In this document: piece by piece, positions 1-64,000 of the stretch
Position numbering within the stretch: position 1 is the stretch's first letter
How the letters are laid out: the number at the start of each line of letters is the position of its first letter
NCBI GenBank assembly: GCA_029262895.1
Contig: JAJCYM010000019.1
Coordinates: 62,001-126,000 of the forward strand
Source of the DNA: Roseivirga sp.
GTDB taxonomy: Bacteria; Bacteroidota; Bacteroidia; Cytophagales; Cyclobacteriaceae
DNA: 64,000 nucleotides
Reading direction: 5' to 3'
Position numbers and translations under genes: made by a program
The notes under the pieces: model-generated
What the model saw: the letters and a program-made list of their open reading frames with translations, nothing else
The model's database searches: none
Told to the model about the DNA's origin: nothing

Positions 1-1568
1 CTGGTGGCACGAGCAATGTCTACTATGTTAATCTTTTTGCAGTCATCGGCATCTTGGTGTTGGTGATTGCCTGTATCAATTATATGAATCTGGCTACCGC
101 CAAATACTCCTCTCGCCTAAAAGAAATTGGGGTAAGAAAGGTAATGGGTGCTGGCAAGCGAAATATAACCTACCAGTTTCTTACCGAATCCACCTTTTAT
201 GCCCTTATAGCTCTGATATTGGGCTATGGTATTGCCTTGTTGACCTTACCATCTGTGAACGGATTTTCGGGTAAAAACCTGTCTTTGAACCCACTTGAAA
301 ATGGTGTGTTGCTTGTGTCCATTGTTGGTCTTGTCCTCTTTGTAGGTTTGGTTGCAGGAAGTTACCCCGCTGTATTTATGTCGAGGCTTAATGTGGTAAA
401 TGCACTTAAGGGTGGGAAATCTAAATTGGGCAGTAAATCCTTGTTTCGTACTGTCCTGGTCGTGTTTCAGTTTGCCGTTACCACCGCACTAATTACTAGT
501 GTTGTGGTTGTAGAGCGGCAAATTAATTTTCTTCATACAAAAGATCCGGGCTTTGACCGAGAGTTGCTGGTGAACTATCCTTTGACACCGAAAATGTACG
601 AGCAATTAGATGTGGTGAAAAACGAACTGCTGTCCAACCCGAACATTATTGCGGCAGCGGCATCAACCCGAATCCCTACCACCCGACTAGGCGATGCCGG
701 TGGAGCTAAAACATTTCATGAAGGGGCAGGAAAAGTGGTGGATTTCAGACTGCCGTTTATTCGAATTGATGAAGATTTTCTTTCTGTTTATGATATTGAG
801 TTGATTGCTGGTGAAGGATTTGCAGAACCCCTTTCTGATAGCACACAACGGTTTATACTCAATGCCACAGCAGTAAAACAGTTGGGGTGGCAAAGTCCCG
901 AGGAGGCCATTGGCCAAAAGATAGAATACGCCTGGTTTATAGGCTTTGTGACAGGTGTAGTTCAGGACTTCAACTTTGAGTCAATGCATGCGGCCATTCA
1001 ACCTATGATCATGATGAATGACTCACGCTTCAAGCGACAGATTTCGATAAAAATTAGCGGTTCCAATACCCCCGCAACCATCAATTTTATGGAGGAGCAA
1101 TTCAAACGGTATAATCCCGATCGTGATTTCAGCCCGGCATTTCTGGATGAGTTGTTTGGTGCACAATATCAAGGAGAGCAAAAGCTAAGTCAAATTTCAA
1201 AGCTCTTTTCCCTGATAGCCATAGTGATAGCCTGTATGGGCTTATTGGGGCTCGTTTCATACACTATGGAACAGCGGTCAAAGGAACTTAGCGTCAGAAA
1301 GGTGCTTGGAGCCTCGGTAAACAGCATCCTGTTTATGGTGAACAAAGGCTATGCAGGAATGATTTTTATTGCCTTTCTGATTTCCATACCCGTTGCATTT
1401 TACTTTTTGAATGATTGGCTTGAGTCTTTCGCCTATCATATAAATATCGGAGTTGGGCTTATCGCATTTTCCGGTTTACTGGCATTGGTGATTGCCGTGA
1501 TTACTATATGTACACAGGCGCTAAGGGCAGCACTTTCAAATCCGATTGACTCTTTGAGAAGTGAGTAA
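1..1568 (+). CDS. FtsX/MacB-type ABC transporter permease, 5'-truncated by window edge
   Basis: C-terminal part of an inner-membrane permease of the MacB/FtsX family. The frame is open from base 3 with no start codon, so the gene begins upstream. A membrane segment running into the motif VIACINYMNLATAK is followed by KEIGVRKVMGA, the first FtsX core. A periplasmic loop follows (about residues 150-380 of the visible part), then a second core with LGLVSYTMEQRSKELSVRK and three more membrane helices. The end NPIDSLRSE is the usual family terminus. No ATPase is encoded nearby. The last 8 bases overlap the start of the next permease, implying translational coupling. Family assignment is secure; the substrate is unknown. 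Confidence 0.9.
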   Translation, partial: GGTSNVYYVNLFAVIGILVLVIACINYMNLATAKYSSRLKEIGVRKVMGAGKRNITYQFLTESTFYALIALILGYGIALLTLPSVNGFSGKNLSLNPLENGVLLVSIVGLVLFVGLVAGSYPAVFMSRLNVVNALKGGKSKLGSKSLFRTVLVVFQFAVTTALITSVVVVERQINFLHTKDPGFDRELLVNYPLTPKMYEQLDVVKNELLSNPNIIAAAASTRIPTTRLGDAGGAKTFHEGAGKVVDFRLPFIRIDEDFLSVYDIELIAGEGFAEPLSDSTQRFILNATAVKQLGWQSPEEAIGQKIEYAWFIGFVTGVVQDFNFESMHAAIQPMIMMNDSRFKRQISIKISGSNTPATINFMEEQFKRYNPDRDFSPAFLDELFGAQYQGEQKLSQISKLFSLIAIVIACMGLLGLVSYTMEQRSKELSVRKVLGASVNSILFMVNKGYAGMIFIAFLISIPVAFYFLNDWLESFAYHINIGVGLIAFSGLLALVIAVITICTQALRAALSNPIDSLRSE

Positions 1569-4203
1569 ATCAACACCACCAAAATGGGCTGATAAGCTGC
1601 TTGAATGGTTTTGCTCCGATCGGCAAATCGAAATTCTCCAAGGAGATTTGCACGAACTCTATGAATGGAGGACTAAAACTAAGGGGCAAGTTGCTGCCCG
1701 ATTGCTCTATGTCAAAGACGTGTTTGATATGCTACGCCCATTCGCATTGAAAAAAAGAAGGTCATCAAAAAAGATAAATGGATTAGATATGTTTAGAAGT
1801 AATCTCAAAATATCCTTTCGCTCTTTAATGAAACAGGGCACCAATTCGCTGATTAACATAAGTGGCCTTTCACTGGGCATAATGGTCTGCCTTTTAATAG
1901 GAACCTATATCAAGCATGAACTCAACTACGATAAATTCCCTGTTGACAAAGATCGAATTTATCGCGTGACTTCACATTGGGCCGATTTTGCTCCACGCGC
2001 CAAAACCTCTCTACCAGTGGCCCCAGCTTTGAAAGAAGATATTCCCATGATTGATGAGTCAGTACGGTTTATGCGCGTATTGACTAATGATAACTCAGGA
2101 ATTCCAATACGGTATAAGAACCGGAAATTTGCCGAAACAGGATTCGTAAGTGTTGATAAGGAATTTATTGACATGTTTAGTATAGAATTAGTCATGGGCG
2201 ACCGACAGACGGCACTGGATGATAAAAGCAAGGTGTTGATTTCGGAAGAAATGGCGCGCAAGTATTTTGGAGATCAGAATCCAATGGGAGAAATTCTGCG
2301 CGCAGAAGAGAAATTTGACTTGATTGTGAGCGGAGTCTTCAAAAGTGTCAATGATCAATCTCATTTCTATTTTGACTTCATATCCCCGCTTACTTACATG
2401 TCAGAAGGCAAATGGGGATCATATACATTTACCCAGAATTGGACCACGACCTTCGGATGGACCTATATTATGCTTAAGGAATCCGCAAGCATCGAATCGG
2501 TCGAAGCACTCTTTCCAGATTTTATTGAACGGAGATACCCCGAAAATTTTGGCGATCAATATGGTGGCTTTGATTTAGACCTTCAGCCACTGGCAGACAT
2601 ACATTTAAAATCGTCTCTGGTTGAGGAAATTCAAAGAAATGGTGAGTTCAGGCTACTCGTTCAAATGGTGGTCATTGCCTTGATAATACTCGCGGTGGCC
2701 GCCATTAATTTCATCAATTTGTCTACTGCTCGATCAATTCTACGGGCGAAGGAAGTAGGGGTCAGAAAAGCCATGGGCGCACTAAGAGGTCAATTGATAA
2801 GGCAATTTTTAACGGAATCTTTCTTAATCACCGCGATTGCATTTATTGTTGCTTTGGGGCTCGTTGCACTGCTTCTGCCTCAGTTTAATTTGCTGATGCA
2901 AAAACAATTTGTACTGGATGTGAACCTGTTGCTTGACTTTTTGGTCTTTGGGTCAATACTGGTCACGATCTTGGCCTTTTTTGCCGGACTTTATCCGGCC
3001 TTTGTCCTTTCAGGTTTTCAACCAATTAAGGTATTGAAATCAAGTTTATCAGTTGGAGGAAAAGGAGTCGGACTTAGAAAAATATTTACCACTATTCAGT
3101 TTGCCACAAGCATCGTATTCCTCATTGGCTTATATATAATTTATGACCAACTCAGTTTTATTAAGACCAAAGAGATTGGTATGGATACATCACAGGTATT
3201 GATTATCAACCGGCAGCCAAGATCGATCGAAAATGATTTGATAATTGATGCTCTGAAGCAAATTCCGGCTGTGGAAGATGTTACTGCTGCGGCAGGAAGT
3301 TTGCCTGGACATGCTTATACTACCTGGAGTTATCACCCAGAAGGTTTTCCTCGTGAGAGAAAATCGATTTACACAATGTGGGGATATAATGACATAGCCG
3401 AAACCTTTGATTTTGAAGTCTTAGCTGGAAATGATTTCTCCAATATACATGACCGGGATAGCATGAACTCGATGATCCTAAATGAGAGTGCTGTCAAAGA
3501 TTTAGGTTGGACAAATGAAACTGCCATTGGCAAGTCGTTTGGTGAATTCGATTGGAGAAAAGATACGATTACGGTAGGTAAGGTGGTTGGCGTAGTCAAG
3601 GACTTTCATTTTGAGTCATTTCATGAATCTATTAAGCCGGTAGTGATGCTTTATACCAACAATGATTTTGGCAACTTGGTTGTCAGATTGAATCGATTCG
3701 ATGGGGCTGAAACAGTAGCGGGCTTGGAGAAGGTTTGGAATGAGCTTTTGCCAGAACTTCCGTTTACGGTCACCTTTCTGGATGACAAAGTTCAAGCGAT
3801 GTACGCAGATGAAGAGCGCTTGCGCAAGAGTATCAACTACTTCGCTGTGATTGCAATCTTCACCTCCGGCCTTGGCCTTCTAGGCTTGGTTTCATTCGTA
3901 TTGATCCAGAGATCCAAAGAGATAGGTATTCGTAAGGTATTGGGCGCCAGGATAACCGCATTGGTTGGCACATTATCAAGTGACTTTGTGAAGTTGATTG
4001 CTGTTGCCTTTATAATAGCGGCTCCCGTAGGTTATTATCTGATGGATCAGTGGCTATCTTCTTTTGCCTTCCGTGTGGATATTGGTATTGTGCCATTTGT
4101 CTTTTCACTGACAGTTCTAGTAATGATTTGCGCGTTGACAGTAGGATATAAGTCGTTTAGGGCCACTTCCGTAAATCCAGCCGAAATTTTGCGGGAAGAG
4201 TAG
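1561..4203 (+). CDS. ABC transporter permease with N-terminal prefix domain
   Basis: 880-residue MacB/FtsX-type permease starting at a GTG that overlaps the preceding stop by 8 bases. Residues about 1-75 form the small soluble prefix seen in Bacteroidetes orphan permeases (PPKWADKLLEWFC, then QGDLHELYEWR). TM1 lies near residues 95-115, a MacB-like periplasmic domain extends to about 360, and the first FtsX core contains INFINLSTARSILRAKEVG. A second periplasmic domain and a second FtsX core (GLVSFVLIQRSKEIGIRK) follow. The GTG start is chosen because it gives the full prefix and the same 8-base overlap as the 11146 gene. No ATP-binding partner is present; it may recruit one encoded elsewhere or work as a regulator-like membrane protein. 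Confidence 0.9.
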   Translation: MSKSTPPKWADKLLEWFCSDRQIEILQGDLHELYEWRTKTKGQVAARLLYVKDVFDMLRPFALKKRRSSKKINGLDMFRSNLKISFRSLMKQGTNSLINISGLSLGIMVCLLIGTYIKHELNYDKFPVDKDRIYRVTSHWADFAPRAKTSLPVAPALKEDIPMIDESVRFMRVLTNDNSGIPIRYKNRKFAETGFVSVDKEFIDMFSIELVMGDRQTALDDKSKVLISEEMARKYFGDQNPMGEILRAEEKFDLIVSGVFKSVNDQSHFYFDFISPLTYMSEGKWGSYTFTQNWTTTFGWTYIMLKESASIESVEALFPDFIERRYPENFGDQYGGFDLDLQPLADIHLKSSLVEEIQRNGEFRLLVQMVVIALIILAVAAINFINLSTARSILRAKEVGVRKAMGALRGQLIRQFLTESFLITAIAFIVALGLVALLLPQFNLLMQKQFVLDVNLLLDFLVFGSILVTILAFFAGLYPAFVLSGFQPIKVLKSSLSVGGKGVGLRKIFTTIQFATSIVFLIGLYIIYDQLSFIKTKEIGMDTSQVLIINRQPRSIENDLIIDALKQIPAVEDVTAAAGSLPGHAYTTWSYHPEGFPRERKSIYTMWGYNDIAETFDFEVLAGNDFSNIHDRDSMNSMILNESAVKDLGWTNETAIGKSFGEFDWRKDTITVGKVVGVVKDFHFESFHESIKPVVMLYTNNDFGNLVVRLNRFDGAETVAGLEKVWNELLPELPFTVTFLDDKVQAMYADEERLRKSINYFAVIAIFTSGLGLLGLVSFVLIQRSKEIGIRKVLGARITALVGTLSSDFVKLIAVAFIIAAPVGYYLMDQWLSSFAFRVDIGIVPFVFSLTVLVMICALTVGYKSFRATSVNPAEILREE

Positions 4204-4242
4204 TCAGAATGGCTAACTTTGAGCTTCCAAAACTTACTATTT

Positions 4243-5133
4243 ATGAAATTTGGAAGTGTTACCAATCCGGAACTAATAGACTATACTTTACCCACTGATC
4301 ACCCCGACACTTCCCGGGTATTAAAGGCTTCGGGCTTTTCTGGAAAACCGAATATTTATGTCGGCTGTGCCAAATGGAACCGAACGGATTTGAAGGGGTT
4401 CTACCCCCGAGGGACTAAGGATGAATTGAGCTACTATGCTACACAATTCAATAGCATAGAATTGAATGCTACATTCTATAACTTTTACAGCACCGAGCAA
4501 TACGAAAACTGGTGCGCCAAAACACCTAGCGACTTTAAGTTCTTTCCTAAGGTCAATCAAATGATCAGCCATATGAAACGGCTGAATGATGTTGAAAATT
4601 ACACAGATGAGTTTTGCAATAGTTTGGCAGGTTTGAAAGACAAACTGGGTGTGGTTTTTCTTCAACTTCACAACAATTTTGCACCTAAGAATTGGGAGAG
4701 ACTGGAGCGATTTATTGAGAACTTCCCGAAAGGGATTCCTTTGTCAGTAGAAGTAAGACATACGGATTGGCTGAATGATCCAGATGTTTGTGATCGATTT
4801 TATGCCCTTCTCGAGAAAAATAATGTGATGAACATTATTACGGATACAGCGGGACGAAGAGATTTACTACACATGCGCCTGACCACACCATCTGTTTTTG
4901 TACGCTATGTTGGCGCTAACCATGAAAGTGACTATGATAGGCTTGATGACTGGTTTGACAGAATTAAACAGTGGTCGACAGAAGGTATTCAAGACATTTA
5001 TTTCTTTGTGCACCAAAACCTTGAAAAGGCTTCCCCATTACTTTCTGCCCATTTGATTAAGCGGTTGAATGAGGAACTTGGGTACGACCTTCACGTTCCG
5101 CAGCAGCTTCAGACACAGGTCAATATGTTTTAA
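4243..5133 (+). CDS. DUF72 (YecE-like) family protein
   Basis: 296-residue cytosolic protein of the DUF72/YecE family, predicted TIM-barrel, biochemical role not established. Supporting motifs are IYVGCAKWNRTDLKGFYP near the N-terminus, then NSIELNATFYNFYS, FKFFPKVNQMISHMKR, LGVVFLQLHNNF and LSVEVRHTDW, which follow the order seen in the family. A TTG eight codons upstream is also in frame, but the ATG at 4243 (MKFGSVTNPE) is the simpler start. The gene follows the permease by 39 bases on the same strand and may be read through from it. Function is not inferable beyond the family. Confidence 0.85.
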   Translation: MKFGSVTNPELIDYTLPTDHPDTSRVLKASGFSGKPNIYVGCAKWNRTDLKGFYPRGTKDELSYYATQFNSIELNATFYNFYSTEQYENWCAKTPSDFKFFPKVNQMISHMKRLNDVENYTDEFCNSLAGLKDKLGVVFLQLHNNFAPKNWERLERFIENFPKGIPLSVEVRHTDWLNDPDVCDRFYALLEKNNVMNIITDTAGRRDLLHMRLTTPSVFVRYVGANHESDYDRLDDWFDRIKQWSTEGIQDIYFFVHQNLEKASPLLSAHLIKRLNEELGYDLHVPQQLQTQVNMF

Positions 5134-5173
5134 TCACAAGTTGGTTAAGGATTTGGTAAGAACGCCTTTTTTG

Positions 5174-6274
5174 CTAGCCTCCAGTTAATGATTTGACTTC
5201 TTCAAAATTAATAATGTGCAATTGTTCAAGGCCATTGTATTGAACCTTGACCCTTAGGTCTTCCTCTTTTGAAAAGCCAAATCGACCATCGGCAAGAAGT
5301 GTACCGGCTTCAGGATTTTCTAGAGTATAGGTGGCAGCTTCAGCAAGTGAATACCGAATACCATTTTGGGTAGTGATGATCGGATTGATCCTTAAGAAAA
5401 AATTACCTGGTCTGGATTGACTGGGTATTACTTCGGTGTGGACTTCCATTTCAAGAGGAGTGAAATCCTGATCTTTACCAAAAAATGCGATAAAAGGATA
5501 TTGGGCCCTTTCCTTCCAAGAACCAACATCGTGAGTACCTCCCGGTATTTCATAATAAAAAGCCTCGCGTCCATATTCATATCCGGCAGCTATAAGTTTT
5601 GACTGTAATGGGACGTAGTAGTTCCATTCAGCTGTCCCTATGTCAAACCAAATCTTTAGGTCTTTGCTTTTTGAGAAATCCTCATTGAATACTTCGTAAT
5701 CCCCTACCCAGAAGGATGGAGAAAAAGCAGCGATCATTGAAAAATGGTCTGGATAGTTTACGGCTGCCCATGTTGCTTGAAGTCCTCCTAAAGAGGCCCC
5801 CATAAAAGCTCGATTGGACTTATCTGCATGTGTACTGAATTGTTTATCAATAAGAGGAATAATGTGTTCGATTACATCCGCAGTATATTCAGCGGCTAGA
5901 GGCTCCGTTAGTCCCCAGTTGACAGACATCCATGCGTCATTATAAGGCGTATAGTTTAGTGTACGATTTCCATCACTGTAAATGCCCACCACTATTATTT
6001 CTTCAATTTGGTCGGTCTCAATGAGTTGATTTAAAAGCTCATCAAGCCGCCAACCTCCTTCAAAGAGAGATTGACCATCATTAAAATAGACCACTGGGTA
6101 TTGCTTTGAGGTTGAATAGGATTCAGGGGTGAATATCTCCAGGCGATACCCCTCAACGGTAAGACTTGTTATTTGACCAGTAATTGATGGTATGGGATCC
6201 GGTTTTTGGTTAGAACAGCTCAGAAAGACCAATGCAAGTAGGGCAAGTAGAGTTTTATGATAGCGTTCCTTCAT
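5174..6274 (-). CDS. Esterase-family alpha/beta hydrolase lipoprotein
   Basis: 366-residue predicted lipoprotein: signal peptide ending in the lipobox-like VFLSC, so anchored after Cys20 or so. The body matches the enterochelin-esterase/esterase D fold: YFNDGQSLFEGG early in the domain, nucleophile elbow GASLGG (catalytic Ser), then AAFSPSFWVGDYE and a late GGTHDVGSW with the likely catalytic His. About 100 C-terminal residues look like a small beta domain. Such enzymes hydrolyse carboxylic esters, often acetylated sugars or siderophores; the substrate here is unknown. It is convergent with the DUF72 gene, with 40 bases between the stops. Confidence 0.82.
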   Translation of the reverse strand: MKERYHKTLLALLALVFLSCSNQKPDPIPSITGQITSLTVEGYRLEIFTPESYSTSKQYPVVYFNDGQSLFEGGWRLDELLNQLIETDQIEEIIVVGIYSDGNRTLNYTPYNDAWMSVNWGLTEPLAAEYTADVIEHIIPLIDKQFSTHADKSNRAFMGASLGGLQATWAAVNYPDHFSMIAAFSPSFWVGDYEVFNEDFSKSKDLKIWFDIGTAEWNYYVPLQSKLIAAGYEYGREAFYYEIPGGTHDVGSWKERAQYPFIAFFGKDQDFTPLEMEVHTEVIPSQSRPGNFFLRINPIITTQNGIRYSLAEAATYTLENPEAGTLLADGRFGFSKEEDLRVKVQYNGLEQLHIINFEEVKSLTGG

Positions 6275-6457
6275 AATTTATAAAGTACCCATGCCAAGGA
6301 AGCTTAACAAGCTGATCTGAGTGAAAGACAACCAAACGTGTATGAAGACCTACTTTTGAGAGACGAAAAATTGGCTGGCCTGGCGATATCGAGTACGGTT
6401 TTTTGGATGTGTACTTTCAAAAGCCTGAATCCTAGAGGAGGAAGACAGTGCAAAAGC

Positions 6458-7945
6458 CTATTTACTCCTCATAAAGGCCATAACAATATCCCTTACATCA
6501 TTTTTTATACCATTAAAAGTGTCAGGAGCTTGTGATTGAGACTGATAGTCGGCAATAAAGCCAAGGTTGGCTTCACCACCACCCATTACAAAATCAGGAA
6601 GTGCCAGCTTATAGGTCTTACTATTCGAGAGTTTGGCGCCTTTGATGTACCAGCCATCTGACTTTTTCTCAGCATTGGCAAGCTGCAAATAGCCACCGAT
6701 GCCTACATTGGTGACCGTGCCTGTTTCTAATATTCTTTGCACAACATCCCCTTTCAAATCCACGAGTGCTATGCCTCCGCCAAAAGGAAATGAACGAAGA
6801 ATGTCATATTCTGTGATGGTGCCTGTGAGCTGGTCATCCAACCTAATTGAACCACTATTGAAAATTGCCAGGTCTGCAGATAGAGCTACAAACAAAAAAG
6901 ATTCGGCAGTCATGATGGGATAATTGGTTGGCTTGTAGCGGATGCTACTTTCCCTACCATCCAAAGTGTCCGTGGTAGTCATTACTAATGATTCAGGAGT
7001 ATATCCCATTGTGGCCATACTTTGGTTGGAGATATTGACCCATTTGTCAACTACGGCCTTCACATCGGCATCTTCTTCAATGCCGTCATTTATATTTATC
7101 AATTCAGATTTGATCTGGACTTTTTTCGTGGATTTATTATAACTAACCCTATGGACATAAACCGTTTTGGCATTAGCGTCTGCCTTGGTCATAAGTACAT
7201 CTCCAAAGTTGAATTTCATATTGGAGTGGTCATGTCCGCCCAGAATAAGGTCAAATTCAGGTACAAAGTAAGTGGCTAGAGAATCATCCATCTCTTCTGC
7301 CAGATGGGTGATACCGATAAATATCTCGGCATCTTCTTTAACTTTTTCATAAGTAGCCTTAACTGACTCATATTTGTCCGTGTAGCTAACATAGCCGGCT
7401 TGATTGAAGGGCAGCGTTGATCCAAAGAAGGCAATATCAACCCCATTTATGCTATGTATGATATGATCTGGAAAGGGCTGCCCATCCTGAGTCCAGGGTA
7501 CGGATTGTCCATTGACTGTATGGAGTACATTGGTTGTGGTCCACTTAAATTCAGATTCCTCAATTCTTTTTAGAAGCTCATTTTCTTTAATGTCATATTC
7601 ATGATTTCCGGGTACCACATAGTCCACCCCTAAAGCATTCATGACCTCTACCATATGCCGGCCAGCAATTTTTTCATTATCATATCGCAGGGTTCCAATC
7701 AGTGATGGACTCACAAAATCTCCGGAAAGGGTAGTAATTACATTTGGATTTTCAGCGAGCAATTGCTTCCGTAATGTGGCAACACGTGCCATACCACCAA
7801 CCTTTCCTCCTTCCAATGGGGCAATTTCATAGACATCGTTCATTTGCAAGATGATGAAACTGACTTCTTCCGAATCTCTGGATTGTTCGCATGAAATTGA
7901 GAGAAGCAGAAGAAGAGAAAGAGACGCAATGGTAAGTCGTTGCAT
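6458..7945 (-). CDS. 5'-nucleotidase / metallophosphoesterase lipoprotein
   Basis: 495-residue exported lipoprotein (lipobox region LLLSISCEQ). The N-terminal metallophosphoesterase domain shows the metal motifs in order: LQMNDVYEI, SGDFVSPS, GNHEYD (about residue 117), GITHLAEEMD and LGGHDHSN. From about residue 330 it carries the 5'-nucleotidase C-terminal substrate domain, including ESFLFVALSADLAIFNSGSI and SFPFGGGIALVDL. Expected to dephosphorylate nucleotides or cyclic 2',3'-phosphodiesters at the cell envelope for phosphate and nucleoside salvage. Transcribed on the same strand as the esterase 183 bases downstream, and divergent from the PadR gene. Confidence 0.88.
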   Translation of the reverse strand: MQRLTIASLSLLLLLSISCEQSRDSEEVSFIILQMNDVYEIAPLEGGKVGGMARVATLRKQLLAENPNVITTLSGDFVSPSLIGTLRYDNEKIAGRHMVEVMNALGVDYVVPGNHEYDIKENELLKRIEESEFKWTTTNVLHTVNGQSVPWTQDGQPFPDHIIHSINGVDIAFFGSTLPFNQAGYVSYTDKYESVKATYEKVKEDAEIFIGITHLAEEMDDSLATYFVPEFDLILGGHDHSNMKFNFGDVLMTKADANAKTVYVHRVSYNKSTKKVQIKSELININDGIEEDADVKAVVDKWVNISNQSMATMGYTPESLVMTTTDTLDGRESSIRYKPTNYPIMTAESFLFVALSADLAIFNSGSIRLDDQLTGTITEYDILRSFPFGGGIALVDLKGDVVQRILETGTVTNVGIGGYLQLANAEKKSDGWYIKGAKLSNSKTYKLALPDFVMGGGEANLGFIADYQSQSQAPDTFNGIKNDVRDIVMAFMRSK

Positions 7946-8069
7946 AAAAATAGGAGCGAATAATTGGACTGAAAAGTTAAAAAATAGAATGGAGAAAGTA
8001 GCAGAATAACTTTTGGATTTTATTCAAAAGCCGATGTGACCTTTTAATCAGAAGTGCGTCTTATTAAGT

Positions 8070-8160
8070 TACTAGGCAAAAGTGAAAGAAATAGTTTGCG
8101 GTTTATGCAACCTTTTTTATTAATGCCAGTATCTCTACTAGACAAAGGTGAAACAAATAA
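8070..8160 (+). promoter_or_regulatory. Imperfect direct repeats upstream of PadR gene 1 (candidate operators)
   Basis: Two near-identical 24-base blocks lie at 8070-8093 and 8136-8159, both beginning TACTAG and containing CAAA-R-GTGAAA-S-AAATA. Only about three positions differ. The second copy ends four bases before the ATG of the PadR gene. Between them sits a weak promoter candidate (TTTG at 8095-8098, then TATTAATG at 8118-8125). The layout, one copy near -33 and one at the start of the transcript, resembles the clearer arrangement at the second PadR gene, so autoregulation is inferred. Confidence 0.5.
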
Positions 8161-8163
8161 GTT

Positions 8164-8499
8164 ATGAAAGGAACATACCTCGGTGAATTCGAAGAATTGG
8201 TTTTGTTAACTGTCGGCATTTTGCATGACGATGCTTATGGATTGGGAATCACGGATGAGCTGGAAAAACAAACCAAAAGAAATGTGACGATTAGCTCTGT
8301 GCACAAAGCCCTTGTGCGCCTGGAAGAGAAGGGCTTTTTAAAGTCGGGTATGGGCGGAGCAACGGATGCACGGGGTGGCCGCAAGAAACGACTCTACGAG
8401 CTAACTGCTTCAGGTAAGAAGCAGGTCAATGAGGCCAAAGAACTTAGAAATAATATGTGGAATGCAGTTCCAAAGGTAGTATGGCAGGGCGGAAACTAA
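8164..8499 (+). CDS. PadR-family transcriptional regulator
   Basis: 111-residue winged-helix DNA-binding protein. The PadR signature is clear: LGEFEELVLLTVGIL, then DAYGLGITDELE, the recognition region SSVHKALVRLEEKGFLKS, and the wing with GGRKKRLYELTASGKK. PadR proteins are usually dimeric repressors of adjacent membrane-transport genes and of themselves. The C-terminal dimerisation helix is short, as in the PadR-s1 subfamily. The gene overlaps the following permease by 19 bases, so the two are translationally coupled. A paralogue heads the cassette at 25359. Confidence 0.92.
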   Translation: MKGTYLGEFEELVLLTVGILHDDAYGLGITDELEKQTKRNVTISSVHKALVRLEEKGFLKSGMGGATDARGGRKKRLYELTASGKKQVNEAKELRNNMWNAVPKVVWQGGN

Positions 8500-11153
8500 A
8501 TTATTCACCACCGAGGTGGGCCATGAGATTTTTCCGCTGGTATTGTCGGAAGGATCTTGCCGATGGTATGGAGGGCGATATGCTCGAACTCTATCAACGC
8601 AGGGCTCAACAAAAAGGAAAATTCAAAGCCAACTTCCTCTTCATTTGGAATGTGTTACGGTTTTTCCAGCCTTTTGCATTAAAACAGAAATCAGAATTTC
8701 ATCACAGCCTAACCACAATCGATATGTTCTCTAACTATCTGAAAATTGCCTACAGAAATTTAATTAAGAGCAAAGCATTCACAGCCATCAATATTTTTGG
8801 TCTCGCCATAGGTATTTCCAGCTTCATCATCATGATGTCCTTCGTGTTTAATGAATTGTCCTACGATAGGTTTCATTCGAATGCCGATCGAGTTTATCGG
8901 CTCACTTACAATTATGAGGCGGGTAGCGGAGCGAGACAAATAGCGAGGGTACCCTACCCACTCAAGCCTATTTTGTTGTCAGAATATCCAGAAGTAGAAA
9001 CGCTGGTCAGGTTTTACAGAAATACACTTGATGTAACCACGGTTCGCTATGGAGAAAAGAATTTTACAGAAGACGATATATTATTTGTGGACCCTGAAGT
9101 GTTTGAGGTCTTCGATTTCAGATTAGAATCTGGAAATCCTGAAACTGCTTTGAAAGACATGAATAGCATTGTTATGACAAGGAGGGCAGCTGCGAAATAT
9201 TTTGGAGATGAAAACCCAATGGGGAAAATTGTTGAATATAAGAACGGTGATGAACTTCAGGTTACAGGGATTTTAGCAGAGCTTCCTGACAATTCACATC
9301 TACAATTTGACATGTTGGTTCCTCTTGAATTGCAGCGTCAGCGTTGGATGAGAGGAAATGGTAATAATAGTTATGATTTTGAACAAGATTGGAACTGGTC
9401 AGGAGCGCTTACCTATATCTTGTTGAAAGAAGGATCATCGATTGAAACATTCAATTCCAAATTTTTAGAAGAGGGCAGGGACTTCTTTGATAGGGACGAC
9501 AATACGGAATTTGAATTTTCCGGATTCCCGCTTTCCGATATACATCTTCATTCCGACATGTCAGGTGAACTGGAAGCCAATGGTAATATGGGTCAGGTGA
9601 TCGGTTTCGGGGTAATTGCCCTGCTCATTTTGGTTATTGCCTGTATTAATTTTATTAACCTGAGTACAGCCAGGTCAGCACAACGTGCAAAGGAAGTAGG
9701 ATTAAGAAAGGTAATGGGAGCCCTTAGGCAGCAGTTAATTGGACAATTCATTTCTGAGGCCATGCTGATTGCTTTTGTGGCCACCGGAATAGGAGTTTTG
9801 ATTGTTGAGCTTCTTTTGCCCTATTTTAACGAATTTATGGGTAAAAAACTGTCCATACCCTATTTGGATGGGCCTTTTGTTATTCCCGGATTAGTGCTGG
9901 GCGCAATTACAATTGGATTGTTTTCCGGACTGTATCCTGCATTTTATTTGAGTCGCTTTGAACCTTCCAAAACGCTCAAGGGAAATTTAGGAGCTCGGGG
10001 GCAAGGGAATGTTAGAATAAGACGACTTTTGGTGGGGACACAGTTCATCATTTCCAACTTGTTGATCATTGGCATATTTGTCGTTCAGTCGCAACTGGAT
10101 TTTCTGAGAAACAAGGACCTTGGGTTCGACAAAGACCAGATTATGGTGTTGAAACACGGCACCAAGATTGACGATCAATTCGACCTATTCAATTCCAGAA
10201 TTTCAAATATCCCTTATGTGGAAGCTGCCAACCTGGGCTATGTGGCAGGAAAAAGGGCATTCACGCAAACCTTCAGGGTTGATGGCCAAGATCTTGATGC
10301 CGGCAAATCTATGGGGATCAAATACGTAAGCTATGATTTTGCCAAGATGTTTGATCTGGATGTGATTAATGGACGTTTCTTCTCCAAAGAGATACTCTCT
10401 GATTCTGCCGGGGCGATGATGCTCAACGAATCGGCAGTACAGCAATTCGGCTGGACCAATGAACAAGCGCTCGGGAAGAAATTCAGCTTTATTGGAGGAT
10501 CGGATAACCAGACAAGGTTTGAGGGAAGAATAATTGGCATCCTTAAAGACGCCAACTTTGAGTCTCTCTATCAACCAATTAAGCCGAGCGTATTTAAAAT
10601 CAGCCAATGGGGTAGTATTTCTATCAAATTGAATGTCCAAAATGGCGAAGAACTCAGGACTGCCATAGATGATATCAACGTTGTTTGGGACGAGATTGCT
10701 CCCACTTGGCCCTTTGAATACAGTTTCCTGGATCAGGAACTCGAAGCCCAGTATGTTAAAGAGCAGCGTCTGGGGCAGGCAGTTCAGTATTTTACCTTCT
10801 TAGCCATTTTCATAGCCTGTCTTGGATTGTTTGGTCTGGCATCGTTTACGGTGCAGCAAAAAACAAAGGAGATAGGAGTCAGGAAGGTTTTGGGTGCTTC
10901 GGTTCGGTCTATTTTGATTCTCGTTTCAAAAAGCTATATCGGTCTGATAGTAATTTCATTTTTGGTTGCAACTCCATTAGGTTATTGGCTTAGCAATCAA
11001 TGGTTACAGAATTTTGAATTTAGAATTTTTGTCGGTCCGTTCTATTTTATAATAGCAGGGTTGATTTCAATCGGTATTGCCGCCTTGGCAATCAGCAGTC
11101 AATCTTTGAAGGCAGCTTCATCTAATCCCATTAAAACACTAAGGCATGAATAG
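8481..11153 (+). CDS. ABC transporter permease with prefix domain (PadR cassette 1, first)
   Basis: 890-residue FtsX/MacB-type inner-membrane permease. The ATG at 8481, inside the PadR 3' end, is preferred to an in-frame GTG eight codons earlier because the prefix domain starts just after it (SPPRWAMRFFRWYCRKDLAD, then EGDMLELYQRR). TM1 lies near residue 100; the first FtsX core contains INFINLSTARSAQRAKEVG near 385-405, and the second core contains LGLFGLASFTVQQKTKEIG. Two large periplasmic loops separate the membrane bundles. No ATPase is encoded nearby. The stop overlaps the next permease start by 8 bases. Substrate unknown. Confidence 0.9.
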   Translation: MAGRKLNYSPPRWAMRFFRWYCRKDLADGMEGDMLELYQRRAQQKGKFKANFLFIWNVLRFFQPFALKQKSEFHHSLTTIDMFSNYLKIAYRNLIKSKAFTAINIFGLAIGISSFIIMMSFVFNELSYDRFHSNADRVYRLTYNYEAGSGARQIARVPYPLKPILLSEYPEVETLVRFYRNTLDVTTVRYGEKNFTEDDILFVDPEVFEVFDFRLESGNPETALKDMNSIVMTRRAAAKYFGDENPMGKIVEYKNGDELQVTGILAELPDNSHLQFDMLVPLELQRQRWMRGNGNNSYDFEQDWNWSGALTYILLKEGSSIETFNSKFLEEGRDFFDRDDNTEFEFSGFPLSDIHLHSDMSGELEANGNMGQVIGFGVIALLILVIACINFINLSTARSAQRAKEVGLRKVMGALRQQLIGQFISEAMLIAFVATGIGVLIVELLLPYFNEFMGKKLSIPYLDGPFVIPGLVLGAITIGLFSGLYPAFYLSRFEPSKTLKGNLGARGQGNVRIRRLLVGTQFIISNLLIIGIFVVQSQLDFLRNKDLGFDKDQIMVLKHGTKIDDQFDLFNSRISNIPYVEAANLGYVAGKRAFTQTFRVDGQDLDAGKSMGIKYVSYDFAKMFDLDVINGRFFSKEILSDSAGAMMLNESAVQQFGWTNEQALGKKFSFIGGSDNQTRFEGRIIGILKDANFESLYQPIKPSVFKISQWGSISIKLNVQNGEELRTAIDDINVVWDEIAPTWPFEYSFLDQELEAQYVKEQRLGQAVQYFTFLAIFIACLGLFGLASFTVQQKTKEIGVRKVLGASVRSILILVSKSYIGLIVISFLVATPLGYWLSNQWLQNFEFRIFVGPFYFIIAGLISIGIAALAISSQSLKAASSNPIKTLRHE

Positions 11154-13752
11154 TCGGCCACCAAAGTGGGCCATGCGGTTTTTTCGCTGGTACTGCCGGA
11201 AAGATTTGGCTGATGCCATTGAAGGCGATTTGCTGGAGCTTTATCAGCGAAGGCTTCAAAAGTATGGGAAGCGGAAGAGCGACTCTTTGTTCCTATGGAA
11301 TGTGATTATTTTCTGTCAACCCTTCGCCTTTAAACCAGAAAATTCAAGAACTCAAAACTCATCAATCATGTTAAAAAATCATTTCAAAATTGCCTTCAGA
11401 CTAATGAGACGTCAAAGATCTTTGGCCTTCACCAATATCTTCGGACTGGCCATTGGCATTACTGCCAGCTTATTTCTTTTGCTATATGTCTCTTACGAGT
11501 TGAGTTTCGATAGCTTTCACAAGGATGCAGGTCGCATTTATGCTGTGAATGCCATTAGTTTTAACCCTGAAGGTAATTTCTATAGACAAAGTGCCCCATC
11601 ACCATTAACCGATTTAATGGCCTCTGATTTTCCAGAGGTGGAGGCCGCAACCAGAATAACCTCAACTCGGTTTCCAGACAACTTGATAAAGGCGAACAAC
11701 AAAGAGTTTTTTGAGTCTTTTGTGGCAATGGGTGATGAGGGGTTTTTCGATGTTTTCTCCTTCGACTTAATCGCTGGTAATCCTGAGACTGCTTTAAATG
11801 AACCTGGGAAAGTGATAATGACGAGGAAGACAGCAATGAAATACTTCGGTACAATCGATATCATTGGGAAGACAGTCAACTATGAGAATAGCTTTGAACT
11901 ACAGGTGACTGGAGTACTTGAGGACATCCCAAGTAACAGCACGCTGCAATTCAGCTTCATCATTTCCAACCGCACCCAAGGGCTGCTTTATAAGAACTGG
12001 ATTACTCACTGGGGGAGTTCGAATGCCAGGATTTTTGTAAAAGTGAGAGAAGGTTTCAATCCGCGATTGACCGGGGAGAAATTTCCTGAGATCGTTGAAC
12101 AGTACATCAGGGATGATTTGGACAAGGGAGAAGAATATGTGCTTTCCCTTCAACAGATTACCGATATCCACCTGAATCCACATGTCGCTCCGGAACGCAA
12201 GAGTGCCAGTAGCAATAAAAAATACACTTATATCCTGCCAATTGTCGGATTTTTTATCCTTTTGATAGCGGGGTTTAATTATGTTAATCTCACCACGGCA
12301 AGAATGTCTGAGCGCTTAAAAGAAGTAGGGGTCCGCAAAGTAGTTGGGTCAACACGCCAAGGCCTGAGAGCCCAGTTTCTGGTCGAGTCGATAACTACAG
12401 TGATGATTGCATTATTGCTATCGATAGGACTTCTGATACTTTTAATGAATCCCTTTAATGAGTTGACTGGAAAAGGGATCGAACTCTCGGAGCTATTGAA
12501 TGTCGATTTTCTGACCACTGCACTCCTGATTGTAGTGACTCTAGGTCTGGCTTCTGGTCTCTATCCGGCTCTGGTGCTTTCTAAGATTCGACCAATCAAT
12601 GCACTGAAGCAAGGTTTTTCGAATTTTTCTGGCGGAAAAACGAATCTAAGAGGTGCTCTTTTAATCATTCAATTCGCTGTGGCTTTTATAATGATCACAG
12701 CAACTATGGTGATCAACCAACAAATGAATTATCTACAGGAAACCCCCCTGGGATTCGACAAAGAGCAGGTCATCTATTTCCGACAAGCAGATCGCAACTT
12801 TTGGAGAGGAGCTGATGCCCTTAAGGCCGAACTTCAAAAAAACCCACGAATAGAAGCTGTGGCCTTCTCTTCAGGCATTCCTGGAAATCCCGGCTTTGGC
12901 AGTACGGCTAAGCTGGACGATGGAGCTCGTGAGCTTGAGATCCGCCATATCATGTTAGATAAGGAATACATTGATCTTTACAAGTTCGAGGTTATAGAAG
13001 GGCGCTCTTTTGACTATGACTTAGCCACAGATAAATCAGCTGCCTACCTAATCAACGAAACCGCTGTCCGGCAAATTGGGTGGGACGAACCATTGGGTGA
13101 AACTTTGGAATTGTGGGGGAAGAAGGGGCAGGTGATCGGCGTATTGAAAGATTTCCACTTTGAGTCAATGAAGAATCCCATAGGCCCAATGGCATTCCAC
13201 ATAAGTGAATCCAATTATCGTGTGGTTTCAATGAAATTGGGAACGGATGAGATTGCCGAGACCATCCAATTTATTGAAGGGCAATGGGCAACCATGATGC
13301 CGGACAGGCCATTTCAATTTCAGTTTCTTGACGCTCGTTTCGAGGACTATTATCGAGAAGAGCAACGCTTTTCGGGAATAATGGACATAGCAACAACATT
13401 GGGACTTGTTCTTGCAATCTCAGGACTTTTTAGTCTGACCGCATTCCTGATTAATAAAAGAGCAAAGGAGATAAGCATTAGAAAAGTGCTTGGGGCTTCA
13501 TATGCTAGTGTGATGCGCTTATTCCTGAACAAGATGATCTGGATTGGATTGGTAGCCACGATTGTTGCAATTCCATTGGCCTATACCATGTTAAATCAAT
13601 GGCTTGGAGGTTTCGCTTATCATATCGACATGAGCATAATAAATTTTGCGATTGTGACTGTAATCATGATGCTGATCATCATATTCACGGTTGGTGCGCA
13701 GGTAACTAGATCCGTTGGAAAAAACCCGGTTGATAATCTGAGACATGAATAA
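11146..13752 (+). CDS. ABC transporter permease with prefix domain (PadR cassette 1, second)
   Basis: 868-residue permease paralogous to its upstream neighbour: its prefix (PPKWAMRFFRWYCRKDLADA) is almost identical, whereas the rest has diverged, which suggests tandem duplication with conservation or conversion of the prefix. FtsX cores appear as FNYVNLTTARMSERLKEVG (about residue 380) and SLTAFLINKRAKEISIRK (about 770), each followed by membrane helices. The ATG overlaps the previous stop by 8 bases. The C-terminus NPVDNLRHE is typical. It probably forms a heteromeric permease with the 8481 product; no ATPase or membrane-fusion protein is seen in the cassette. Confidence 0.9.
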   Translation: MNSRPPKWAMRFFRWYCRKDLADAIEGDLLELYQRRLQKYGKRKSDSLFLWNVIIFCQPFAFKPENSRTQNSSIMLKNHFKIAFRLMRRQRSLAFTNIFGLAIGITASLFLLLYVSYELSFDSFHKDAGRIYAVNAISFNPEGNFYRQSAPSPLTDLMASDFPEVEAATRITSTRFPDNLIKANNKEFFESFVAMGDEGFFDVFSFDLIAGNPETALNEPGKVIMTRKTAMKYFGTIDIIGKTVNYENSFELQVTGVLEDIPSNSTLQFSFIISNRTQGLLYKNWITHWGSSNARIFVKVREGFNPRLTGEKFPEIVEQYIRDDLDKGEEYVLSLQQITDIHLNPHVAPERKSASSNKKYTYILPIVGFFILLIAGFNYVNLTTARMSERLKEVGVRKVVGSTRQGLRAQFLVESITTVMIALLLSIGLLILLMNPFNELTGKGIELSELLNVDFLTTALLIVVTLGLASGLYPALVLSKIRPINALKQGFSNFSGGKTNLRGALLIIQFAVAFIMITATMVINQQMNYLQETPLGFDKEQVIYFRQADRNFWRGADALKAELQKNPRIEAVAFSSGIPGNPGFGSTAKLDDGARELEIRHIMLDKEYIDLYKFEVIEGRSFDYDLATDKSAAYLINETAVRQIGWDEPLGETLELWGKKGQVIGVLKDFHFESMKNPIGPMAFHISESNYRVVSMKLGTDEIAETIQFIEGQWATMMPDRPFQFQFLDARFEDYYREEQRFSGIMDIATTLGLVLAISGLFSLTAFLINKRAKEISIRKVLGASYASVMRLFLNKMIWIGLVATIVAIPLAYTMLNQWLGGFAYHIDMSIINFAIVTVIMMLIIIFTVGAQVTRSVGKNPVDNLRHE

Positions 13753-13851
13753 AACTCTCAATTATCCGATTTGAGACATAATTTGCAGTTGCTCATAGCG
13801 AATTCGCTGCGAATGAATCTTATCAAAGTCTAATTCTTCGGAATTTTGGGG

Positions 13852-14424
13852 ATGAAAAAATTAACATTCATTCTAATCTGCATTCTTTGCTATTCAAGCT
13901 CATTTGCTCAAGGTCTTTCCGCATATCATAAGGAGATTCAACAATATGAGCCCTCCGAAGAGTACCCCTTTGGCATAATAAACCCAAAGGCTCCTTCCGA
14001 AGTGGCACAATTTGATTTCATGGTTGGAATTTGTGATTGTACAGATTCTATACCACAGGGGCCAGACAAGTGGTTGAGCTTCCCTTCAATTTGGCGAGCG
14101 AAGTACTTTCTCAATGGTTATGGTATTCAGGACAATAATTTTAATCGCCAAAATCCAACATCCAATCTTAGGCTTTTTGATAAACAGACTCAAGAATGGA
14201 AAGTAACTTATATTTCCAATGCTCAGGCCTACTCTACTGGTGAATGGGTTGGTAAGAAGGAAAACGGAGACATTGTACTCTATCGTAAGAATGGTGACGA
14301 CCAGCCCTATAGCAGGTTGACCTTCTACAATATCCGGGAGGAGGGATACGATTGGAAGAGTGAGACGGTTCTACCCAGTGGAGAGGTCAGACCGGGTTGG
14401 AAAAAGAACTGTATTAAGCGATGA
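13852..14424 (+). CDS. Secreted protein of unknown function, DUF1579-like
   Basis: 190-residue exported protein with a clear Sec signal peptide (MKKLTFILICILCYSSSFAQ, cleavage after about residue 20). A segment around residues 55-90 (AQFDFMVGICDC, then WRAKYFLNGYGIQD) resembles the start of DUF1579-type beta-barrel proteins, normally FDFMVGxW; the assignment is tentative. The rest is beta-rich. ATG at 13852 is preferred to an in-frame TTG two codons earlier. It stands alone, 99 bases after the permease cassette, and is followed by a good terminator hairpin. Confidence 0.6.
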   Translation: MKKLTFILICILCYSSSFAQGLSAYHKEIQQYEPSEEYPFGIINPKAPSEVAQFDFMVGICDCTDSIPQGPDKWLSFPSIWRAKYFLNGYGIQDNNFNRQNPTSNLRLFDKQTQEWKVTYISNAQAYSTGEWVGKKENGDIVLYRKNGDDQPYSRLTFYNIREEGYDWKSETVLPSGEVRPGWKKNCIKR

Positions 14425-14470
14425 TTTATATCCACTACTACAGCTGTACGAAGCCCCATTGCCTTGCAAT

Positions 14471-14506
14471 AAGAGCTTTTAATAGAAGACGGAAAGGCTC
14501 TTTTTT
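14471..14506 (+). terminator. Rho-independent terminator after the 13852 gene
   Basis: AAGAGC pairs with GCTCTT across an A-rich loop, the arms extended by TTT/AAA with one bulge, and six T follow on the plus strand. Confidence 0.7.
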
Positions 14507-14574
14507 GCTGTAAAAGATGGGTTAATCGCTATAAAGCTTAACCAAATTCTACTTAAAATTTTCACTTTGGGAAT

Positions 14575-15612
14575 ATGAAAAAGATGATGCTCCAATCCGC
14601 GATTGAAAAGATAAACACAAACATCCACACAAGGCTTTTGTTAATTTTTCTACTGTTCTTTTCGTGTACAAAAGTACCGGAAGGCCAGGAGCTTGTTGAT
14701 GCTAACCCTTTGGTGGCAGATATCATAAAAGATGGAAAAGCCGGCAAATTCGGAAACATACACTCCCTCCTGATCTATCAACAAGGAGAATTGTTGGCTG
14801 AAGAATATTTTGAGGGCTTTGAAAAGGATAGCGTTCACTTTCAATACTCGGTGACCAAAAGTGTTTCTTCCCTGTTGATTGGTATTGCACTCGATCAGGG
14901 TTTGATCAAATCTGTAGACGAACCAGTACTATCCTTTTTTCCGGAATACGAGGGTAAGTTGGCAAACTTAAACCAAGAGAAGCAGGAGTTAACACTTAAG
15001 CAGGTGTTGACTATGAGTGCTGGATTTTCATGGGATGAATGGACACACTCTTACACAGATATCAGGAACGATGCGAACAAAATGATACGCAGTGCCGATA
15101 TGATGAAATTTGTGCTCGACAGGCCCATCCCCACAAAGCCGGGCACCAGGTACACTTATAACAGCGGATGCTCTATGCTACTCTCCGGCATAATTGAAAA
15201 TAGCACTGGAATGACAGTACAGGAATTTGCAACAGATTACCTGTTTGGGCCATTAGGTATATCTGAGTGGCATTGGGAGCAGGGCAATGATGAGAAATTC
15301 AACACGGGTTGGGGACTGCATCTACATCCTACAGATATGTTGAAAATAGGACAATTGGTTTTGAACAAAGGCAGGTGGAATGAGCAGGAGGTTGTATCAA
15401 AAGCCTGGATTGACACTTCTATTCAAAACCATATTGCCAATTACGGATATCAATGGTGGCTTTCTGGAGATTACTTTTCAGCAAGAGGTTGGGGTGGTCA
15501 GGTTATTGCCATCTCACCCAAGAACAATCTGATTGTGATTAGCACAGCCGCTAATTTTAGCGGAGGGGGAGGCCCTCCAGGCGTACGGGTTATGGAGAGA
15601 CTTCTGAATTGA
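14575..15612 (+). CDS. Beta-lactamase-fold serine hydrolase lipoprotein
   Basis: 345-residue exported lipoprotein (FLLFFSCTK lipobox region, Cys31) of the class C beta-lactamase/penicillin-binding-like family. The catalytic SxxK is SVTK at residues 92-95, followed by SSLLIGIALDQGLIKSVDEPV. The second motif YxN is in TYTYNSGCSMLLSGI (about 190-205). The third, usually HxG/KTG, appears as RGWGGQVI near 308. Probable esterase, amidase or peptidase on the envelope; true beta-lactam resistance is not implied. Monocistronic, convergent with the ABC permease gene. Confidence 0.85.
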   Translation: MKKMMLQSAIEKINTNIHTRLLLIFLLFFSCTKVPEGQELVDANPLVADIIKDGKAGKFGNIHSLLIYQQGELLAEEYFEGFEKDSVHFQYSVTKSVSSLLIGIALDQGLIKSVDEPVLSFFPEYEGKLANLNQEKQELTLKQVLTMSAGFSWDEWTHSYTDIRNDANKMIRSADMMKFVLDRPIPTKPGTRYTYNSGCSMLLSGIIENSTGMTVQEFATDYLFGPLGISEWHWEQGNDEKFNTGWGLHLHPTDMLKIGQLVLNKGRWNEQEVVSKAWIDTSIQNHIANYGYQWWLSGDYFSARGWGGQVIAISPKNNLIVISTAANFSGGGGPPGVRVMERLLN

Positions 15613-15636
15613 ATCCAGTATCTGCAATCAATGTGA

Positions 15637-16740
15637 CTAGGCCTGGGAACCACGGTTTTTGAAACCTGGCAGTTTGAAAAACAAGAGTGCCGAAACGAAA
15701 ATCAAAGTTGCTGTAAGAACGGCTGGGTCTACTTCACCCAGGATCACAAAAAACAAGATGGCCGTCAAAAAGAAGGGGTATCGTATGAAATACTCCATAT
15801 CCATTTTACGAGCCGTCAAAATAGACTGATACAGTAACAAAAGCACAGGAGCAAGCATTGAAATCTTGACCAGAAAGAGTATATCTGATTGCATCAGGTT
15901 ATTGCCCACCAGCACAAGTAGCTCTGGTGACATCAGGACTAAATAAGTCAGAAATGCCGAGGTGAACCTAGAACCCAGGGATAAAGGCAAGTTTCGGAAT
16001 ATGGTCAACTGACTGGCTTCAAATTCAAAATGTCTATAGCTAAATACCGAGTTTACGGCTGAACTCAGAAGTACCCCTAAGGTTAATAACCTCAAATCAT
16101 TTTCATCAGACTTGTACAAATAAGTAGCACCTAAAATAATGCTTACAGAAATAGCTTTGCTTGCCAATAGTACAATAGGTTGCCGATTGAAAAGGTGATG
16201 AATATATAGCCATGAAAAGCTTTTTGGCAACTTCTGTGTCCAGAAGGTCAGACCTTTAGTTGCTTTTGGGTCTGAAGGAGAAATTAAAACTTGATGAAGA
16301 AAATGGGCAGCTGTAAAAAGGATAAACCCGTTTCCAAGAAGAACCAAACCAGCCGATTGCAAGGCACCCAGTTGAAATGCAGTGAAAGACATAAACAGTC
16401 CATAGACCAGGGCAGGCAAGAGTAGCAAGGTTTGAACGTATACAACCAGTAACTTTCTTTGAATTGGCTGTAGAAGGACTATTTCGCCAATAATTTGATT
16501 GGCTGCCAGTTTTCTTATCCTTGTACAGAACAGAAGGGTTTTGACTCCATACAAACTCCAAAGTAATAGTGGGATTAAGTAATAAACAGGTTTAGCGGCC
16601 AGCCCTGAGGCAATATCGACATGTTGCGGAATTTTTAGAAAGCCGAAGCCAAGGCCCATAACTACCAAAAAGAACCCCGCATTTGCCCGATAGAATTCAG
16701 AGACCAGGGTGCGGAGCAAGACTTTTGCAATGGAATGCAT
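15637..16740 (-). CDS. ABC-type exporter membrane subunit
   Basis: 367-residue polytopic membrane protein with roughly ten predicted helices in pairs and no recognisable soluble domain. Its ATG overlaps the stop of the ATP-binding gene by one base, so the pair is translationally coupled and this is its membrane partner. Sequence motifs are weak; internal hydrophobic runs such as LLVVYVQTLLLLPALVYGLF support only a membrane location. Substrate unknown; small two-gene exporters of this form often move lipids, peptides or antibiotics in Bacteroidetes. Confident as a membrane subunit, not as to substrate. Confidence 0.75.
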   Translation of the reverse strand: MHSIAKVLLRTLVSEFYRANAGFFLVVMGLGFGFLKIPQHVDIASGLAAKPVYYLIPLLLWSLYGVKTLLFCTRIRKLAANQIIGEIVLLQPIQRKLLVVYVQTLLLLPALVYGLFMSFTAFQLGALQSAGLVLLGNGFILFTAAHFLHQVLISPSDPKATKGLTFWTQKLPKSFSWLYIHHLFNRQPIVLLASKAISVSIILGATYLYKSDENDLRLLTLGVLLSSAVNSVFSYRHFEFEASQLTIFRNLPLSLGSRFTSAFLTYLVLMSPELLVLVGNNLMQSDILFLVKISMLAPVLLLLYQSILTARKMDMEYFIRYPFFLTAILFFVILGEVDPAVLTATLIFVSALLFFKLPGFKNRGSQA

Positions 16741-17366
16741 CAGAGGATCGAAATGGTTTGGTCTTTTACCTCATAACCATGTGTGGGTTCGATCTGCTCA
16801 TTTTCAAAATCCTGATGGGTAGCAAAAAGGAACATGACACCATTGTCATAACCAGTGCGAATCAAGTCGCTTACCATATGTTGTGCCTCCTTGTCCAGGG
16901 TGATTAGCGGCTCATCCAAAATGATGCATTCAGGTTCTCCAATGAATGATAAAAGCAATGACAATTTCTTCAGCATACCACTGGAATAGGTGCCACAGGG
17001 CTGTTGGGCATAGCTGGTTACACCAAGTGACTCTTTCAATTGTTCGATCTGACCTGCTGGTGCCTTCTTAAGTTTTGCAAAAAAGCGAATCAGTTCGTTG
17101 GCGCTTAGAAACTCAGGAAATACAGGTTCAGATTGACTGTAGTTTACTTTTAGCTTATAAGCTCCGGGCGATTTTGACAGATCTACGTTGTTTAAACGGA
17201 TATTTCCTTTATAGGGAGAAAGCCCTGAAAGACAATTAAAGAGAGTTGATTTCCCCGAACCATTTTTTCCTTTGATCCAATGAATGCCTTTTTCAAAAGA
17301 CAAAGCGGGGACATCCAGGATCAAGGAGGAATCGTAAGATTTCGCGAAGGAGGTTAAGGTTAGCAT
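16740..17366 (-). CDS. ABC transporter ATP-binding protein
   Basis: 208-residue ATPase, compact for the family. Walker A is KGKNGSGKST near residues 33-42; the Q-loop region contains NYSQSEPVFPEFLSANEL; the signature is YSSGMLKKLSLLLSF (SSGM in place of LSGGQ); Walker B is CIILDEPLITLD; and the switch His is in FATHQDF. It starts the two-gene transcript and energises the membrane subunit encoded immediately after it. Preceded, on the same strand, by a lipoprotein gene with its own terminator. Confidence 0.93.
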   Translation of the reverse strand: MLTLTSFAKSYDSSLILDVPALSFEKGIHWIKGKNGSGKSTLFNCLSGLSPYKGNIRLNNVDLSKSPGAYKLKVNYSQSEPVFPEFLSANELIRFFAKLKKAPAGQIEQLKESLGVTSYAQQPCGTYSSGMLKKLSLLLSFIGEPECIILDEPLITLDKEAQHMVSDLIRTGYDNGVMFLFATHQDFENEQIEPTHGYEVKDQTISIL

Positions 17367-17390
17367 TTAGAAACTAACATACGGAATAAA

Positions 17391-17414
17391 CAAAAAAGGA
17401 GACATCAGTCTCCT
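17391..17414 (-). terminator. Rho-independent terminator after the 17438-18034 lipoprotein gene
   Basis: On the minus strand GGAGAC-TGAT-GTCTCC is followed by six T, about 25 bases past the stop codon. It separates the lipoprotein transcript from the ABC exporter pair. Confidence 0.88.
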
Positions 17415-17437
17415 CTTATAAATTGTTAAATCAAATG

Positions 17438-18034
17438 TTATTGGATGGTCACCGTAAAGATGACCCGAACATCTTCGTCTCCTCCGGCATTGGTAATATC
17501 ACCTTGTTGGACTCCGGTGGCAGTTTTGGATGGCATATGAACCAATACAACATTAAGTGATCCGTTACCCGCATTCCCGGTTGTGGCAGAACCAACGAGG
17601 CCAATAGGAAGACCGAGTAAATCCTGGTCGCTATAAGTATAGGTGAAGTTTAGTCCTGCACCCACCTCAAAAAATACTTGATGCTCATCAGCCTCAGTTG
17701 CCACCTCTGAGGTGATATCTATAGTGGGAGTGCTGGATTCGTTTAAGAATGCCACTTCCACTCGATATGTACTGTTAGCAGTTAGTGTGGGGTTGATGGT
17801 AGTACCATCATTACCTCCAGGTCCATCAATATCCTGGAAAGAAGCAATAACCACGTCAGAGCCATCCTGAGTGTTAGTGAATGTTACATTCACGGTTGTG
17901 ATCAGCTCAGTGTCATTGACAGGCTCAGGATCCGATGAGTTTGAGCATCCCGCCAAAATAAAAACTGTAAGTACTAATGTTAAGAGGCCTTTGACCCTTA
18001 GACTCCCTGAATATTTCAATTTGTTGTTAAACAT
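17438..18034 (-). CDS. Lipoprotein paired with TonB receptor, function unknown
   Basis: 198-residue lipoprotein (VFILAGCSNSSDPEP, Cys about 30). The mature part is a Thr/Asp/Gly-rich beta domain with VTFTNTQDGSDVV, DIDGPGGNDGT, ITSEVATEADEHQVFF and TNAGGDEDVRVIFTVTIQ. I recognise this as a type commonly found beside TonB-dependent receptors in Flavobacteriia and Cytophagales but cannot name a function. The divergent position next to the DUF6660-like and receptor genes, with a shared regulatory region, suggests surface ligand binding, possibly of a metal or metal complex; that is inference. Confidence 0.7.
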   Translation of the reverse strand: MFNNKLKYSGSLRVKGLLTLVLTVFILAGCSNSSDPEPVNDTELITTVNVTFTNTQDGSDVVIASFQDIDGPGGNDGTTINPTLTANSTYRVEVAFLNESSTPTIDITSEVATEADEHQVFFEVGAGLNFTYTYSDQDLLGLPIGLVGSATTGNAGNGSLNVVLVHMPSKTATGVQQGDITNAGGDEDVRVIFTVTIQ

Positions 18035-18062
18035 CTTATTTGAGTAGTTGGTAAAATCTATA

Positions 18063-18093
18063 CAAGATTAATATAAGTGCAACTATGTTGCAA
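18063..18093 (-). promoter_or_regulatory. Promoter of the lipoprotein gene with palindromic operator
   Basis: On the minus strand TTG (18091-18093), a 20-base spacer and TAATCTTG (18063-18070; 7 of 8 matches to TAnnTTTG) form a good Bacteroidetes promoter. It would start transcription about 20 bases before the ATG. The perfect dyad TGCAAC-TAT-GTTGCA (18078-18092) covers the -33 element, so a repressor bound there should block RNA polymerase. The 15-bp size and form would suit a Fur-type or other dimeric regulator; its identity is unknown. Confidence 0.65.
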
Positions 18094-18132
18094 TAGTTAT
18101 TTACGAAATTGTCGAAATTTTATTTTAATGGT

Positions 18133-18196
18133 AGCCAATTGAATAGCAATAATTGGCTGTTGAAACCCTGTTGCACGGGTTTGGGTAGTACCTTTG
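18133..18196 (+). promoter_or_regulatory. Promoter region of the DUF6660-like/TonB-receptor genes
   Basis: A perfect -7 element TACCTTTG lies at 18189-18196, only four bases before the GTG start at 18201. No good -33 sits at the right distance. Two dyads precede it: AGCCAATT...AATTGGCT (18133-18158, 10-base gap) and AAACCC...GGGTTT (18163-18182), the second enclosing a GTTGCA half-site like that in the lipoprotein operator. An activator-dependent promoter is plausible. Confidence 0.45.
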
Positions 18197-18200
18197 TGTT

Positions 18201-18509
18201 GTGAATTGGCCCAAAATCTTTCTAGCTGTTTTCGTTGTAATGTTCAGCATGTCTCCGTGTGCTGATGAGTCGGCTGATAATTGTGGCGAGGAAGTGCATT
18301 ATCACCAGTCCAAATCCGAGCCTGGTGGCGATGTACCACTGGACGATTGTAGTGTTTTCTGTAGTTGCACTTGCTGTGGAATTTCTATCTCTAGCATAGA
18401 GGCACAGGCAGAATTGACAGAACCGGAATTAGCAAGTTTGGATTTGTTTAGGCTTAATAGGTATGTTGATCCCAGGCATTATGCCATTTGGCAGCCACCG
18501 CAGCATTGA
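18201..18509 (+). CDS. DUF6660-like small Cys/His-rich exported protein
   Basis: 102-residue protein with an N-terminal signal segment (NWPKIFLAVFVVMFSMSPC) and a Cys/His-rich middle: HYHQSKSE, then DDCSVFCSCTCCG. This pattern matches the DUF6660 proteins encoded just before TonB receptors and heavy-metal efflux genes in Bacteroidetes. The clustered Cys residues suggest metal binding. The GTG start is chosen because it provides the signal sequence; the next Met would remove it. The TonB receptor starts 46 bases after its stop, so they are probably co-transcribed. Confidence 0.7.
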   Translation: MNWPKIFLAVFVVMFSMSPCADESADNCGEEVHYHQSKSEPGGDVPLDDCSVFCSCTCCGISISSIEAQAELTEPELASLDLFRLNRYVDPRHYAIWQPPQH

Positions 18510-18555
18510 TTCTTTTTCTCTAGAATCAATTTTTAATTTTAATCTACCTAATACA

Positions 18556-20733
18556 ATGAATTTAAAATCAATGATTGCAGCAGTATTGCTGATGTCAATC
18601 ACTAATATGATGCTGAGTCAAAATTCACTCAGCTTCAAAATACTGGACAAAGAAACCAATGAACCTCTGATTGGAGCCACTGTATTTGTAAGTCCTGCAA
18701 TCGGGGCAATTGCCGATTCGGATGGAATGGCTGTTGTAAATGATATTAAGAATGGCCCTGTTGAAGTCAGAGTTTCTTTTGTGGGATATCAAACTCAGCG
18801 GCTATCGTATGTTCTCCCTCTTGAAAATTCCGAAGTAATATCGATTCTTATGGAACTGGATGAAGAAGAAATGGAGGAAGTGGTGGTAAGTACCACCAGG
18901 TCTTCCAGAAATATCGAGGACATTCCAACAAGAATCGAATTCCTTGGTACAGAAGAACTGGAAGAAAAAGCGGTAATGCGATCCGATAATATTGCCATGC
19001 TCCTCAGAGAGAGTACCGGGATTCAAATGCAAATTACTTCACCAAGTTCGGCCAATCAGAGCATTCGAATTCAAGGCTTGGACGGAAGGTATACGCAATT
19101 GTTAAAGGACGGATTCCCACTCTACAGTGGATTTTCTGGTGGCCTGAGTATTATGCAAATCCCCCCGCTTGACTTGAAGCAAGTGGAGGTGATCAAAGGT
19201 AGTAATTCAACATTATATGGAGGGGGATCGATCGCTGGTTTGGTGAATTTGGTAAGTATACAACCTCAAAAAGACCTTCGAACAAGACTTATGCTGGATC
19301 GTACCTCTGCGGGGGGAACTACGCTGAATGGCTTTTATGCCAAGAGAGGTGATAAATTCGGGTTGAGTTTTTTCGGCACTGGGAATTTACAAGATGCCTA
19401 TGATCCGAACAGCGATAATTTCTCGGACATCCCTAAAACCAAAAGCTTCACTGTAAACCCGGTTATATACTTCTATCCAAGTGACGATAGTAAACTGAGA
19501 TTGTCTTTGCAGGGCACATTTGAAGATCGGCTGGGAGGAAATCTTAATGCTATAGAAGTAGGAGAAGGCGGTGTTGGTGAATTTTTACAGGAAAATCTCA
19601 CCAACCGATTTTCATATCAACTGAGCTATGACAAGACTTGGGAGAAGGGAAACGTCCTAACAATCAAAAACAGCCTGTTGCATTTTGATCGATCGATTAA
19701 TCAGGTTAATCATTCCTTTGATGGTGAGCAGTGGGCTTCTTTTTCCGAGCTGTCCTACTCGTTTGGGGCTAGAGAGAGTAGCTGGGTAACCGGGATAAAT
19801 GTATATACGGATCGTTTTAAGGAGGGCGCCATTCGCACCAGCGATAGGAGCTATGATCAAACCACTGTTGGGTTGTTTGTCCAGCAGGTTGCTTCCCTCT
19901 CTGATAAGATATCATTAGAATCAGGCTTCAGGTTAGACAAAAATGATGACTATGGCTGGTTTGCTCTTCCGCGGGTGAACTTGCTTTATAGGCCTGGTTC
20001 AAAATTCACTTATCGGATTGGAGGAGGTTTAGGCTATAAAGCACCTACAATTTTTACTGAGGACTCTGAGCGGCTTGCCTTTCAGGGTTTGTCAGCATTA
20101 AACCTGGACGGACTTAAGGCTGAACGCTCTTATGGGGGGAACTTTGATGTTAATTATAAGACTGCACTCGGTAGTGAATGGACCTTCAGTTTGAACCAAC
20201 TCTTCTTTTACACATACCTGACAGATCCACTCGTATTAAGAGAGAGCAATCCATTGGGTAATTTCTTTTTTGAAAATGCCGATGGCGCTGTGCGAAGTAG
20301 AGGAATTGAAACTAACGTAAAATTGACCTATAAGGACTTTAAGTTCTTTCTGAATTATGCCCTGATTGATACTGAGCTAAAGTATGATAACCTTAATAAC
20401 CAAAAGCCATTAACTGCCAAGCATAATTTGGGAGCAGTACTTGTCTATGAGCAGGAAGGAAAATGGAGATTGGGTCTGGAGAGTTATTATACAGGTCGGC
20501 AGTTTTTGGAAGACGGTTCAAAGACTTCAGACTTTCTTATTGTGGGTTTTATGGCTTTGAGAAAATTCAAGGGGTTCAATTTGTATCTGAACTTTGAGAA
20601 CTTTACAGATACCCGACAATCCAGGTTGGAACCTTTCAATCTTGGATCGAGCATGAATCCTGAAACTCTGGAGGTTTGGGCACCACTTGACGGTATTGTC
20701 GTTAATGGGGGGGTAATTATTGATTTGCATTAG
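18556..20733 (+). CDS. TonB-dependent outer-membrane receptor
   Basis: 725-residue outer-membrane receptor. ATG 18556 begins a normal signal peptide (NLKSMIAAVLLMSITNMMLS). A carboxypeptidase-regulatory-like domain follows (about 22-105: FKILDKETNEPLIGATVFVS, VRVSFVGYQTQ), then the plug (about 115-235) with RIQGLDGRYTQLLKDGFPLY and VEVIKGSNSTLYGGGSIAG. The rest is a 22-strand-type barrel with a C-terminal aromatic-rich strand. It imports a ligand using TonB energy. The Cys/His-rich neighbour and the palindromic control region favour a metal or metal chelate as ligand, which is inference. A bidirectional terminator follows. Confidence 0.92.
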   Translation: MNLKSMIAAVLLMSITNMMLSQNSLSFKILDKETNEPLIGATVFVSPAIGAIADSDGMAVVNDIKNGPVEVRVSFVGYQTQRLSYVLPLENSEVISILMELDEEEMEEVVVSTTRSSRNIEDIPTRIEFLGTEELEEKAVMRSDNIAMLLRESTGIQMQITSPSSANQSIRIQGLDGRYTQLLKDGFPLYSGFSGGLSIMQIPPLDLKQVEVIKGSNSTLYGGGSIAGLVNLVSIQPQKDLRTRLMLDRTSAGGTTLNGFYAKRGDKFGLSFFGTGNLQDAYDPNSDNFSDIPKTKSFTVNPVIYFYPSDDSKLRLSLQGTFEDRLGGNLNAIEVGEGGVGEFLQENLTNRFSYQLSYDKTWEKGNVLTIKNSLLHFDRSINQVNHSFDGEQWASFSELSYSFGARESSWVTGINVYTDRFKEGAIRTSDRSYDQTTVGLFVQQVASLSDKISLESGFRLDKNDDYGWFALPRVNLLYRPGSKFTYRIGGGLGYKAPTIFTEDSERLAFQGLSALNLDGLKAERSYGGNFDVNYKTALGSEWTFSLNQLFFYTYLTDPLVLRESNPLGNFFFENADGAVRSRGIETNVKLTYKDFKFFLNYALIDTELKYDNLNNQKPLTAKHNLGAVLVYEQEGKWRLGLESYYTGRQFLEDGSKTSDFLIVGFMALRKFKGFNLYLNFENFTDTRQSRLEPFNLGSSMNPETLEVWAPLDGIVVNGGVIIDLH

Positions 20734-20735
20734 AA

Positions 20736-20764
20736 AAGAGGTGCTGAAAGGCACCTCTCTCTAT
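20736..20764. terminator. Bidirectional terminator between TonB receptor and hydrolase
   Basis: GAGGTGC (20738-20744) pairs with GCACCTC (20751-20757). A pyrimidine-rich tail follows on the plus strand and TTTTCT on the minus strand, which fits the convergent genes on either side. Confidence 0.75.
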
Positions 20765-20790
20765 TACTCTTTCTCACTTTATTAAATACT

Positions 20791-21822
20791 CTAGTTAATC
20801 GCTGCCGTCTGTTTCAGATATGCCTTAACATCCAGCATGGCATTGTGAAAAGCCATTGGCTCTTCGAAAAAGGGAAAATGTGAAGATTCTTGAAACCAGA
20901 CCATTTCCTTATGTGGTGCTTCAACTTTTTCGAAATAGTCTTCAATTAACGCAAAAGGGGTGGTGTAGTCTTGTTTCCCAGTGAAATAGAAAACTGGAAG
21001 TTCAAACGAGAACAACGAATTTTCCAAAATACTACCCTCAATCACGTTGTACTTCATTTTGGCCGAAGCGAAACTGGAGCCTTTCGCCACTTTAAAAACT
21101 TCTTTCCAAGTATATTCAGGACTTTTCAAACCCGCCCAAACAAAGGGCATGAAGCTCTTGTGATGCTTCAATTCACCTCCGTATTTGAAGAGATAGTCTT
21201 CATAGACCGCAGTACCTTTTTCCTGGATTGCTGCCAGAGATTTTTCATCCTGCTGCGCTCGGGCACTGTTTTCCAGAAATTCTCTTTGAATTTCAAGAGC
21301 TAACTTATCATCGACTACCTGACCAATACCAACATAAGCCAGGTATGATGAGGGATCCTCGGAGATCAATAAAGTTCCCAAGTATGATCCCCAGGAATGA
21401 CCAGCCAGAATTACCTTTTCCTTATTGAATCTCTTTTTGATATGTTCAACAACAAACTTCGCATCATCCATGTATTGACGAACATTAATGGTTTCTGCCG
21501 ATTGCCCTTCTTTAAATGATTTTCCCGAGCTTCTTTGATCCCATTGCACGACTATAAAATCCTCCTCCAGTTTTTTCTGAAATTTATGTGCCATATACAT
21601 CATTGGCATACCGGGTCCTCCATGCAAAAAGAGCAAGATTGGGTTGTCGAGGTTCTTACCTCGAATAAGTAAGTGTTCCATATCCCCGTTGACCTTAAGT
21701 TCCTCAAGGGAGGCTATACCATTGGAAACTCGTTTGCTGTACTGTGGTGTACGTGCGCAGCTGGCACAAGCAACAACTATCACTATGATAGCGGTTGGAA
21801 TAATTGTTTTGAGTGGTTTCAT
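20791..21822 (-). CDS. Alpha/beta hydrolase lipoprotein (S33-like)
   Basis: 343-residue exported lipoprotein (VVACASCART, Cys about 22). It carries the oxyanion motif LFLHGGPGMPMMY typical of proline-iminopeptidase-like hydrolases, WDQRSSGKS, the nucleophile elbow LAGHSWGSYLG, and a late YFTGKQDYTTPF (acid) and ESSHFPFFEEP (His). Probably a peptidase or esterase acting in the envelope; substrate unknown. The AraC-type regulator gene ends 58 bases upstream on the same strand, which makes it a plausible target of that regulator. Confidence 0.85.
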   Translation of the reverse strand: MKPLKTIIPTAIIVIVVACASCARTPQYSKRVSNGIASLEELKVNGDMEHLLIRGKNLDNPILLFLHGGPGMPMMYMAHKFQKKLEEDFIVVQWDQRSSGKSFKEGQSAETINVRQYMDDAKFVVEHIKKRFNKEKVILAGHSWGSYLGTLLISEDPSSYLAYVGIGQVVDDKLALEIQREFLENSARAQQDEKSLAAIQEKGTAVYEDYLFKYGGELKHHKSFMPFVWAGLKSPEYTWKEVFKVAKGSSFASAKMKYNVIEGSILENSLFSFELPVFYFTGKQDYTTPFALIEDYFEKVEAPHKEMVWFQESSHFPFFEEPMAFHNAMLDVKAYLKQTAAIN

Positions 21823-21880
21823 TTTTTGACCAAAGAAAGAGGGTCAAAACAAGGATTTCGTCCAATCCGCTAAGTTTGGA

Positions 21881-22993
21881 CTACAAAGTCTGCCTAAAGG
21901 TTTCTCTAAATTTTGATGGGGTCTGGCCTGTGTATTTTTTAAACAGGCTGTTAAAGGTAGATTTCGAATTGAAGCCTGAATCATAAGCGATTGCCAGGAT
22001 TTTCAGGTGGTCATTTGATGAATCCAAGAGTAATTTTTTTGCATGTTCAACACGATGATTGTTGATGAAGTCAAAGAAGTTCTGATTGAGCTGCTCGTTG
22101 ATGAGTTGAGATAGATGGTGCTTTGGAATATCCAATCTTTCTGCAAGGCCATTGATGGTGATGTTACTTTCTAAATGAGGCTGACCTGTCTCCATTAATT
22201 TAGAGAGGGTGTCCAGGTAAACGGATTGCACATCACTTTTTAAACCTGATTTAGTATATCGGGTTTTTGAATTCACTGATTTTTCGGCAAGACTTAGTGT
22301 AAATCCAAAAATTAAAGGGTTTGACAGCATCTTGAATCCAAGCATGTAAATGAATATCAATGTCAACAGATAGACAAAATTAAAAGGGTTGATTGCTAAA
22401 TCTATGGCCGTAAAATAGGCGAGTATGCCCAAAAAGGCCACAATCCAAGAGGACAGCGAGGCATATACAAATTGATAAACCCATTTCAGCGGAATGTTAC
22501 TAACCTCTCCTTGTGCAGCCGTTTTGAACTTCCTGATCAGTCCAAAAATCATTACAGAATAAAAAACGGCCTGGAGCACGCGGAGCGCCTCGAATGAGAT
22601 GGCGAAGGTGAGAAAATAGCTATCAGAAGATATGTCAAAATTAACTTTGGCGCTGTGTTCTAGTTGGAAGTAAGGTAAAAGTCCAATCAGGCTAATTAAA
22701 AAAAGAATAAAGTGGGTAATGTGCTTCCATTGTAATGGCTCTCGGGTGAGAATAGATCTTATATATAGATAGGTGAGAGGGGCAAACAAATAGGGCGCGG
22801 TCCAGGTCAATGCCCTGAGATTGGGTAATGTAGCTATGATTCCGTTGCTTTCTGATGTCAGTCCCAGCTGTATTGCAAGCAACAAAATCAAAGTTCCCAA
22901 GACCTTATTTGAGAATTGCCTGGAAGATCTGGACAACAACACCACCGCTAAAACAAGTCCCTGCAAAAAGCCAAGTAGAAAAACGATCTTCAA
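21881..22993 (-). CDS. Membrane-anchored AraC-family regulator
   Basis: 370-residue protein with about seven hydrophobic segments in residues 1-225 (first FLLGFLQGLVLAVVLLSRSS) and a C-terminal AraC/XylS DNA-binding domain at about 265-368. The two HTH units contain GLAERLDIPKHHLSQLINEQ and ILAIAYDSGFNSKSTFNSLF, followed by FKKYTGQTPSKFR. This 7TM-AraC arrangement is common in Bacteroidetes and presumably senses a membrane signal. Its targets may be the hydrolase gene downstream or itself. Start chosen at the ATG that gives the first membrane helix. Confidence 0.9.
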   Translation of the reverse strand: MKIVFLLGFLQGLVLAVVLLSRSSRQFSNKVLGTLILLLAIQLGLTSESNGIIATLPNLRALTWTAPYLFAPLTYLYIRSILTREPLQWKHITHFILFLISLIGLLPYFQLEHSAKVNFDISSDSYFLTFAISFEALRVLQAVFYSVMIFGLIRKFKTAAQGEVSNIPLKWVYQFVYASLSSWIVAFLGILAYFTAIDLAINPFNFVYLLTLIFIYMLGFKMLSNPLIFGFTLSLAEKSVNSKTRYTKSGLKSDVQSVYLDTLSKLMETGQPHLESNITINGLAERLDIPKHHLSQLINEQLNQNFFDFINNHRVEHAKKLLLDSSNDHLKILAIAYDSGFNSKSTFNSLFKKYTGQTPSKFRETFRQTL

Positions 22994-23033
22994 ATTGTCT
23001 GGGTTTTGGGGAAATTAAGACTACCTCAAAGTA

Positions 23034-23561
23034 TCAATTTTGACCCAAAAGTCTATTATTAATTTCGGTAATTGCTGCCAGGTGATGATCATCATGCTCT
23101 GCTACAAAGTAGGCCAGATCAATGACTCGCATAGGCTGCATCAATCTGGGATGGAGAGCGGTTTTAGTTTCCGCTTCCTGGGCTAATTGTAAACAGTAGG
23201 TGAGAAGAATCTCTCTTTCACTCTTTAGCTGTTCAATCAAATCTTCCAGTGACACCTCGTTATGATTGGCCTGATGAGTCTTCTGATTTTCAAGATCGGC
23301 AGGCGCAAGTATTTCCGCTCCATCAAGAAAGTCCTTCATACGGGCAGACCATAACTCTTCCAAATCGATTAGATGACCAATGTGCTCTTTGATAGACCAT
23401 TTTTCATCCAGTTTCACATGGAAATGTTCGGCAGGGATTGATTCCAACTTGTTTTCCAAACGAACCAAAAGACCACCCAATCTTTCATAGATGGATGGGA
23501 AGGTGCCTTTCAGATGATCAAAATCAAATTTGCGATCAAACCATTTCAGTGATTGCTCCAT
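23034..23561 (-). CDS. DinB-family protein
   Basis: 175-residue protein of the DinB/YfiT four-helix-bundle superfamily. Putative metal ligands are the His in KEHIGHLIDLEELW (about residue 60) and the pair in FVAEHDDHHLAAI near the C-terminus. Members are metal-dependent thiol or small-molecule transferases, often in stress responses, but most remain uncharacterised. ATG 23561 (MEQSLKWFDRKF) is preferred; an in-frame TTG lies 12 codons further upstream. It sits between MBL-fold and AraC genes on the same strand. Confidence 0.82.
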   Translation of the reverse strand: MEQSLKWFDRKFDFDHLKGTFPSIYERLGGLLVRLENKLESIPAEHFHVKLDEKWSIKEHIGHLIDLEELWSARMKDFLDGAEILAPADLENQKTHQANHNEVSLEDLIEQLKSEREILLTYCLQLAQEAETKTALHPRLMQPMRVIDLAYFVAEHDDHHLAAITEINNRLLGQN

Positions 23562-23597
23562 AAGTTGGGTAATAACAAAACCTAGGACAAGATACAA

Positions 23598-24554
23598 TTA
23601 ACGCGCTATTCGTCCTGCAGTGATACCGGTCCGGGATGAATAAACAGTACCAACCGCTCCGACCACGGCATTCTTTCTGTCCATATTTAAAAGAGACCTT
23701 AACGAGTATAAGGCATTGACGCCAGTGCAATGTGCACCAATAAGATCGACTACCTCATTTCTCTTCATTTGTTTGGCGGTCCAGTCAAGTGTTTCATCTG
23801 AGGCATTCAAAAGGTGAAAGCCACCAATAGCCACTGTGATGGCTTTGTTTTGAATGTTCTTGCGGATATGATCCATTGTATTAATGATACCGGCATGGCC
23901 ACAACCAGAAATCAATACCCAGCCCGAGGAGGTACTTAGTGCTATAGACTGATCTTCAGGAATATTATCCTCTATGCTTTTCCCATCTTTGATAATCTTT
24001 CCGGCCCCGCTCCAGTTTCTTTCATTATGCACCCTGGTCACTGGCCCGGTATTCCACATGCCTGGAAAAATTTCTCCTGACTTCTCATGAATAATGAATT
24101 TGCCGCCAAGAGATTCATATTCAGCTTTGATATCAATCATGCCGTTCCCTTCTGCACCGTTTGCACTGGGTCTCGAATAGAAAGCCCCCTTACCCACATG
24201 TGCAATGCTCAAGGCTTTAGGGTTAGTGGCCATCAGGTTTTTCCTTAGAGTGATTAAACCGCCAACATGATCCCAATGGTTATGACTTAAGTAGACATGC
24301 TCCACTGTCGACAAGTCAATTCGAAGTTCCTCGGCATTTTTCAGCACAGTTTCGGGTCTGGCACCAGTGTCAAACAATATTTTATTCCCGTCAACTTCTA
24401 TTAGCGCTGCAAAGCCCCATTCGCCCACACCTCTTATGTCCGTAAGCATGGTCGACAAAATGGTGATGCGATAATTTTCGCTGGTTTTAACTTGACTGAA
24501 TGCCGTATTGAGCATCAAAAAGGTGAAAACGAGAATCCAATAGAACTTTTTCAT
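23598..24554 (-). CDS. Exported MBL-fold metallohydrolase
   Basis: 318-residue protein with a Sec signal peptide (KKFYWILVFTFLMLNTAFSQ). The metallo-beta-lactamase fold is shown by LIEVDGNKILFDTGA, the metal motif LSHNHWDHVGG (HxHxDH), a later ISGCGHAGIIN and GAHCTGV. The order resembles the subgroup annotated as dihydropterin-phosphate-synthase-like MBL proteins, but export makes that role unlikely; a periplasmic hydrolase is more probable. Substrate unknown. Followed 36 bases later by the DinB gene on the same strand. Confidence 0.85.
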   Translation of the reverse strand: MKKFYWILVFTFLMLNTAFSQVKTSENYRITILSTMLTDIRGVGEWGFAALIEVDGNKILFDTGARPETVLKNAEELRIDLSTVEHVYLSHNHWDHVGGLITLRKNLMATNPKALSIAHVGKGAFYSRPSANGAEGNGMIDIKAEYESLGGKFIIHEKSGEIFPGMWNTGPVTRVHNERNWSGAGKIIKDGKSIEDNIPEDQSIALSTSSGWVLISGCGHAGIINTMDHIRKNIQNKAITVAIGGFHLLNASDETLDWTAKQMKRNEVVDLIGAHCTGVNALYSLRSLLNMDRKNAVVGAVGTVYSSRTGITAGRIAR

Positions 24555-24675
24555 AGGAGGAACTTGATGTGCTAATAACGTTTTTGACTGGACTCGGTTG
24601 GTCGTTTGCAGTGAAATGAATCTAATTTATGGTGAAAAGAAGTATTAACTGAGCAATCTGTAACGGGGATGGTGG

Positions 24676-25152
24676 CTAGTCATCTTGAATAATTGGCAAT
24701 GCCAATTGCACATTACATCTTGAGTAGGCTGGTACTTCCAGGCTGGGGTCATTTCGGAAACCCAGTTTGTGGTAAAGGGCCAGAGCAGCTTCAAGCTCTT
24801 GACTGGATTCTAAAAACACTTTTTTTGCTCCGATTTCACGTGCTTTGGAGACAATGGCTTCAGCAAGCTTCCTTCCAATTCCCTGGCCCTGATAGCCTTC
24901 CAAAACGCCCATTTTTGCTAACTCATAGTGGCCATTGCGGTGATTGATCAGCGCACAGGCACCAACCACCTCATCGCCCATTTTGGCAAAGAGAATATGC
25001 CCTCCCTCGTCAATGATTTTTGACCGATGATTCTCTAATAATTCGCGGTCTTTATCCTCTATGCCAAAATACTTCTCAATCCATTGATAGCTAATGGTTT
25101 TGAAGTGAACACCGAGTTCATCGGCATAGGGTAAAATCTCAATTTGCTTCAT
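24676..25152 (-). CDS. GNAT-family N-acetyltransferase
   Basis: 158-residue cytosolic acetyltransferase. The acetyl-CoA-binding motif A is YELAKMGVLEGYQGQGIGRK (residues about 77-96), preceded by HILFAKMGDEVVGACALI and followed by KKVFLESSQELEAALALYHK and LGFRN. It transfers acetyl from acetyl-CoA to an unknown amine. Single gene, 121 bases before the MBL gene and divergent from PadR gene 2. Confidence 0.88.
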   Translation of the reverse strand: MKQIEILPYADELGVHFKTISYQWIEKYFGIEDKDRELLENHRSKIIDEGGHILFAKMGDEVVGACALINHRNGHYELAKMGVLEGYQGQGIGRKLAEAIVSKAREIGAKKVFLESSQELEAALALYHKLGFRNDPSLEVPAYSRCNVQLALPIIQDD

Positions 25153-25294
25153 ATCGTTTATTTACGATACAACAAGAAAGCAATTTCAACCGAAGCAGCC
25201 AACAAAAATTATATATCAGGACCTTATAAATCAGAGAATCTGCGAATAAAAATCAGTCATCTCAAACTTTTTTCATCCGATTGACATCCATTAG

Positions 25295-25356
25295 TTCTAC
25301 AATAGTTGTAGAAATTAAACGTTTGTTTTTATATTTGTTCTACAATAGTTGTAGAA
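25295..25356 (+). promoter_or_regulatory. Promoter of PadR cassette 2 with two identical perfect palindromes
   Basis: TTCTACAATAGTTGTAGAA, a perfect 8-3-8 palindrome, occurs identically at 25295-25313 and 25338-25356 (43 bases apart, about four helical turns). A textbook Bacteroidetes promoter lies between and under them: TTG 25306-25308 inside the first copy, a 21-base spacer and TATATTTG 25330-25337 touching the second copy. One copy therefore covers -33 and the other the transcription start, two bases before the ATG. This is expected of a tightly autoregulated repressor. Confidence 0.85.
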
Positions 25357-25358
25357 AT

Positions 25359-25685
25359 ATGAGTCAAAGCTTAGGAAATCTTGAAGAAACCGTGCTCTTA
25401 ATCGTGGCTGTAATGCCAGAAGAGGCTTATGGTTACACTGTTTCAGAAGAGTATTATAAGAATATGAGCAGTCGAATTTCAATCTCAGCGGTTCACACCG
25501 TTTTAAAGAGACTGGAGAAAAAGGGCTATATCAAATCTGAAATGGGAGGCTCCACTACTGAAAGAGGGGGGAGACGAAAGAGAATATTCAGTGTGACCAA
25601 GCTGGGCCTCCGAACGCTCGAAGAGATTCAGGAAAACAGAATGAAACTCTGGAATATGATGCCTAAGCTCAATTTTTCTTCTTGA
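25359..25685 (+). CDS. PadR-family transcriptional regulator (cassette 2)
   Basis: 108-residue winged-helix repressor, paralogous to the PadR at 8164. Motifs: LGNLEETVLLIVAVM, EEAYGYTVSEEYY, the recognition helix region SAVHTVLKRLEKKGYIKSEM, and wing GGRRKRIFSVTKLG. The ATG at 25359 is preferred over an upstream TTG because it matches PadR protein starts and lies just after the operator. Its stop codon overlaps the permease ATG by one base (TGATG). It likely represses itself and the permease through the palindromes upstream. Confidence 0.93.
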   Translation: MSQSLGNLEETVLLIVAVMPEEAYGYTVSEEYYKNMSSRISISAVHTVLKRLEKKGYIKSEMGGSTTERGGRRKRIFSVTKLGLRTLEEIQENRMKLWNMMPKLNFSS

Positions 25686-28342
25686 TGAGTGCTCCCGAAA
25701 ATTTTATATCTCCACCAAAATGGGCCAATCGATTTTTAGAATGGTATTGCGCCAACGATTTGGTAGATGAGATTCAGGGAGATTTGCTGGAAGCATTTTA
25801 TTACCGAAAGCAAGAGCTGGGGGACGCAAAGGCCAAATGGTGGTTCATTTGGGATGTGTTTAGATTTTTCAGACCCTCATCTTTCGGAAAACAAAGTTAC
25901 AATCCAAATTCAATCGCAATGTTCAAAAACTATTTAAAGGTCAGTTACAGAAATTTTATCAAGAACAAGGTTTACAGTTCAATCAACCTTTCTGGATTGG
26001 TTGTAGGTATTACGGCTTGTCTCCTCATTACACTTCATGTGCTTGAAGAATTATCTTATGATAATTTCCACCCAAGTGCAGATAACACCTATCGCCTGGT
26101 AATGGATATGTATGGTAAGGAGGAACTGTCCGTGCGCAGCGCCCCAGTATATGCTGCGGTAGGGCCAAACGTAGTCATTGATTTTCCCGAAGTCGAAGCT
26201 GCCACGCGAATTTTACCTTTCGGAGGAGGGGTATACAGCACCAGGCAAGAGGATGGTACTTTAATTCGATTTAATGAGGACAATGCAGTTTTAGCTGATG
26301 AGAATTTCTTTGAAATGTTTGGCTTTAAACTACTGGATGGGGATCCGGCTAATGTACTTTCTGAAGCGAGCCAGATTGTAATATCTGAGAGTACAGCCAA
26401 AAGATATTTTGGAGAGCAAAATCCGGTAGGTAAGACAATAATTTGGAGAGGTAGAAATGAAACCCTGGTGACCGGGGTTTACGAGGATTTTCCAGAGAAT
26501 TCTCACATGAACTTTGACATGATTATGTCCCTGAAGTCATGGAGTGGTTTTGAAAACTGGATTGACGACTGGGGTTGGTATGATTTCTACACTTTCGTAA
26601 GACTAAGTGAAAATGCAGATATAGAAAGTTTCAACGATAAAATTTCAAAGTATTATCATGAGAAAAAGGCAGATGCATATGCCAACTCTGACTCGTATGA
26701 AGTCCTGTGGACTCAACCCGTCAAGGACATACATCTTTACTCTAAAGGGCTTAGCTGGGATATGGGTGAAAATGGAGGTGCTGAGAACATCTATTTCCTA
26801 GCGGCTATTGCGGGACTTATTCTCATTATAGCCTGGGTCAATTTCATCAATTTGTCAACAGCCCGTGCAGTGAAAAGAGCTAAGGAAATTGGTGTTCGTA
26901 AAGTGGTTGGTGCTGGAAGAAAGCAGTTGATTGTTCAATTCCTGGCAGAAGCATTTCTATATAATTTGATGGCGGTATTGATCAGTATCGGTATAGTGCT
27001 TATTGCCATACCAATGGTAAATGGATCTCTTGACATTGGTCTTGAATCCAGCCTCCTACTTTCTAAAGAAGTTGTTTTGGGCCTCTCTATTTTGATTTTG
27101 GGAGGAGCTTTAATTTCGGGTCTTTACCCTGCCTTTGTTCTTACCTCCTTTAAGGCCATTCAAGTTGTAAAAGGGAATATCTATCAGCGCAAAAAGAAAT
27201 TGGGATTTAGACAAATACTAGTGGTATTTCAATTCGCAGCATCCGTTACGCTTATTTTGGGCACTTTTTTAGTAGTTAAGCAGCTCAAATACATGCGCTC
27301 CCAGGATTTGGGGTTTAGCACTCAGCAGACCCTCGTATTGAAGGGCGCTACATCTTCAAGAGGGGGCAACGACCTGGTGGATCGGTTGAATAGGTTTAAA
27401 AATGAACTCGTTCAGTTGCCGAGTGCACAGGGTTATAGCATTACCAACTCTGTACCAGGTTGGGAGAATTTTGGAATAAGTGGATATCGCTCCATACATT
27501 TTCCGAATGAAAGGAAGAACCTCTATAATGTGAACACTGATGAATTCTTTTTTCCAAATTTTGAAATAGAGGTACTGGCCGGAAGAAATTTTCAAAAGGA
27601 GATGCTTACCGATACCGCGGCAGTCGTTTTGAACGAGGTAGCATTGAGGCATATGGGATTTAATAGTCCGGAGGAAGCTATTGGTGAAAAACTTAACCCA
27701 AATACCCAGAATGAATGGAATATTATCGGTGTTGTATCGAATTATCACCAGGCCGGACTAAAGGAGGAATTGGATCCTGTGGCTTTTTTCTATAACCCTG
27801 ATCGTGGACGATTTTATACAGTTAAACTGGCTACTAACGATTACGGAACAGCCATGAGCGAGATTGAAGGCTTGTGGGATCAGATATACCCAGATAGCCC
27901 TTTTGAATATTTCTTTATGGATGAGTTTTTTAACAGACAGTATAAATCGGATGAGCAATTCAATTCAGTTTTTATCGGATTTGCCGGTCTGGCGATTTTT
28001 GTGGCCTGTTTAGGTCTATTTGGTTTGGTTTCGTTTACAGCAGAACAGAGTAAAAAGGAGATCAGCATAAGAAAGGTATTAGGGGCATCGGTAGGTAAAG
28101 TAGTACTGCTGTTGGCAAAGGACTATGCGATGTTGATTTTGGTTTCGCTAATCATCGCTTTTCCATTGGGCTATTATTTGATGCAAGAGTGGCTTCAAGG
28201 GTTTGCCTATCAAACCTCTATTGGCGTGGGAATATTCGTGATTGGGGGATTGCTGATTGCTGTAATCGCTTTCATCACAGTCAGCTTTAAGTCCTTTAAT
28301 GTGGCCAATAGCAATCCTGTGAATTCATTGAGAGAAGAATGA
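25685..28342 (+). CDS. ABC transporter permease with prefix domain (PadR cassette 2)
   Basis: 885-residue FtsX/MacB-type permease. The prefix domain is at residues about 8-75 (SPPKWANRFLEWYCANDLVD, then QGDLLEAFYYRKQELG). TM1 is near residue 95; the first FtsX core has WVNFINLSTARAVKRAKEIG and the second GLVSFTAEQSKKEISIRK. The ATG overlaps the PadR stop by one base. Unlike cassette 1 there is a single permease gene, and no ATPase nearby. The stop codon directly abuts the stop of the convergent amidohydrolase gene. Substrate unknown. Confidence 0.9.
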   Translation: MSAPENFISPPKWANRFLEWYCANDLVDEIQGDLLEAFYYRKQELGDAKAKWWFIWDVFRFFRPSSFGKQSYNPNSIAMFKNYLKVSYRNFIKNKVYSSINLSGLVVGITACLLITLHVLEELSYDNFHPSADNTYRLVMDMYGKEELSVRSAPVYAAVGPNVVIDFPEVEAATRILPFGGGVYSTRQEDGTLIRFNEDNAVLADENFFEMFGFKLLDGDPANVLSEASQIVISESTAKRYFGEQNPVGKTIIWRGRNETLVTGVYEDFPENSHMNFDMIMSLKSWSGFENWIDDWGWYDFYTFVRLSENADIESFNDKISKYYHEKKADAYANSDSYEVLWTQPVKDIHLYSKGLSWDMGENGGAENIYFLAAIAGLILIIAWVNFINLSTARAVKRAKEIGVRKVVGAGRKQLIVQFLAEAFLYNLMAVLISIGIVLIAIPMVNGSLDIGLESSLLLSKEVVLGLSILILGGALISGLYPAFVLTSFKAIQVVKGNIYQRKKKLGFRQILVVFQFAASVTLILGTFLVVKQLKYMRSQDLGFSTQQTLVLKGATSSRGGNDLVDRLNRFKNELVQLPSAQGYSITNSVPGWENFGISGYRSIHFPNERKNLYNVNTDEFFFPNFEIEVLAGRNFQKEMLTDTAAVVLNEVALRHMGFNSPEEAIGEKLNPNTQNEWNIIGVVSNYHQAGLKEELDPVAFFYNPDRGRFYTVKLATNDYGTAMSEIEGLWDQIYPDSPFEYFFMDEFFNRQYKSDEQFNSVFIGFAGLAIFVACLGLFGLVSFTAEQSKKEISIRKVLGASVGKVVLLLAKDYAMLILVSLIIAFPLGYYLMQEWLQGFAYQTSIGVGIFVIGGLLIAVIAFITVSFKSFNVANSNPVNSLREE

Positions 28343-30040
28343 TTAATTGGATTGGTAGACTACTTTACCTCCTACAATAGTATAATTGAATTTGGCTTCC
28401 AACCATTCTGAAGGGGCTGTATTAAAGAGGTCTGTATCAATTACCGCAATATCGGCCAGCATGCCCGGAGCAATGGTGCCCTTCACGTCTTCTTCGAAAG
28501 TAGCAAAGGCCGAGCCCCAGGTATAGGCTTTTAGGGCATCTTCAAGTGCAATTCTTTGCTCAGGAAACCATCCGGCCTCTGGCTGCCCATTGATGGTCTG
28601 TCTGGTTACTGCTGCATATAATCCATATAGTGGATTGATGGGGTAGTAGGAGGCATTGGTCCCCGGCCAGTCCGAGCCGAATGCTAACATACAACCAATG
28701 TCTTGAAGCGTTTTAAAGGCGTAAGCGCCTTTGCAACGCTCGTAGCCTATCCGCTCTTCCATCCAGCGCATATCATCGGTGACATGATAGGGCTGGACTT
28801 CAGCAATGATATTTCTGCCTTGAAATCTACCAAAATCTCTTTCCGAAATCACTTGCGCGTGTACCAATCTGAAACGCCTGTCTTTAGGGCCGTTGACTTG
28901 ATCTAATGTGTCCAGGACATCCAGTAGAATTGAATTGGCCTCATCACCAATGGCATGTACACGAAGCTGAATACCGCCACTATCAGCCTGAATTAGCATT
29001 TTTTTGAATTGTGGCAGGTTTTGGGAAAACTCGCGCCAACCTCCACGCCATTGTACATTTTCGGAGTCATTGTCCTCGTAAGGCTCATAGAATCGTGCCG
29101 TTCTTCCACCCATGATACCATCAATATGGCTTTTAATAGTACCGAAGGAGATGTAGTCGTTTCCGCTTGGGCTTGGGTTTTCTCCCCAGTCAATTACCCA
29201 TCCTTTAGCCATCATATTGTCCTTTTCACTCAGTCTTGAAGGGCTGAAATTGATTCTGGTGCTTAGGGAATCCCTATCAAGCAGATAGTTATAAATGTCG
29301 ACTCTGTCCAAAGGGGACATGTCCTGAACCGTGGTGACTCCCCATTTTACTGTTTCTTCTAGGGCCCGTTTTGCTTCAGCCAGTTTTCGTTCGAAAGAAC
29401 TTTCAGGAATTTCCCTCAAGGCGGCACTCAAAGTAGCTCCGGTAAGAATGCCGTCATCCGAATTTATGCCGAGGTAATCCAGGGCTAGTTGATTGGCCAA
29501 ACCCTCAGAGCGGTCATATTTGGTAACCAAAACCGGGTGATCGGGTGTAATGTCATCAATCAAATTTTTATTAGGCTGCCAGGCGGCCTTTTTGGTGTCG
29601 CTGCCTTCGGAACCAAGATTCCAGGCTTCGTAGGCACCCCAATCACCACGGGTTATCCAACTTCCCTGAGGTAACCTTTGGGTAGTCTCTTTCACTTTTT
29701 GAATGAAGGATTCATCTCCATTCACATCCAGGAGGTTGATCCCTAGCAACAATGAACCCGCAGAGGCAAAGTGGACATGTGAGTCATTAAACCCAGGTAC
29801 AGCAAGCTTCTTTTTTAAATCTATTTGCTGATCAGCAGCAGGAAAGTTACTTCCGCTGCCCAGCTTTACAATCTTGTGATTCTCAATGTAAACCCACTCA
29901 GCCCAGGGATTGGACTCATCACCAGTCCAGATCTTACCATTGTGAAGCGTTAGAGATTTTACGGCTTCATTGGTTTCCGAACTACAGGAGAGAAGGACAG
30001 AAAGACAAATGAGAATCGAAAATCTGAGATATGAATTCAT
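28343..30040 (-). CDS. Amidohydrolase-family lipoprotein (YtcJ-like)
   Basis: 565-residue exported lipoprotein (CLSVLLSCSSE, Cys about 19). Amidohydrolase_3-type metal-dependent hydrolase: PGFNDSHVHFASAGSLLLGI supplies the HxH metal ligands (about residue 80), RVHAIGDEANSILLDVLDTL and LVHAQVISERDF carry later His ligands, and AFGSDWPGTNASYYPINPL carries the Asp. The C-terminus IAPGMLADIAVIDTDLF is characteristic. Substrate unknown; relatives hydrolyse cyclic amides or N-acyl groups. It follows the 30053 gene by 12 bases in what is probably a two-gene operon. Confidence 0.87.
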   Translation of the reverse strand: MNSYLRFSILICLSVLLSCSSETNEAVKSLTLHNGKIWTGDESNPWAEWVYIENHKIVKLGSGSNFPAADQQIDLKKKLAVPGFNDSHVHFASAGSLLLGINLLDVNGDESFIQKVKETTQRLPQGSWITRGDWGAYEAWNLGSEGSDTKKAAWQPNKNLIDDITPDHPVLVTKYDRSEGLANQLALDYLGINSDDGILTGATLSAALREIPESSFERKLAEAKRALEETVKWGVTTVQDMSPLDRVDIYNYLLDRDSLSTRINFSPSRLSEKDNMMAKGWVIDWGENPSPSGNDYISFGTIKSHIDGIMGGRTARFYEPYEDNDSENVQWRGGWREFSQNLPQFKKMLIQADSGGIQLRVHAIGDEANSILLDVLDTLDQVNGPKDRRFRLVHAQVISERDFGRFQGRNIIAEVQPYHVTDDMRWMEERIGYERCKGAYAFKTLQDIGCMLAFGSDWPGTNASYYPINPLYGLYAAVTRQTINGQPEAGWFPEQRIALEDALKAYTWGSAFATFEEDVKGTIAPGMLADIAVIDTDLFNTAPSEWLEAKFNYTIVGGKVVYQSN

Positions 30041-30052
30041 GGTGCCTGGAGT

Positions 30053-31420
30053 TTAATTGCCGTGTTTTTTTGCGATGGCCGCCAACCGGGTTTTTATTTC
30101 TTCGGCTGATAACCATTTGCCTCTAACCATTACACCAGATTGTCTCTCCATATTCGCAATGTTCTCCAGCGGATTGCTATCCACCAAAATCAGGTCTGCA
30201 GACAGGCCTTCCTTGACCATACCATACTCTGTTTCATCACCAAAGTAGATGGCCGGATTAACTGTTCCTGATTTCAGGATTTCGTAAGCAGAAAGCCCTG
30301 CATCTGCCATGGATTGCATTTCACGTTGTATAGAGAATCCCGGTACGTTAAAAACCTGCGGGGCATCAGAGCCAAGCAACATTCCTACGCCAGCCTCATG
30401 CAATGCCTTGATAATATCTTTTCTAATTCTGTTGAACTTCAAGGCTCGTTCTCCATCGTAATTGGGATTACTTAGCACCCCTTTTTTGGTCCGAACCCAG
30501 TTGTTTAAGATGCGTGGATTCAAGTATTTCATTTCAGGATCATTGCCTAATTCTTCTGCTGGTTGAGGGCCAATCCATCTGTCCATCATGGCTTGTGTAG
30601 GTACAATCCAAATCCCTGCATCTTTGGTGGCCTGAACTAATTCAGGGATAACACTTTCATCGATGATGTCTGTAAAATTAATGCCAAAAAACCCATTTGT
30701 ATTTGGGTTGACACGCATGGTTGAAGGTACCATGCCCTCTATATATCCATCCACATGATCAATAGAGGCATATTTGGACTCGATGGCTCTTCTCACACCG
30801 ACATCAAGGGAGACATGTCCTGCGAAAGGAATGCCAACTTCATTGGCTGTGGCCACCACAGCATTAAAATTCTCCATAGTAAGACCAGGGTGCATCTTAA
30901 GGAAGTCATAGCCCGCTTCCTTTTGCGCTGTGACCTTGGATTTAGCTTGTTCAACACTTCTAACTGAATTCCCGTTAATAGATGGCCCAGAGGTATAGAT
31001 TCTTGGGCCTAGTACCTCACCTGTTTTGACCTGCTCTCGCAATTCCAGATGATAGGGCTGTCCAAGCATACCGCGAATAAGCGTAATGCCATTGGACAAG
31101 TACAAAAAGAGGGTTTCTTCCACCGCTTCAGTGCCGTTTTGGTTGCCTGGGATATGCGCATGCATTTCAGAGATACCGGGCATAAGGTATTTACCAGAGC
31201 CATCCACAGTTTGTGTCGAAGCTGAGGTGCTCACTGAAGCACTTGGGCCTATTTTCAAAATACGGCCGTCTTTGATTAGAACGGTTTGACTGGTTAATAC
31301 CTGGTCACTTTCCATAGTAAGCACATTCACATTTGTAAATGCAAAGTCTGCTTCTTGGGCCTTGGTGCATGATGCAAATAGACATAAGGAAATGATGAAA
31401 ATGGATAGTTTTAATTTCAT
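30053..31420 (-). CDS. Amidohydrolase-family lipoprotein (imidazolonepropionase-like)
   Basis: 455-residue exported protein with a lipobox-like CLFASCTKA. Amidohydrolase_1-type: MPGISEMHAHIPGNQN contains HxH (about residue 87-89), GYDFLKMHPGL carries the bridging Lys position, FAGHVSLDVG and SIDHVDGYIEG further His, and LLGSDAPQVF the Asp. The tail LSADLILVDSNPLENI is typical. Probably hydrolyses peptides, lactams or cyclic amides in the envelope. First gene of a pair with the YtcJ-like hydrolase, so the two may act on related substrates. Confidence 0.87.
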   Translation of the reverse strand: MKLKLSIFIISLCLFASCTKAQEADFAFTNVNVLTMESDQVLTSQTVLIKDGRILKIGPSASVSTSASTQTVDGSGKYLMPGISEMHAHIPGNQNGTEAVEETLFLYLSNGITLIRGMLGQPYHLELREQVKTGEVLGPRIYTSGPSINGNSVRSVEQAKSKVTAQKEAGYDFLKMHPGLTMENFNAVVATANEVGIPFAGHVSLDVGVRRAIESKYASIDHVDGYIEGMVPSTMRVNPNTNGFFGINFTDIIDESVIPELVQATKDAGIWIVPTQAMMDRWIGPQPAEELGNDPEMKYLNPRILNNWVRTKKGVLSNPNYDGERALKFNRIRKDIIKALHEAGVGMLLGSDAPQVFNVPGFSIQREMQSMADAGLSAYEILKSGTVNPAIYFGDETEYGMVKEGLSADLILVDSNPLENIANMERQSGVMVRGKWLSAEEIKTRLAAIAKKHGN

Positions 31421-31526
31421 AGCAGCTTGGTTTGGCTGAATGAATATAAACTAATTCGGAAAAGTATAGGAGCAGAATGTGAAGGAGGAGAGAGTAGGCC
31501 CTTTCAATGGCAAGATTTGACAGGAT

Positions 31527-32477
31527 CTACTTTTTGAAAAGCGAATCAACGAACTCCACTTTGTTGAATACCTGTAGGTCTCCAACTTGCTCTCCAACAC
31601 CAATGTATTTTACCGGAATTTTAAATTGATCTGAAATACCGATCACCACGCCTCCTTTGGCGGTGCCATCCAGCTTGGTGATGGCCAGGGCATTTACCTC
31701 AGTAACTTTGGTGAATTCCTGGGCTTGAATAAAGGCATTTTGGCCTGTAGAGCCATCCAATACCAGCATAATCTCATGGGGAGCTTCAGGGATAAACTTC
31801 TGCATGACTCGCTTGATCTTGGCCAACTCGTTCATCAGATTCACCTTGGTGTGAAGCCTTCCGGCTGTATCTACAATTACCAAATCGGCACCTGTTTCAA
31901 CGCCTTTTTTCACGGCATCAAAAGCCACGGCTGATGGGTCAACATTCATGCCATGGGCTACCACAGGTACATCAATACGTTCACCCCAAAGCTTGAGTTG
32001 ATCTACTGCTGCTGCTCTAAAGGTATCCGCTGCGCCAAGTACCACTGATTTGCCTTTTGCCTTGAATTGCGCAGCTAGTTTTCCAATGGTTGTGGTCTTA
32101 CCTACACCATTCACACCTACAACTAGGATGACATGTGGTTTATGATCAGGTAATATAAAGTCGGCAAGGTCTTCAGAGTTGTTTTCTTCCAGCAGGTTGG
32201 CAATCTCATCCCTGAGAATTTCATCTAACTGGGCAGCATTTAGATACTTGTCTTTGGCGACCCTTGCCTCAATACGTTCTATGATTTTGATAGTAGTATC
32301 TACGCCAACATCAGAGGTAATCAGAATTTCCTCCAATTCATCGAGGACTTCATCATCCACCTTGGACTTTCCAGCAACTGCTTTCCCGATTTTCGAAAAA
32401 AAGCTCTCCTTGGTCTTTTCCAAGCCCTTGTCTAAAGACTCCTTTTTATCTTTTGAGAACAGTCCGAATAAAGCCAT
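31527..32477 (-). CDS. ftsY: Signal recognition particle receptor FtsY
   Basis: 316-residue SRP GTPase receptor that docks ribosome-SRP complexes at the membrane and hands nascent membrane proteins to SecYEG. The acidic N-terminal A region is minimal (about 20 residues), so mostly the NG core is present. G motifs: VGVNGVGKTTTIGKLAAQF (P-loop, about 117-135), GAADTFRAAAVDQL, IVDTAGRLHTKVNLM and ITKLDGTAKGGVVIG. The C-terminal VGEQVGDLQVF is diagnostic. It lies last in the rpmG-DUF4295-ftsY run, with a hairpin terminator just before it. Confidence 0.97.
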   Translation of the reverse strand: MALFGLFSKDKKESLDKGLEKTKESFFSKIGKAVAGKSKVDDEVLDELEEILITSDVGVDTTIKIIERIEARVAKDKYLNAAQLDEILRDEIANLLEENNSEDLADFILPDHKPHVILVVGVNGVGKTTTIGKLAAQFKAKGKSVVLGAADTFRAAAVDQLKLWGERIDVPVVAHGMNVDPSAVAFDAVKKGVETGADLVIVDTAGRLHTKVNLMNELAKIKRVMQKFIPEAPHEIMLVLDGSTGQNAFIQAQEFTKVTEVNALAITKLDGTAKGGVVIGISDQFKIPVKYIGVGEQVGDLQVFNKVEFVDSLFKK

Positions 32478-32501
32478 TGATGCTGATTTATAGTGAAGAA
32501 C

Positions 32502-32526
32502 AAAAAAGTCCCACGAGGGGACTTTA
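32502..32526 (-). terminator. Hairpin terminator between DUF4295 and ftsY
   Basis: On the minus strand AAAGTCCC(C)-TCGT-GGGACTTT is followed by a T-run. It should end or attenuate the rpmG-DUF4295 transcript before ftsY, implying a separate or read-through supply of ftsY mRNA. Confidence 0.8.
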
Positions 32527-32550
32527 ATTTATGAGTAAATTTTGAAAATC

Positions 32551-32706
32551 TTACTTGTCAGCCAAAACTGACTTGACCAAATCTTCAGTAACCATTTCTT
32601 CTTTGAAAGTGTATGCTCCTGTCTTAGGAGATTTTACAGCCTTGATTACTTTGGCGTATTTTACACCACCTTCTTTTTTCAGCGTTGCTACTACCTTCTT
32701 AGCCAT
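32551..32706 (-). CDS. DUF4295 small basic protein, ribosome-cluster associated
   Basis: 51-residue Lys-rich protein, MAKKVVATLKKEGG then YAKVIKAVKSPKTGAYTFKE. This is the DUF4295 family, conserved in Bacteroidetes immediately after rpmG and before ftsY, probably a small ribosome-associated protein; its function has not been shown. The start is two bases after the rpmG stop, so the two genes are co-translated. Confidence 0.9.
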   Translation of the reverse strand: MAKKVVATLKKEGGVKYAKVIKAVKSPKTGAYTFKEEMVTEDLVKSVLADK

Positions 32707-32708
32707 GA

Positions 32709-32891
32709 TTATTTAATTTCTTTGTGGATAGTTTGTTTCTTAAGAATCGGGTTGTATTTCTTCAACTCCAATCGCTCAGTCGTGTTTTTTCGGTTCTTAG
32801 TAGTGATGTAACGTGAAGTACCTGGCATACCGCTCGCCTTATGCTCTGTGCATTCCATGATCACTTGAACTCTATTGCCTTTCTTAGCCAT
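32709..32891 (-). CDS. rpmG: 50S ribosomal protein L33 (zinc-independent form)
   Basis: 60-residue large-subunit protein L33. [13 protein letters not shown] at the start and [20 protein letters not shown] in the middle are diagnostic. Only one of the four zinc-ribbon Cys remains (ECTEHK), and the second pair is replaced (KKYNPILKK), so this is the C-minus form that folds without zinc. It heads a transcript with DUF4295, from a promoter in the 131-base gap upstream. rpmB is not adjacent, contrary to the usual order in this phylum. Confidence 0.95.
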
Positions 32892-32918
32892 CTCTTTCTA
32901 CTTCTAAAATTCGGACTG

Positions 32919-32926
32919 CAAATATA
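32919..32926 (-). promoter_or_regulatory. Promoter -7 element of rpmG
   Basis: TATATTTG on the minus strand, a perfect TAnnTTTG element, 27 bases before the rpmG ATG. The -33 counterpart is weak (GTTT about 20 bases upstream). It supports independent transcription of rpmG-DUF4295. Confidence 0.6.
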
Positions 32927-32960
32927 GGCAACCTAATCTGTTTATGAAACTTAGGCGGGT

Positions 32961-32989
32961 AAAAAAATGCATGATTGAAAATCATTGCG
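32961..32989 (-). terminator. Probable terminator after the DUF6090-like gene
   Basis: Minus-strand ATGATT-TTC-AATCAT followed, after GCA, by seven T. Short stem, moderate confidence. Confidence 0.5.
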
Positions 32990-33022
32990 GGGTGTCTTTT
33001 TTAATGCTGTTTGCATTTTGGC

Positions 33023-33724
33023 TTAGTTTGCATATTTCTTGATCTCAGTGTCAATTTCCGGAAGTACTCCTTTGACAGCCTGGAGTGCTTGGAGAACACT
33101 GGAAAGCGAATTTTCTCTTGTGGCAATGGTGAATTTCAAAATATTTATAAACTCTACATCTGAAAGTAAGGCATTGTAATTCAAAGGGGTTGCTTTAAAA
33201 TATTCGATGAATTCGAATTTTTTTAAAAACATTGGGCGCACTATTGTTTCGGATAGACTCCATTCCGCCTTTTCTAAATCACCTGTTATATAGGCAAACA
33301 TACTTTCATGTAGTGCCACGAGTTTCTTTTTCAAGTCGTCATTGGTAATGATATCCATTCCCTTTGAGCTCTTTAAGTTATTATAACTGGTAATCGTCAA
33401 ATAGGGTGAGCCCCACAATGGTAAATTGCCAAAAGCTATATCGAGTGTGTCAACATAACTTCGAACATTTTCCAAATTGTGAACCAGACCATTGAACAAA
33501 TAGATTTGATTTTGATGTGCCTTGGATATCTTCTCCAGTTCAACACGACATTCAGTTAAGTCACTTTTAATATCTCTCAAAACCTGCACCTGAATCGCTT
33601 CTTGTTTTTTGGCTTCGTTCCAATTATTGAGCATAAATGCACCCAAAATACCGATTACAATCACGATGATTTCAAGAATATATTCTGCCCACTTTCTTTT
33701 TATCGTTTCGAGTATTTTTTTCAT
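33023..33724 (-). CDS. DUF6090-like single-pass membrane protein
   Basis: 233-residue protein with one N-terminal membrane helix (residues about 15-33, EIIVIVIGILGAFMLNNWNE) and a helical C-terminal domain of about 195 residues. The helix followed by NNWNE is the hallmark of DUF6090 proteins, common in marine Bacteroidetes and of unknown function. Transcribed alone: a strong terminator lies upstream and another probable one downstream. A 12-bp palindrome sits just before its ATG. It interrupts the normal rpmB-rpmG neighbourhood. Confidence 0.7.
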   Translation of the reverse strand: MKKILETIKRKWAEYILEIIVIVIGILGAFMLNNWNEAKKQEAIQVQVLRDIKSDLTECRVELEKISKAHQNQIYLFNGLVHNLENVRSYVDTLDIAFGNLPLWGSPYLTITSYNNLKSSKGMDIITNDDLKKKLVALHESMFAYITGDLEKAEWSLSETIVRPMFLKKFEFIEYFKATPLNYNALLSDVEFINILKFTIATRENSLSSVLQALQAVKGVLPEIDTEIKKYAN

Positions 33725-33733
33725 AGTCTCATG

Positions 33734-33745
33734 TGATGCGCATCA
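33734..33745. promoter_or_regulatory. 12-bp palindrome before the DUF6090-like gene
   Basis: TGATGCGCATCA is a perfect palindrome ending 10 bases upstream of the ATG at 33724. A second dyad, TCTCAA-N10-TTGAGA, lies at 33776-33797. Either could be an operator; no regulator is identified. Confidence 0.35.
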
Positions 33746-33813
33746 GTCATAAATATCACTGAAAAAAAATGAATATCTCAAGACCTTTGATTTGAGATTA
33801 AGGAAATACAATA

Positions 33814-33845
33814 AAAAAAGACCAAATTCAAGTTGGTCTTTTTTA
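33814..33845 (-). terminator. Strong terminator after the aminopeptidase P gene
   Basis: AAAAAAGACCAA-attcaag-TTGGTCTTTTTT: a symmetric A/T-flanked stem able to stop transcription in both directions, 22 bases past the aminopeptidase stop. It ends the rpmB-aminopeptidase transcript. Confidence 0.9.
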
Positions 33846-33866
33846 TAATGAATTTCTTGAGTTGCG

Positions 33867-35336
33867 TTACTTCCCGCCTTTGAGTTTCGGTACAGTGAAA
33901 GCATCCAATGGACTCTTTTGCTTCATCATTTCTTCGATTGCCTCAACACTACGAGGAGCAAAAGCAGACAGTAGCTCATAACCATCTTTTGTCACTAAAA
34001 AATCATCCTCAATTCTCACAGCAATACCCCACCATTTTGGGTCACAATCACTTCCCTCAGGAATATAAATCCCAGGTTCTACAACGAACGTCATGTTTTC
34101 TACTAATGGACTGCGTACATTTTTATCATGCACATCCAGGCCTATATGATGTGAAACTCCATGAGGGAAATACCCATGTCGCGTGTCTTTGGTAGCGATA
34201 ATACCTAGTTCCGCTAACCCTTCATTTACTACTGCTCTTGCAATCCTTGTGAATTCACTCATTAGAATCCCTGGTTTTATTTTCTCCATTGCAGCTTCCT
34301 GAGCCTTAAAAACGAGATTATAGATTGCTTTTTCTTCATCTGAGAACTTGCCATCAACTGGAATTGTCCGTGTGACATCTGCTGTGTAACCACGATATTC
34401 AGCACCAAGGTCCATCAATACCATCTCTTCGCTTGCTACCATAGGCTTCTCATTTTCTTCATAATGAAGAATGCAGCCATTGTTTCCAGCACCAATGATG
34501 GAAGGATAACCTTCAAATTCAGATTGATATTTTTTGAATACAAATTCATGAATCCCCTGGATTTCAGTTTCTGACATTCCAGGCTTCATGGCTTTCATCA
34601 CTTCTACTTGACCTACAGTCGAGATGAAGACTGCCTTCCGAATTAAATCAACCTCTTCTGGAGTTTTGACTTGTCTTAATTCGCCCATCAGACCATGTAG
34701 TGTCCGTAAATCAATATTGTTTTTCTGAGGCTCGGCATCTAAGGAGTTAGTAGCAGATTGGAAACCGGTCTTTGATTTAAACTGACTAATCAAGCTAAAT
34801 AAGTCTCCTTCATCACGTGCATTATCGCGCACATCATCCTGAAAATTATAAAAGAGTACCTTATCAAATTTATCGAAATTGATGCTGTAATCCTTGAAGT
34901 CAGTATTTTTGAAACTGTTCAAGATGGCTAGTTTTTCTTTTACTCCTGCGTCTCCTAGCCTTCTTCCAGTCCACATTTCTCTTGCAGCATTACGTGGTTG
35001 TACAAAGAATGCCTCTTTGTATGTGCCTCCATCAGTGTCCTTTTGCTCTTCCTTAAAAATGAGCAGGATGGCATGGGGTTCACGGTATCCTGTTAGGTAA
35101 TATAAATCAGGGTTTTGATGATAGATGTAATTCACATCGTTAGCCCTGTTTCTAACTGGGTTTGCGAAAAAAGCTGCCACTGAGTTGTCAGGCATTTTGG
35201 CCCTTAGGGCATCTCTTCGACCTTGGTGAAAGTCGGCTTTTAGAAAATCGTTAGGCTTTTCTTGAGCTTCTAAAAAAGAAAATCCTAGCACCATCATGGT
35301 TGCCAGGATTAAATATCTTACGGGTTGTCTTGTCAT
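33867..35336 (-). CDS. Exported aminopeptidase P family metallopeptidase
   Basis: 489-residue Xaa-Pro aminopeptidase-type enzyme (M24B) with a signal peptide (YLILATMMVLGFSFLEAQ), so probably periplasmic. The N-terminal creatinase-like domain runs to about residue 200; the pita-bread catalytic domain carries the five metal ligands in VLMDLGAEYRGYTADVTRT (two Asp), the His of HGVSHHIGLDVHD, VVEPGIYIPEGSD and AVRIEDDFLV (two Glu). It removes N-terminal residues preceding proline. It starts 24 bases after rpmB and has no obvious promoter, so it is probably read from the rpmB promoter. Confidence 0.92.
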   Translation of the reverse strand: MTRQPVRYLILATMMVLGFSFLEAQEKPNDFLKADFHQGRRDALRAKMPDNSVAAFFANPVRNRANDVNYIYHQNPDLYYLTGYREPHAILLIFKEEQKDTDGGTYKEAFFVQPRNAAREMWTGRRLGDAGVKEKLAILNSFKNTDFKDYSINFDKFDKVLFYNFQDDVRDNARDEGDLFSLISQFKSKTGFQSATNSLDAEPQKNNIDLRTLHGLMGELRQVKTPEEVDLIRKAVFISTVGQVEVMKAMKPGMSETEIQGIHEFVFKKYQSEFEGYPSIIGAGNNGCILHYEENEKPMVASEEMVLMDLGAEYRGYTADVTRTIPVDGKFSDEEKAIYNLVFKAQEAAMEKIKPGILMSEFTRIARAVVNEGLAELGIIATKDTRHGYFPHGVSHHIGLDVHDKNVRSPLVENMTFVVEPGIYIPEGSDCDPKWWGIAVRIEDDFLVTKDGYELLSAFAPRSVEAIEEMMKQKSPLDAFTVPKLKGGK

Positions 35337-35360
35337 AGCACAATAACGTTGAGAACGCTA

Positions 35361-35600
35361 TTATACTAAAATGTTACCGTTTTCTCTTGCTTTTTTAAGT
35401 ACAGCGGAGATCCCATTTTTATTAATGGTTCTCAGTGTAGATGTAGCCACTTTCAAGGTAATCCACTTGTCTTCTTCAGGGATATAAAATCTCTTCTTCT
35501 GAAGATTAGGGTAGAATTTCCTTCTAGTTCTATTTTTGGCGTGAGAAACATTGTTACCCACTTGTACTTTCTTTCCTGTTATATCACAAACTCTTGACAT
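35361..35600 (-). CDS. rpmB: 50S ribosomal protein L28
   Basis: 79-residue L28: [20 protein letters not shown] at the N-terminus, then [14 protein letters not shown] and [15 protein letters not shown]. It binds 23S rRNA in the large subunit. Good promoter upstream. In most Bacteroidetes rpmG follows directly; here an aminopeptidase P gene follows instead and rpmG lies 2.5 kb away. Confidence 0.96.
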
Positions 35601-35616
35601 GATCTCTGAATTTTAT

Positions 35617-35632
35617 CCGTTTTCAAAAACGG
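35617..35632 (-). promoter_or_regulatory. Leader hairpin of rpmB
   Basis: CCGTTTT-CA-AAAACGG is a perfect dyad in the predicted 5' leader of rpmB, between the promoter and the start codon. As RNA it forms a short stem-loop of the kind used for ribosomal-protein feedback; binding by L28 or another r-protein is speculative. Confidence 0.4.
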
Positions 35633-35636
35633 AATG

Positions 35637-35668
35637 CAAATATCTGAATTATTGGCGAACAGACCAAA
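35637..35668 (-). promoter_or_regulatory. Promoter of rpmB
   Basis: Minus strand: TTTG (35665-35668), spacer of exactly 20 bases, GATATTTG (35637-35644; one mismatch to TAnnTTTG). Transcription would start near 35630, inside or just before the leader dyad. Confidence 0.65.
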
Positions 35669-35706
35669 GTTCCCTGCAAAATATTGGAAGTTTTTTATAG
35701 GCTTGA

Positions 35707-37206
35707 TTACATCCACTCTCTGCGGTCAGATTCAACCCGATAAAGTATCAAGTTCTCCAGGGCCTGGGCCTTTTCAAGCTCAATAAAGGGTAGTGTAAGG
35801 TGACCAGCCGCGGTAAACAACTCGACAGTTGCCAGGCGTTTTCTTCTTTGATAAAGGCTTTGTTTTATACGAACCGCCTGGATTTTATGGATTTGAGTTA
35901 GGTCATAACTTCTACCAAAAAGACCGGCATTGCTTTTCATAAATTCCTGATTTAGCTGAAACGACCTTTTGGAATAGTAAAGGCTAACCAACGCCCAAAT
36001 GATAGGTAACCACAATAAAAAGAATAAAGCATCAGTGCCAATTTCAAAATAAGTTGCTAGGCCGAGCAAGCTTGGTATCATACCAAAAAAGAGAAAAAGG
36101 CGAGTTTTTAGGAGGTGGCTAACTTTATGATCAGAATCGAATTGATAATACTCTTCAGGGAAAACCGCAGAGATGACCCTTGTGATTTGCTCTTGATAGC
36201 TCCCAGGTACTTTAATATTTCCCTTTGATCCCGATTCTGCACTGGACGCCTGTGAAATCTTCATGGTAAACATGCTGAACATCCTCCTAATCGGATTGGT
36301 AGACCATGAAATGATCTGGACTTTACTTCGATTGATACTAATTTCCTCTCGGTTGAGTAGGCCCCTGACGAGCTTAAGCCCTTTTTTGTGAATAGAGAGC
36401 CTAAGCTCATAGTACTTCAGCACAGAATTGACAAGTGAGAAGAGAAAGGAGATGGTGGCCACAAGGATTACCGTGAATAGAAAGGCAAAGAGCGCATTGT
36501 CGACCATATAGCGCTCATATTGACCAAACTGACTGGATAAGAAGTCACCAATGTCTTCAGTAGCTTCGTTCAATGTAGAAAACACGAAAGCGAATATGAG
36601 CGCCATTGACCTCAGGTGATTTTGGCTAATGCCTACTTTGAGCAGATCGATTGGTCTTAGGTGCAAAATCTGCTCTTCTAAAATAGCCTCTTCAACTTCC
36701 TTTTCATCAGTGTTCTCCACAGTGCCGAGTTGTGCTTTTTCAGCGAGTATAAAGTCTCTAAGCGCGATGGCCTCGGTCTTCTTAAGTGCATCTATACTGA
36801 TTTCGGATTTTTTCGCCCCGGCCGTATCAATTTCCACACTCACCACATTGAAAATCTGATGCAGGATGTTTTGACGGAAATTAATAGTCTGAATTCTCGC
36901 AAATGGAATGTTAGTCTTGGTGCGCTTCAATATGCCTTTGTCTATAACTATGGAATCCCCATCAATGTGAAAGTAGAAGCGAAAATAGGTAAGGATGGAA
37001 CCGCCAAGGTTGAAAGCTGCAAAACCTACTGCCACGTAGCCGATAATGTCCTGAAAAGTGGAATTTCCTCTACCGCCAATGAAAAAACTAAGCAGTATTG
37101 GCCAGAACGCACGAATTGTCATTCTGACAAACTTGATCAGAATGACGCCTATGGCTACTGAGGACTGCCGTCTTGGTGCCGAAAAATCAAGGGGTTGGCT
37201 CTCCAT
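35707..37206 (-). CDS. Bacterial PH-domain (bPH2/DUF304) membrane protein, YdbT-like
   Basis: 499-residue membrane protein with repeated bPH2 (DUF304) units separated by paired membrane helices. Domain starts are visible at FYFHIDGDSIVIDKGIL with IPFARIQTINFRQNI (about residue 85), YELRLSIHKKGLKLVRGLL with INRSKVQIISW (about 280), and YSKRSFQLNQEFMKSNAGLF with IHKIQAVRIKQS (about 420). The ATG at 37206 overlaps the smaller bPH2 gene by 20 bases and is preferred to an in-frame ATG 17 codons further upstream. Same arrangement as Bacillus ydbS-ydbT; molecular function unproven, possibly envelope stress or protection. Confidence 0.83.
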   Translation of the reverse strand: MESQPLDFSAPRRQSSVAIGVILIKFVRMTIRAFWPILLSFFIGGRGNSTFQDIIGYVAVGFAAFNLGGSILTYFRFYFHIDGDSIVIDKGILKRTKTNIPFARIQTINFRQNILHQIFNVVSVEIDTAGAKKSEISIDALKKTEAIALRDFILAEKAQLGTVENTDEKEVEEAILEEQILHLRPIDLLKVGISQNHLRSMALIFAFVFSTLNEATEDIGDFLSSQFGQYERYMVDNALFAFLFTVILVATISFLFSLVNSVLKYYELRLSIHKKGLKLVRGLLNREEISINRSKVQIISWSTNPIRRMFSMFTMKISQASSAESGSKGNIKVPGSYQEQITRVISAVFPEEYYQFDSDHKVSHLLKTRLFLFFGMIPSLLGLATYFEIGTDALFFLLWLPIIWALVSLYYSKRSFQLNQEFMKSNAGLFGRSYDLTQIHKIQAVRIKQSLYQRRKRLATVELFTAAGHLTLPFIELEKAQALENLILYRVESDRREWM

Positions 37207-37720
37207 CTTCAGCGGTTTTTCTAAGAATAAAGTCTTTGAGCTGTTGGGCTGTTTCACTGGGTAGGCCTGGAATTACCAGATCGCTACTTTGGCCTCCGGC
37301 TGTGAATACCTTCAGACTGCTGAGTTTGAATTTTCTTTCAATTGGCCCTTGCTTTATTTCAGCGTGTTGAATACGATTGAATGGTATGGAGGTTCTTACA
37401 AACCAGATTAACCCTTTGGTATAAATAATGTCTTTGTCCCTGATCGCATACATCTTTCTTTTAAAGCCAAGGAAGGTTATGATCAGATTCCAGGTAATCA
37501 CCAGTAGGAATGCCCCACCTGAGATTAAATAGCTCGTAGTGCCCAACTCATCGGTAAAGAAGTTGAGTGCAAATAAACCTGCTGCCAAAAGAAGGAAAAA
37601 CAAGAAATTTCCAATGAGTATGACCTTGAGGTATTTTTTATCAATGGGTTGAAAATCTATGTCTTCAACCTTTGGTAGGTCGTCTAAATTTATAGGAAGA
37701 TTTTCGAATATGCTGCTCAT
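37187..37720 (-). CDS. Bacterial PH-domain membrane protein, YdbS-like
   Basis: 177-residue membrane protein: two helices near residues 33-52 and 64-84, then one bPH2 domain (MYAIRDKDIIYTKGLIWF, IPFNRIQHAEIKQGP, LKVFTAGGQSSDLVIPGLP). Partner of the larger bPH2 protein with which it overlaps by 20 bases. Its ATG overlaps the stop of the DUF5522 gene by two bases, so three genes form one translationally coupled operon. Confidence 0.85.
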   Translation of the reverse strand: MSSIFENLPINLDDLPKVEDIDFQPIDKKYLKVILIGNFLFFLLLAAGLFALNFFTDELGTTSYLISGGAFLLVITWNLIITFLGFKRKMYAIRDKDIIYTKGLIWFVRTSIPFNRIQHAEIKQGPIERKFKLSSLKVFTAGGQSSDLVIPGLPSETAQQLKDFILRKTAEDGEPTP

Positions 37721-37878
37721 TTTTGGAAGTCATAAGGGCAATGCCGGCAGCCGTTCTGGCAGCAATAGCCACGTTTCAAGTGGTAATGTTCCGTAAAGAC
37801 CAATCTGCCTTGATCGTCAAGGTAGTAATCTTCCTTTTTGCTGGCAAACTCAGATTGCTTTTTGGAACGTTCTTTCAT
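37717..37878 (-). CDS. DUF5522 small Cys-rich protein
   Basis: 53-residue protein: an N-terminal basic stretch (MKERSKKQSEFASKKEDYY), then LVFTEHYHLKRGYCCQNGCR and HCPYDF. The RGYCC-x-NGC-RHCPY pattern is diagnostic of DUF5522; the Cys/His set probably binds a metal ion. Function unknown. First gene of the operon with the two bPH2 proteins; its stop overlaps the next start. Confidence 0.88.
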   Translation of the reverse strand: MKERSKKQSEFASKKEDYYLDDQGRLVFTEHYHLKRGYCCQNGCRHCPYDFQK

Positions 37879-37902
37879 CTTTTAAGGCTTGAATAGATTC
37901 AG

Positions 37903-37910
37903 TACCTTTG
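37903..37910 (+). promoter_or_regulatory. Promoter -7 element of rocD
   Basis: TACCTTTG, a perfect TAnnTTTG element 42 bases before the rocD ATG. No good -33 lies at the normal distance. Confidence 0.5.
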
Positions 37911-37952
37911 CCTCACTAAAATTGTTTAGCGCACAAAGATAAATTTTAAGAG

Positions 37953-39188
37953 ATGATAATGACCATAGAGAACAGTCAGGAGGCAATTAATTTGGAGAAT
38001 AAATATGGAGCTCATAATTATCATCCCTTACCGGTAGTATTGGCCAGGGGAGAAGGGGTTCATGTTTGGGACGTGGAAGGCAAGAAGTACTACGATTTTC
38101 TTTCCGCCTATAGTGCAGTAAATCAAGGGCATTGCCATCCAAGAATAGTGAATGCCTTGAAAGAGCAGGCTGAAACGCTCACGCTCACTTCCCGTGCGTT
38201 TTACAACGATACGCTTGGTTCTTACGAGAAGTACATGAGCGAGTATTTTGGCTTTGACAAGATTTTACCGATGAATACCGGGGCCGAGGCGGTGGAAACG
38301 GCCATTAAGCTTTGCAGGAAATGGGCGTACGAGAAAAAAGGCATTGCTGAGAACGAAGCGAAGATCATTGTCTGTGAGGATAACTTCCATGGAAGAACCA
38401 CTACAATTATTTCTTTTTCCAATGATCCGGATGCCCAAAAGAATTTCGGACCCTATACTCCTGGATTCATCAAAATCCCTCATAACGATATTGCTGCCTT
38501 AAAGGCCGCATTAAGTGAGGAAAATGTTGCGGGCTTCTTGATCGAACCAATTCAGGGCGAAGCGGGTGTTTTTGTTCCTGATGATGGTTATCTGGCCGAG
38601 GCCCATAGGCTTTGTACAGAGGCTAATGTATTGTTCATTGCTGATGAGGTTCAGACTGGCATTGCTAGAACAGGTGAACTCTTGGCTTGCGACTATGAAA
38701 ATGTGAAACCAGATGTGTTGATTCTAGGCAAAGCCGTCTCGGGAGGCGTTTATCCTGTATCTGCAGTAATGGCCGATGATCGCATTATGGAGGTGATCAA
38801 GCCGGGTCAGCACGGAAGTACCTTTGGCGGCAACCCATTGGCTGCGAAGGTGGCCATAGCCGCATTGGAGGTTGTGAAAGATGAGAACCTTGCTGAAAAT
38901 GCAAAACACCTTGGTGAAATTTTCAGGGAAAGAATGAATGTCTTCATTGCCAAAACTGATTTGGTAAACGCTGTCAGAGGTAAGGGGCTATTAAATGCGA
39001 TTCTGATCAACGATACAGAAGACAGCTCAACTGCCTGGGATATCTGTGTAGCCTTAAAAGAGAATGGACTGTTGGCTAAACCAACTCACGGAAACATTAT
39101 TCGTTTTGCTCCTCCGTTGGTGATGACGGAAGAGCAATTGCACGATTGTTGCGATATTATTGAAAGAACAATTACGGCTTTCGAATAG
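37953..39188 (+). CDS. rocD: Ornithine aminotransferase
   Basis: 411-residue PLP-dependent class III aminotransferase: L-ornithine plus 2-oxoglutarate gives glutamate-5-semialdehyde and glutamate, linking arginine breakdown to proline and glutamate. Recognised from [87 protein letters not shown] and [18 protein letters not shown], whose Lys binds PLP. The N-terminus and full length match OAT rather than acetylornithine aminotransferase. Starts at the first of two close ATGs (alternative 37959). Confidence 0.95.
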
Positions 39189-39191
39189 TCT

Positions 39192-39665
39192 CTAATCAAT
39201 TGCTACAACGAAAACTCCACTTGATCCTGATACGGATTTCGTGGGGTCATTGTGTTTGGTGGATTCAAAGTTGAAGGTTCCTTTCATCACCTTGTTTCGA
39301 TATTCCGTGACTGTTAAAGTACCGCTATCTGCTAAATAGAAGGTAGTGCCGTCTGCAAGTTGAATTCTGATTCGTGTTGCACTGTCCCGAGTTACGTCAT
39401 GAGTACCCACAATTTCCGATATCATGGAAGGGTCGATAATCAGCTCTACCATATTTCTTCCAGTATCAAATCCCTTAATTAGGATTAATTCTGCATGGGT
39501 AAAAGCCGAAACTGAATCTTGAACAAATGCCGAAACAAACTCACCCGACAAATCCACTTCAAACGTCACATCTATATCTATTGGGTCTATATCATTTGGG
39601 TCACTTTCCCCACATGAAACGATAAGGAATGACAACATCACGATTAAATTGGTAAATCTTTTCAT
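39192..39665 (-). CDS. Lipoprotein of unknown function
   Basis: 157-residue predicted lipoprotein (MLSFLIVSCGESDPND, Cys about 18) with an acidic linker (DPNDIDPIDIDVTFEVD) and a small beta-rich domain containing DSATRIRIQLADGTTFYLAD and MKGTFNFES. I do not recognise a family. It is convergent with rocD, the stops three bases apart, and stands alone on its strand. Confidence 0.65.
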   Translation of the reverse strand: MKRFTNLIVMLSFLIVSCGESDPNDIDPIDIDVTFEVDLSGEFVSAFVQDSVSAFTHAELILIKGFDTGRNMVELIIDPSMISEIVGTHDVTRDSATRIRIQLADGTTFYLADSGTLTVTEYRNKVMKGTFNFESTKHNDPTKSVSGSSGVFVVAID

Positions 39666-39731
39666 TACTTTTTTTATGTAAATCTATTGCCTTGATCAGC
39701 GTGAAAACATCCTTGTAGAAACGTATTTTCG

Positions 39732-39755
39732 AATACCCACCAGAGGGTATTTTTT
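39732..39755 (+). terminator. Plus-strand terminator beyond the lipoprotein gene
   Basis: AATACCC-ACCAGA-GGGTATT with a run of T after it, a good plus-strand terminator. It lies upstream of the minus-strand lipoprotein gene, so it would stop rocD read-through across that gene before the sensor-kinase gene. Confidence 0.65.
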
Positions 39756-39864
39756 ACATATAGCTGGTTTGTAGGTGTTTATGAGTTGACAATGAACTAT
39801 GGAATAGACATCTTGGAGATATAATTATATTGAGGGATGGTAACAGTATCCATTACCTGACCTC

Positions 39865-39872
39865 TAGCTTTG
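39865..39872 (+). promoter_or_regulatory. Promoter -7 element of the sensor-kinase gene
   Basis: TAGCTTTG, a perfect TAnnTTTG match, nine bases before the chosen ATG at 39882. It implies a very short 5' leader. Confidence 0.45.
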
Positions 39873-39881
39873 ATATCAGTA

Positions 39882-41978
39882 ATGACCGACCGATTGATAT
39901 TTATATTTTTTGCCATAACCATTGGCCATTCTTGTTTTTCGCAAGAAGGAGATGCTTTATCAATCGAAAGTGCATTGGCCGACTCACTTATGGCGGCTGG
40001 CCTTGAAGCCAGGTCTTCCGGGAATTATGAACTGTCAGAGAAACACTACCTGGAGGCCATTCGAATCTATTCAAGTCTGAAAATGGAATACCGTTCCGGG
40101 GTTGCCCATTACAACTTGGCTAAGACGTACTATTCCAATTATCAGGATTCCTTAATGCTTTCTGCAGATCGTGAGGCGGTCAGAATATTTGGTTCTTTGG
40201 ACAGCGTGAGGCAGGAAGCAATGGCTAACAATCAGCTAGGGAATCACTTGTCAGGAATTGGCCTTAATACTGAGTCAATTGACGTCTACAAGGAAGCTGT
40301 TCGGCTAAGCCGGTCTATCGGAGATTCGCTTACAGTAAGCTTTTACAAAAACAATATTGGACTTGTTTTAAAAGACCTTGGGGAATATCAAAATGCATTG
40401 GCAATGCTCTACGAATCACTGGCGCTTAAAGAAGAATTTGGAGGCACCGATAGGTCAATTTCAAGTGCTCAGTTGAATATTGGTCTTGTACTTGACTTGC
40501 TGAATAAGCCAGAAGAATCTCTTCTGTTTTATGCAAGAGCCGTTGATTCTAAGCGGAAGGCTGGAGATAGTTTGGGAATGGCCAGAGTATATAGCAACAT
40601 GGCTGTTATCCATAAAAATCTCGAACGTTATGACAGTGCAATCTATTTTATTGACAAAAGCAACGAGATATTATCTGAGTTTGAAGACAATGATTTACTC
40701 TACGTCAATCAAACCAATTTGGGTAATCTCCAAAAGCGCAAAGGCGACTTTGCGAAGGCCAAAGAACATCTGTTGGTAGCCTTATCCCTTGCTACAGATG
40801 AGAATGACAAAAACCACATAGGAGATACCTACCAGAATCTGGGCAGTCTGGCTTTTGATAGTGGAGATGCTGCAGGCTGTGTTGAATACAACCTTAAGGC
40901 TTTAGAACTCACAGAGGAAACGGAGTCTTATGCCCAAATGATGGAAATTTACGAAAATCTGCAGGAGGCCTATGCATCCCTTCGAAAGTTCGAAGAAGCG
41001 CATCAAAGCACATTGCTTTCACTGCAATACAGGGATTCAGTATATCGATTGGAACAAGTAAAGGCAACGGAGGAATTACAGACCAGGTATGAGACTCAGA
41101 AAAAAGAAGACCAAATAGTATTTCAGAATACACAATTGGAGCAGCAGTCATCAATTATTGTCAGAAATCAAATAATCATTGTGACACTTATTGTCATTGC
41201 ACTACTAGGTGTTCTGCTGGTTTGGCTTTGGAGGATAAAACAAAAACGCCAACGTATACTCAGAGAAAAGGAGCATGAAATTAAGCTTAGGGACGCTGAA
41301 ATGACGGCTGTTATTTACTCTCAAGAAAAAGAAAGAAAGCGTTTTGCAACAGATTTACATGATGGATTTGGACAGCTTATCTCAGTGCTAAAGCTGAATC
41401 TGGGAAGATTAAACAATAACAATTCCCGTGATGTGGAACTGAGACAGGAGGTGTTTGGTCAGAGTGAAAACGTAATCAACGATATGTATGCTGAATTGAG
41501 GAATATTTGTTTTGACCTTATGCCACAAACCCTGGTGAAAAGAGGACTTCCCAATGCCATTAGAGAGTTTGCTGACCGTATTAATGTCACCGGAACTAAA
41601 GCAGTTGAGGTCTTAATTTTTGAGGTGGAAGATCGACTTTCAGAGGTTATGGAGGTCTCTCTTTATCGAATTACTCAGGAGTGGGTCAATAATATCCTCA
41701 AATATTCAGATGCCAACTCAATTACCATTCAGCTGATAGGCGGAGGAGATGAGATTACGCTGACCATCGAAGATGATGGATTGGGCTTTGATCCAAAGAC
41801 CTTCTTTGAAGGCAGTGGAAATGGATGGAGAAATATCAATAGCCGATTGAACCTTATCAATGGTGAGTTTGATCTTGATACCAAGCCAACAAGTAGAGGT
41901 TCAATGGTTACCATTAATGTAAGCTTGCAGGAAGCGCCCTCTATACCCGCCAGCACTGAGGAACAAATCACGGCTTAA
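39882..41978 (+). CDS. TPR-containing sensor histidine kinase (NarL-system type)
   Basis: 698-residue sensor kinase. A signal peptide (TDRLIFIFFAITIGHSCFS) is followed by about ten tetratricopeptide-type repeats (residues about 30-400) that should be periplasmic, a membrane helix (IIIVTLIVIALLGVLLVWLW, about 430-450), and a HisKA_3 dimerisation domain with the phosphoacceptor His493 in ATDLHDGFGQLIS. The HATPase_c domain follows (NNILKYSDAN, TIEDDGLGFDP, GNGWRNINSRL). The ATG at 39882 is chosen for the signal peptide. It presumably phosphorylates the response regulator encoded 44 bases downstream; its signal is unknown. Confidence 0.93.
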   Translation: MTDRLIFIFFAITIGHSCFSQEGDALSIESALADSLMAAGLEARSSGNYELSEKHYLEAIRIYSSLKMEYRSGVAHYNLAKTYYSNYQDSLMLSADREAVRIFGSLDSVRQEAMANNQLGNHLSGIGLNTESIDVYKEAVRLSRSIGDSLTVSFYKNNIGLVLKDLGEYQNALAMLYESLALKEEFGGTDRSISSAQLNIGLVLDLLNKPEESLLFYARAVDSKRKAGDSLGMARVYSNMAVIHKNLERYDSAIYFIDKSNEILSEFEDNDLLYVNQTNLGNLQKRKGDFAKAKEHLLVALSLATDENDKNHIGDTYQNLGSLAFDSGDAAGCVEYNLKALELTEETESYAQMMEIYENLQEAYASLRKFEEAHQSTLLSLQYRDSVYRLEQVKATEELQTRYETQKKEDQIVFQNTQLEQQSSIIVRNQIIIVTLIVIALLGVLLVWLWRIKQKRQRILREKEHEIKLRDAEMTAVIYSQEKERKRFATDLHDGFGQLISVLKLNLGRLNNNNSRDVELRQEVFGQSENVINDMYAELRNICFDLMPQTLVKRGLPNAIREFADRINVTGTKAVEVLIFEVEDRLSEVMEVSLYRITQEWVNNILKYSDANSITIQLIGGGDEITLTIEDDGLGFDPKTFFEGSGNGWRNINSRLNLINGEFDLDTKPTSRGSMVTINVSLQEAPSIPASTEEQITA

Positions 41979-42022
41979 TCGGATATTTTTAATAGATTAG
42001 CATAAGTACCTTGCCTGCATAG

Positions 42023-42688
42023 ATGAAATGGCTTGTAAACATCGCAGCAAGGGATAAATTGACCCAAACAGTGAAAATTGTATTAGTTGATGACCATTCG
42101 ATCTTACTCGATGGATTGAAAAAATTGATTGAGGAGGATGACATGCTTTCGGTTGTTGATGCCGTAGGCAATGTGCCAGATGCGATCAGAGCTATCGACA
42201 AACACAAACCCGACCTGGTGATCACAGACTACAATTTGGGTCCGGATGATGGACTAAGTTTGGTTCAGAAATCAAAACGACTATTCCCTGATATGAAGTT
42301 TATTGTGCTGAGTATGCATGATGAAGCCCATCTGGTAAAAGAAATATTGAAGGAAGGCGTGAATGGATACGTTCTGAAAAAAGATACCAAAGAAGAACTA
42401 CTTGAAGCCATATACGCGGTTCGTGGAGGTAAAATGTACATGTCAACAGAAATCAACGCCATGTTGGTCAAGAGTCTTTATGAGCCTGAAGAAGGCAAGC
42501 TGCTCACAGCTAGAGAAAGAGAGATTCTAAAGTTGATTGCCCAGGAATATTCCAATAAAATGATTGCGGAGGAGCTCTTTATTAGCGAACGCACAGTGGA
42601 AACCCACCGAAAGAACATCTTTAGAAAAACCAAGACTGGATCATTAGTAGGGCTTATTAAGTTTGCCTATGCCAATAATTTGATTTAA
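42023..42688 (+). CDS. LuxR/NarL-type response regulator
   Basis: 221-residue response regulator. The receiver domain carries the acidic pair in VKIVLVDDHSILLDGL, phosphoacceptor Asp69 in LVITDYNLGPDDG, the conserved Ser of IVLSMHDE and Lys of GYVLKKDTKEE. The C-terminal GerE-type HTH (about 155-220) has LTAREREILKLIAQEYSNKM and ISERTVETHRKNIFRK. Cognate partner of the upstream kinase. Candidate regulator of the four promoters downstream that share a common upstream site, which is inference. Internal GTG/TTG starts near codons 13-17 cannot be excluded. Confidence 0.93.
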   Translation: MKWLVNIAARDKLTQTVKIVLVDDHSILLDGLKKLIEEDDMLSVVDAVGNVPDAIRAIDKHKPDLVITDYNLGPDDGLSLVQKSKRLFPDMKFIVLSMHDEAHLVKEILKEGVNGYVLKKDTKEELLEAIYAVRGGKMYMSTEINAMLVKSLYEPEEGKLLTAREREILKLIAQEYSNKMIAEELFISERTVETHRKNIFRKTKTGSLVGLIKFAYANNLI

Positions 42689-42689
42689 A

Positions 42690-43127
42690 ATGAACCTGTT
42701 AAAGGCCGTTTATTGCAATCAATACTCCGAACTAAAACCCAAGGGCAAAGAGGCCGCAGCACGTACCAATGGAACGAGATTGCTGGCCGTGGGCTTAGCG
42801 CTATACATTATTTTGGCAGTAGTATTGTTAATGGTGATTTCAGAAAGCTTTGCCGATGGCTTCACCGACCTCATCGAGGACACCTTTGGAAGAAGAAGGG
42901 GCCGAAGCATAGGAAAATTTGTTGCGCTCATTCCATTTCTGATTTCTCTGCCTTTAATAAGGTATACACTGGGACGAGAAGATGCCTACAACCAAATGAT
43001 AGCTGAGTATGAGACACTAGGAGCTGAGGAACAAAAAAGAATATCTAGCAAAGGGCTTTACTTTTTTCTTGGATCATTGGCTGCCTTCGCCATTGCTTTT
43101 ATAATGATCTTCATCTTTCTAGCGTAG
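42690..43127 (+). CDS. Small membrane protein co-transcribed with response regulator
   Basis: 145-residue protein starting one base after the response-regulator stop. Helices are predicted at about 32-52 (LLAVGLALYIILAVVLLMVI), a weaker segment near 75-90 (FVALIPFLISLPLIRY), and a C-terminal pair part near 122-145. A basic stretch FGRRRGRSIGK lies between. No family recognised. Tight spacing suggests it belongs to the two-component operon, possibly as an accessory or feedback membrane protein. Confidence 0.7.
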   Translation: MNLLKAVYCNQYSELKPKGKEAAARTNGTRLLAVGLALYIILAVVLLMVISESFADGFTDLIEDTFGRRRGRSIGKFVALIPFLISLPLIRYTLGREDAYNQMIAEYETLGAEEQKRISSKGLYFFLGSLAAFAIAFIMIFIFLA

Positions 43128-43154
43128 CACAAATTCATTTTTGACGTTGAGGAG

Positions 43155-43225
43155 TCCGTGCTAGCACGGATATCTAAACCCCCAACTCCCAGTATTCTAT
43201 CGTGCTGCATGTACCAATACCTTTG
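43155..43225 (+). promoter_or_regulatory. Shared promoter element, copy 1
   Basis: Perfect dyad TCCGTGCTAGCACGGA at 43155-43170; CCCCC at 43179-43183; GTAT at 43192-43195; TACCTTTG (-7) at 43218-43225. The dyad centre is 55.5 bases before the first base of the -7. Drives the 43243-46095 gene pair. Confidence 0.75.
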
Positions 43226-43242
43226 GATTAAAGATAAAATCC

Positions 43243-43812
43243 ATGAAGACGAGCCTCATACTATTTTCGATTTGTATTTCACTGTCCTGCTTGGGACAGG
43301 AAGAGCAGATCAGACCTAAGGTCAATGAATATTTCAAACTTTTGGAAGAAAAAAAGATATCTGAAGCTTTGGATCATGTTAGTCCGGAACTACTGGATAT
43401 GTTGGGTAAGGACACCTTTGTGAATTTGTTCAACCAAATGTTCAACACGCCTGGTATCGAATTTAGTCTCGGCAACTTCAAAATTAACTCCATTAGTTCA
43501 GGGTTTGAGTTCGATGAAAAAACCTTTGTACTGGTCAAATATCAGAACAAAATGACATTCAAGGTTGATATGTCAAATGACAAGGAGGGGCTTCTTGGGC
43601 CAATTCTATTGGGCACTTACAAACGCCAATATGGAGAGGATAACGTGACCTTTGAAGAACCGGGCACTTATATTATTGACCTCGACAAGGACATGTACGC
43701 TATTCAAAGCAGCGCTTATGAAGGCTGGAAGATCATGGAATATGAAAAAACGATGGCCATGTTTCTGGATAGGTTAATCCCAGTGGAGGTCAGAAATCAC
43801 TTTAAGAACTAA
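43243..43812 (+). CDS. Exported protein of unknown function
   Basis: 189-residue protein with signal peptide (LILFSICISLSCLGQ; the Cys-Leu-Gly order argues for ordinary cleavage after GQ). The mature part resembles small NTF2/DUF3887-like proteins in its early helix (NEYFKLLEEKKISEALDHVS), but I would not assign it. It is the first gene behind shared promoter copy 1 and lies three bases before the large secreted-protein gene, with which it must be co-translated. Confidence 0.7.
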   Translation: MKTSLILFSICISLSCLGQEEQIRPKVNEYFKLLEEKKISEALDHVSPELLDMLGKDTFVNLFNQMFNTPGIEFSLGNFKINSISSGFEFDEKTFVLVKYQNKMTFKVDMSNDKEGLLGPILLGTYKRQYGEDNVTFEEPGTYIIDLDKDMYAIQSSAYEGWKIMEYEKTMAMFLDRLIPVEVRNHFKN

Positions 43813-43815
43813 GTC

Positions 43816-46095
43816 ATGAAAAAGCTACTAATTCTATCAGGTCTATTCATTTGGATGTCTCTGGACGCCCAGGTATTGGAAGTACCCACACTGAAATCAA
43901 AGGGGGTTGCGCTCGGAGCGGTTAAGGTGGAATTGAATCAATTCGATTACGTAAAGGACAAAGGGTTAACTCTATCGCAGTCAGATGTTGAAACTTATGA
44001 TGAAAAAGGACGATTGATTTCCATCGACAGAAAAGTACAATCGACCGGTCTCAGTTATAGATATACTTACAAGCTCAGTAAGAAGGGGATTCTTGAAGAA
44101 GAAAAGATCGTTAACTCTGCAAATAATCAAACGGTAAGGACGACAACTTACACCTACAAGAAGGGCCTGCTGGTAACTACAACCCAGGTTCAGGGAACGG
44201 TGACCTTTGTTAAGAACTATTCCTACAACAAAGATGGCCATATGATAAAGATGGAGGCCATTGAAAACGGAACTGCGAAGGGGGAAGAGATTTATCAAGT
44301 GGATGAAGAGGGTAGACAAACTAGAAAATCTCAAAAGTTACCGACTGAGGAAGTAGCAAGAACTATTTCAACATTCACTTATTCAACAGAAGGCAATCTT
44401 GAAACTAAGACTGAAACCCGAAATGTCAATAACGTAAAGTATGAGATTGTTGTCATCAAAGACCTTAATACAGAACGTAATCTAAAGGAGACCAACAAAA
44501 ACCTAAGTAACTCCAAGTCAGGATTTAGCAACTCTCTATTTGTTGATGATGAAAAGGGTAGTTGGACAAAAGGGGAGGTCCTGGATAACGGGCACGGCAG
44601 ACCACGCCTCGTTTTACGAAAGATCACTTATCAGGATGGTTCAAGCACCGGAAGGACATATATGGCACCTGAAGATGACAGAGCACAATACTATCGACAG
44701 AGTAATGATTTTCAGGTACTTATCAATGGCGCTGTAGCAAATACAACAAGAGCCTTTGGGGTTCCTAACAGTGATGACCGCTTAACCTATCATCCGCTAA
44801 GTACTTCATGGATTCTTCTTAAAGACTACAACAAGGAATCATACCAAACAACATGGCATGAAGGACAAATGATCACTCATACGGAAAATGAAGTGCTCTG
44901 GGCTAAGGGTGCTAAAGGTGTTGCGGTCTACCAAAACGGAAAAGCTCTAGAGAGTACTACAGCGTCAACATCGGGGACCTATAATGAATACCCCATTGTC
45001 GATACACGCGTGCTCTACTTTGGCAAAGAATTGCAGAAAACCCTCGTAGTGAAAGGTGTAGGTAAGGGAGATGATTTGGGTAAAGTCCAGATTGCCGATT
45101 TCACAGACACCCATCGCTATTGGGGCAAGGCTTCGGACAGCACCTTTACGCTGGTTACTTATGGTGGTTATACAGGTATACATCAGCAAATCGAAGATGT
45201 TGAAGGAAACAAATTGGTGGCTGCAACAAAGCAACTGACGCAGTGGTATAGCTTGCCTAAATTCAACGAGGGATTTGATAATGGCAGTCCGGGAGATTTA
45301 TTTCCAGCTGCCTATTTGACTGACCCAGCAAAGGAGATTAAGGAGGGAGCATTGTTTACACATGATCTTGAAAATCTGGTTTATGACAATCTGAAAGACA
45401 ATAAGTTCAGGCTTAAAACTGAAGATGGTAAGCTAGTGACCAATGTTACTAATCAGACCTTGAAAACCCACGACAATGAATTGATCGCCTATTTTCCGCT
45501 GACCAAGCGGTTTATTCTAATGGAGAATTACTATGAGGATTCAGATGCTGAGGATTTTTTGGATCAACCGGTGACAACACTGATGGAAGGCCATCCAATG
45601 GGATATTATTTATACAATGACGGTGCGAAAATTGCTTTCTATCGGTCCTACCAGGAGATAAGAAGGTATCGTTTTGATGCCAGAAAGCTGAATGACCAAA
45701 CAAGGAAATACACGGCTGTTTTATACGACTCCACCACCACTAAGAGCTACAAGATGAACTATGATCTGGATCAGGAAGCTCGAATGGGCCCGATTGAAGA
45801 ACTCCCATATGACGACATCAACACCTACATTTTGAAATTTGAATCAGGTGGGTGGGTCATATTTGAGCAAGGTACCCTTGTAAGGAATTATGATTATAGT
45901 GTAATGGATGGAAACCACGTGATTCATTTTTTTAAGGATCAAATTACCGGAAAGGCCAAGGCTTATAAGTTTAAAGATTTCAAGGATGCCGAAGCTGGTG
46001 ATTTTATCAGTTCTGAATTAGTCTCTGAAAGAGAGCTTGTAGATCTTTCCTTAAAGCTTAAAGTAAATCCACTCAAACCTATTGAAAAGAAATAG
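43816..46095 (+). CDS. Large secreted protein, paralogous to 48077 product
   Basis: 759-residue protein with signal peptide (LLILSGLFIWMSLDAQ). Residues about 50-230 are beta-rich with YD/RHS-like short units (YTYKKGLL, YSYNKDGHM, FTYSTEGNL). A shared block LRKITYQDGSSTGR near 275, followed by FQVLINGAVANTT, is closely echoed in the 48077 product (LRQITYADGTVTGH, FYVWADGKDIRQT, FRVIINGSIASG). The C-terminal half repeats lines such as YYLYNDGAKIAFYRS. No enzyme motif seen. Probably periplasmic or surface-exposed. Confidence 0.72.
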   Translation: MKKLLILSGLFIWMSLDAQVLEVPTLKSKGVALGAVKVELNQFDYVKDKGLTLSQSDVETYDEKGRLISIDRKVQSTGLSYRYTYKLSKKGILEEEKIVNSANNQTVRTTTYTYKKGLLVTTTQVQGTVTFVKNYSYNKDGHMIKMEAIENGTAKGEEIYQVDEEGRQTRKSQKLPTEEVARTISTFTYSTEGNLETKTETRNVNNVKYEIVVIKDLNTERNLKETNKNLSNSKSGFSNSLFVDDEKGSWTKGEVLDNGHGRPRLVLRKITYQDGSSTGRTYMAPEDDRAQYYRQSNDFQVLINGAVANTTRAFGVPNSDDRLTYHPLSTSWILLKDYNKESYQTTWHEGQMITHTENEVLWAKGAKGVAVYQNGKALESTTASTSGTYNEYPIVDTRVLYFGKELQKTLVVKGVGKGDDLGKVQIADFTDTHRYWGKASDSTFTLVTYGGYTGIHQQIEDVEGNKLVAATKQLTQWYSLPKFNEGFDNGSPGDLFPAAYLTDPAKEIKEGALFTHDLENLVYDNLKDNKFRLKTEDGKLVTNVTNQTLKTHDNELIAYFPLTKRFILMENYYEDSDAEDFLDQPVTTLMEGHPMGYYLYNDGAKIAFYRSYQEIRRYRFDARKLNDQTRKYTAVLYDSTTTKSYKMNYDLDQEARMGPIEELPYDDINTYILKFESGGWVIFEQGTLVRNYDYSVMDGNHVIHFFKDQITGKAKAYKFKDFKDAEAGDFISSELVSERELVDLSLKLKVNPLKPIEKK

Positions 46096-46145
46096 GGCTA
46101 AGGGCGAAACTAAGGCCCTATATCTTAAGAAATTTACTCCTAAAT

Positions 46146-46176
46146 CGGCACAAATGAGCTTTGGTCATTTGTGCCG
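46146..46176. other. Long perfect hairpin after the 43816 gene
   Basis: CGGCACAAATGA (46146-46157), 7-base loop, TCATTTGTGCCG (46165-46176): a perfect 12-bp stem 50 bases past the stop. A weaker stem TAGGGC...GCCCTA lies at 46093-46120. No T-run follows the 12-bp stem, so it is not a classical terminator; it may stabilise or process mRNA, or bind protein. Confidence 0.6.
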
Positions 46177-46208
46177 GAATTGACGGGTTTATATTAAGCC
46201 AACTGGTT

Positions 46209-46280
46209 ATCCGTGGCAGTACGGATAGAAAAACCCCCAAGCCCTTGTATGTTTTTACAGGTTGATGTCAGTGAAATTTG
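46209..46280 (+). promoter_or_regulatory. Shared promoter element, copy 2
   Basis: ATCCGT-GGCAGT-ACGGAT at 46209-46226 (16-bp core 46210-46225); CCCCC at 46234-46238; GTAT at 46247-46250; GAAATTTG (-7-like) at 46273-46280. Spacing identical to copy 1. Drives the 46304 lipoprotein gene. Confidence 0.7.
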
Positions 46281-46303
46281 ACTATCAATTAAATGTAGAA
46301 GCA

Positions 46304-46765
46304 ATGAAAAGAAACATAATATTAGGATTGGCCCTTGGTCTAATTTGTCTAAGCTGTGAAACCGATGAAGCTCCCAGCGCTGAGGATTGTGACGGGCAGG
46401 TATGCATGGCATCTGTAGGAACTGATGAAACTGCTGTCACTGTACCGGCTGAAATACATGGGACTTTCAATATGGCACTCACATTTGCGGAGCCAAATTC
46501 TCCTGTGCCTTTGGGTACTAAAGTCACCTTTACCATTTCGGCCAACAAACTCATAGTAGCCTATGAAGGAGAAGAATGCTTTTCTATTGAGAACGCTGTG
46601 GCGCGATTTGGGCCACCAGCAGGCAATTACACCTTCAAAGCGGCATGTATAGGAGATATCGCATTTAACATTTCTCAAAATAGCGATGGCAGTCTGAATG
46701 AAGTGAATCTTGAGCTGGCTAGTGGACCTGGATTTTACGGGCAATTTACACTAACGGGTGGCTGA
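46304..46765 (+). CDS. Small lipoprotein of unknown function
   Basis: 153-residue lipoprotein; the start at 46304 gives a clean signal (MKRNIILGLALGLICLSCET, lipidated Cys18), whereas an in-frame upstream ATG would add 14 residues before it and lie too close to the promoter. The mature domain is beta-rich with four further Cys (EDCDGQVCM, GEECFSI, AACIGD), possibly two disulfides. Family not recognised. It is the only gene behind shared promoter copy 2. Confidence 0.7.
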   Translation: MKRNIILGLALGLICLSCETDEAPSAEDCDGQVCMASVGTDETAVTVPAEIHGTFNMALTFAEPNSPVPLGTKVTFTISANKLIVAYEGEECFSIENAVARFGPPAGNYTFKAACIGDIAFNISQNSDGSLNEVNLELASGPGFYGQFTLTGG

Positions 46766-46776
46766 AACGCATTAAA

Positions 46777-46847
46777 TACCCACTAGCCCTGAACCCGAAA
46801 CCCCTGCTCATGGGGATTTCCAAAGGAGCGATTAAGTGGGAGCTTTA
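46777..46847 (+). promoter_or_regulatory. Shared promoter element, copy 4 (degenerate)
   Basis: TACCCACTAGCCCTGA at 46777-46792 matches copies 1 and 3 at 10 of 16 positions but lacks the dyad. CCCC lies at 46801-46804, GGAT at 46814-46817 and GAGCTTTA (-7-like) at 46840-46847. Every block sits at the same offset as in copies 1-3. Precedes the 46873 gene. Confidence 0.55.
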
Positions 46848-46872
46848 ATTATCATTTAAAAATCAATCAAAC

Positions 46873-47910
46873 ATGAAAAAGACATTCTTAATTTGGGCGC
46901 TTTTGTTCACGATGGGAGCAATCGCTCAAGCACAACAAGTAGGAAAAATGGATATTAAGGAGTCTGCCGTAGGCCAGAAGAAAATGGTCAAGGCAGCAAA
47001 GAGAATTTATATCTCCGAATTTTCCGTGAATTATCAGTTAGCCTATAGCCAGACATCAATCGCCAGAGGAGGACGAGAATTTGGTGGAGGGTATAGAGGT
47101 GATGCAAAGGCATCTCTCAGCGTTGCAGTACCTGGTGTTGATCCAGAAGAATTGCAGAAAATCACCGATGATGTATATCAGGAGTACATTCAAAAACTTA
47201 AAGATGCTGGCTTTGAAATAGTAGGTGCTGAAGAAGCAGCCGGGACAGACATTTTTAGTGATTGGGAGCGTCTTGAGGGCGGCACAATAAGCCAAGCCCA
47301 GTTTCCCGGATATCTGGCCACAACGCCTAAAGGCTTTCACTTCTTTGTGCGAAAGATTACCAAAAAAGGTAGAGCTAAAAATGGAGTCTTTGAATATGGC
47401 AATAAGCTCTCTAGACAGATGAATGGAGTTATTATAGCCAAAGTAAACCTGACCATTCCCTTTGTGGAATCAGCCGAAGGAGGAGCGAGCAAGGCACTCA
47501 GAAAGACAGTAGGGGGTGTGGCAAAAGTGGTGCTTAGACCCAATTTCAGTCTTTCACCAAGGGAGTCAGTGCAAATTAGTAAAACAGGAAGTGCCAGCGC
47601 TATTACTCAAAGCAGCTATATCTACTTCGAGAGCTTAAAGAATCAGGGAAATGCCAGATATGACTTGAAAAAGGCTGTGAAAATTGATGGTGTTTTTGAA
47701 GATAAAAAGTACAAAGCTTCTAAAGCTGCCGATCAGGATTTATGGGGAACAGATGCAGGTCATCTTAGAGTCTTCCATTTCAGTGATCAGGAAGTAGCTT
47801 CAACACAACCGATTCCATGTGAACCATCAAAATATATAGGTGGAGCTAAGCAAGTGGTGAATGAGTTTGTGATGAATTCGCTGAACAGTTTTCTCGCTCT
47901 AATGAAATAA
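46873..47910 (+). CDS. Exported protein of unknown function
   Basis: 345-residue protein with signal peptide (LIWALLFTMGAIAQAQ). The mature part starts with a helix, then RIYISEFSVNYQLAYSQTSI, a Gly/Arg-rich turn (ARGGREFGGGYRG), and VPGVDPEELQKITDDVYQEY, followed by beta strands. The order (strand, loop, helix with YxxY, strand) recalls assembly or lipoprotein-like factors, but I cannot assign a family. It stands between shared promoter copy 4 and a GC-rich hairpin at 47971-47990. Confidence 0.68.
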   Translation: MKKTFLIWALLFTMGAIAQAQQVGKMDIKESAVGQKKMVKAAKRIYISEFSVNYQLAYSQTSIARGGREFGGGYRGDAKASLSVAVPGVDPEELQKITDDVYQEYIQKLKDAGFEIVGAEEAAGTDIFSDWERLEGGTISQAQFPGYLATTPKGFHFFVRKITKKGRAKNGVFEYGNKLSRQMNGVIIAKVNLTIPFVESAEGGASKALRKTVGGVAKVVLRPNFSLSPRESVQISKTGSASAITQSSYIYFESLKNQGNARYDLKKAVKIDGVFEDKKYKASKAADQDLWGTDAGHLRVFHFSDQEVASTQPIPCEPSKYIGGAKQVVNEFVMNSLNSFLALMK

Positions 47911-47970
47911 CAAGATTGCGATTGTTGTGAATTTTGGTTGTCACAGATAATTGTAATCGATGTATGGAAG

Positions 47971-47990
47971 AAGCCCCGGAAACGGGGTTT
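47971..47990 (+). terminator. Probable terminator after the 46873 gene
   Basis: AAGCCCCG-GAAA-CGGGGTTT: a GC-rich stem with a GNRA tetraloop and a short T tail, 60 bases after the stop. Confidence 0.5.
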
Positions 47991-48001
47991 CCTGATTTAA
48001 G

Positions 48002-48072
48002 TACGTGGTAGCACGGATGTCATTTTCCCCTGATAGACGGATACTCAGCAGTCACCTCAGGCACTAGCTTTA
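48002..48072 (+). promoter_or_regulatory. Shared promoter element, copy 3
   Basis: TACGTGGTAGCACGGA at 48002-48017 (stem CGTG...CACG); CCCC at 48027-48030; GGAT at 48039-48042, here part of a second ACGGAT; TAGCTTTA (-7-like) at 48065-48072. Same spacing as the other copies. The -7 lies only four bases before the ATG at 48077. Confidence 0.68.
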
Positions 48073-48076
48073 TCAT

Positions 48077-49591
48077 ATGAAAAAGTCGATCTCATATTAT
48101 CTTATCAAATCAGTGATTTTCGTGCTGATGATTGTTCTCACCAAATCTATTCTTCATGGTCAGACTGATGAAGTAGCTGGTGATTTTGAACATTTGACTG
48201 TCAGAAAAATTAAAGGAGATGTGGTTCGAATAGAGGAGCGGAAATATTATAAGGAAGGAAGAGACAAACCTTATCTTCTGAGTCATTCCGATGTATTCAG
48301 ATACCATGAAGGTAAACTCATGGATGCTTATCAAAAGTTAAATCGGACTGATTTTAATAGAACTTTTCGCAAGTTTATCTACAACAGACAAGATCAATTG
48401 ATAACAGTGGAAATCTCAACCAATGGTAGCAATCTTCTTAGCCAGAAATTGATTTTACTCTACGATGATAAGGGTAATGTAAGCAAAGTTGAAAAGCACA
48501 GCGGAGAGAAAATGAGCGCTGTGACTTATGCCTATAATAGCAAATCCCAATTAGTAAAGAAGTCCAAGACCAATGAATCGGGAGAGATATATAGGGAAGA
48601 GTCGTATTCATATTATGCGGATGGTACCCTCTTGGCTTGGGAAAGTAAGAATTTGTCATCACAGAAGAAGGAGACTAAGCACTACAGTTATGCCAAAGAT
48701 GGAGGCAATACGATCACCACAATAAAGACAGATGACCGCGAGGGGAAAACTACTACAATCTCTACCGTAAATGAACTGGATTTTGAAATTAAGAACAAAT
48801 ACGAAACAGCTAACTCAGTTGGTAATCATGACGGAGTATATCGCTATGCTGTAGATAAAATGTTGAATTGGATTAGAATGGATAGAACCCCATTCAATCA
48901 TCGCGGCAGTTATACCTTAAGACAGATTACGTATGCTGACGGAACCGTTACCGGACATCTCGAACCTAATGAGCTAGATGAATACGTTAACTGGAAAAGG
49001 ATAAATACCAATTTATTCTATGTGTGGGCAGATGGAAAAGATATTCGTCAAACTGTGAGTTCAACATATCTGAAAAATTCTTCCGATGTCCTCGGACATG
49101 ATTTAGCATCAGGCAAGTCGTTTATCATGAAGAATTTCAAGAATGATTCAACTGACACTTGGAGGTCAGTTGAGTCCATGAAAACAGGAGTTGATGTATA
49201 TTGGATTGCGAATGAAAGTGCGCTTAGCATCTATCACAAAGGCAGTTATATCTCTAATAGAGAAGCGCTAATTGTCAATAACGATGTGATTGTTTATATC
49301 CCCTCACTCCACCAGAGCTATTTATTAAAAGATTATAAGGATAGAAAAGATGGCCTCTTGTATGCTGCCGAAACATTGCCACTAAGCACCAACATTTTTT
49401 GGTATAAAACCGCACCTGATAATTTCCGAGTGATTATAAATGGATCAATTGCGAGCGGTGCACTTCCTAATGATTGGATTAATTCAACTGATATTCTGAT
49501 AAAGGATGTGTCTGGAAATCCAAGATTTATGTTGAAAGGCTTTAAGGCAGCAGAAGTTGGTGAGGTTCATCCTGTGACATCATACAACTGA
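48077..49591 (+). CDS. Secreted protein, paralogous to 43816 product
   Basis: 504-residue protein with signal peptide (VIFVLMIVLTKSILHGQ). Residues about 75-210 contain YD/RHS-like short beta units (FIYNRQDQLITVE, LLYDDKGNVSKVE, YAYNSKSQLVKK, YSYYADGTLLAWE). The middle block LRQITYADGTVTGH and later FRVIINGSIASG align with the 43816 product, so the two are paralogues, this one shorter. Function unknown, probably periplasmic or surface-located. First of four closely packed genes (next start five bases after the stop). Confidence 0.72.
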   Translation: MKKSISYYLIKSVIFVLMIVLTKSILHGQTDEVAGDFEHLTVRKIKGDVVRIEERKYYKEGRDKPYLLSHSDVFRYHEGKLMDAYQKLNRTDFNRTFRKFIYNRQDQLITVEISTNGSNLLSQKLILLYDDKGNVSKVEKHSGEKMSAVTYAYNSKSQLVKKSKTNESGEIYREESYSYYADGTLLAWESKNLSSQKKETKHYSYAKDGGNTITTIKTDDREGKTTTISTVNELDFEIKNKYETANSVGNHDGVYRYAVDKMLNWIRMDRTPFNHRGSYTLRQITYADGTVTGHLEPNELDEYVNWKRINTNLFYVWADGKDIRQTVSSTYLKNSSDVLGHDLASGKSFIMKNFKNDSTDTWRSVESMKTGVDVYWIANESALSIYHKGSYISNREALIVNNDVIVYIPSLHQSYLLKDYKDRKDGLLYAAETLPLSTNIFWYKTAPDNFRVIINGSIASGALPNDWINSTDILIKDVSGNPRFMLKGFKAAEVGEVHPVTSYN

Positions 49592-49596
49592 GTGTT

Positions 49597-50118
49597 ATGG
49601 AAAGTTATTTGAACAGACTAAGTGCCTTGTCTAAAGAGAAGACATACACCTTAAATGAAGAGGGAATTGCAGATGAAACAGGTGCTTGGAAATATTCCGA
49701 CATCAAGCACGTCCAATTGAAATTTACCCCCACACGATACTATGGAGGAATTTATCAATGCGTCATAACCTCGCAATCAGGTGAGGTCACATTGTCTAAC
49801 AGACGATATAAGGGGCCGGCTGATTTTGACTATCAAAATGAGGCTTATAATCGGTTTGTTAAAGAGCTTCATAAGAAGCTAGAGTCAATAGCCGGTATGA
49901 GCTTTGGAAGCGGTATGTCAAGGCCAAGATTTATGCTTGAGTTGATTGGAAGCCTTATTTTCTTCCCCCTCATTGTGTATGCGATTTTCGCCCTCGGACA
50001 GGCCTTGGTTGGCGGTCTTATACTATTGGTTCTTGCCGTCAGATTGATACCCTATTATCGAAAAAACAAACCGCGTAGTTATCGGGCATCAGAGATACCA
50101 GATGACCTACTGCCCTAA
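49597..50118 (+). CDS. Membrane protein with N-terminal PH-like domain, unknown
   Basis: 173-residue protein. Residues 1-95 look like a small cytosolic beta domain of PH-like type (TYTLNEEGIADETGAWKYSD, YQCVITSQSGEVTLSNRRYK), and a hydrophobic pair follows (FMLELIGSLIFFPLIVYAIF, LIGGGLIL-type segment, about 110-150), then a basic tail. The PH-like reading is a guess from the pattern. It is the second gene in the 48077 operon. Confidence 0.6.
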   Translation: MESYLNRLSALSKEKTYTLNEEGIADETGAWKYSDIKHVQLKFTPTRYYGGIYQCVITSQSGEVTLSNRRYKGPADFDYQNEAYNRFVKELHKKLESIAGMSFGSGMSRPRFMLELIGSLIFFPLIVYAIFALGQALVGGLILLVLAVRLIPYYRKNKPRSYRASEIPDDLLP

Positions 50119-50150
50119 AATTTTAATGATTAACCTTAAATAGAATAGAT

Positions 50151-50549
50151 ATGAAAGCGATTTTGAAAGTATTAGGACTGCTGGTGGTGGCATTTGTGGC
50201 CTATGTGGTCTTCAACCTCGATGGCTACGGTGAAAAACTAGAGTTTAATGGTACAGACGTTTACTATACTGACTTGGTAACAGAAGCCGAGGCTCAAAAG
50301 CTAGGTGAATATTTGGTTGAGTCAGAATTTGCAGATGGAGGTGAAAAATCAGTTCAACTATCCAAACGTGATTCAACCTATCTGTTCAGAATGGTGGTCA
50401 TTGATGGCGTTACCGAGGACAGTACAAATGATGTCACTTTTTTGGCCATGACCTATACCTTGTCCTTTGGCGCATTTGATGGCGCTCCAGTAGAACTGGA
50501 GGCTTGTGATGATACATTTGAAACAATCAGAGTTTACGGTAAAAAATAG
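50151..50549 (+). CDS. Small membrane-anchored protein, unknown
   Basis: 132-residue protein: one N-terminal hydrophobic segment (ILKVLGLLVVAFVAYVVFNL, residues about 4-23) that anchors or exports it, then a globular domain with ELEACDDTFETIRVYGKK at the end. KRDSTYLFRMVVIDGV suggests strands. No family recognised. Third gene of the 48077 operon, with the next start one base after its stop. Confidence 0.6.
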   Translation: MKAILKVLGLLVVAFVAYVVFNLDGYGEKLEFNGTDVYYTDLVTEAEAQKLGEYLVESEFADGGEKSVQLSKRDSTYLFRMVVIDGVTEDSTNDVTFLAMTYTLSFGAFDGAPVELEACDDTFETIRVYGKK

Positions 50550-50550
50550 G

Positions 50551-51315
50551 ATGAATTCTAAGTCGCGCTTTACCCTCGGCATCATTGTGCTCACGGTTTT
50601 ACTGATAGGCTTCTTCACAGTCGCCTTGATGATGGGCATGTTTCTTTCTATTAAAGGGTTTGCCCCGGAAAGACTAGGCTTCTTGATTATAAGTGTTGGT
50701 CTGGGTTTCGTTACGCTTCGAAAGATGATTAGTCTGAATAAGAAAGAGACCAGATCAAGAGTTGATGCCGTAGTGAAGGATCATCATGAGTTTATTACTG
50801 AATGGGTTATAGCACCTTCACAATGGAAGACTTTTGTGACTGAAAAACTTGCCTTTGATCTTAAGGAATCGAACGGATATGGATATACGCTTGGTGGAAT
50901 TCTGGGAGTCATCTCTGGCTTTGTATTTTCCAATGAGTATGCCATTGAAATGGCACTGCTGATTGGTGCTGTGGCCTTCCTGTTTTTCTTTTTTGTAGGT
51001 AAATATGGGGCCTTGGTGGTTGCAAAGAAGAAATTTGGAAAACTTGAAAAACTTGAACAAGGTGAGGTTCACTTTGCCAAGGAGGTCATCATCTTTAATG
51101 AGAAGTTGATAATTGTATCAGGTTTTGGTCAAACTTTGAGATCATTTGCGAAAGAAGATCGCTTTGGCATGAACTTGTTAACCTTCACTGTTCAAACCGG
51201 TTTTGGACACAGAAGAAATACGAGTCAGTTTATGATCCCGATCCCTTTAGGTGGCCAAGATGAAGCAGATAAACTCCTCAACTATTACGCGAGCCTAATA
51301 CCAAATCAAATATAA
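50551..51315 (+). CDS. Membrane protein, YcxB-like C-terminal domain possible
   Basis: 254-residue protein starting at the ATG one base after the previous stop. Four hydrophobic segments: about 9-32, 40-52, a Gly-rich one near 115-135 (YTLGGILGVISGFVFSNEY) and 137-156 (LLIGAVAFLFFFFVGKYGAL). The C-terminal ~90 residues (GEVHFAKEVIIFNEKLIIVS, then FMIPIPLGGQDEADKLLNYY) resemble the PH-like C-terminal domain of YcxB-type proteins; tentative. Last gene of the 48077 operon. Confidence 0.6.
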   Translation: MNSKSRFTLGIIVLTVLLIGFFTVALMMGMFLSIKGFAPERLGFLIISVGLGFVTLRKMISLNKKETRSRVDAVVKDHHEFITEWVIAPSQWKTFVTEKLAFDLKESNGYGYTLGGILGVISGFVFSNEYAIEMALLIGAVAFLFFFFVGKYGALVVAKKKFGKLEKLEQGEVHFAKEVIIFNEKLIIVSGFGQTLRSFAKEDRFGMNLLTFTVQTGFGHRRNTSQFMIPIPLGGQDEADKLLNYYASLIPNQI

Positions 51316-51466
51316 CATGACGGATACAAAACATTTCTTACCGCTTGCTCTGCGTTGAAAAAATTAGCCATAACGATGCTATGCCTTCATTTTTCGCCTT
51401 AATCAAGCGATAATAATTTAATTTCTATTCGCGCCATTTCATAATTGAATTGGTATAATAGAATGA

Positions 51467-54364
51467 CTAGTTACCGTTGCCTCTAAACCTATTCCTCAAT
51501 TGTTGAAATCGTTGCTGCTGCGGGTCAACAGGTAAGGGATCATCCAAACCAAAACTTCGAATGTTGAAGGTAAAGGTGAGCATAAAGTACTGTGTAAGAA
51601 TCTGTGTTTGAGAATCCTCTATATAGGAGCCATTGATAGACCTTTGGATGCTTTGATTTTGTTTGAGCAGGTCAAAAATGGTGAATTTGATTTCCCCTTT
51701 TTTCTTCAGCACCTTCTTTCCAACTTCAAGATTCCACAAGGCGAAATTCTGATTAAAACCATCTGTTAGACCGGAGTTATAAGTATGCCTGACAGTAGAT
51801 CTGAATACAATGCCATCACCGAAAATCCAGTTCAATCTCAATCGGGTGCCTTGCGAAAAGTAATCCGTGCTGCTCACTGTTTGCAAAGTGTTGCTAACGT
51901 TGTTATAGCTTGAGTTACTCGATAACGTGAAATCTATTTTTTCACTGATGTTGCTACTGAGCACCCAGCCCAATCCAACAGTCGGGCTGGAGGAAAAATT
52001 GAGTTCAGAATTGATCATTTCTGGTGTACGTGTATAGTTAAAATTGGCAGTGAAGTTCAGGTTAGACTTAATGAATCCCAGGGGTATGCCATATGAAACA
52101 AAACTTCTTACTGTTCTGTAGCCTTCCAAATTGACCGACTGTAGTAGCTGCGCGCCCGGCTGGAGGTTTATTCCATTCACTGTCTCTGGGCCACGTGAAG
52201 CAATAGTGGTGCTGTTACCAATATATTTGTCAGATAATGATGCCATAACCATGGCAAAAAACGTGGTTGACTTTTCAGTATTGGTAGTGGTAAAACGTAC
52301 AGTGGCAGTGTGTTGATAGTTTTGATCCAGGTTAGGGTTGCCGGCAGTAATGAACAGTGGATTTGAGTTGTCTATTACGTTTTGCAACTGTGATATTGAT
52401 GGCGCGTTCGTACTCGTGCGATAAGTAAAGTTTAAATTCTTGGTGCGCGTGATTCTCAATCTATAGGAAATTGAAGGAACAAAGTTCTGAAATGTCCTTT
52501 TGACATTGTCATCAATAGGAAAGGTCTGGTCATTATCCAATTTGGCTGACTGGTAGTTTAGATTTAATGTCAAGTTTGCCTTTTCCCCCCTCAGGTTGTA
52601 ACCTGCCCCAATTCTATTGGTGGTATAGATGCTTTCGAAAGTATTGCTCAATGGTATATTGAGATCTGAAAAAGTGCCGTTGGCTTCGTTGTAGTCGAAA
52701 GTCCTCTTGTCCGACTCCGTTTTTTGGTAGCCCAGTCTATAGGTAAGTGAGAGCTGGCTTTTGTCATTTAATGGTTCTGTATAAACCACATTTGTATTGA
52801 TGTTGTAGCCGGGACTGTTTAAGTCAGCGAATTGATCCAGGTTGTTGGTGGTTTCAATACCATTTCTGAAAAAAGAGTTTTCAGAATCCAGGAAGCTCTC
52901 TCCATTACTTTCGTTAAAGGCCGTAGACAGATTAACAGAAATTGTTCTACCGCGTTTTTCAAATCTGTGTCTCCACAAAATATTATTAGAGAGATTATAG
53001 GCCAGAAGTTTCGATGAGTTTAGGGTGTTTGTTGAATTTAACGTTTCGCCATTGTTGAGCGTAAGTCCATTTACCAGAGCCGATCCATCATTTTCTTGTA
53101 GGGTTAGTCTTGGGCGTATTTGCAATGAATTCTTGTCATCGATTGTGTATTCGATTCGTGCACTGAAACGGTGATTGGTGTTTGTACTTGGTACAAAACT
53201 ATTCTCTTCGTAAGTCTGGCCTTCATTGCCCGGAAGAATGAATTGTCTGAAGAGAGACTCATCAGCATTGTTTTGTGAGGTATTGAAAAAGTAACTGCCT
53301 GTTATCTTGAATTTATCGTTTCCGGTGGCTGAATAGTTTACGCCAAAGGCCTTGGTTTCTGAAATACCGCCTTGATTGCCAACAAGGAAATCACTGGTAT
53401 TGCCACCATTCCCGAATCTGGCACCACCACCACCGGTGGCTCCACCTCCGCCACCGCGTACCCTTTGGCCACCTCCGCCACGGCCACCTCTTCTTCCACC
53501 GCCACTGGTTACGCCAAGTAAATCACTTGTTGCAAAATTCTGAATATTGATGTTGTTGATTTGCCCCAGAAAGGTGGTGCGGCTTTTTTCACGGAATAAA
53601 TTGATGCTTCCTCCAGCATTGTATTTGTTGTCATCTCCAGCTCCTGCATATACCTTACCGAATGTGCCATTGCGCATACTGGCTTTGGTGATAATGTTCA
53701 TGGTTTTGGTGGTTTCCCCATCTGCGAAACCGGTAAACCGGGCTTGCTCACTTGGCTCATCATAGACCTGAATTTTTTCAATGATTTCAGCGGGTAAATT
53801 GGTCAGGGCAGCATTTGGATCATCTCCAAAAAACTCGCGACCATCCACCAATACCCTGGTAACATTTTCACCCTGAGCCTGAACCTGACCATTCTGAATC
53901 ACAATCCCAGGCATTTTTTCTATGAGATCCTGAGCGGTGGCATCCGGATTAACCTTAAAAGCCACGGCATTCATTTCCACCGTATCACCGTTTTGCACTA
54001 CCCGCTGGCTGAGCCCTTCTACGGTTACGCCCTCCAGTAGTTTTAAATCCACTGGCATGGCAATGATGCCCAAATTGACAGTGCCATCTTTTACCTCAAT
54101 CGCCTTTTTAAAAGTTTTATAGCCTACAAAGGAGATAGTAAGGTCATAATTCCCATTTAATACTCCGGTCAGTCTAAAGTCACCTTGTTGATCACTGATT
54201 TTGACCTTGTAAGTGGAATCAGACAGATTTTGTAGGGCCACTGTTGCGGCAAATAGGGGCACCTGATCGGTGCTGTCTTTAACTGTACCCTTAACCACCC
54301 AATATTGACCAAATAGGGGTGATGCACTTAAAATGAGGAGTGTTGTGATGATAATTTTTTTCAT
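51467..54364 (-). CDS. OMP beta-barrel family protein, TonB-receptor-like
   Basis: 965-residue outer-membrane protein. A signal peptide (KKIIITTLLILSASPLFGQ) is followed by a carboxypeptidase-regulatory-like domain (about 23-105, with VTISFVGYKTF-like GNYDLTISFVGYKTFKKA), a plug-like segment (about 120-230, VQAQGENVTRVLVDGREFFG) and a C-terminal barrel of the OMP_b-brl_3 type (from about 430). Residues about 283-325 hold a Gly/Arg-rich insert. Family members may import unknown ligands or act as surface assembly proteins; no SusD partner is adjacent. Confidence 0.88.
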   Translation of the reverse strand: MKKIIITTLLILSASPLFGQYWVVKGTVKDSTDQVPLFAATVALQNLSDSTYKVKISDQQGDFRLTGVLNGNYDLTISFVGYKTFKKAIEVKDGTVNLGIIAMPVDLKLLEGVTVEGLSQRVVQNGDTVEMNAVAFKVNPDATAQDLIEKMPGIVIQNGQVQAQGENVTRVLVDGREFFGDDPNAALTNLPAEIIEKIQVYDEPSEQARFTGFADGETTKTMNIITKASMRNGTFGKVYAGAGDDNKYNAGGSINLFREKSRTTFLGQINNINIQNFATSDLLGVTSGGGRRGGRGGGGQRVRGGGGGATGGGGARFGNGGNTSDFLVGNQGGISETKAFGVNYSATGNDKFKITGSYFFNTSQNNADESLFRQFILPGNEGQTYEENSFVPSTNTNHRFSARIEYTIDDKNSLQIRPRLTLQENDGSALVNGLTLNNGETLNSTNTLNSSKLLAYNLSNNILWRHRFEKRGRTISVNLSTAFNESNGESFLDSENSFFRNGIETTNNLDQFADLNSPGYNINTNVVYTEPLNDKSQLSLTYRLGYQKTESDKRTFDYNEANGTFSDLNIPLSNTFESIYTTNRIGAGYNLRGEKANLTLNLNYQSAKLDNDQTFPIDDNVKRTFQNFVPSISYRLRITRTKNLNFTYRTSTNAPSISQLQNVIDNSNPLFITAGNPNLDQNYQHTATVRFTTTNTEKSTTFFAMVMASLSDKYIGNSTTIASRGPETVNGINLQPGAQLLQSVNLEGYRTVRSFVSYGIPLGFIKSNLNFTANFNYTRTPEMINSELNFSSSPTVGLGWVLSSNISEKIDFTLSSNSSYNNVSNTLQTVSSTDYFSQGTRLRLNWIFGDGIVFRSTVRHTYNSGLTDGFNQNFALWNLEVGKKVLKKKGEIKFTIFDLLKQNQSIQRSINGSYIEDSQTQILTQYFMLTFTFNIRSFGLDDPLPVDPQQQRFQQLRNRFRGNGN

Positions 54365-54443
54365 TGACCCGGGATTTACGATTGGTTTGACAGTGTGAGA
54401 GGCCGAAGGTTTAAACCATTGCTATAAAACTGCTATTTGATAA

Positions 54444-54475
54444 TTAATTATTGTTTATCGATAAATAATTATTAA
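54444..54475. promoter_or_regulatory. Palindromic operator candidate upstream of DUF2975-HTH operon
   Basis: The 12-bp perfect palindrome TTTATCGATAAA at 54454-54465 is extended on both sides as an imperfect AT-rich dyad over 32 bases, 32 bases before the DUF2975 ATG. Candidate binding site for the HTH protein of the operon. Confidence 0.5.
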
Positions 54476-54497
54476 ATTACGATTTCAATTTAAAATC

Positions 54498-55130
54498 ATG
54501 AAAGAGAATAATTTTCTAATCACGGCCGCACTTTGGCTTTTGAACATCACCAGGGGACTTGCTGTAATTGCTTTTCTGCTGCTGGTTTACTTTGTGTCCT
54601 TTGAAGGAGTCAAACCTAGTCTTACATTGCCGCTGGGGTACAAATATAATTTTTTGACAAACCTTGAGCCTATTGTAATGCCTGAGGGCTTAGAGACACT
54701 GTTTAGAGATGCCTGGATAAGATCTGCTGGTTATAGATTAGAAATTGGGGTCACTGGAAGCAATATCATATTTTATATTTTGGTCATAGGGATAATCCTC
54801 GGTCTATACATATTCTTCGCTACGCTTTTGTACAAAATTGTTAAGTCCTCTCAAGCAAAGGACTTTTTTAATTTGAAAAATGTATTTCGACTGAGACTTA
54901 TTGGATTCTCGTTAATAGGGCTTGATATTTTATCGAGGCTTATTGGGTTCTTTACTCGGAGGTTCTATGACAACTGGTTCGATCCGGAAGGTTTACATTC
55001 TGGTTCCAGTGTGAGGGTCGTGCCTGACCTTTTTAACAACTGGATTTTTCTTGGCCTCTTTGTGCTGATTTTGGCCCAAGCTTTTGATCATGGATTAAAA
55101 TTGAAAGAGGAACAAGAACTAACAATCTGA
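54498..55130 (+). CDS. DUF2975 membrane protein
   Basis: 210-residue integral membrane protein with four helices (near residues 9-35, 82-112, 130-150 and 178-200). The gene order, a YozG-type HTH gene two bases downstream, is the hallmark of DUF2975 pairs found in Bacteroidetes and Firmicutes. The pair probably forms a membrane-signal / regulator unit in which the membrane protein modulates the repressor, but this is not established. Confidence 0.8.
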   Translation: MKENNFLITAALWLLNITRGLAVIAFLLLVYFVSFEGVKPSLTLPLGYKYNFLTNLEPIVMPEGLETLFRDAWIRSAGYRLEIGVTGSNIIFYILVIGIILGLYIFFATLLYKIVKSSQAKDFFNLKNVFRLRLIGFSLIGLDILSRLIGFFTRRFYDNWFDPEGLHSGSSVRVVPDLFNNWIFLGLFVLILAQAFDHGLKLKEEQELTI

Positions 55131-55132
55131 TT

Positions 55133-55351
55133 ATGGCTATAATTGTAAACCTCGATGTGATGCTGGCCAGACGTAAAATGCAGTCTAAAGTTCTGGCGGA
55201 GAAAATGGGTATCACCCTGGCCAACCTGTCCATTCTTAAAACAGGAAAGGCTAAAGCCATTCGTTTTTCTACACTGGAAGCGATTTGTAAGGAATTGGAT
55301 TGTCAACCAGGAGATATTTTAGAATACAGCAGTGAAATAAACACGGATTAA
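55133..55351 (+). CDS. Cro/CI-type HTH regulator (YozG-like)
   Basis: 72-residue DNA-binding protein consisting of little more than an XRE HTH (VMLARRKMQSKVLAEKMGIT, then ANLSILKTGKAKAIRFSTLE and ICKELDCQPGDIL). YozG-type regulators of this size accompany DUF2975 proteins. Starts two bases after the DUF2975 stop. Likely binds the palindrome upstream of the operon (inference). Confidence 0.88.
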   Translation: MAIIVNLDVMLARRKMQSKVLAEKMGITLANLSILKTGKAKAIRFSTLEAICKELDCQPGDILEYSSEINTD

Positions 55352-55376
55352 TAAATTTTGATGTAAAAATAAAATT

Positions 55377-55715
55377 ATGACTTCAGAAGAAAGACCATGG
55401 ATATTAGGCGCACATTTAGGTACGCTTATCGGATATACAGTAGCTTTTGGAAGCTTTTTGGTGCCGCTATTTATTTGGCTCTCCAAAAAGGATCAATCAC
55501 CTTTAATAGCAGAGCATGCCAAGGCTTCCTTGAATTTTCAATTGTCCATGCTTGTTTATCTCATTATTGCTGTATTTTTCGCCTTTTTGCTTATTGGAAT
55601 ACCCTTTGTGTTTGTCATTCCTATTGTCAATTTGGTTTGTGTGATTTTAGCTACCATTGACGCGGATAGGGGAAAACTATTTAATTACCCACTTACTATT
55701 AAATTTGTACGCTAG
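55377..55715 (+). CDS. DUF4870 membrane protein
   Basis: 112-residue protein with about three membrane helices: TSEERPWILGAHLGTLIGYT at the start, VPLFIWLSKKDQSPLIAEHA in the loop, and two C-terminal helices. The sequence EHAKASLNFQLSMLVY is typical of DUF4870 (Tic20-like small membrane proteins) of unknown function. Follows the HTH gene by 25 bases in the same run. Confidence 0.87.
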   Translation: MTSEERPWILGAHLGTLIGYTVAFGSFLVPLFIWLSKKDQSPLIAEHAKASLNFQLSMLVYLIIAVFFAFLLIGIPFVFVIPIVNLVCVILATIDADRGKLFNYPLTIKFVR

Positions 55716-55723
55716 ATACAAGT

Positions 55724-55924
55724 ATGTATTCATTTGACAGAACATCTTTTGAGGCATTCAAGGCAGAGGACCGAAGGAGTGATTATGGATTTTGGTCAGA
55801 GAAAAGCCAGTTGGAACGTCTGAAGGCTGCCTACTATTTGATTTCGGTTGCATATGACTTTGATCCGGATGATCCTCCCAGAATGGATAAGACTGTTTTT
55901 CAAGCAAGAAAAAGGGATTGGTGA
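55724..55924 (+). CDS. Small protein paired with nucleotidyltransferase
   Basis: 66-residue soluble protein (MYSFDRTSFEAFKAEDRRSD, then YGFWSEKSQLERLKAAYYLI and DPDDPPRMDKTVFQARKRDW). I have seen this kind of short partner encoded just before DUF6036-type nucleotidyltransferases in Bacteroidetes but know of no function. Its TGA stop overlaps the GTG start of the next gene, so they are translationally coupled, as in toxin-antitoxin pairs. Confidence 0.7.
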   Translation: MYSFDRTSFEAFKAEDRRSDYGFWSEKSQLERLKAAYYLISVAYDFDPDDPPRMDKTVFQARKRDW

Positions 55925-56376
55925 CAAATATTTTTAATAATGACTTCTTGGAATTCATTGGTTGTCTGAATAGACATAATGTTCGTTATATTCTTGTTGG
56001 TGGATACTCTGTGATCCTTCACGGCTATCCAAGAACAACTGGTGATCTTGATATTTGGGTGGAACCTAATGAGGCAAACTATAATAGGCTTAAGGGCGCT
56101 TTTGATGAATTTAAACTCCCGGTTTTTGATATGACCCTTGGTAATTTTCTAGATATAAAGAACTTCGATGTCTTCCGTTTTGGACGGAACCCCATGGCAA
56201 TTGACATTATCACGAATCTTAAGGGCCTTGAGTTCAACGATTCATTGGCAGGAATGGAAACGAAAACGTTTGAAAGTGTCGAGATCAAGTTTATTGGTTA
56301 CCAAGATCTTATTAGAGCGAAGAAGGCTTCTGGAAGACCAAAAGACATAAATGATATTGAGAATCTAGAACGATAA
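55921..56376 (+). CDS. Nucleotidyltransferase-fold protein (DUF6036-like)
   Basis: 151-residue protein of the polymerase-beta-like nucleotidyltransferase fold: RYILVGGYSVILHGYPRTTG and DLDIWVEPNE give the GG...S and D-x-D motif; a third Asp lies in MAIDIITN, all expected catalytic positions. The tail (YQDLIRAKKASGRPKDINDI) matches the domain seen in AbiEii/DUF6036-type proteins. GTG 55921 overlaps the small partner's stop by three bases. Possible toxin of a toxin-antitoxin-like unit that modifies tRNA or protein with nucleotides; inference. Confidence 0.85.
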   Translation: MTNIFNNDFLEFIGCLNRHNVRYILVGGYSVILHGYPRTTGDLDIWVEPNEANYNRLKGAFDEFKLPVFDMTLGNFLDIKNFDVFRFGRNPMAIDIITNLKGLEFNDSLAGMETKTFESVEIKFIGYQDLIRAKKASGRPKDINDIENLER

Positions 56377-56381
56377 CAGCA

Positions 56382-57347
56382 ATGCATATCAGACCAAGAA
56401 GAAACAGAAAAACCCAAGCCATCCGAAGCCTAGTGGAAGAAACGAAGGTCACTACCGATGATCTCATCTTTCCGCTCTTTCTTTTGGAGGGGACTAATCA
56501 GAAGATCGAGGTAGAGTCAATGCCTGGGATTTATAGATTGAGTGTGGATTTAATGTTAAAGGAGATTGAAGCCTGCATGAATCTGGGGATCACAGCCTTT
56601 GATGTTTTTCCAGTGGTTCCCGAGCATTACAAGGACAAACTGGGCACCAAGGGTTACGACTCTAAATTCTTTTACCTGACTGCGCTAAGGGAGATAAAAA
56701 AGCAGTTTCCCGAAGCTGCTATTATGACTGATGTGGCTATGGACCCCTATAGTTCTGATGGCCATGATGGACTGGTTGTAGATGGAAAGATACTGAACGA
56801 TGAGACGCTCGAAATTCTGGGCAAGATGGCTTTAGCACAGGCAGAAACTGGCATCGATATTCTTGGGCCATCCGATATGATGGATGGTCGAGTAGGCTAT
56901 ATCCGAGAGGTATTGGATGAGAATGGTTTCGAGGAGGTGTCTATCATGTCATACTCGGCAAAATATGCAAGTGCATTTTATGGGCCCTTTAGGGATGCGC
57001 TTGATTCTGCACCTAAAGCTGGTGATAAAAAAACTTACCAAATGAATCCAGCTAATCAGAGAGAAGCATTAATCGAAGCAGATCTGGATGTAGATGAGGG
57101 AGCAGATTTTCTAATGGTAAAACCGGCCCTGGCTTACCTTGATGTGATTAAGCTTTTTAAGGACAGTTATTCACAGCCCATTGCGGCATACAATGTAAGT
57201 GGCGAATACGCCATGCTCAAAGCGGCTGCAGAGAAAGGTTGGTTGGAGTATGATAAGGTAATGGCGGAAACGCTGTTGAGTATAAAAAGGGCAGGGGCAG
57301 ACATTATTCTTACCTACCACGCCAAAGAGTTTGCTCAGTTGGCATAG
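56382..57347 (+). CDS. hemB: Delta-aminolevulinic acid dehydratase (porphobilinogen synthase)
   Basis: 321-residue heme-pathway enzyme joining two 5-aminolevulinate molecules to porphobilinogen. Active-site lysines are in SYSAKYASAFYGPF (about residue 192) and FLMVKPALAYLD (about 245). The metal region reads MTDVAMDPYSSDGHDG, with Ala/Ser/Asp where zinc enzymes carry Cys, which predicts a magnesium-type enzyme. The C-terminal NVSGEYAMLKAAAEKGW is diagnostic. Starts five bases after the nucleotidyltransferase gene; the stop overlaps the convergent amine-oxidase gene by 13 bases. Confidence 0.96.
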   Translation: MHIRPRRNRKTQAIRSLVEETKVTTDDLIFPLFLLEGTNQKIEVESMPGIYRLSVDLMLKEIEACMNLGITAFDVFPVVPEHYKDKLGTKGYDSKFFYLTALREIKKQFPEAAIMTDVAMDPYSSDGHDGLVVDGKILNDETLEILGKMALAQAETGIDILGPSDMMDGRVGYIREVLDENGFEEVSIMSYSAKYASAFYGPFRDALDSAPKAGDKKTYQMNPANQREALIEADLDVDEGADFLMVKPALAYLDVIKLFKDSYSQPIAAYNVSGEYAMLKAAAEKGWLEYDKVMAETLLSIKRAGADIILTYHAKEFAQLA

Positions 57348-58387
57348 TCTTCTTGCACCAGCCTGGCGGCTCTGATTCCCGAATATACTGCTCCATCCAT
57401 ATAACCAGGGTAAATTGCAGAGCTTTCCGAACCCGCTATAATTAGTTTTCCATTCATTAAAGGCTCACTTAACTCAGGATGCCCATTGTTTTGGTGTGGC
57501 GCGAGGAGCGGAACCCCTTTCACCGAGGTAAATTCTTCTTTGGACCAAATAGTATCGTGATATGAGTTAAAGTCAGCAGCATTATCGCCAAAGAGTTTGA
57601 CCAATTGGTCGATGACAAGTGTCCTTCGTTCCTCTAAACTTATTGCGTCCAGATCGGGGTTGAGAAAACCTTTGAGAGCAAAAAAACTTTTTTCAATGTC
57701 GGTATGATCATGGACTTCTTGAATTATACCAGTTTGTGTAAATCCCATTCCTGAGAGGCCTGACATTTTCCAGAAGGGCCGTGGATAGGTCACTCCAAAT
57801 TTGATTGACTCACCCATCCAGGTATGGGTTTGCTGCATGACCTGTATTCGTTTCTCCTGCGGCTTCGGATTCATTTCAATATTATGAGCAAGCAGCTGAG
57901 AAGGGAGCGTTAAGATCACCCTGTCTGCTTCAAATAGGTTGTCTTGTTGGTCAGTGAGAACTATTGAATGTTTAGTCTCTCGAATCTTAAGGACTTGTGT
58001 GTCGTAGCAAATATTCGGTTTACCTGATTCCTGAAGGAGTTTGTCAATTATAGCCTGACTCCCTCCACTAATCCGAAATGAAGGGGCCTGTCCGGAAGGC
58101 ATATCAATGAATTGAATAGGAGAATTTATTCCAACATCATAAGCTATTTTTCCCTCAGTGGACTGTTCAAAGTACTCAACTTTCAGTTCCTCTAATAAAC
58201 GCCTAAGCACTAGGTGTTGTCCACTAAACCAGGTGGCACCCATTTCGAGAGGACCTTGAAGCGTATGGATTCTTCCCCCGGGCCGATTTCTCGCTTCCAG
58301 TATTTGGAATGGGATCTTGAATTTGCTCAGATGAAAGGCTGCAGTAAGGCCTGAAAGCCCTGCGCCAATGATTATGACTGGATTCAC
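57335..58387 (-). CDS. FAD-dependent amine oxidase-family protein
   Basis: 350-residue flavoprotein with N-terminal Rossmann motif VIIIGAGLSGLTAAFHLSKF and ILEARNRPGGRIHTL, the ADP-binding and adjacent FAD-contacting motifs of the flavin amine oxidase family. C-terminal FAD contacts are IAGSESSAIYPGYMDGAVYS. Short compared with typical monoamine oxidases (about 450), like other bacterial NAD(P)/FAD oxidoreductases of this group. Substrate unknown. Its 3' end overlaps hemB (convergent). Confidence 0.85.
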   Translation of the reverse strand: MNPVIIIGAGLSGLTAAFHLSKFKIPFQILEARNRPGGRIHTLQGPLEMGATWFSGQHLVLRRLLEELKVEYFEQSTEGKIAYDVGINSPIQFIDMPSGQAPSFRISGGSQAIIDKLLQESGKPNICYDTQVLKIRETKHSIVLTDQQDNLFEADRVILTLPSQLLAHNIEMNPKPQEKRIQVMQQTHTWMGESIKFGVTYPRPFWKMSGLSGMGFTQTGIIQEVHDHTDIEKSFFALKGFLNPDLDAISLEERRTLVIDQLVKLFGDNAADFNSYHDTIWSKEEFTSVKGVPLLAPHQNNGHPELSEPLMNGKLIIAGSESSAIYPGYMDGAVYSGIRAARLVQEDYAN

Positions 58388-58484
58388 CCTAGGTCAATCA
58401 TTCTTGGTTAAGAAAAGTTCAGTTGATATTGACGCAACCAGGAAATAGTTGCGAGTTTGGTTAGGAGTAAAAGAAATCGAGATT

Positions 58485-59573
58485 TTAGGCCTTTCCTAGT
58501 TGCTTTAACATCTTGGCATGTTCCATAAGTGCTATGGCGAAATTGGGTTGTGAGTTATATGGCAACCCAAATTCTTTGGCTGTTTCCTTCACGATTTTTG
58601 AAATACGCTTGTAGTGAACATGGCAAATATTTGGAAACAAATGATGTTCTACCTGATAGTTTAATCCACCAACATACCAATTGAATAATCTGCTTTTAGG
58701 TGAAAAATTTGTAGTGGTAAATAACTGGTGCACGGCCCAATTGTTTTCGATGTTTCCTGTGTCATCCGGGATAGGATATTCTGAAGATGGCATCACATGG
58801 GCGGGTTGAAAAATACAACCTATCCAGAGTCCAGTAATCATGTGCATTACCAAAAAGCCTATAACAATTATCCACCAAGGAGCAGAAATAAAGATTAATG
58901 GAATGACCAACGCATAGGCGTAGTAGGCAATTTTTGAGAAGATGGTTTCTGCCAAGACACCCCCATAGGTTCTTTTTTGGCCTTTAATTAGCCCCATCTT
59001 CTTGTATCTATTAAGCTGAACAAAATCTTTAGATGTGAGCCATAGGAAGGTCATTATTGAATATAAAAACCAACCGTAGATATGCTGAAATTTATGAATC
59101 TTGTAGTGTTTTGCATGAGGAGAAAGCCTCATTAGGATTCCCGGATCAATATCCTCGTCAACTCCCTCGATATTGGTATAAGAGTGGTGAAGGACATTGT
59201 GTTGGATTTTCCAATTAAAAGAGCTTGCCCCGATAAGGTTCATGACATAGCTCATGTATTTATTTACAGTTTTGTTTTTGGAATAAGAACCATGATTTGC
59301 ATCATGCATAATTGACAATCCAATTCCAGACATTCCAAAGCCCATTAAAGCCCACATGCCGATGATCATCCATGTATCGGTGACCACGCCAGTAATCATT
59401 AGAAAATAGGGCACAAAATATAGCGCAAGCATAAAAACGGTTTTCACGACCATTCCGGCATTGCCATAGGTAGATTTCTTTTGAGTCTGGAAATGGGTCT
59501 TAACTCTTTTTCTGAGTACGCTGATGAAATCGCCTTTTTGATTTGGAGTAAATCTAATGGACTTATAGTTCAT
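58485..59573 (-). CDS. Membrane fatty-acid (acyl-CoA) desaturase
   Basis: 362-residue integral-membrane di-iron desaturase. The three His boxes are present: HDANHGS (about residue 89), HNVLHHSYTN (about 125) and QVEHHLFPNICHVHY (about 305). Hydrophobic segments frame them. The third box begins QxxHH as in front-end/linoleoyl-CoA-type desaturases, but no cytochrome b5 domain is fused. It introduces a double bond into acyl chains, probably adapting membrane fluidity. A perfect -7 lies upstream. Confidence 0.93.
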   Translation of the reverse strand: MNYKSIRFTPNQKGDFISVLRKRVKTHFQTQKKSTYGNAGMVVKTVFMLALYFVPYFLMITGVVTDTWMIIGMWALMGFGMSGIGLSIMHDANHGSYSKNKTVNKYMSYVMNLIGASSFNWKIQHNVLHHSYTNIEGVDEDIDPGILMRLSPHAKHYKIHKFQHIYGWFLYSIMTFLWLTSKDFVQLNRYKKMGLIKGQKRTYGGVLAETIFSKIAYYAYALVIPLIFISAPWWIIVIGFLVMHMITGLWIGCIFQPAHVMPSSEYPIPDDTGNIENNWAVHQLFTTTNFSPKSRLFNWYVGGLNYQVEHHLFPNICHVHYKRISKIVKETAKEFGLPYNSQPNFAIALMEHAKMLKQLGKA

Positions 59574-59632
59574 AATAATGGTTTCTCTTGAAGCTTTGGA
59601 CCGGGATCATGTCACTGTATGACACCAAAATG

Positions 59633-59640
59633 CAAAGATA
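59633..59640 (-). promoter_or_regulatory. Promoter -7 element of the desaturase gene
   Basis: TATCTTTG on the minus strand, 59 bases before the ATG. About 20 bases upstream is only a T-rich stretch (TTTTT), a weak -33. Confidence 0.5.
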
Positions 59641-59851
59641 AGTTTCATTATCCACATAGAAAAATGCGAGTATTTAAATAGTCATTCTTTTATGCTTAGG
59701 GATGGAGTAAAGAATCGACCCTTGCGCCATTTTTATTCCATTAGGCATTGTTTAGGTCCTTTTTCTTTCCTTTTTCTTGGGTAAGGACTCTCGAAGACGT
59801 GCTACCAATCATTGTGAGAGATTATTTCTTTAATCCCTTGGAGTTGCGGCA

Positions 59852-60226
59852 CTATAGATCTTCTTCCCGCTCCAGAAGCAGGATAGAGGTCTGTGGCACG
59901 ATAAATAGCTTCTCATTCTCATAGACTACTTCCAGTGCTCCCTTCTGAAGGAATATGGCCAAATCACCCACCTCAGCTTGAAGCGGAATGTATTTAATTT
60001 TTTCTTCAGGCTCCTTCCATGGTTCATCTTCCTCAACAGGCATGGGAATTGGATAGCCTGGCCCTACCTTAAGTATATATCCGGTTTGAACCTTTTCCTT
60101 TTCCTGAACACCAGGCGGGAGGTAAAGGCCACTGTCTGTTTTTTCAGGAGACTTCTTGGGCCGGATCAGGACACGATCTCCCACCACTATCAATTTTCGA
60201 AGCTTGTTGTCAGGCCACAGTTCCAT
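59852..60226 (-). CDS. GroES-like (cpn10-fold) protein
   Basis: 124-residue protein longer than GroES (about 95) but with the fold signature: VVGDRVLIRPKKSPEKTDSG at the N-terminus, LYLPPG, then KVQTGYILKVGPGYPIP, EVGDLAIFLQKGALEVVYEN and FIVPQTSILLLERE. The central insert PVEEDEPWKEPEEKIK is acidic. As no groEL is adjacent, this is likely an accessory cpn10 paralogue rather than the main GroES. Single gene with the desaturase gene downstream on the same strand. Confidence 0.82.
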   Translation of the reverse strand: MELWPDNKLRKLIVVGDRVLIRPKKSPEKTDSGLYLPPGVQEKEKVQTGYILKVGPGYPIPMPVEEDEPWKEPEEKIKYIPLQAEVGDLAIFLQKGALEVVYENEKLFIVPQTSILLLEREEDL

Positions 60227-60292
60227 TTGACGTATTTTGTTTAAAACCGGGTTAAATATACTATACCCCGTCTATGTTCTTCGTTTACCCAA

Positions 60293-60320
60293 CAAAAAAG
60301 GTCAACCCGTAAGCTGACCT
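60293..60320 (-). terminator. Terminator after the adhesin gene
   Basis: Minus strand AGGTCA-gcttacgggt-TGACCT followed by a T-run, 28 bases past the adhesin stop codon. Confidence 0.8.
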
Positions 60321-60347
60321 CTTTCTTCTCGATTGGTAAAAAGGGTT

Positions 60348-63300
60348 TTATCGTTTAACAAGCAGTTTAAGGTTTCGAATATATCCTGCTGTTTGAAGTC
60401 TGACTATATATAAACCACTTGGTATGTTGCTCGCATCAAAGGTAAGCGTGTACTCAGTATTGGCGGTTGCATTTCCTTTGAATAATTCGCCAATGCTCAA
60501 ACCTTCAGCGTTGTAGATATTCACAGCTACAGCACCTGTCTTATCGGTTGTGAAATTAATAGTAGCCTTATCAGTAGTTGGGTTCGGGTAAGAGCTCAGC
60601 TCAATTTTTGGTTCAGACTGTGAAAGCACTCTTTCAACCGTTGATGTTCTGCCCTCAAAGCTATTTATGACACCGCCTGCCTGGTTATTATCGGTCTGAC
60701 AACTTCCTAAAGTTGCACCACGCTCCAAATACCAGTTGATGTTGTGCTGGTCAACACAAACGGCAACGTTATTGTAGCATACAGTGACTTTACCGTACCA
60801 AAGTGGGATTTCCGTATCACACACCTCTATGACACCCGGCTCTGCTTCACACTGATTACCTTCTCCATCGGTGTATGCAATTACCTCAAATGGTCCTAAC
60901 ACGTCTCCGATAATCGGTACGGAACATGAAGTATGGACTTCGTATTTAGTGCCTGAATCTACCTGAATGAAGGTTTTGGAATCCAATCTGCCTTTATGAT
61001 CAAATCCTTCGAAGATCAAATGTGCACCGTTTTGAACGTTTGTATAAGTTCTAAACTTGCTCCCCTTTTTCTTATAAGCATTGACGGTTACTCCTGATGG
61101 ACCTCGATAGATAACTACGAAGTTCTGCATTTTCCCTTCACATAAGCAATCTTCGCTGCTGGAATCACCATCGTCATCATCACCATTCCCTGAGTCATCA
61201 TTATCATCTCCGGAATCATCATTATCACCATTCCCTGAGTCATCATCATCTCCGGAATCATCATCGTCATCATTCCCAGAATCGTCATCATCATCTCCGG
61301 GATCGCCATCACCTGAACCATCACAATAATTTCCTTCACCATCAGTAAAACTGATTACCTTAAATGGGCCATACACAAATCCAAGAATATCTTCGGAGCA
61401 TGAGGTATGTACTTCGTACTCATTGCCTCCGATCACCAGATTTGTCTTTGCCTTGAGCCTTCCGTGCTTATCGAATCCATTGATGGTCAATTCATCACCG
61501 TCTTGGACATTTGTAAATGTTTTGATGAGCGTTTTCATTTTGTCATCGTAGACATATACAGTTTGTCCGGACAGGCCATTGTAGGTCACCGTAAAGTTTT
61601 GCATTTTACCATTGCACTGGCAGTCTTCAGAGGAATCGTCATTATCCCCGGAGTTGTCATCGTCATCATCTCCGGAACCACCGTTTCCTGAGTCATCGTC
61701 ATCATCCCCTGAGTTATCACTATCATCATCATCTCCAGAATCATCTCCAGAATCATCACTGTCATCATCGTCCTCTGAGCTATCGCTGTCATCGTCATCA
61801 CCGGAGTGGTCATTGTCATCATCAGTGGAACCTGATCCATCGCAATAGTTCCCTTCTCCATCTGTATAGCTTATCACCGTAAAAGGCCCATAAGTATTTC
61901 CGAGAATGTCAATGGAGCAGGAGGTATGAATTTCTATAAACAAACTACCGATTGCGAGGTAAGTCTTTGACTCTAACCTATCATGTTTGTCAAATCCGTT
62001 GATCGTCAATTCGTCACCGTATTGAACGTTATAGAATGTCTGTATTACCTTATTCTTCTTCTTATTGTATGCTTTTATAGTGTTTCCAGAGAATCCCTCG
62101 TAGCGCACCGTGAAGTTCTCCATTTTGCCCTCGCATTGGCAGCTATTATCGTCTCCCGGATTACCATTGTCTCCAGAGTCGTCATCATCGTCATCCTTGC
62201 TATGAGAAGTTCTTGTATTACCGAACTCAACCTGACTGTTCTCAATATTGATAAAATTCTCTCTTTCAATAAATGTGGTCATCGGGTTATCAGCAATCGG
62301 AAGGATGCTTCCATCGGTTCCGCCTGTACCTGTTTCATCGCATCTTACGTCCACAACCTTGACAACAAAGTCCTTAGACACAGTACATCCGTTCTCGTCA
62401 GTAACAAGCACTGTATAAGTTGTTGTTTGCTCCGGAGCTACAGTGGCCACATTGCCATCAGAACAAAGGATGTCTTCGTTTGGTGACCAGGAGTAGGTGT
62501 AATTACCATTGCCTCCAAGTGCATTAGCTTCCAGCATGGCATATTGTTCTCCGTAACCCAGGTAGATTGTGTGAACTTCACCATAGGTATTTACAGGAGT
62601 CTTCGGAGTCATTGACATGGCAACACTCAGTTCATCCGGTTCAGAGAGTGTGATTTGAGCTGTTGTTGATGTGCCGTTAGCGTCTGTCACCGTTAAGGTA
62701 TATTCACCAGCACCTAAGTTGGTAAGGTCCTCATCGGATGATCCACTGCTCCAGCTTATTGCATAAGGAGCACAGCCCCCGGTGATGGTAGCATCTATGG
62801 CGCCATCTTCAGCACCATTGCAACTGATGTTATAGCCCATCTCGTCATTGTGAACTACAGCCTCAAGACTGATTTCCAATGTTAATGGTATCACCTCAAT
62901 ATCAAAATATTCTGAAATTTGGTTGCCTGCAGCATCAGTGGCAGTATAAGTTACGGTAGTTGTACCCGGTGGGAAGACATCACCTGGATTATGAGTACTG
63001 GTTAATGTCACGTTACAATTGTCTGATGCTGTTGGCGCATTCCAGCTAATTATTTGGCCACAATCAGTATCAGTCTCCTGATAAGTAATGTCGTAAGGCA
63101 TATCATTGATTACAGGATTTTGATTATCAATGATCGTAACTGTTGCGGTTGCCGTGCTGGTATTTCCTGATGCATCAGTCGCGGTTAGCGTTACTATGTT
63201 TGCACCCAAATCATCACAAGAGAATTCTGTGTTGTCTATAGTCAGTACATCAGTTCCACAATTACCAGTACCAGTGGTAATCTGACAATTATCAAGGTCT

Positions 63301-64000
63301 AAATTGAAATCACCTTGTGCATAGTTGCCATTACTATTGAGGTAGCTGAACCATCCTGAAAATCCATAGCTTCCATTTTTGTTGTTTGCTCCAATACCCA
63401 CCTGAAATCCGAAGGAGTAATCTGATGGTTTGTGAGCGAGTGTCTTAACCTGTCCTGCGTTATCTCCCAGACCCGTAAGTGTGCTGGGTGAAGTAGTATT
63501 CATGATATAGTAAGACCAGTCAAGATAATGATCATCAGCATGGCCTCTTTCATCTTTGTAACCACGACCCAATCCTGACCATTCACCCCAAGTCATTTTA
63601 TCTGACAGGACCAGATTGACGGCCCATTTGTCATTAGAATTCTGAGTGTTTACAATAGTACCCGTAACTGAAGCTGTGCCATCCGAGAACTCAGTAAGGC
63701 TACCACCATTCGCATCAAATACAAAATCAGCGTTATTCCCACTGGCCGTATATTGACTCAGCCAGACGGCATGCTGGTCTCCCTCGGCTGCCGAAGCATC
63801 ACACTCTTGATTATAGGAAGTCAATACATCGGTTGTTACAACTGATGCAGCACCATTTTGATCCAAGACCAGGGTAATGTCCTGAACGTTTATTACAGGA
63901 GCAGTGGTGTCCAGTACAGTAACTGTAACAGTTTTTGTCGTTGTATTGCCGCTAGCATCGGTAGCAGTAAATGTCACCGTGTTTTCTCCAAGGTTTGAGC
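60348..64000 (-). CDS. T9SS-secreted multidomain adhesin (HYR, SprB-like and repeat domains), 5'-truncated
   Basis: C-terminal ~1216 residues of a very large surface protein; the frame continues past the right edge (it reads SNLGENTVTF before TATDASGNT). HYR-like modules lie near the N-terminal end (TATDASGNTTTKTVTVTVLD, then a second with PPGTTTVTYTATDAAGNQ), and a SprB-type repeat (ISCNGAEDGAIDATITGGCA) follows. Three ~105-residue units (61833-62146, 61317-61626, 60835-61149) have CxC, HTSCS and DGEGN signatures and are separated by Asp/Ser/Gly-rich linkers. The end has a type A T9SS sorting domain (SSYPNPTTDKATINFTTD, IPSGLYIVRLQT). Probably a surface adhesin in motility or attachment. Confidence 0.92.
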   Translation of the reverse strand, partial: SNLGENTVTFTATDASGNTTTKTVTVTVLDTTAPVINVQDITLVLDQNGAASVVTTDVLTSYNQECDASAAEGDQHAVWLSQYTASGNNADFVFDANGGSLTEFSDGTASVTGTIVNTQNSNDKWAVNLVLSDKMTWGEWSGLGRGYKDERGHADDHYLDWSYYIMNTTSPSTLTGLGDNAGQVKTLAHKPSDYSFGFQVGIGANNKNGSYGFSGWFSYLNSNGNYAQGDFNLDLDNCQITTGTGNCGTDVLTIDNTEFSCDDLGANIVTLTATDASGNTSTATATVTIIDNQNPVINDMPYDITYQETDTDCGQIISWNAPTASDNCNVTLTSTHNPGDVFPPGTTTVTYTATDAAGNQISEYFDIEVIPLTLEISLEAVVHNDEMGYNISCNGAEDGAIDATITGGCAPYAISWSSGSSDEDLTNLGAGEYTLTVTDANGTSTTAQITLSEPDELSVAMSMTPKTPVNTYGEVHTIYLGYGEQYAMLEANALGGNGNYTYSWSPNEDILCSDGNVATVAPEQTTTYTVLVTDENGCTVSKDFVVKVVDVRCDETGTGGTDGSILPIADNPMTTFIERENFINIENSQVEFGNTRTSHSKDDDDDDSGDNGNPGDDNSCQCEGKMENFTVRYEGFSGNTIKAYNKKKNKVIQTFYNVQYGDELTINGFDKHDRLESKTYLAIGSLFIEIHTSCSIDILGNTYGPFTVISYTDGEGNYCDGSGSTDDDNDHSGDDDDSDSSEDDDDSDDSGDDSGDDDDSDNSGDDDDDSGNGGSGDDDDDNSGDNDDSSEDCQCNGKMQNFTVTYNGLSGQTVYVYDDKMKTLIKTFTNVQDGDELTINGFDKHGRLKAKTNLVIGGNEYEVHTSCSEDILGFVYGPFKVISFTDGEGNYCDGSGDGDPGDDDDDSGNDDDDDSGDDDDSGNGDNDDSGDDNDDSGNGDDDDGDSSSEDCLCEGKMQNFVVIYRGPSGVTVNAYKKKGSKFRTYTNVQNGAHLIFEGFDHKGRLDSKTFIQVDSGTKYEVHTSCSVPIIGDVLGPFEVIAYTDGEGNQCEAEPGVIEVCDTEIPLWYGKVTVCYNNVAVCVDQHNINWYLERGATLGSCQTDNNQAGGVINSFEGRTSTVERVLSQSEPKIELSSYPNPTTDKATINFTTDKTGAVAVNIYNAEGLSIGELFKGNATANTEYTLTFDASNIPSGLYIVRLQTAGYIRNLKLLVKR
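60835..62146 (-). repeat. Three domain repeats separated by acidic low-complexity linkers (within adhesin)
   Basis: Units about 315 bases long at 61833-62146, 61317-61626 and 60835-61149 encode near-identical domains (GKMxNF at the start, GFDKxxRL in the middle, HTSCSxDILG and DGEGNYC at the end). Between them 160-210-base tracts are made almost wholly of GAT/GAC and TCA/GGA codons for Asp, Ser and Gly. Such tracts are prone to slippage. Confidence 0.85.

Follow-up and report, generated by a model that had tools for sequence, protein, structure and literature searches.

A predicted two-box operator beside a TPR sensor kinase and a NarL-type regulator in Roseivirga sp. and its relatives

In the window (the whole 64,000-nucleotide stretch of Roseivirga sp. 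DNA that was analysed), six predicted operator sites are clustered around a gene pair encoding a TPR sensor histidine kinase and a NarL-type response regulator. The adjacent regulator probably binds these sites as two dimers and activates the genes behind them, its own included, a reading to which a probability of roughly 0.8 is assigned. An earlier sequence-only reading had proposed a compact regulon of four promoters under this regulator and knew of no description of such a module; none was found in open-licence PMC full text, in searches that were partly on neighbouring topics.

The gene pair and the operator sites

The kinase combines a signal-peptide-like N-terminus, TPR repeats, one membrane segment and HisKA_3 and HATPase_c domains (topology by eye), an arrangement that would place the TPR repeats on the periplasmic side of the membrane. 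The regulator is of the NarL/FixJ type by its domains (PF00072, E 1.1e-22; PF00196, E 1.6e-20), and matches the NarL structure 1a04 over residues 17-210 of 221 (E 6.4e-28). It reaches 141.5 bits with the NarL equivalog model, which has a cut-off of 250, and is also below the cut-off of the MctR model, and is therefore not an ortholog of either by those models. Its recognition helix, ISERTVETHRKNIFRKT, is nearly invariant in 80 loci, an identity that is in part selected, since the peptide ETHRKNIF was among the seeds that fetched L016-L095; in ten class-level orthologs (41-61% identity) the helix is identical or carries one T to S change.

Each promoter contains two inverted repeats of 18 bp, built from (A/G)(C/G)G(G/T)AT; their centres are separated by 24 bp, and a Bacteroidota -7 element (AnCTTTG) follows at a fixed distance from the two boxes (Table 1). 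The four 16-mers initially reported are all present (starting at 43155, 46210, 46777 and 48002), the gap from each to the 8-base -7 element is exactly 47 bases by eye, and a reading by eye agrees with the offsets given for CCCC, GKAT and the -7-like element. All four promoters are real, but the count was too low for a window with six sites, and CCCC and GKAT, although correctly placed, are not separate elements but the two arms of the second inverted repeat. The earlier reading had also overlooked the predicted site for a second dimer, as well as sites B and A, which precede the regulator gene and the DUF6252-like lipoprotein gene respectively.

The bare pattern TnCnnnnnAGnnCnGA would be expected 6.35 times in the window and matches 12 times, with one palindrome counted twice because it reads on either strand; 2 of 100 shuffles reached at least 12. 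The bare 16-mer pattern is not rare and has no real significance, and the whole architecture was therefore examined. A held-out matrix of 75 columns was drawn from 53 other loci, among which no regulator exceeds 67% identity; L066, whose regulator is 84% identical over part of the protein, was left out. With this matrix the window has six places above 18 bits, and the six sites occupy ranks 1-6 (39.9 to 19.1 bits), in an order that is the same with or without L066. When both strands of 100 random 64-kb windows were scanned, one single place exceeded 18 bits (24.7 bits) and no window had two such places; a control scan of one strand only had a top score of 12.9 bits. Because that one random place outscores sites A, B and E, these three are convincing as part of the set, not singly. 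When blocks are scored alone, with an earlier matrix that still contained L066, box 1 of site E is weak (2.7 bits) and its box 2 strong (15.6 bits), and the -7 block of site A contributes 1.0 bit. The boxes of site A, read on the plus strand, face the kinase gene, and this plus-strand reading scores 17.3 bits with the held-out matrix.

Table 1. Predicted operator sites and genes of the cluster, in window positions; the -7 elements of sites C to F were read by eye.
Feature	Positions	Strand	Box 1	Box 2	-7 element	E (genome profile)	Bits (held-out matrix)	Remarks
Site A	39679..39750	-	39734-39749		TAGATTTA 39679-39686	7.4e-5	19.1	Upstream of lipoprotein gene 39192-39665; weakest of six
Site B	41942..42014	+	41944-41959		TACCTTGC 42007-42014	6.0e-6	22.8	Upstream of regulator gene; box 1 within 3' end of kinase ORF
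Site C	43153..43227	+	43155-43170	43178-43195	TACCTTTG 43218-43225	2.0e-8	38.5	Box 1 a perfect palindrome
Site D	46208..46282	+	46210-46225	46233-46250	GAAATTTG 46273-46280	2.1e-8	39.9	
Site E	46775..46849	+	46777-46792	46800-46817	GAGCTTTA 46840-46847	1.5e-4	24.3	
Site F	48000..48074	+	48002-48017	48025-48042	TAGCTTTA 48065-48072	1.3e-4	27.5	Predicted transcription start coincides with ATG at 48077
DUF6252-like lipoprotein	39192..39665	-						Predicted target of site A
TPR sensor histidine kinase	39882..41978	+						ATG at 39882; TTG at 39870 possible
NarL-type response regulator	42023..42688	+						Response_reg and GerE; true start codon may be further in
145-aa membrane protein	42690..43127	+						Directly 3' of regulator gene; no site of its own; segments by eye
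189-aa exported protein	43243..43812	+						Predicted target of site C; flagged by signal-peptide rule
759-aa protein	43816..46095	+						Second gene downstream of site C; related to the 48077-49591 product
153-aa lipoprotein	46304..46765	+						Predicted target of site D; lipobox by eye, not flagged by script rule
345-aa exported protein	46873..47910	+						Predicted target of site E
504-aa protein	48077..49591	+						Predicted target of site F; looks exported by eye, but script rule does not flag it
173-aa membrane protein	49597..50118	+						Downstream of site F
Two membrane proteins	50151-50549, 50551-51315	+						Segments by eye; may close the site F operon

Since the -7 element is set at -12 to -5 (PMC9723704), box 1 is predicted to be centred at about -67.5 and box 2 at about -43.5. 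Transcription starts are predicted about 5 bases beyond the -7 element, close to 42019, 43230, 46285, 46852 and 48077 and, for site A on the minus strand, 39674. Matrix matches below 20 bits (12 of 124) were removed before the spacing, linkage and target counts. The 55.5-base spacing described in the original proposal is retained in relatives, with position 65 being A in 91% of 112 sites and positions 68 and 69 each being T in 96%. Of 84 pairs of boxes, 69 have the modelled distance and 10 a distance shorter by 1 bp; between box 2 and the -7 element, 102 of 193 distances are as modelled. Downstream, an ORF starts on the same strand at 20-350 bp in 105 of the 112 sites. The opposite direction gives 14 of 112, and random positions give 736 of 5000.

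This geometry bears on the direction of regulation. NarL-family proteins both activate and repress, and the regulator could bind here as a repressor, or activate some units and repress others, but box 2 keeps a fixed distance from the -7 element on its upstream side, in the position of an activator and not over the start site, and repression is for this reason considered unlikely.

Co-occurrence with the regulator and distribution of the sites

Full-length sites were found in 35 of 148 genomes of the taxonomic family, all 35 being among the 41 with a close relative of the regulator, and in none of the 107 genomes without one (Fisher p 4e-28); at the level of the class, sites were found in 13 of 295 genomes, all among the 46 with a regulator relative (p 6e-12), although the profile had been trained on loci next to the regulator and the genomes are phylogenetically related, so that both p-values overstate independence. 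Within the family, 43 of 57 full-length sites lie less than 10 kb from the regulator gene. This co-occurrence strongly supports the proposal that the adjacent NarL-type regulator acts at the sites. The association is not complete in the other direction: at the thresholds used, 6 of the 41 family genomes and 33 of the 46 class genomes with a regulator relative contain no full-length site, and 16 of 80 regulator loci have no site. A further comparison took 20 regulator loci from the class search, chosen for having no profile match (19 from outside the family and one, in G017, from within it). Ten of them have the recognition helix, and two of these ten show a weak site; of the ten that lack the helix, one does. 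The helix is thus not predictive of a site in those loci.

A different transcription factor might bind the boxes, with the linkage reflecting one conserved gene cluster, and the remaining 14 of the 57 full-length sites, which are farther than 10 kb from the regulator gene or on another contig, would fit such an arrangement. However, these far sites occur only in genomes that also encode the regulator, 14 loci (the window, with site B, and 13 others) have a site immediately ahead of the regulator gene, and the 7-2-7 layout is typical of the regulator's own protein family (PMC7419079); a different factor is accordingly thought quite improbable.

Matches comprising only box 2 and the -7 element form a separate set, with 21 of the 78 family matches and one of the 21 within 10 kb of the regulator. 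They occur in 12 family genomes, seven of which lack the regulator, precede varied genes, and were set aside as another regulon. In one such locus (L137), the genes that follow look by eye like exopolysaccharide genes.

A role of the palindrome as an RNA element, either a terminator or a leader, would be compatible with the 35 of 80 loci in which a site on the same strand as the regulator gene falls within that gene or in the 400 bp that follow it. The palindrome is, however, positioned upstream of the next gene's -7 element in fixed geometry, and an Rfam search of 38000-53000 returned no family at E values up to 1, leaving this reading very improbable.

The compactness of the proposed regulon holds for this genome. 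A search of its 5.79 Mb (150 of 1098 first-look candidates scored), with a profile trained on regulator-adjacent loci that include the window sites, gave six matches with E values from 2e-8 to 1.5e-4, all in one 8.4-kb cluster (C19:101679-110072); the next match has an E value of 0.11. For this profile, sites under 25 bits or more than 80% identical to another were removed, leaving 84 references, of which 80 were used and four (L071 8846, L084 6302, L089 234 and L091 9637) were left out by eye. In the same genome, GerE is matched 16 times. A mobile or REP-like palindrome, or a set of recently duplicated promoters, might be imagined from the near-perfect palindrome in box 1 of the strongest sites and from the several copies close together, but just six matches have E values under 1e-3, every one of them preceding a gene, and the boxes and -7 elements are conserved across genera and families while the spacer bases diverge; both readings were rejected, in line with the earlier preference for selection over recent duplication.

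Predicted targets and a wider reading

The predicted targets are mostly exported: leaving aside members of the kinase and regulator families, 64 of 90 targets satisfy a simple signal-peptide rule, as against 216 of 964 other ORFs. For the main target families, Pfam, NCBIfam and PDB profile searches gave nothing useful for function, and a weak PDB match of the 189-aa family (E 0.26) was disregarded. The most frequent is the 345-aa family, which follows 19 of 105 assigned sites, with a possibly related group following 10 more; the sequences in alignment A2 come from the first group (28 of 29 members), the second (8 of 10) and a third (2 of 4 pieces). The window protein has no Pfam match, and the family profile has no PDB match. 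Families after a site elsewhere also include the 189-aa protein (7 loci including the window; alignment A3) and the 153-aa lipoprotein (5 loci including the window), and the 173-aa family has a site of its own ahead of it in 12 other loci (alignment A4). The 759-aa and 504-aa proteins are 23% identical (alignment A5), and the former has an exported-looking N-terminus by eye that the script rule did not flag. The DUF6252-like lipoprotein scores 24.4 bits with PF19765, under the gathering cut-off of 27.2, which is passed by proteins in L156 (43.4 bits) and L159 (50.7 bits). It is also matched by a lipoprotein that follows a far site in G039 (L161; 27.5% identity, E 5.6e-6).

In the preferred reading, activation by the adjacent regulator, the periplasmic TPR sensor kinase would phosphorylate the NarL/FixJ-type regulator, which would bind as two dimers, one at each box, and recruit RNA polymerase with sigma-A to a promoter in which a -7 element is present and box 2 stands in for an upstream promoter element. 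Six units would be switched on: the regulator gene, both lipoprotein genes, and three genes or operons starting at 43243, 46873 and 48077.

A broader and decidedly tentative reading is that these genes belong to a class-wide envelope-surveillance system of Bacteroidia, in which the periplasmic TPR sensor watches exported proteins and the regulator uses the fixed two-dimer operator to drive a small, variable exported set that acts on the envelope. The driven set would be mostly the 345-aa family, with DUF6252-like lipoproteins in some genera, and its proteins may themselves be the sensor's input, closing a feedback loop.

Sequence alone here yields a precise predicted operator and a genome-wide regulon prediction, and the shared operator would place protein families that are uncharacterised and mostly exported under one signal. 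Pairs of a TPR kinase and a LuxR-type regulator are found in Bacteroidota, and the two-box promoter arrangement is present together with a related regulator in many other members of the phylum. The predicted operator could be tested with reporters or mutants in Roseivirga or, among its relatives, in Belliella or Indibacter (loci L047 and L054).

Comparison with known systems

The heptamer recognised by NarL is TACYYMT, and the half-site here is unlike it. The domain composition of the regulator, Response_reg with GerE, is common to NarL (1a04). Regulators of the NarL/FixJ type bind inverted-repeat sites in their phosphorylated state, and the predicted promoters here carry inverted repeats.

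The gene pair resembles FimS-FimR in architecture, with TPR repeats that are probably periplasmic, a membrane segment, a kinase core and an adjacent LuxR-type regulator. In Porphyromonas gingivalis, FimR controls proteins of the cell surface, and its binding to the mfa1 promoter is direct (PMC11053733, PMC1974823); the available parts of those two papers give no FimR site or operator consensus. The kinase differs from FimS in scoring 73.8 bits with the FimS equivalog model, far under its cut-off of 600, and no fimbrial family was matched among the targets here in Pfam or NCBIfam.

The nearest parallel to the operator is Escherichia coli ogt, which NarL activates from sites centred at -44.5 and -77.5 (PMC7419079). 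Both systems have a NarL-family regulator and two inverted repeats upstream of one promoter, the nearer adjoining it, although here this describes sequence arrangement only. NarL sites have the 7-2-7 layout (PMC7419079), as does box 1 here, and the nearer site at -44.5 corresponds to box 2 at about -43.5. The predicted position of box 1, about -67.5, is that from which NarL activates an engineered promoter as a single site (PMC7419079). The centres, however, are 33 bp apart in ogt and 24 bp apart here, the E. coli promoter has -10 and -35 elements where the present one has a Bacteroidota -7 element, and the targets differ as well. The likeness to ogt suggests that this mode of promoter activation is common to phyla with different promoter elements.

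Predicted promoters in the window and the genome

The sequence-only reading had described four promoters of one architecture, with a 16-base motif at 43155, 46210, 46777 and 48002 (sites C, D, E and F, respectively), and the positions, the offsets and the 47-base gap before the -7 element are all as described. Its CCCC and GKAT elements, correctly placed, both belong to a second inverted repeat (box 2), and two more sites, upstream of the regulator and lipoprotein genes (B and A; see table), had been overlooked. The bare 16-mer pattern is without significance in the window: it matches 12 times where 6.35 would be expected, and 12 is also attained in 2 of 100 shuffles. With up to three mismatches allowed, the tighter pattern CGTGSYAGYACGGATRNNNNNNWCCCC, derived from the three strongest 16-mers, has four matches across the genome (5.79 Mb): at three of the original sites (0 or 1 mismatch) and at one further place (3). 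Its backward control yields zero matches in that genome.

A held-out matrix was built from 59 non-redundant sites in 53 loci whose regulators are at most 67% identical to that of the window. This matrix ranks the six window sites 1-6, at 39.9, 38.5, 27.5, 24.3, 22.8 and 19.1 bits, and the ranking is identical when the closer locus L066 is included in training. The seventh match (39708, 17.3 bits) is the site A box pair, at about 39.7 kb, reversed toward the kinase gene, and sites E and D each give a match on the other strand (4.3 and 3.1 bits, respectively). The best place unrelated to the six sites scores 0.6 bits, and the window read backward peaks at -1.3 bits. In 100 random 64-kb windows, searched on both strands, just one place exceeds 18 bits (24.7), and no window has two such places. 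The six sites are convincing as a set; given the random place at 24.7 bits, A, B and E would individually fail this control and are not convincing singly.

The whole genome was scanned with R1, a 75-position site profile that includes the window sites, and scoring covered 150 of the 1098 first-look candidates. All six matches with E < 1e-3 are confined to one cluster, contig 19 101679-110072 (window 39679-48072), and the next-best match has an E of 0.11. Since the genome contains 16 GerE matches and sites in only one cluster, the sites track this regulator, not the GerE family generally.

The site A boxes are readable both ways, so the lipoprotein and kinase genes may share them; the kinase-facing -7 element looks weak by eye. 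The final kinase codons share bases with the predicted regulator-gene operator, and DNA binding, not protein function, may therefore have shaped the kinase's C-terminal tail (IPASTEEQITA).

Features of the window discussed in the text
Feature	Position	Strand	Remark
Permease-like ORFs	54-1568, 1561-4203, 8457-11153, 11146-13752, 25682-28342		five large ORFs, resembling FtsX/MacB-type permeases by eye
Lipoprotein gene	39192-39665	-	predicted target of site A
Site A boxes	39708-39751		readable both ways
Site A box 1	39734-39749	-	upstream of lipoprotein gene
Kinase gene	39882-41978	+	TPR sensor histidine kinase
Predicted operator of regulator gene	41942-41975		overlaps last kinase codons
Site B box 1	41944-41959		within last kinase codons, upstream of regulator gene
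Regulator gene	42023-42688	+	NarL-type; predicted target of site B
Repeat protein	60348-63977	-	1209 aa

Site architecture and recognition helix in relatives

The window belongs to a Roseivirga-like genome: the nearest regulator gene among the scanned relatives is 95% identical and comes from a Roseivirga MAG; the other regulator-bearing records are mostly named Roseivirga, Belliella, Cyclobacteriaceae or similar. An iterative 48-base matrix, seeded with the four original sites, was applied to the best 80 of 427 regulator relatives with up to 9 kb per side. Together with the window, these loci yield 124 sites above 14 bits, versus 2 in a reversed-sequence control; 16 of the 80 loci are without a site. 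When aligned, 80 non-redundant sites show almost no gaps. Each site features two inverted repeats of 18 bp, built from the half-site (A/G)(C/G)G(G/T)AT, box 1 having a 16-bp, 7-2-7 layout and box 2 being centred 24 bp downstream of the box 1 centre. At the 112 sites that score 20 bits or more, a -7 element, AnCTTTG, is found at a fixed place, with A at position 65 in 91% and T at positions 68 and 69 in 96% each. An independent block search of both strands, in which palindromes may count twice, places the two boxes at the modelled distance in 69 of 84 pairs, with 10 pairs closer by 1 bp; box 2 and the -7 element are at theirs in 102 of 193.

The recognition helix, ISERTVETHRKNIFRKT, is nearly invariant across the same best 80 of 427 relatives, in part through search bias, as ETHRKNIF was among the search seeds. 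It recurs, found without that seed, in 10/10 class-level orthologs of site genomes, two of them with VESHRKN. Two other regulators of the window's genome (L135 and L152) have different helices. Among 20 class-search regulator loci without a profile match, a weak site is present in 2/10 with the helix and 1/10 without.

Several loci (L136-L141, L143, L144, L146-L149), from other family and order genomes, have promoters whose sole palindrome is box-2-like, AAAATACCC-N7-GGGTATTTT or close, with a CTTTG-like -7 element at the same distance and varied genes nearby; these probably constitute another NarL-type regulon. On contig 52 of the window's genome, a partial R1 match (E 0.15) lies just past another GerE regulator gene. 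There, a box-2-like promoter (L135 2999-3051, minus) follows a 213-aa regulator ORF (3069-3710) and precedes a 685-aa exported-looking protein, a layout as in the window with a different recognition helix.

Downstream genes and co-occurrence with the regulator

A same-strand ORF starts 20-350 bp downstream of 105/112 sites, versus 14/112 in the opposite direction and 736/5000 random positions. A simple signal-peptide rule is passed by 64/90 distinct downstream proteins, excluding the kinase and regulator families, versus 216/964 other ORFs in the loci. Within the window, 39192, 43243, 46873 and 50151 pass; 43816, 46304 and 48077 fail, their N-termini appearing exported or lipidated by eye only, and the membrane proteins 49597 and 50551 are also unflagged. 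The regulator gene itself is a target in 14 loci (13 fetched and the window), with the 16-mer beginning 75-79 bp before the ORF start, and the kinase gene in one, L016. The commonest target is a 345-aa family with predicted export (19/105 assigned sites). Another group, of comparable length, lies after 10 further sites; with only 15-18% identity to the window protein, its kinship to this family is a guess. Far sites in genomes G020, G043, G039 and G097 precede similar small lipoproteins; those scanned (L156, L159) are DUF6252, and the one from G039 has a match in the window lipoprotein (E 5.6e-6). The remaining far sites stand ahead of different genes. Pfam, NCBIfam and PDB searches yielded no useful match for the main target families.

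Elsewhere in the window, four of the five permease-like ORFs bear an N-terminal segment of the PPKWA.R.L.WYC kind. Long Asp/Ser-rich linkers mark the 1209-aa repeat protein, whose C-terminal segment resembles a type IX sorting domain.

Of 148 genomes in the family, 35 carry full-length sites, defined by an E of at most 1e-4 and a match start at model position 5 or less (one of the 57 ends at position 58). All 35 are among the 41 genomes with a relative of the regulator at an E of at most 1e-55, and full-length sites occur in 0/107 without one (Fisher p 4e-28); 43/57 have the regulator gene within 10 kb. A further 21 matches, tallied separately, cover just box 2 and the -7 element; they come from 12 genomes, 5 with the regulator. 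Across the class (sites E up to 1e-5, regulator E up to 1e-40), 13/295 genomes have sites, all among the 46 with a regulator relative (p 6e-12). Both p-values overstate independence, given the common ancestry of the genomes and the training of the profile on loci next to the regulator; site and regulator searches were treated as covering the same genome sets, as numbers and listed handles agree. The ten site genomes outside the family have exactly one regulator relative each, with a site within 10 kb in 6/10 (coordinates compared by eye). The nearest distances are 35 bp (G427), 59 bp (G390, which contains training locus L042 and hence is not independent) and 73 bp (G242). Counting against a link to the regulator are the 6/41 family and 33/46 class regulator genomes without a full-length site at these thresholds, the 16/80 loci without a site and the helix comparison in the 20 class-search loci.

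Proposed mechanism and known systems

The protein families are known, and no account of this operator or regulon was found in open-licence PMC full texts, outside which most subscription papers lie. The sigma-A -7 element of Flavobacterium psychrophilum, TAnnTTTG, spans -12 to -5 (PMC9723704), a scale that would place the box centres at -67.5 and -43.5. Escherichia coli NarL activates ogt via two 7-2-7 sites, centred at -44.5 and -77.5, and can also do so from one engineered site at -67.5 (PMC7419079). This match in geometry suggests that the sites are activator promoters, at each of which two regulator dimers would bind and activate, the inner dimer occupying the place of an upstream promoter element. 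At site F, the start predicted on this scale is the ATG at 48077, which may make for a leaderless mRNA or, alternatively, point to a start codon further in.

The kinase and the regulator score below the FimS and NarL equivalog cut-offs, respectively. The kinase has the same layout as FimS (PMC11053733, PMC1974823), and the present system would work as NarL does at ogt.
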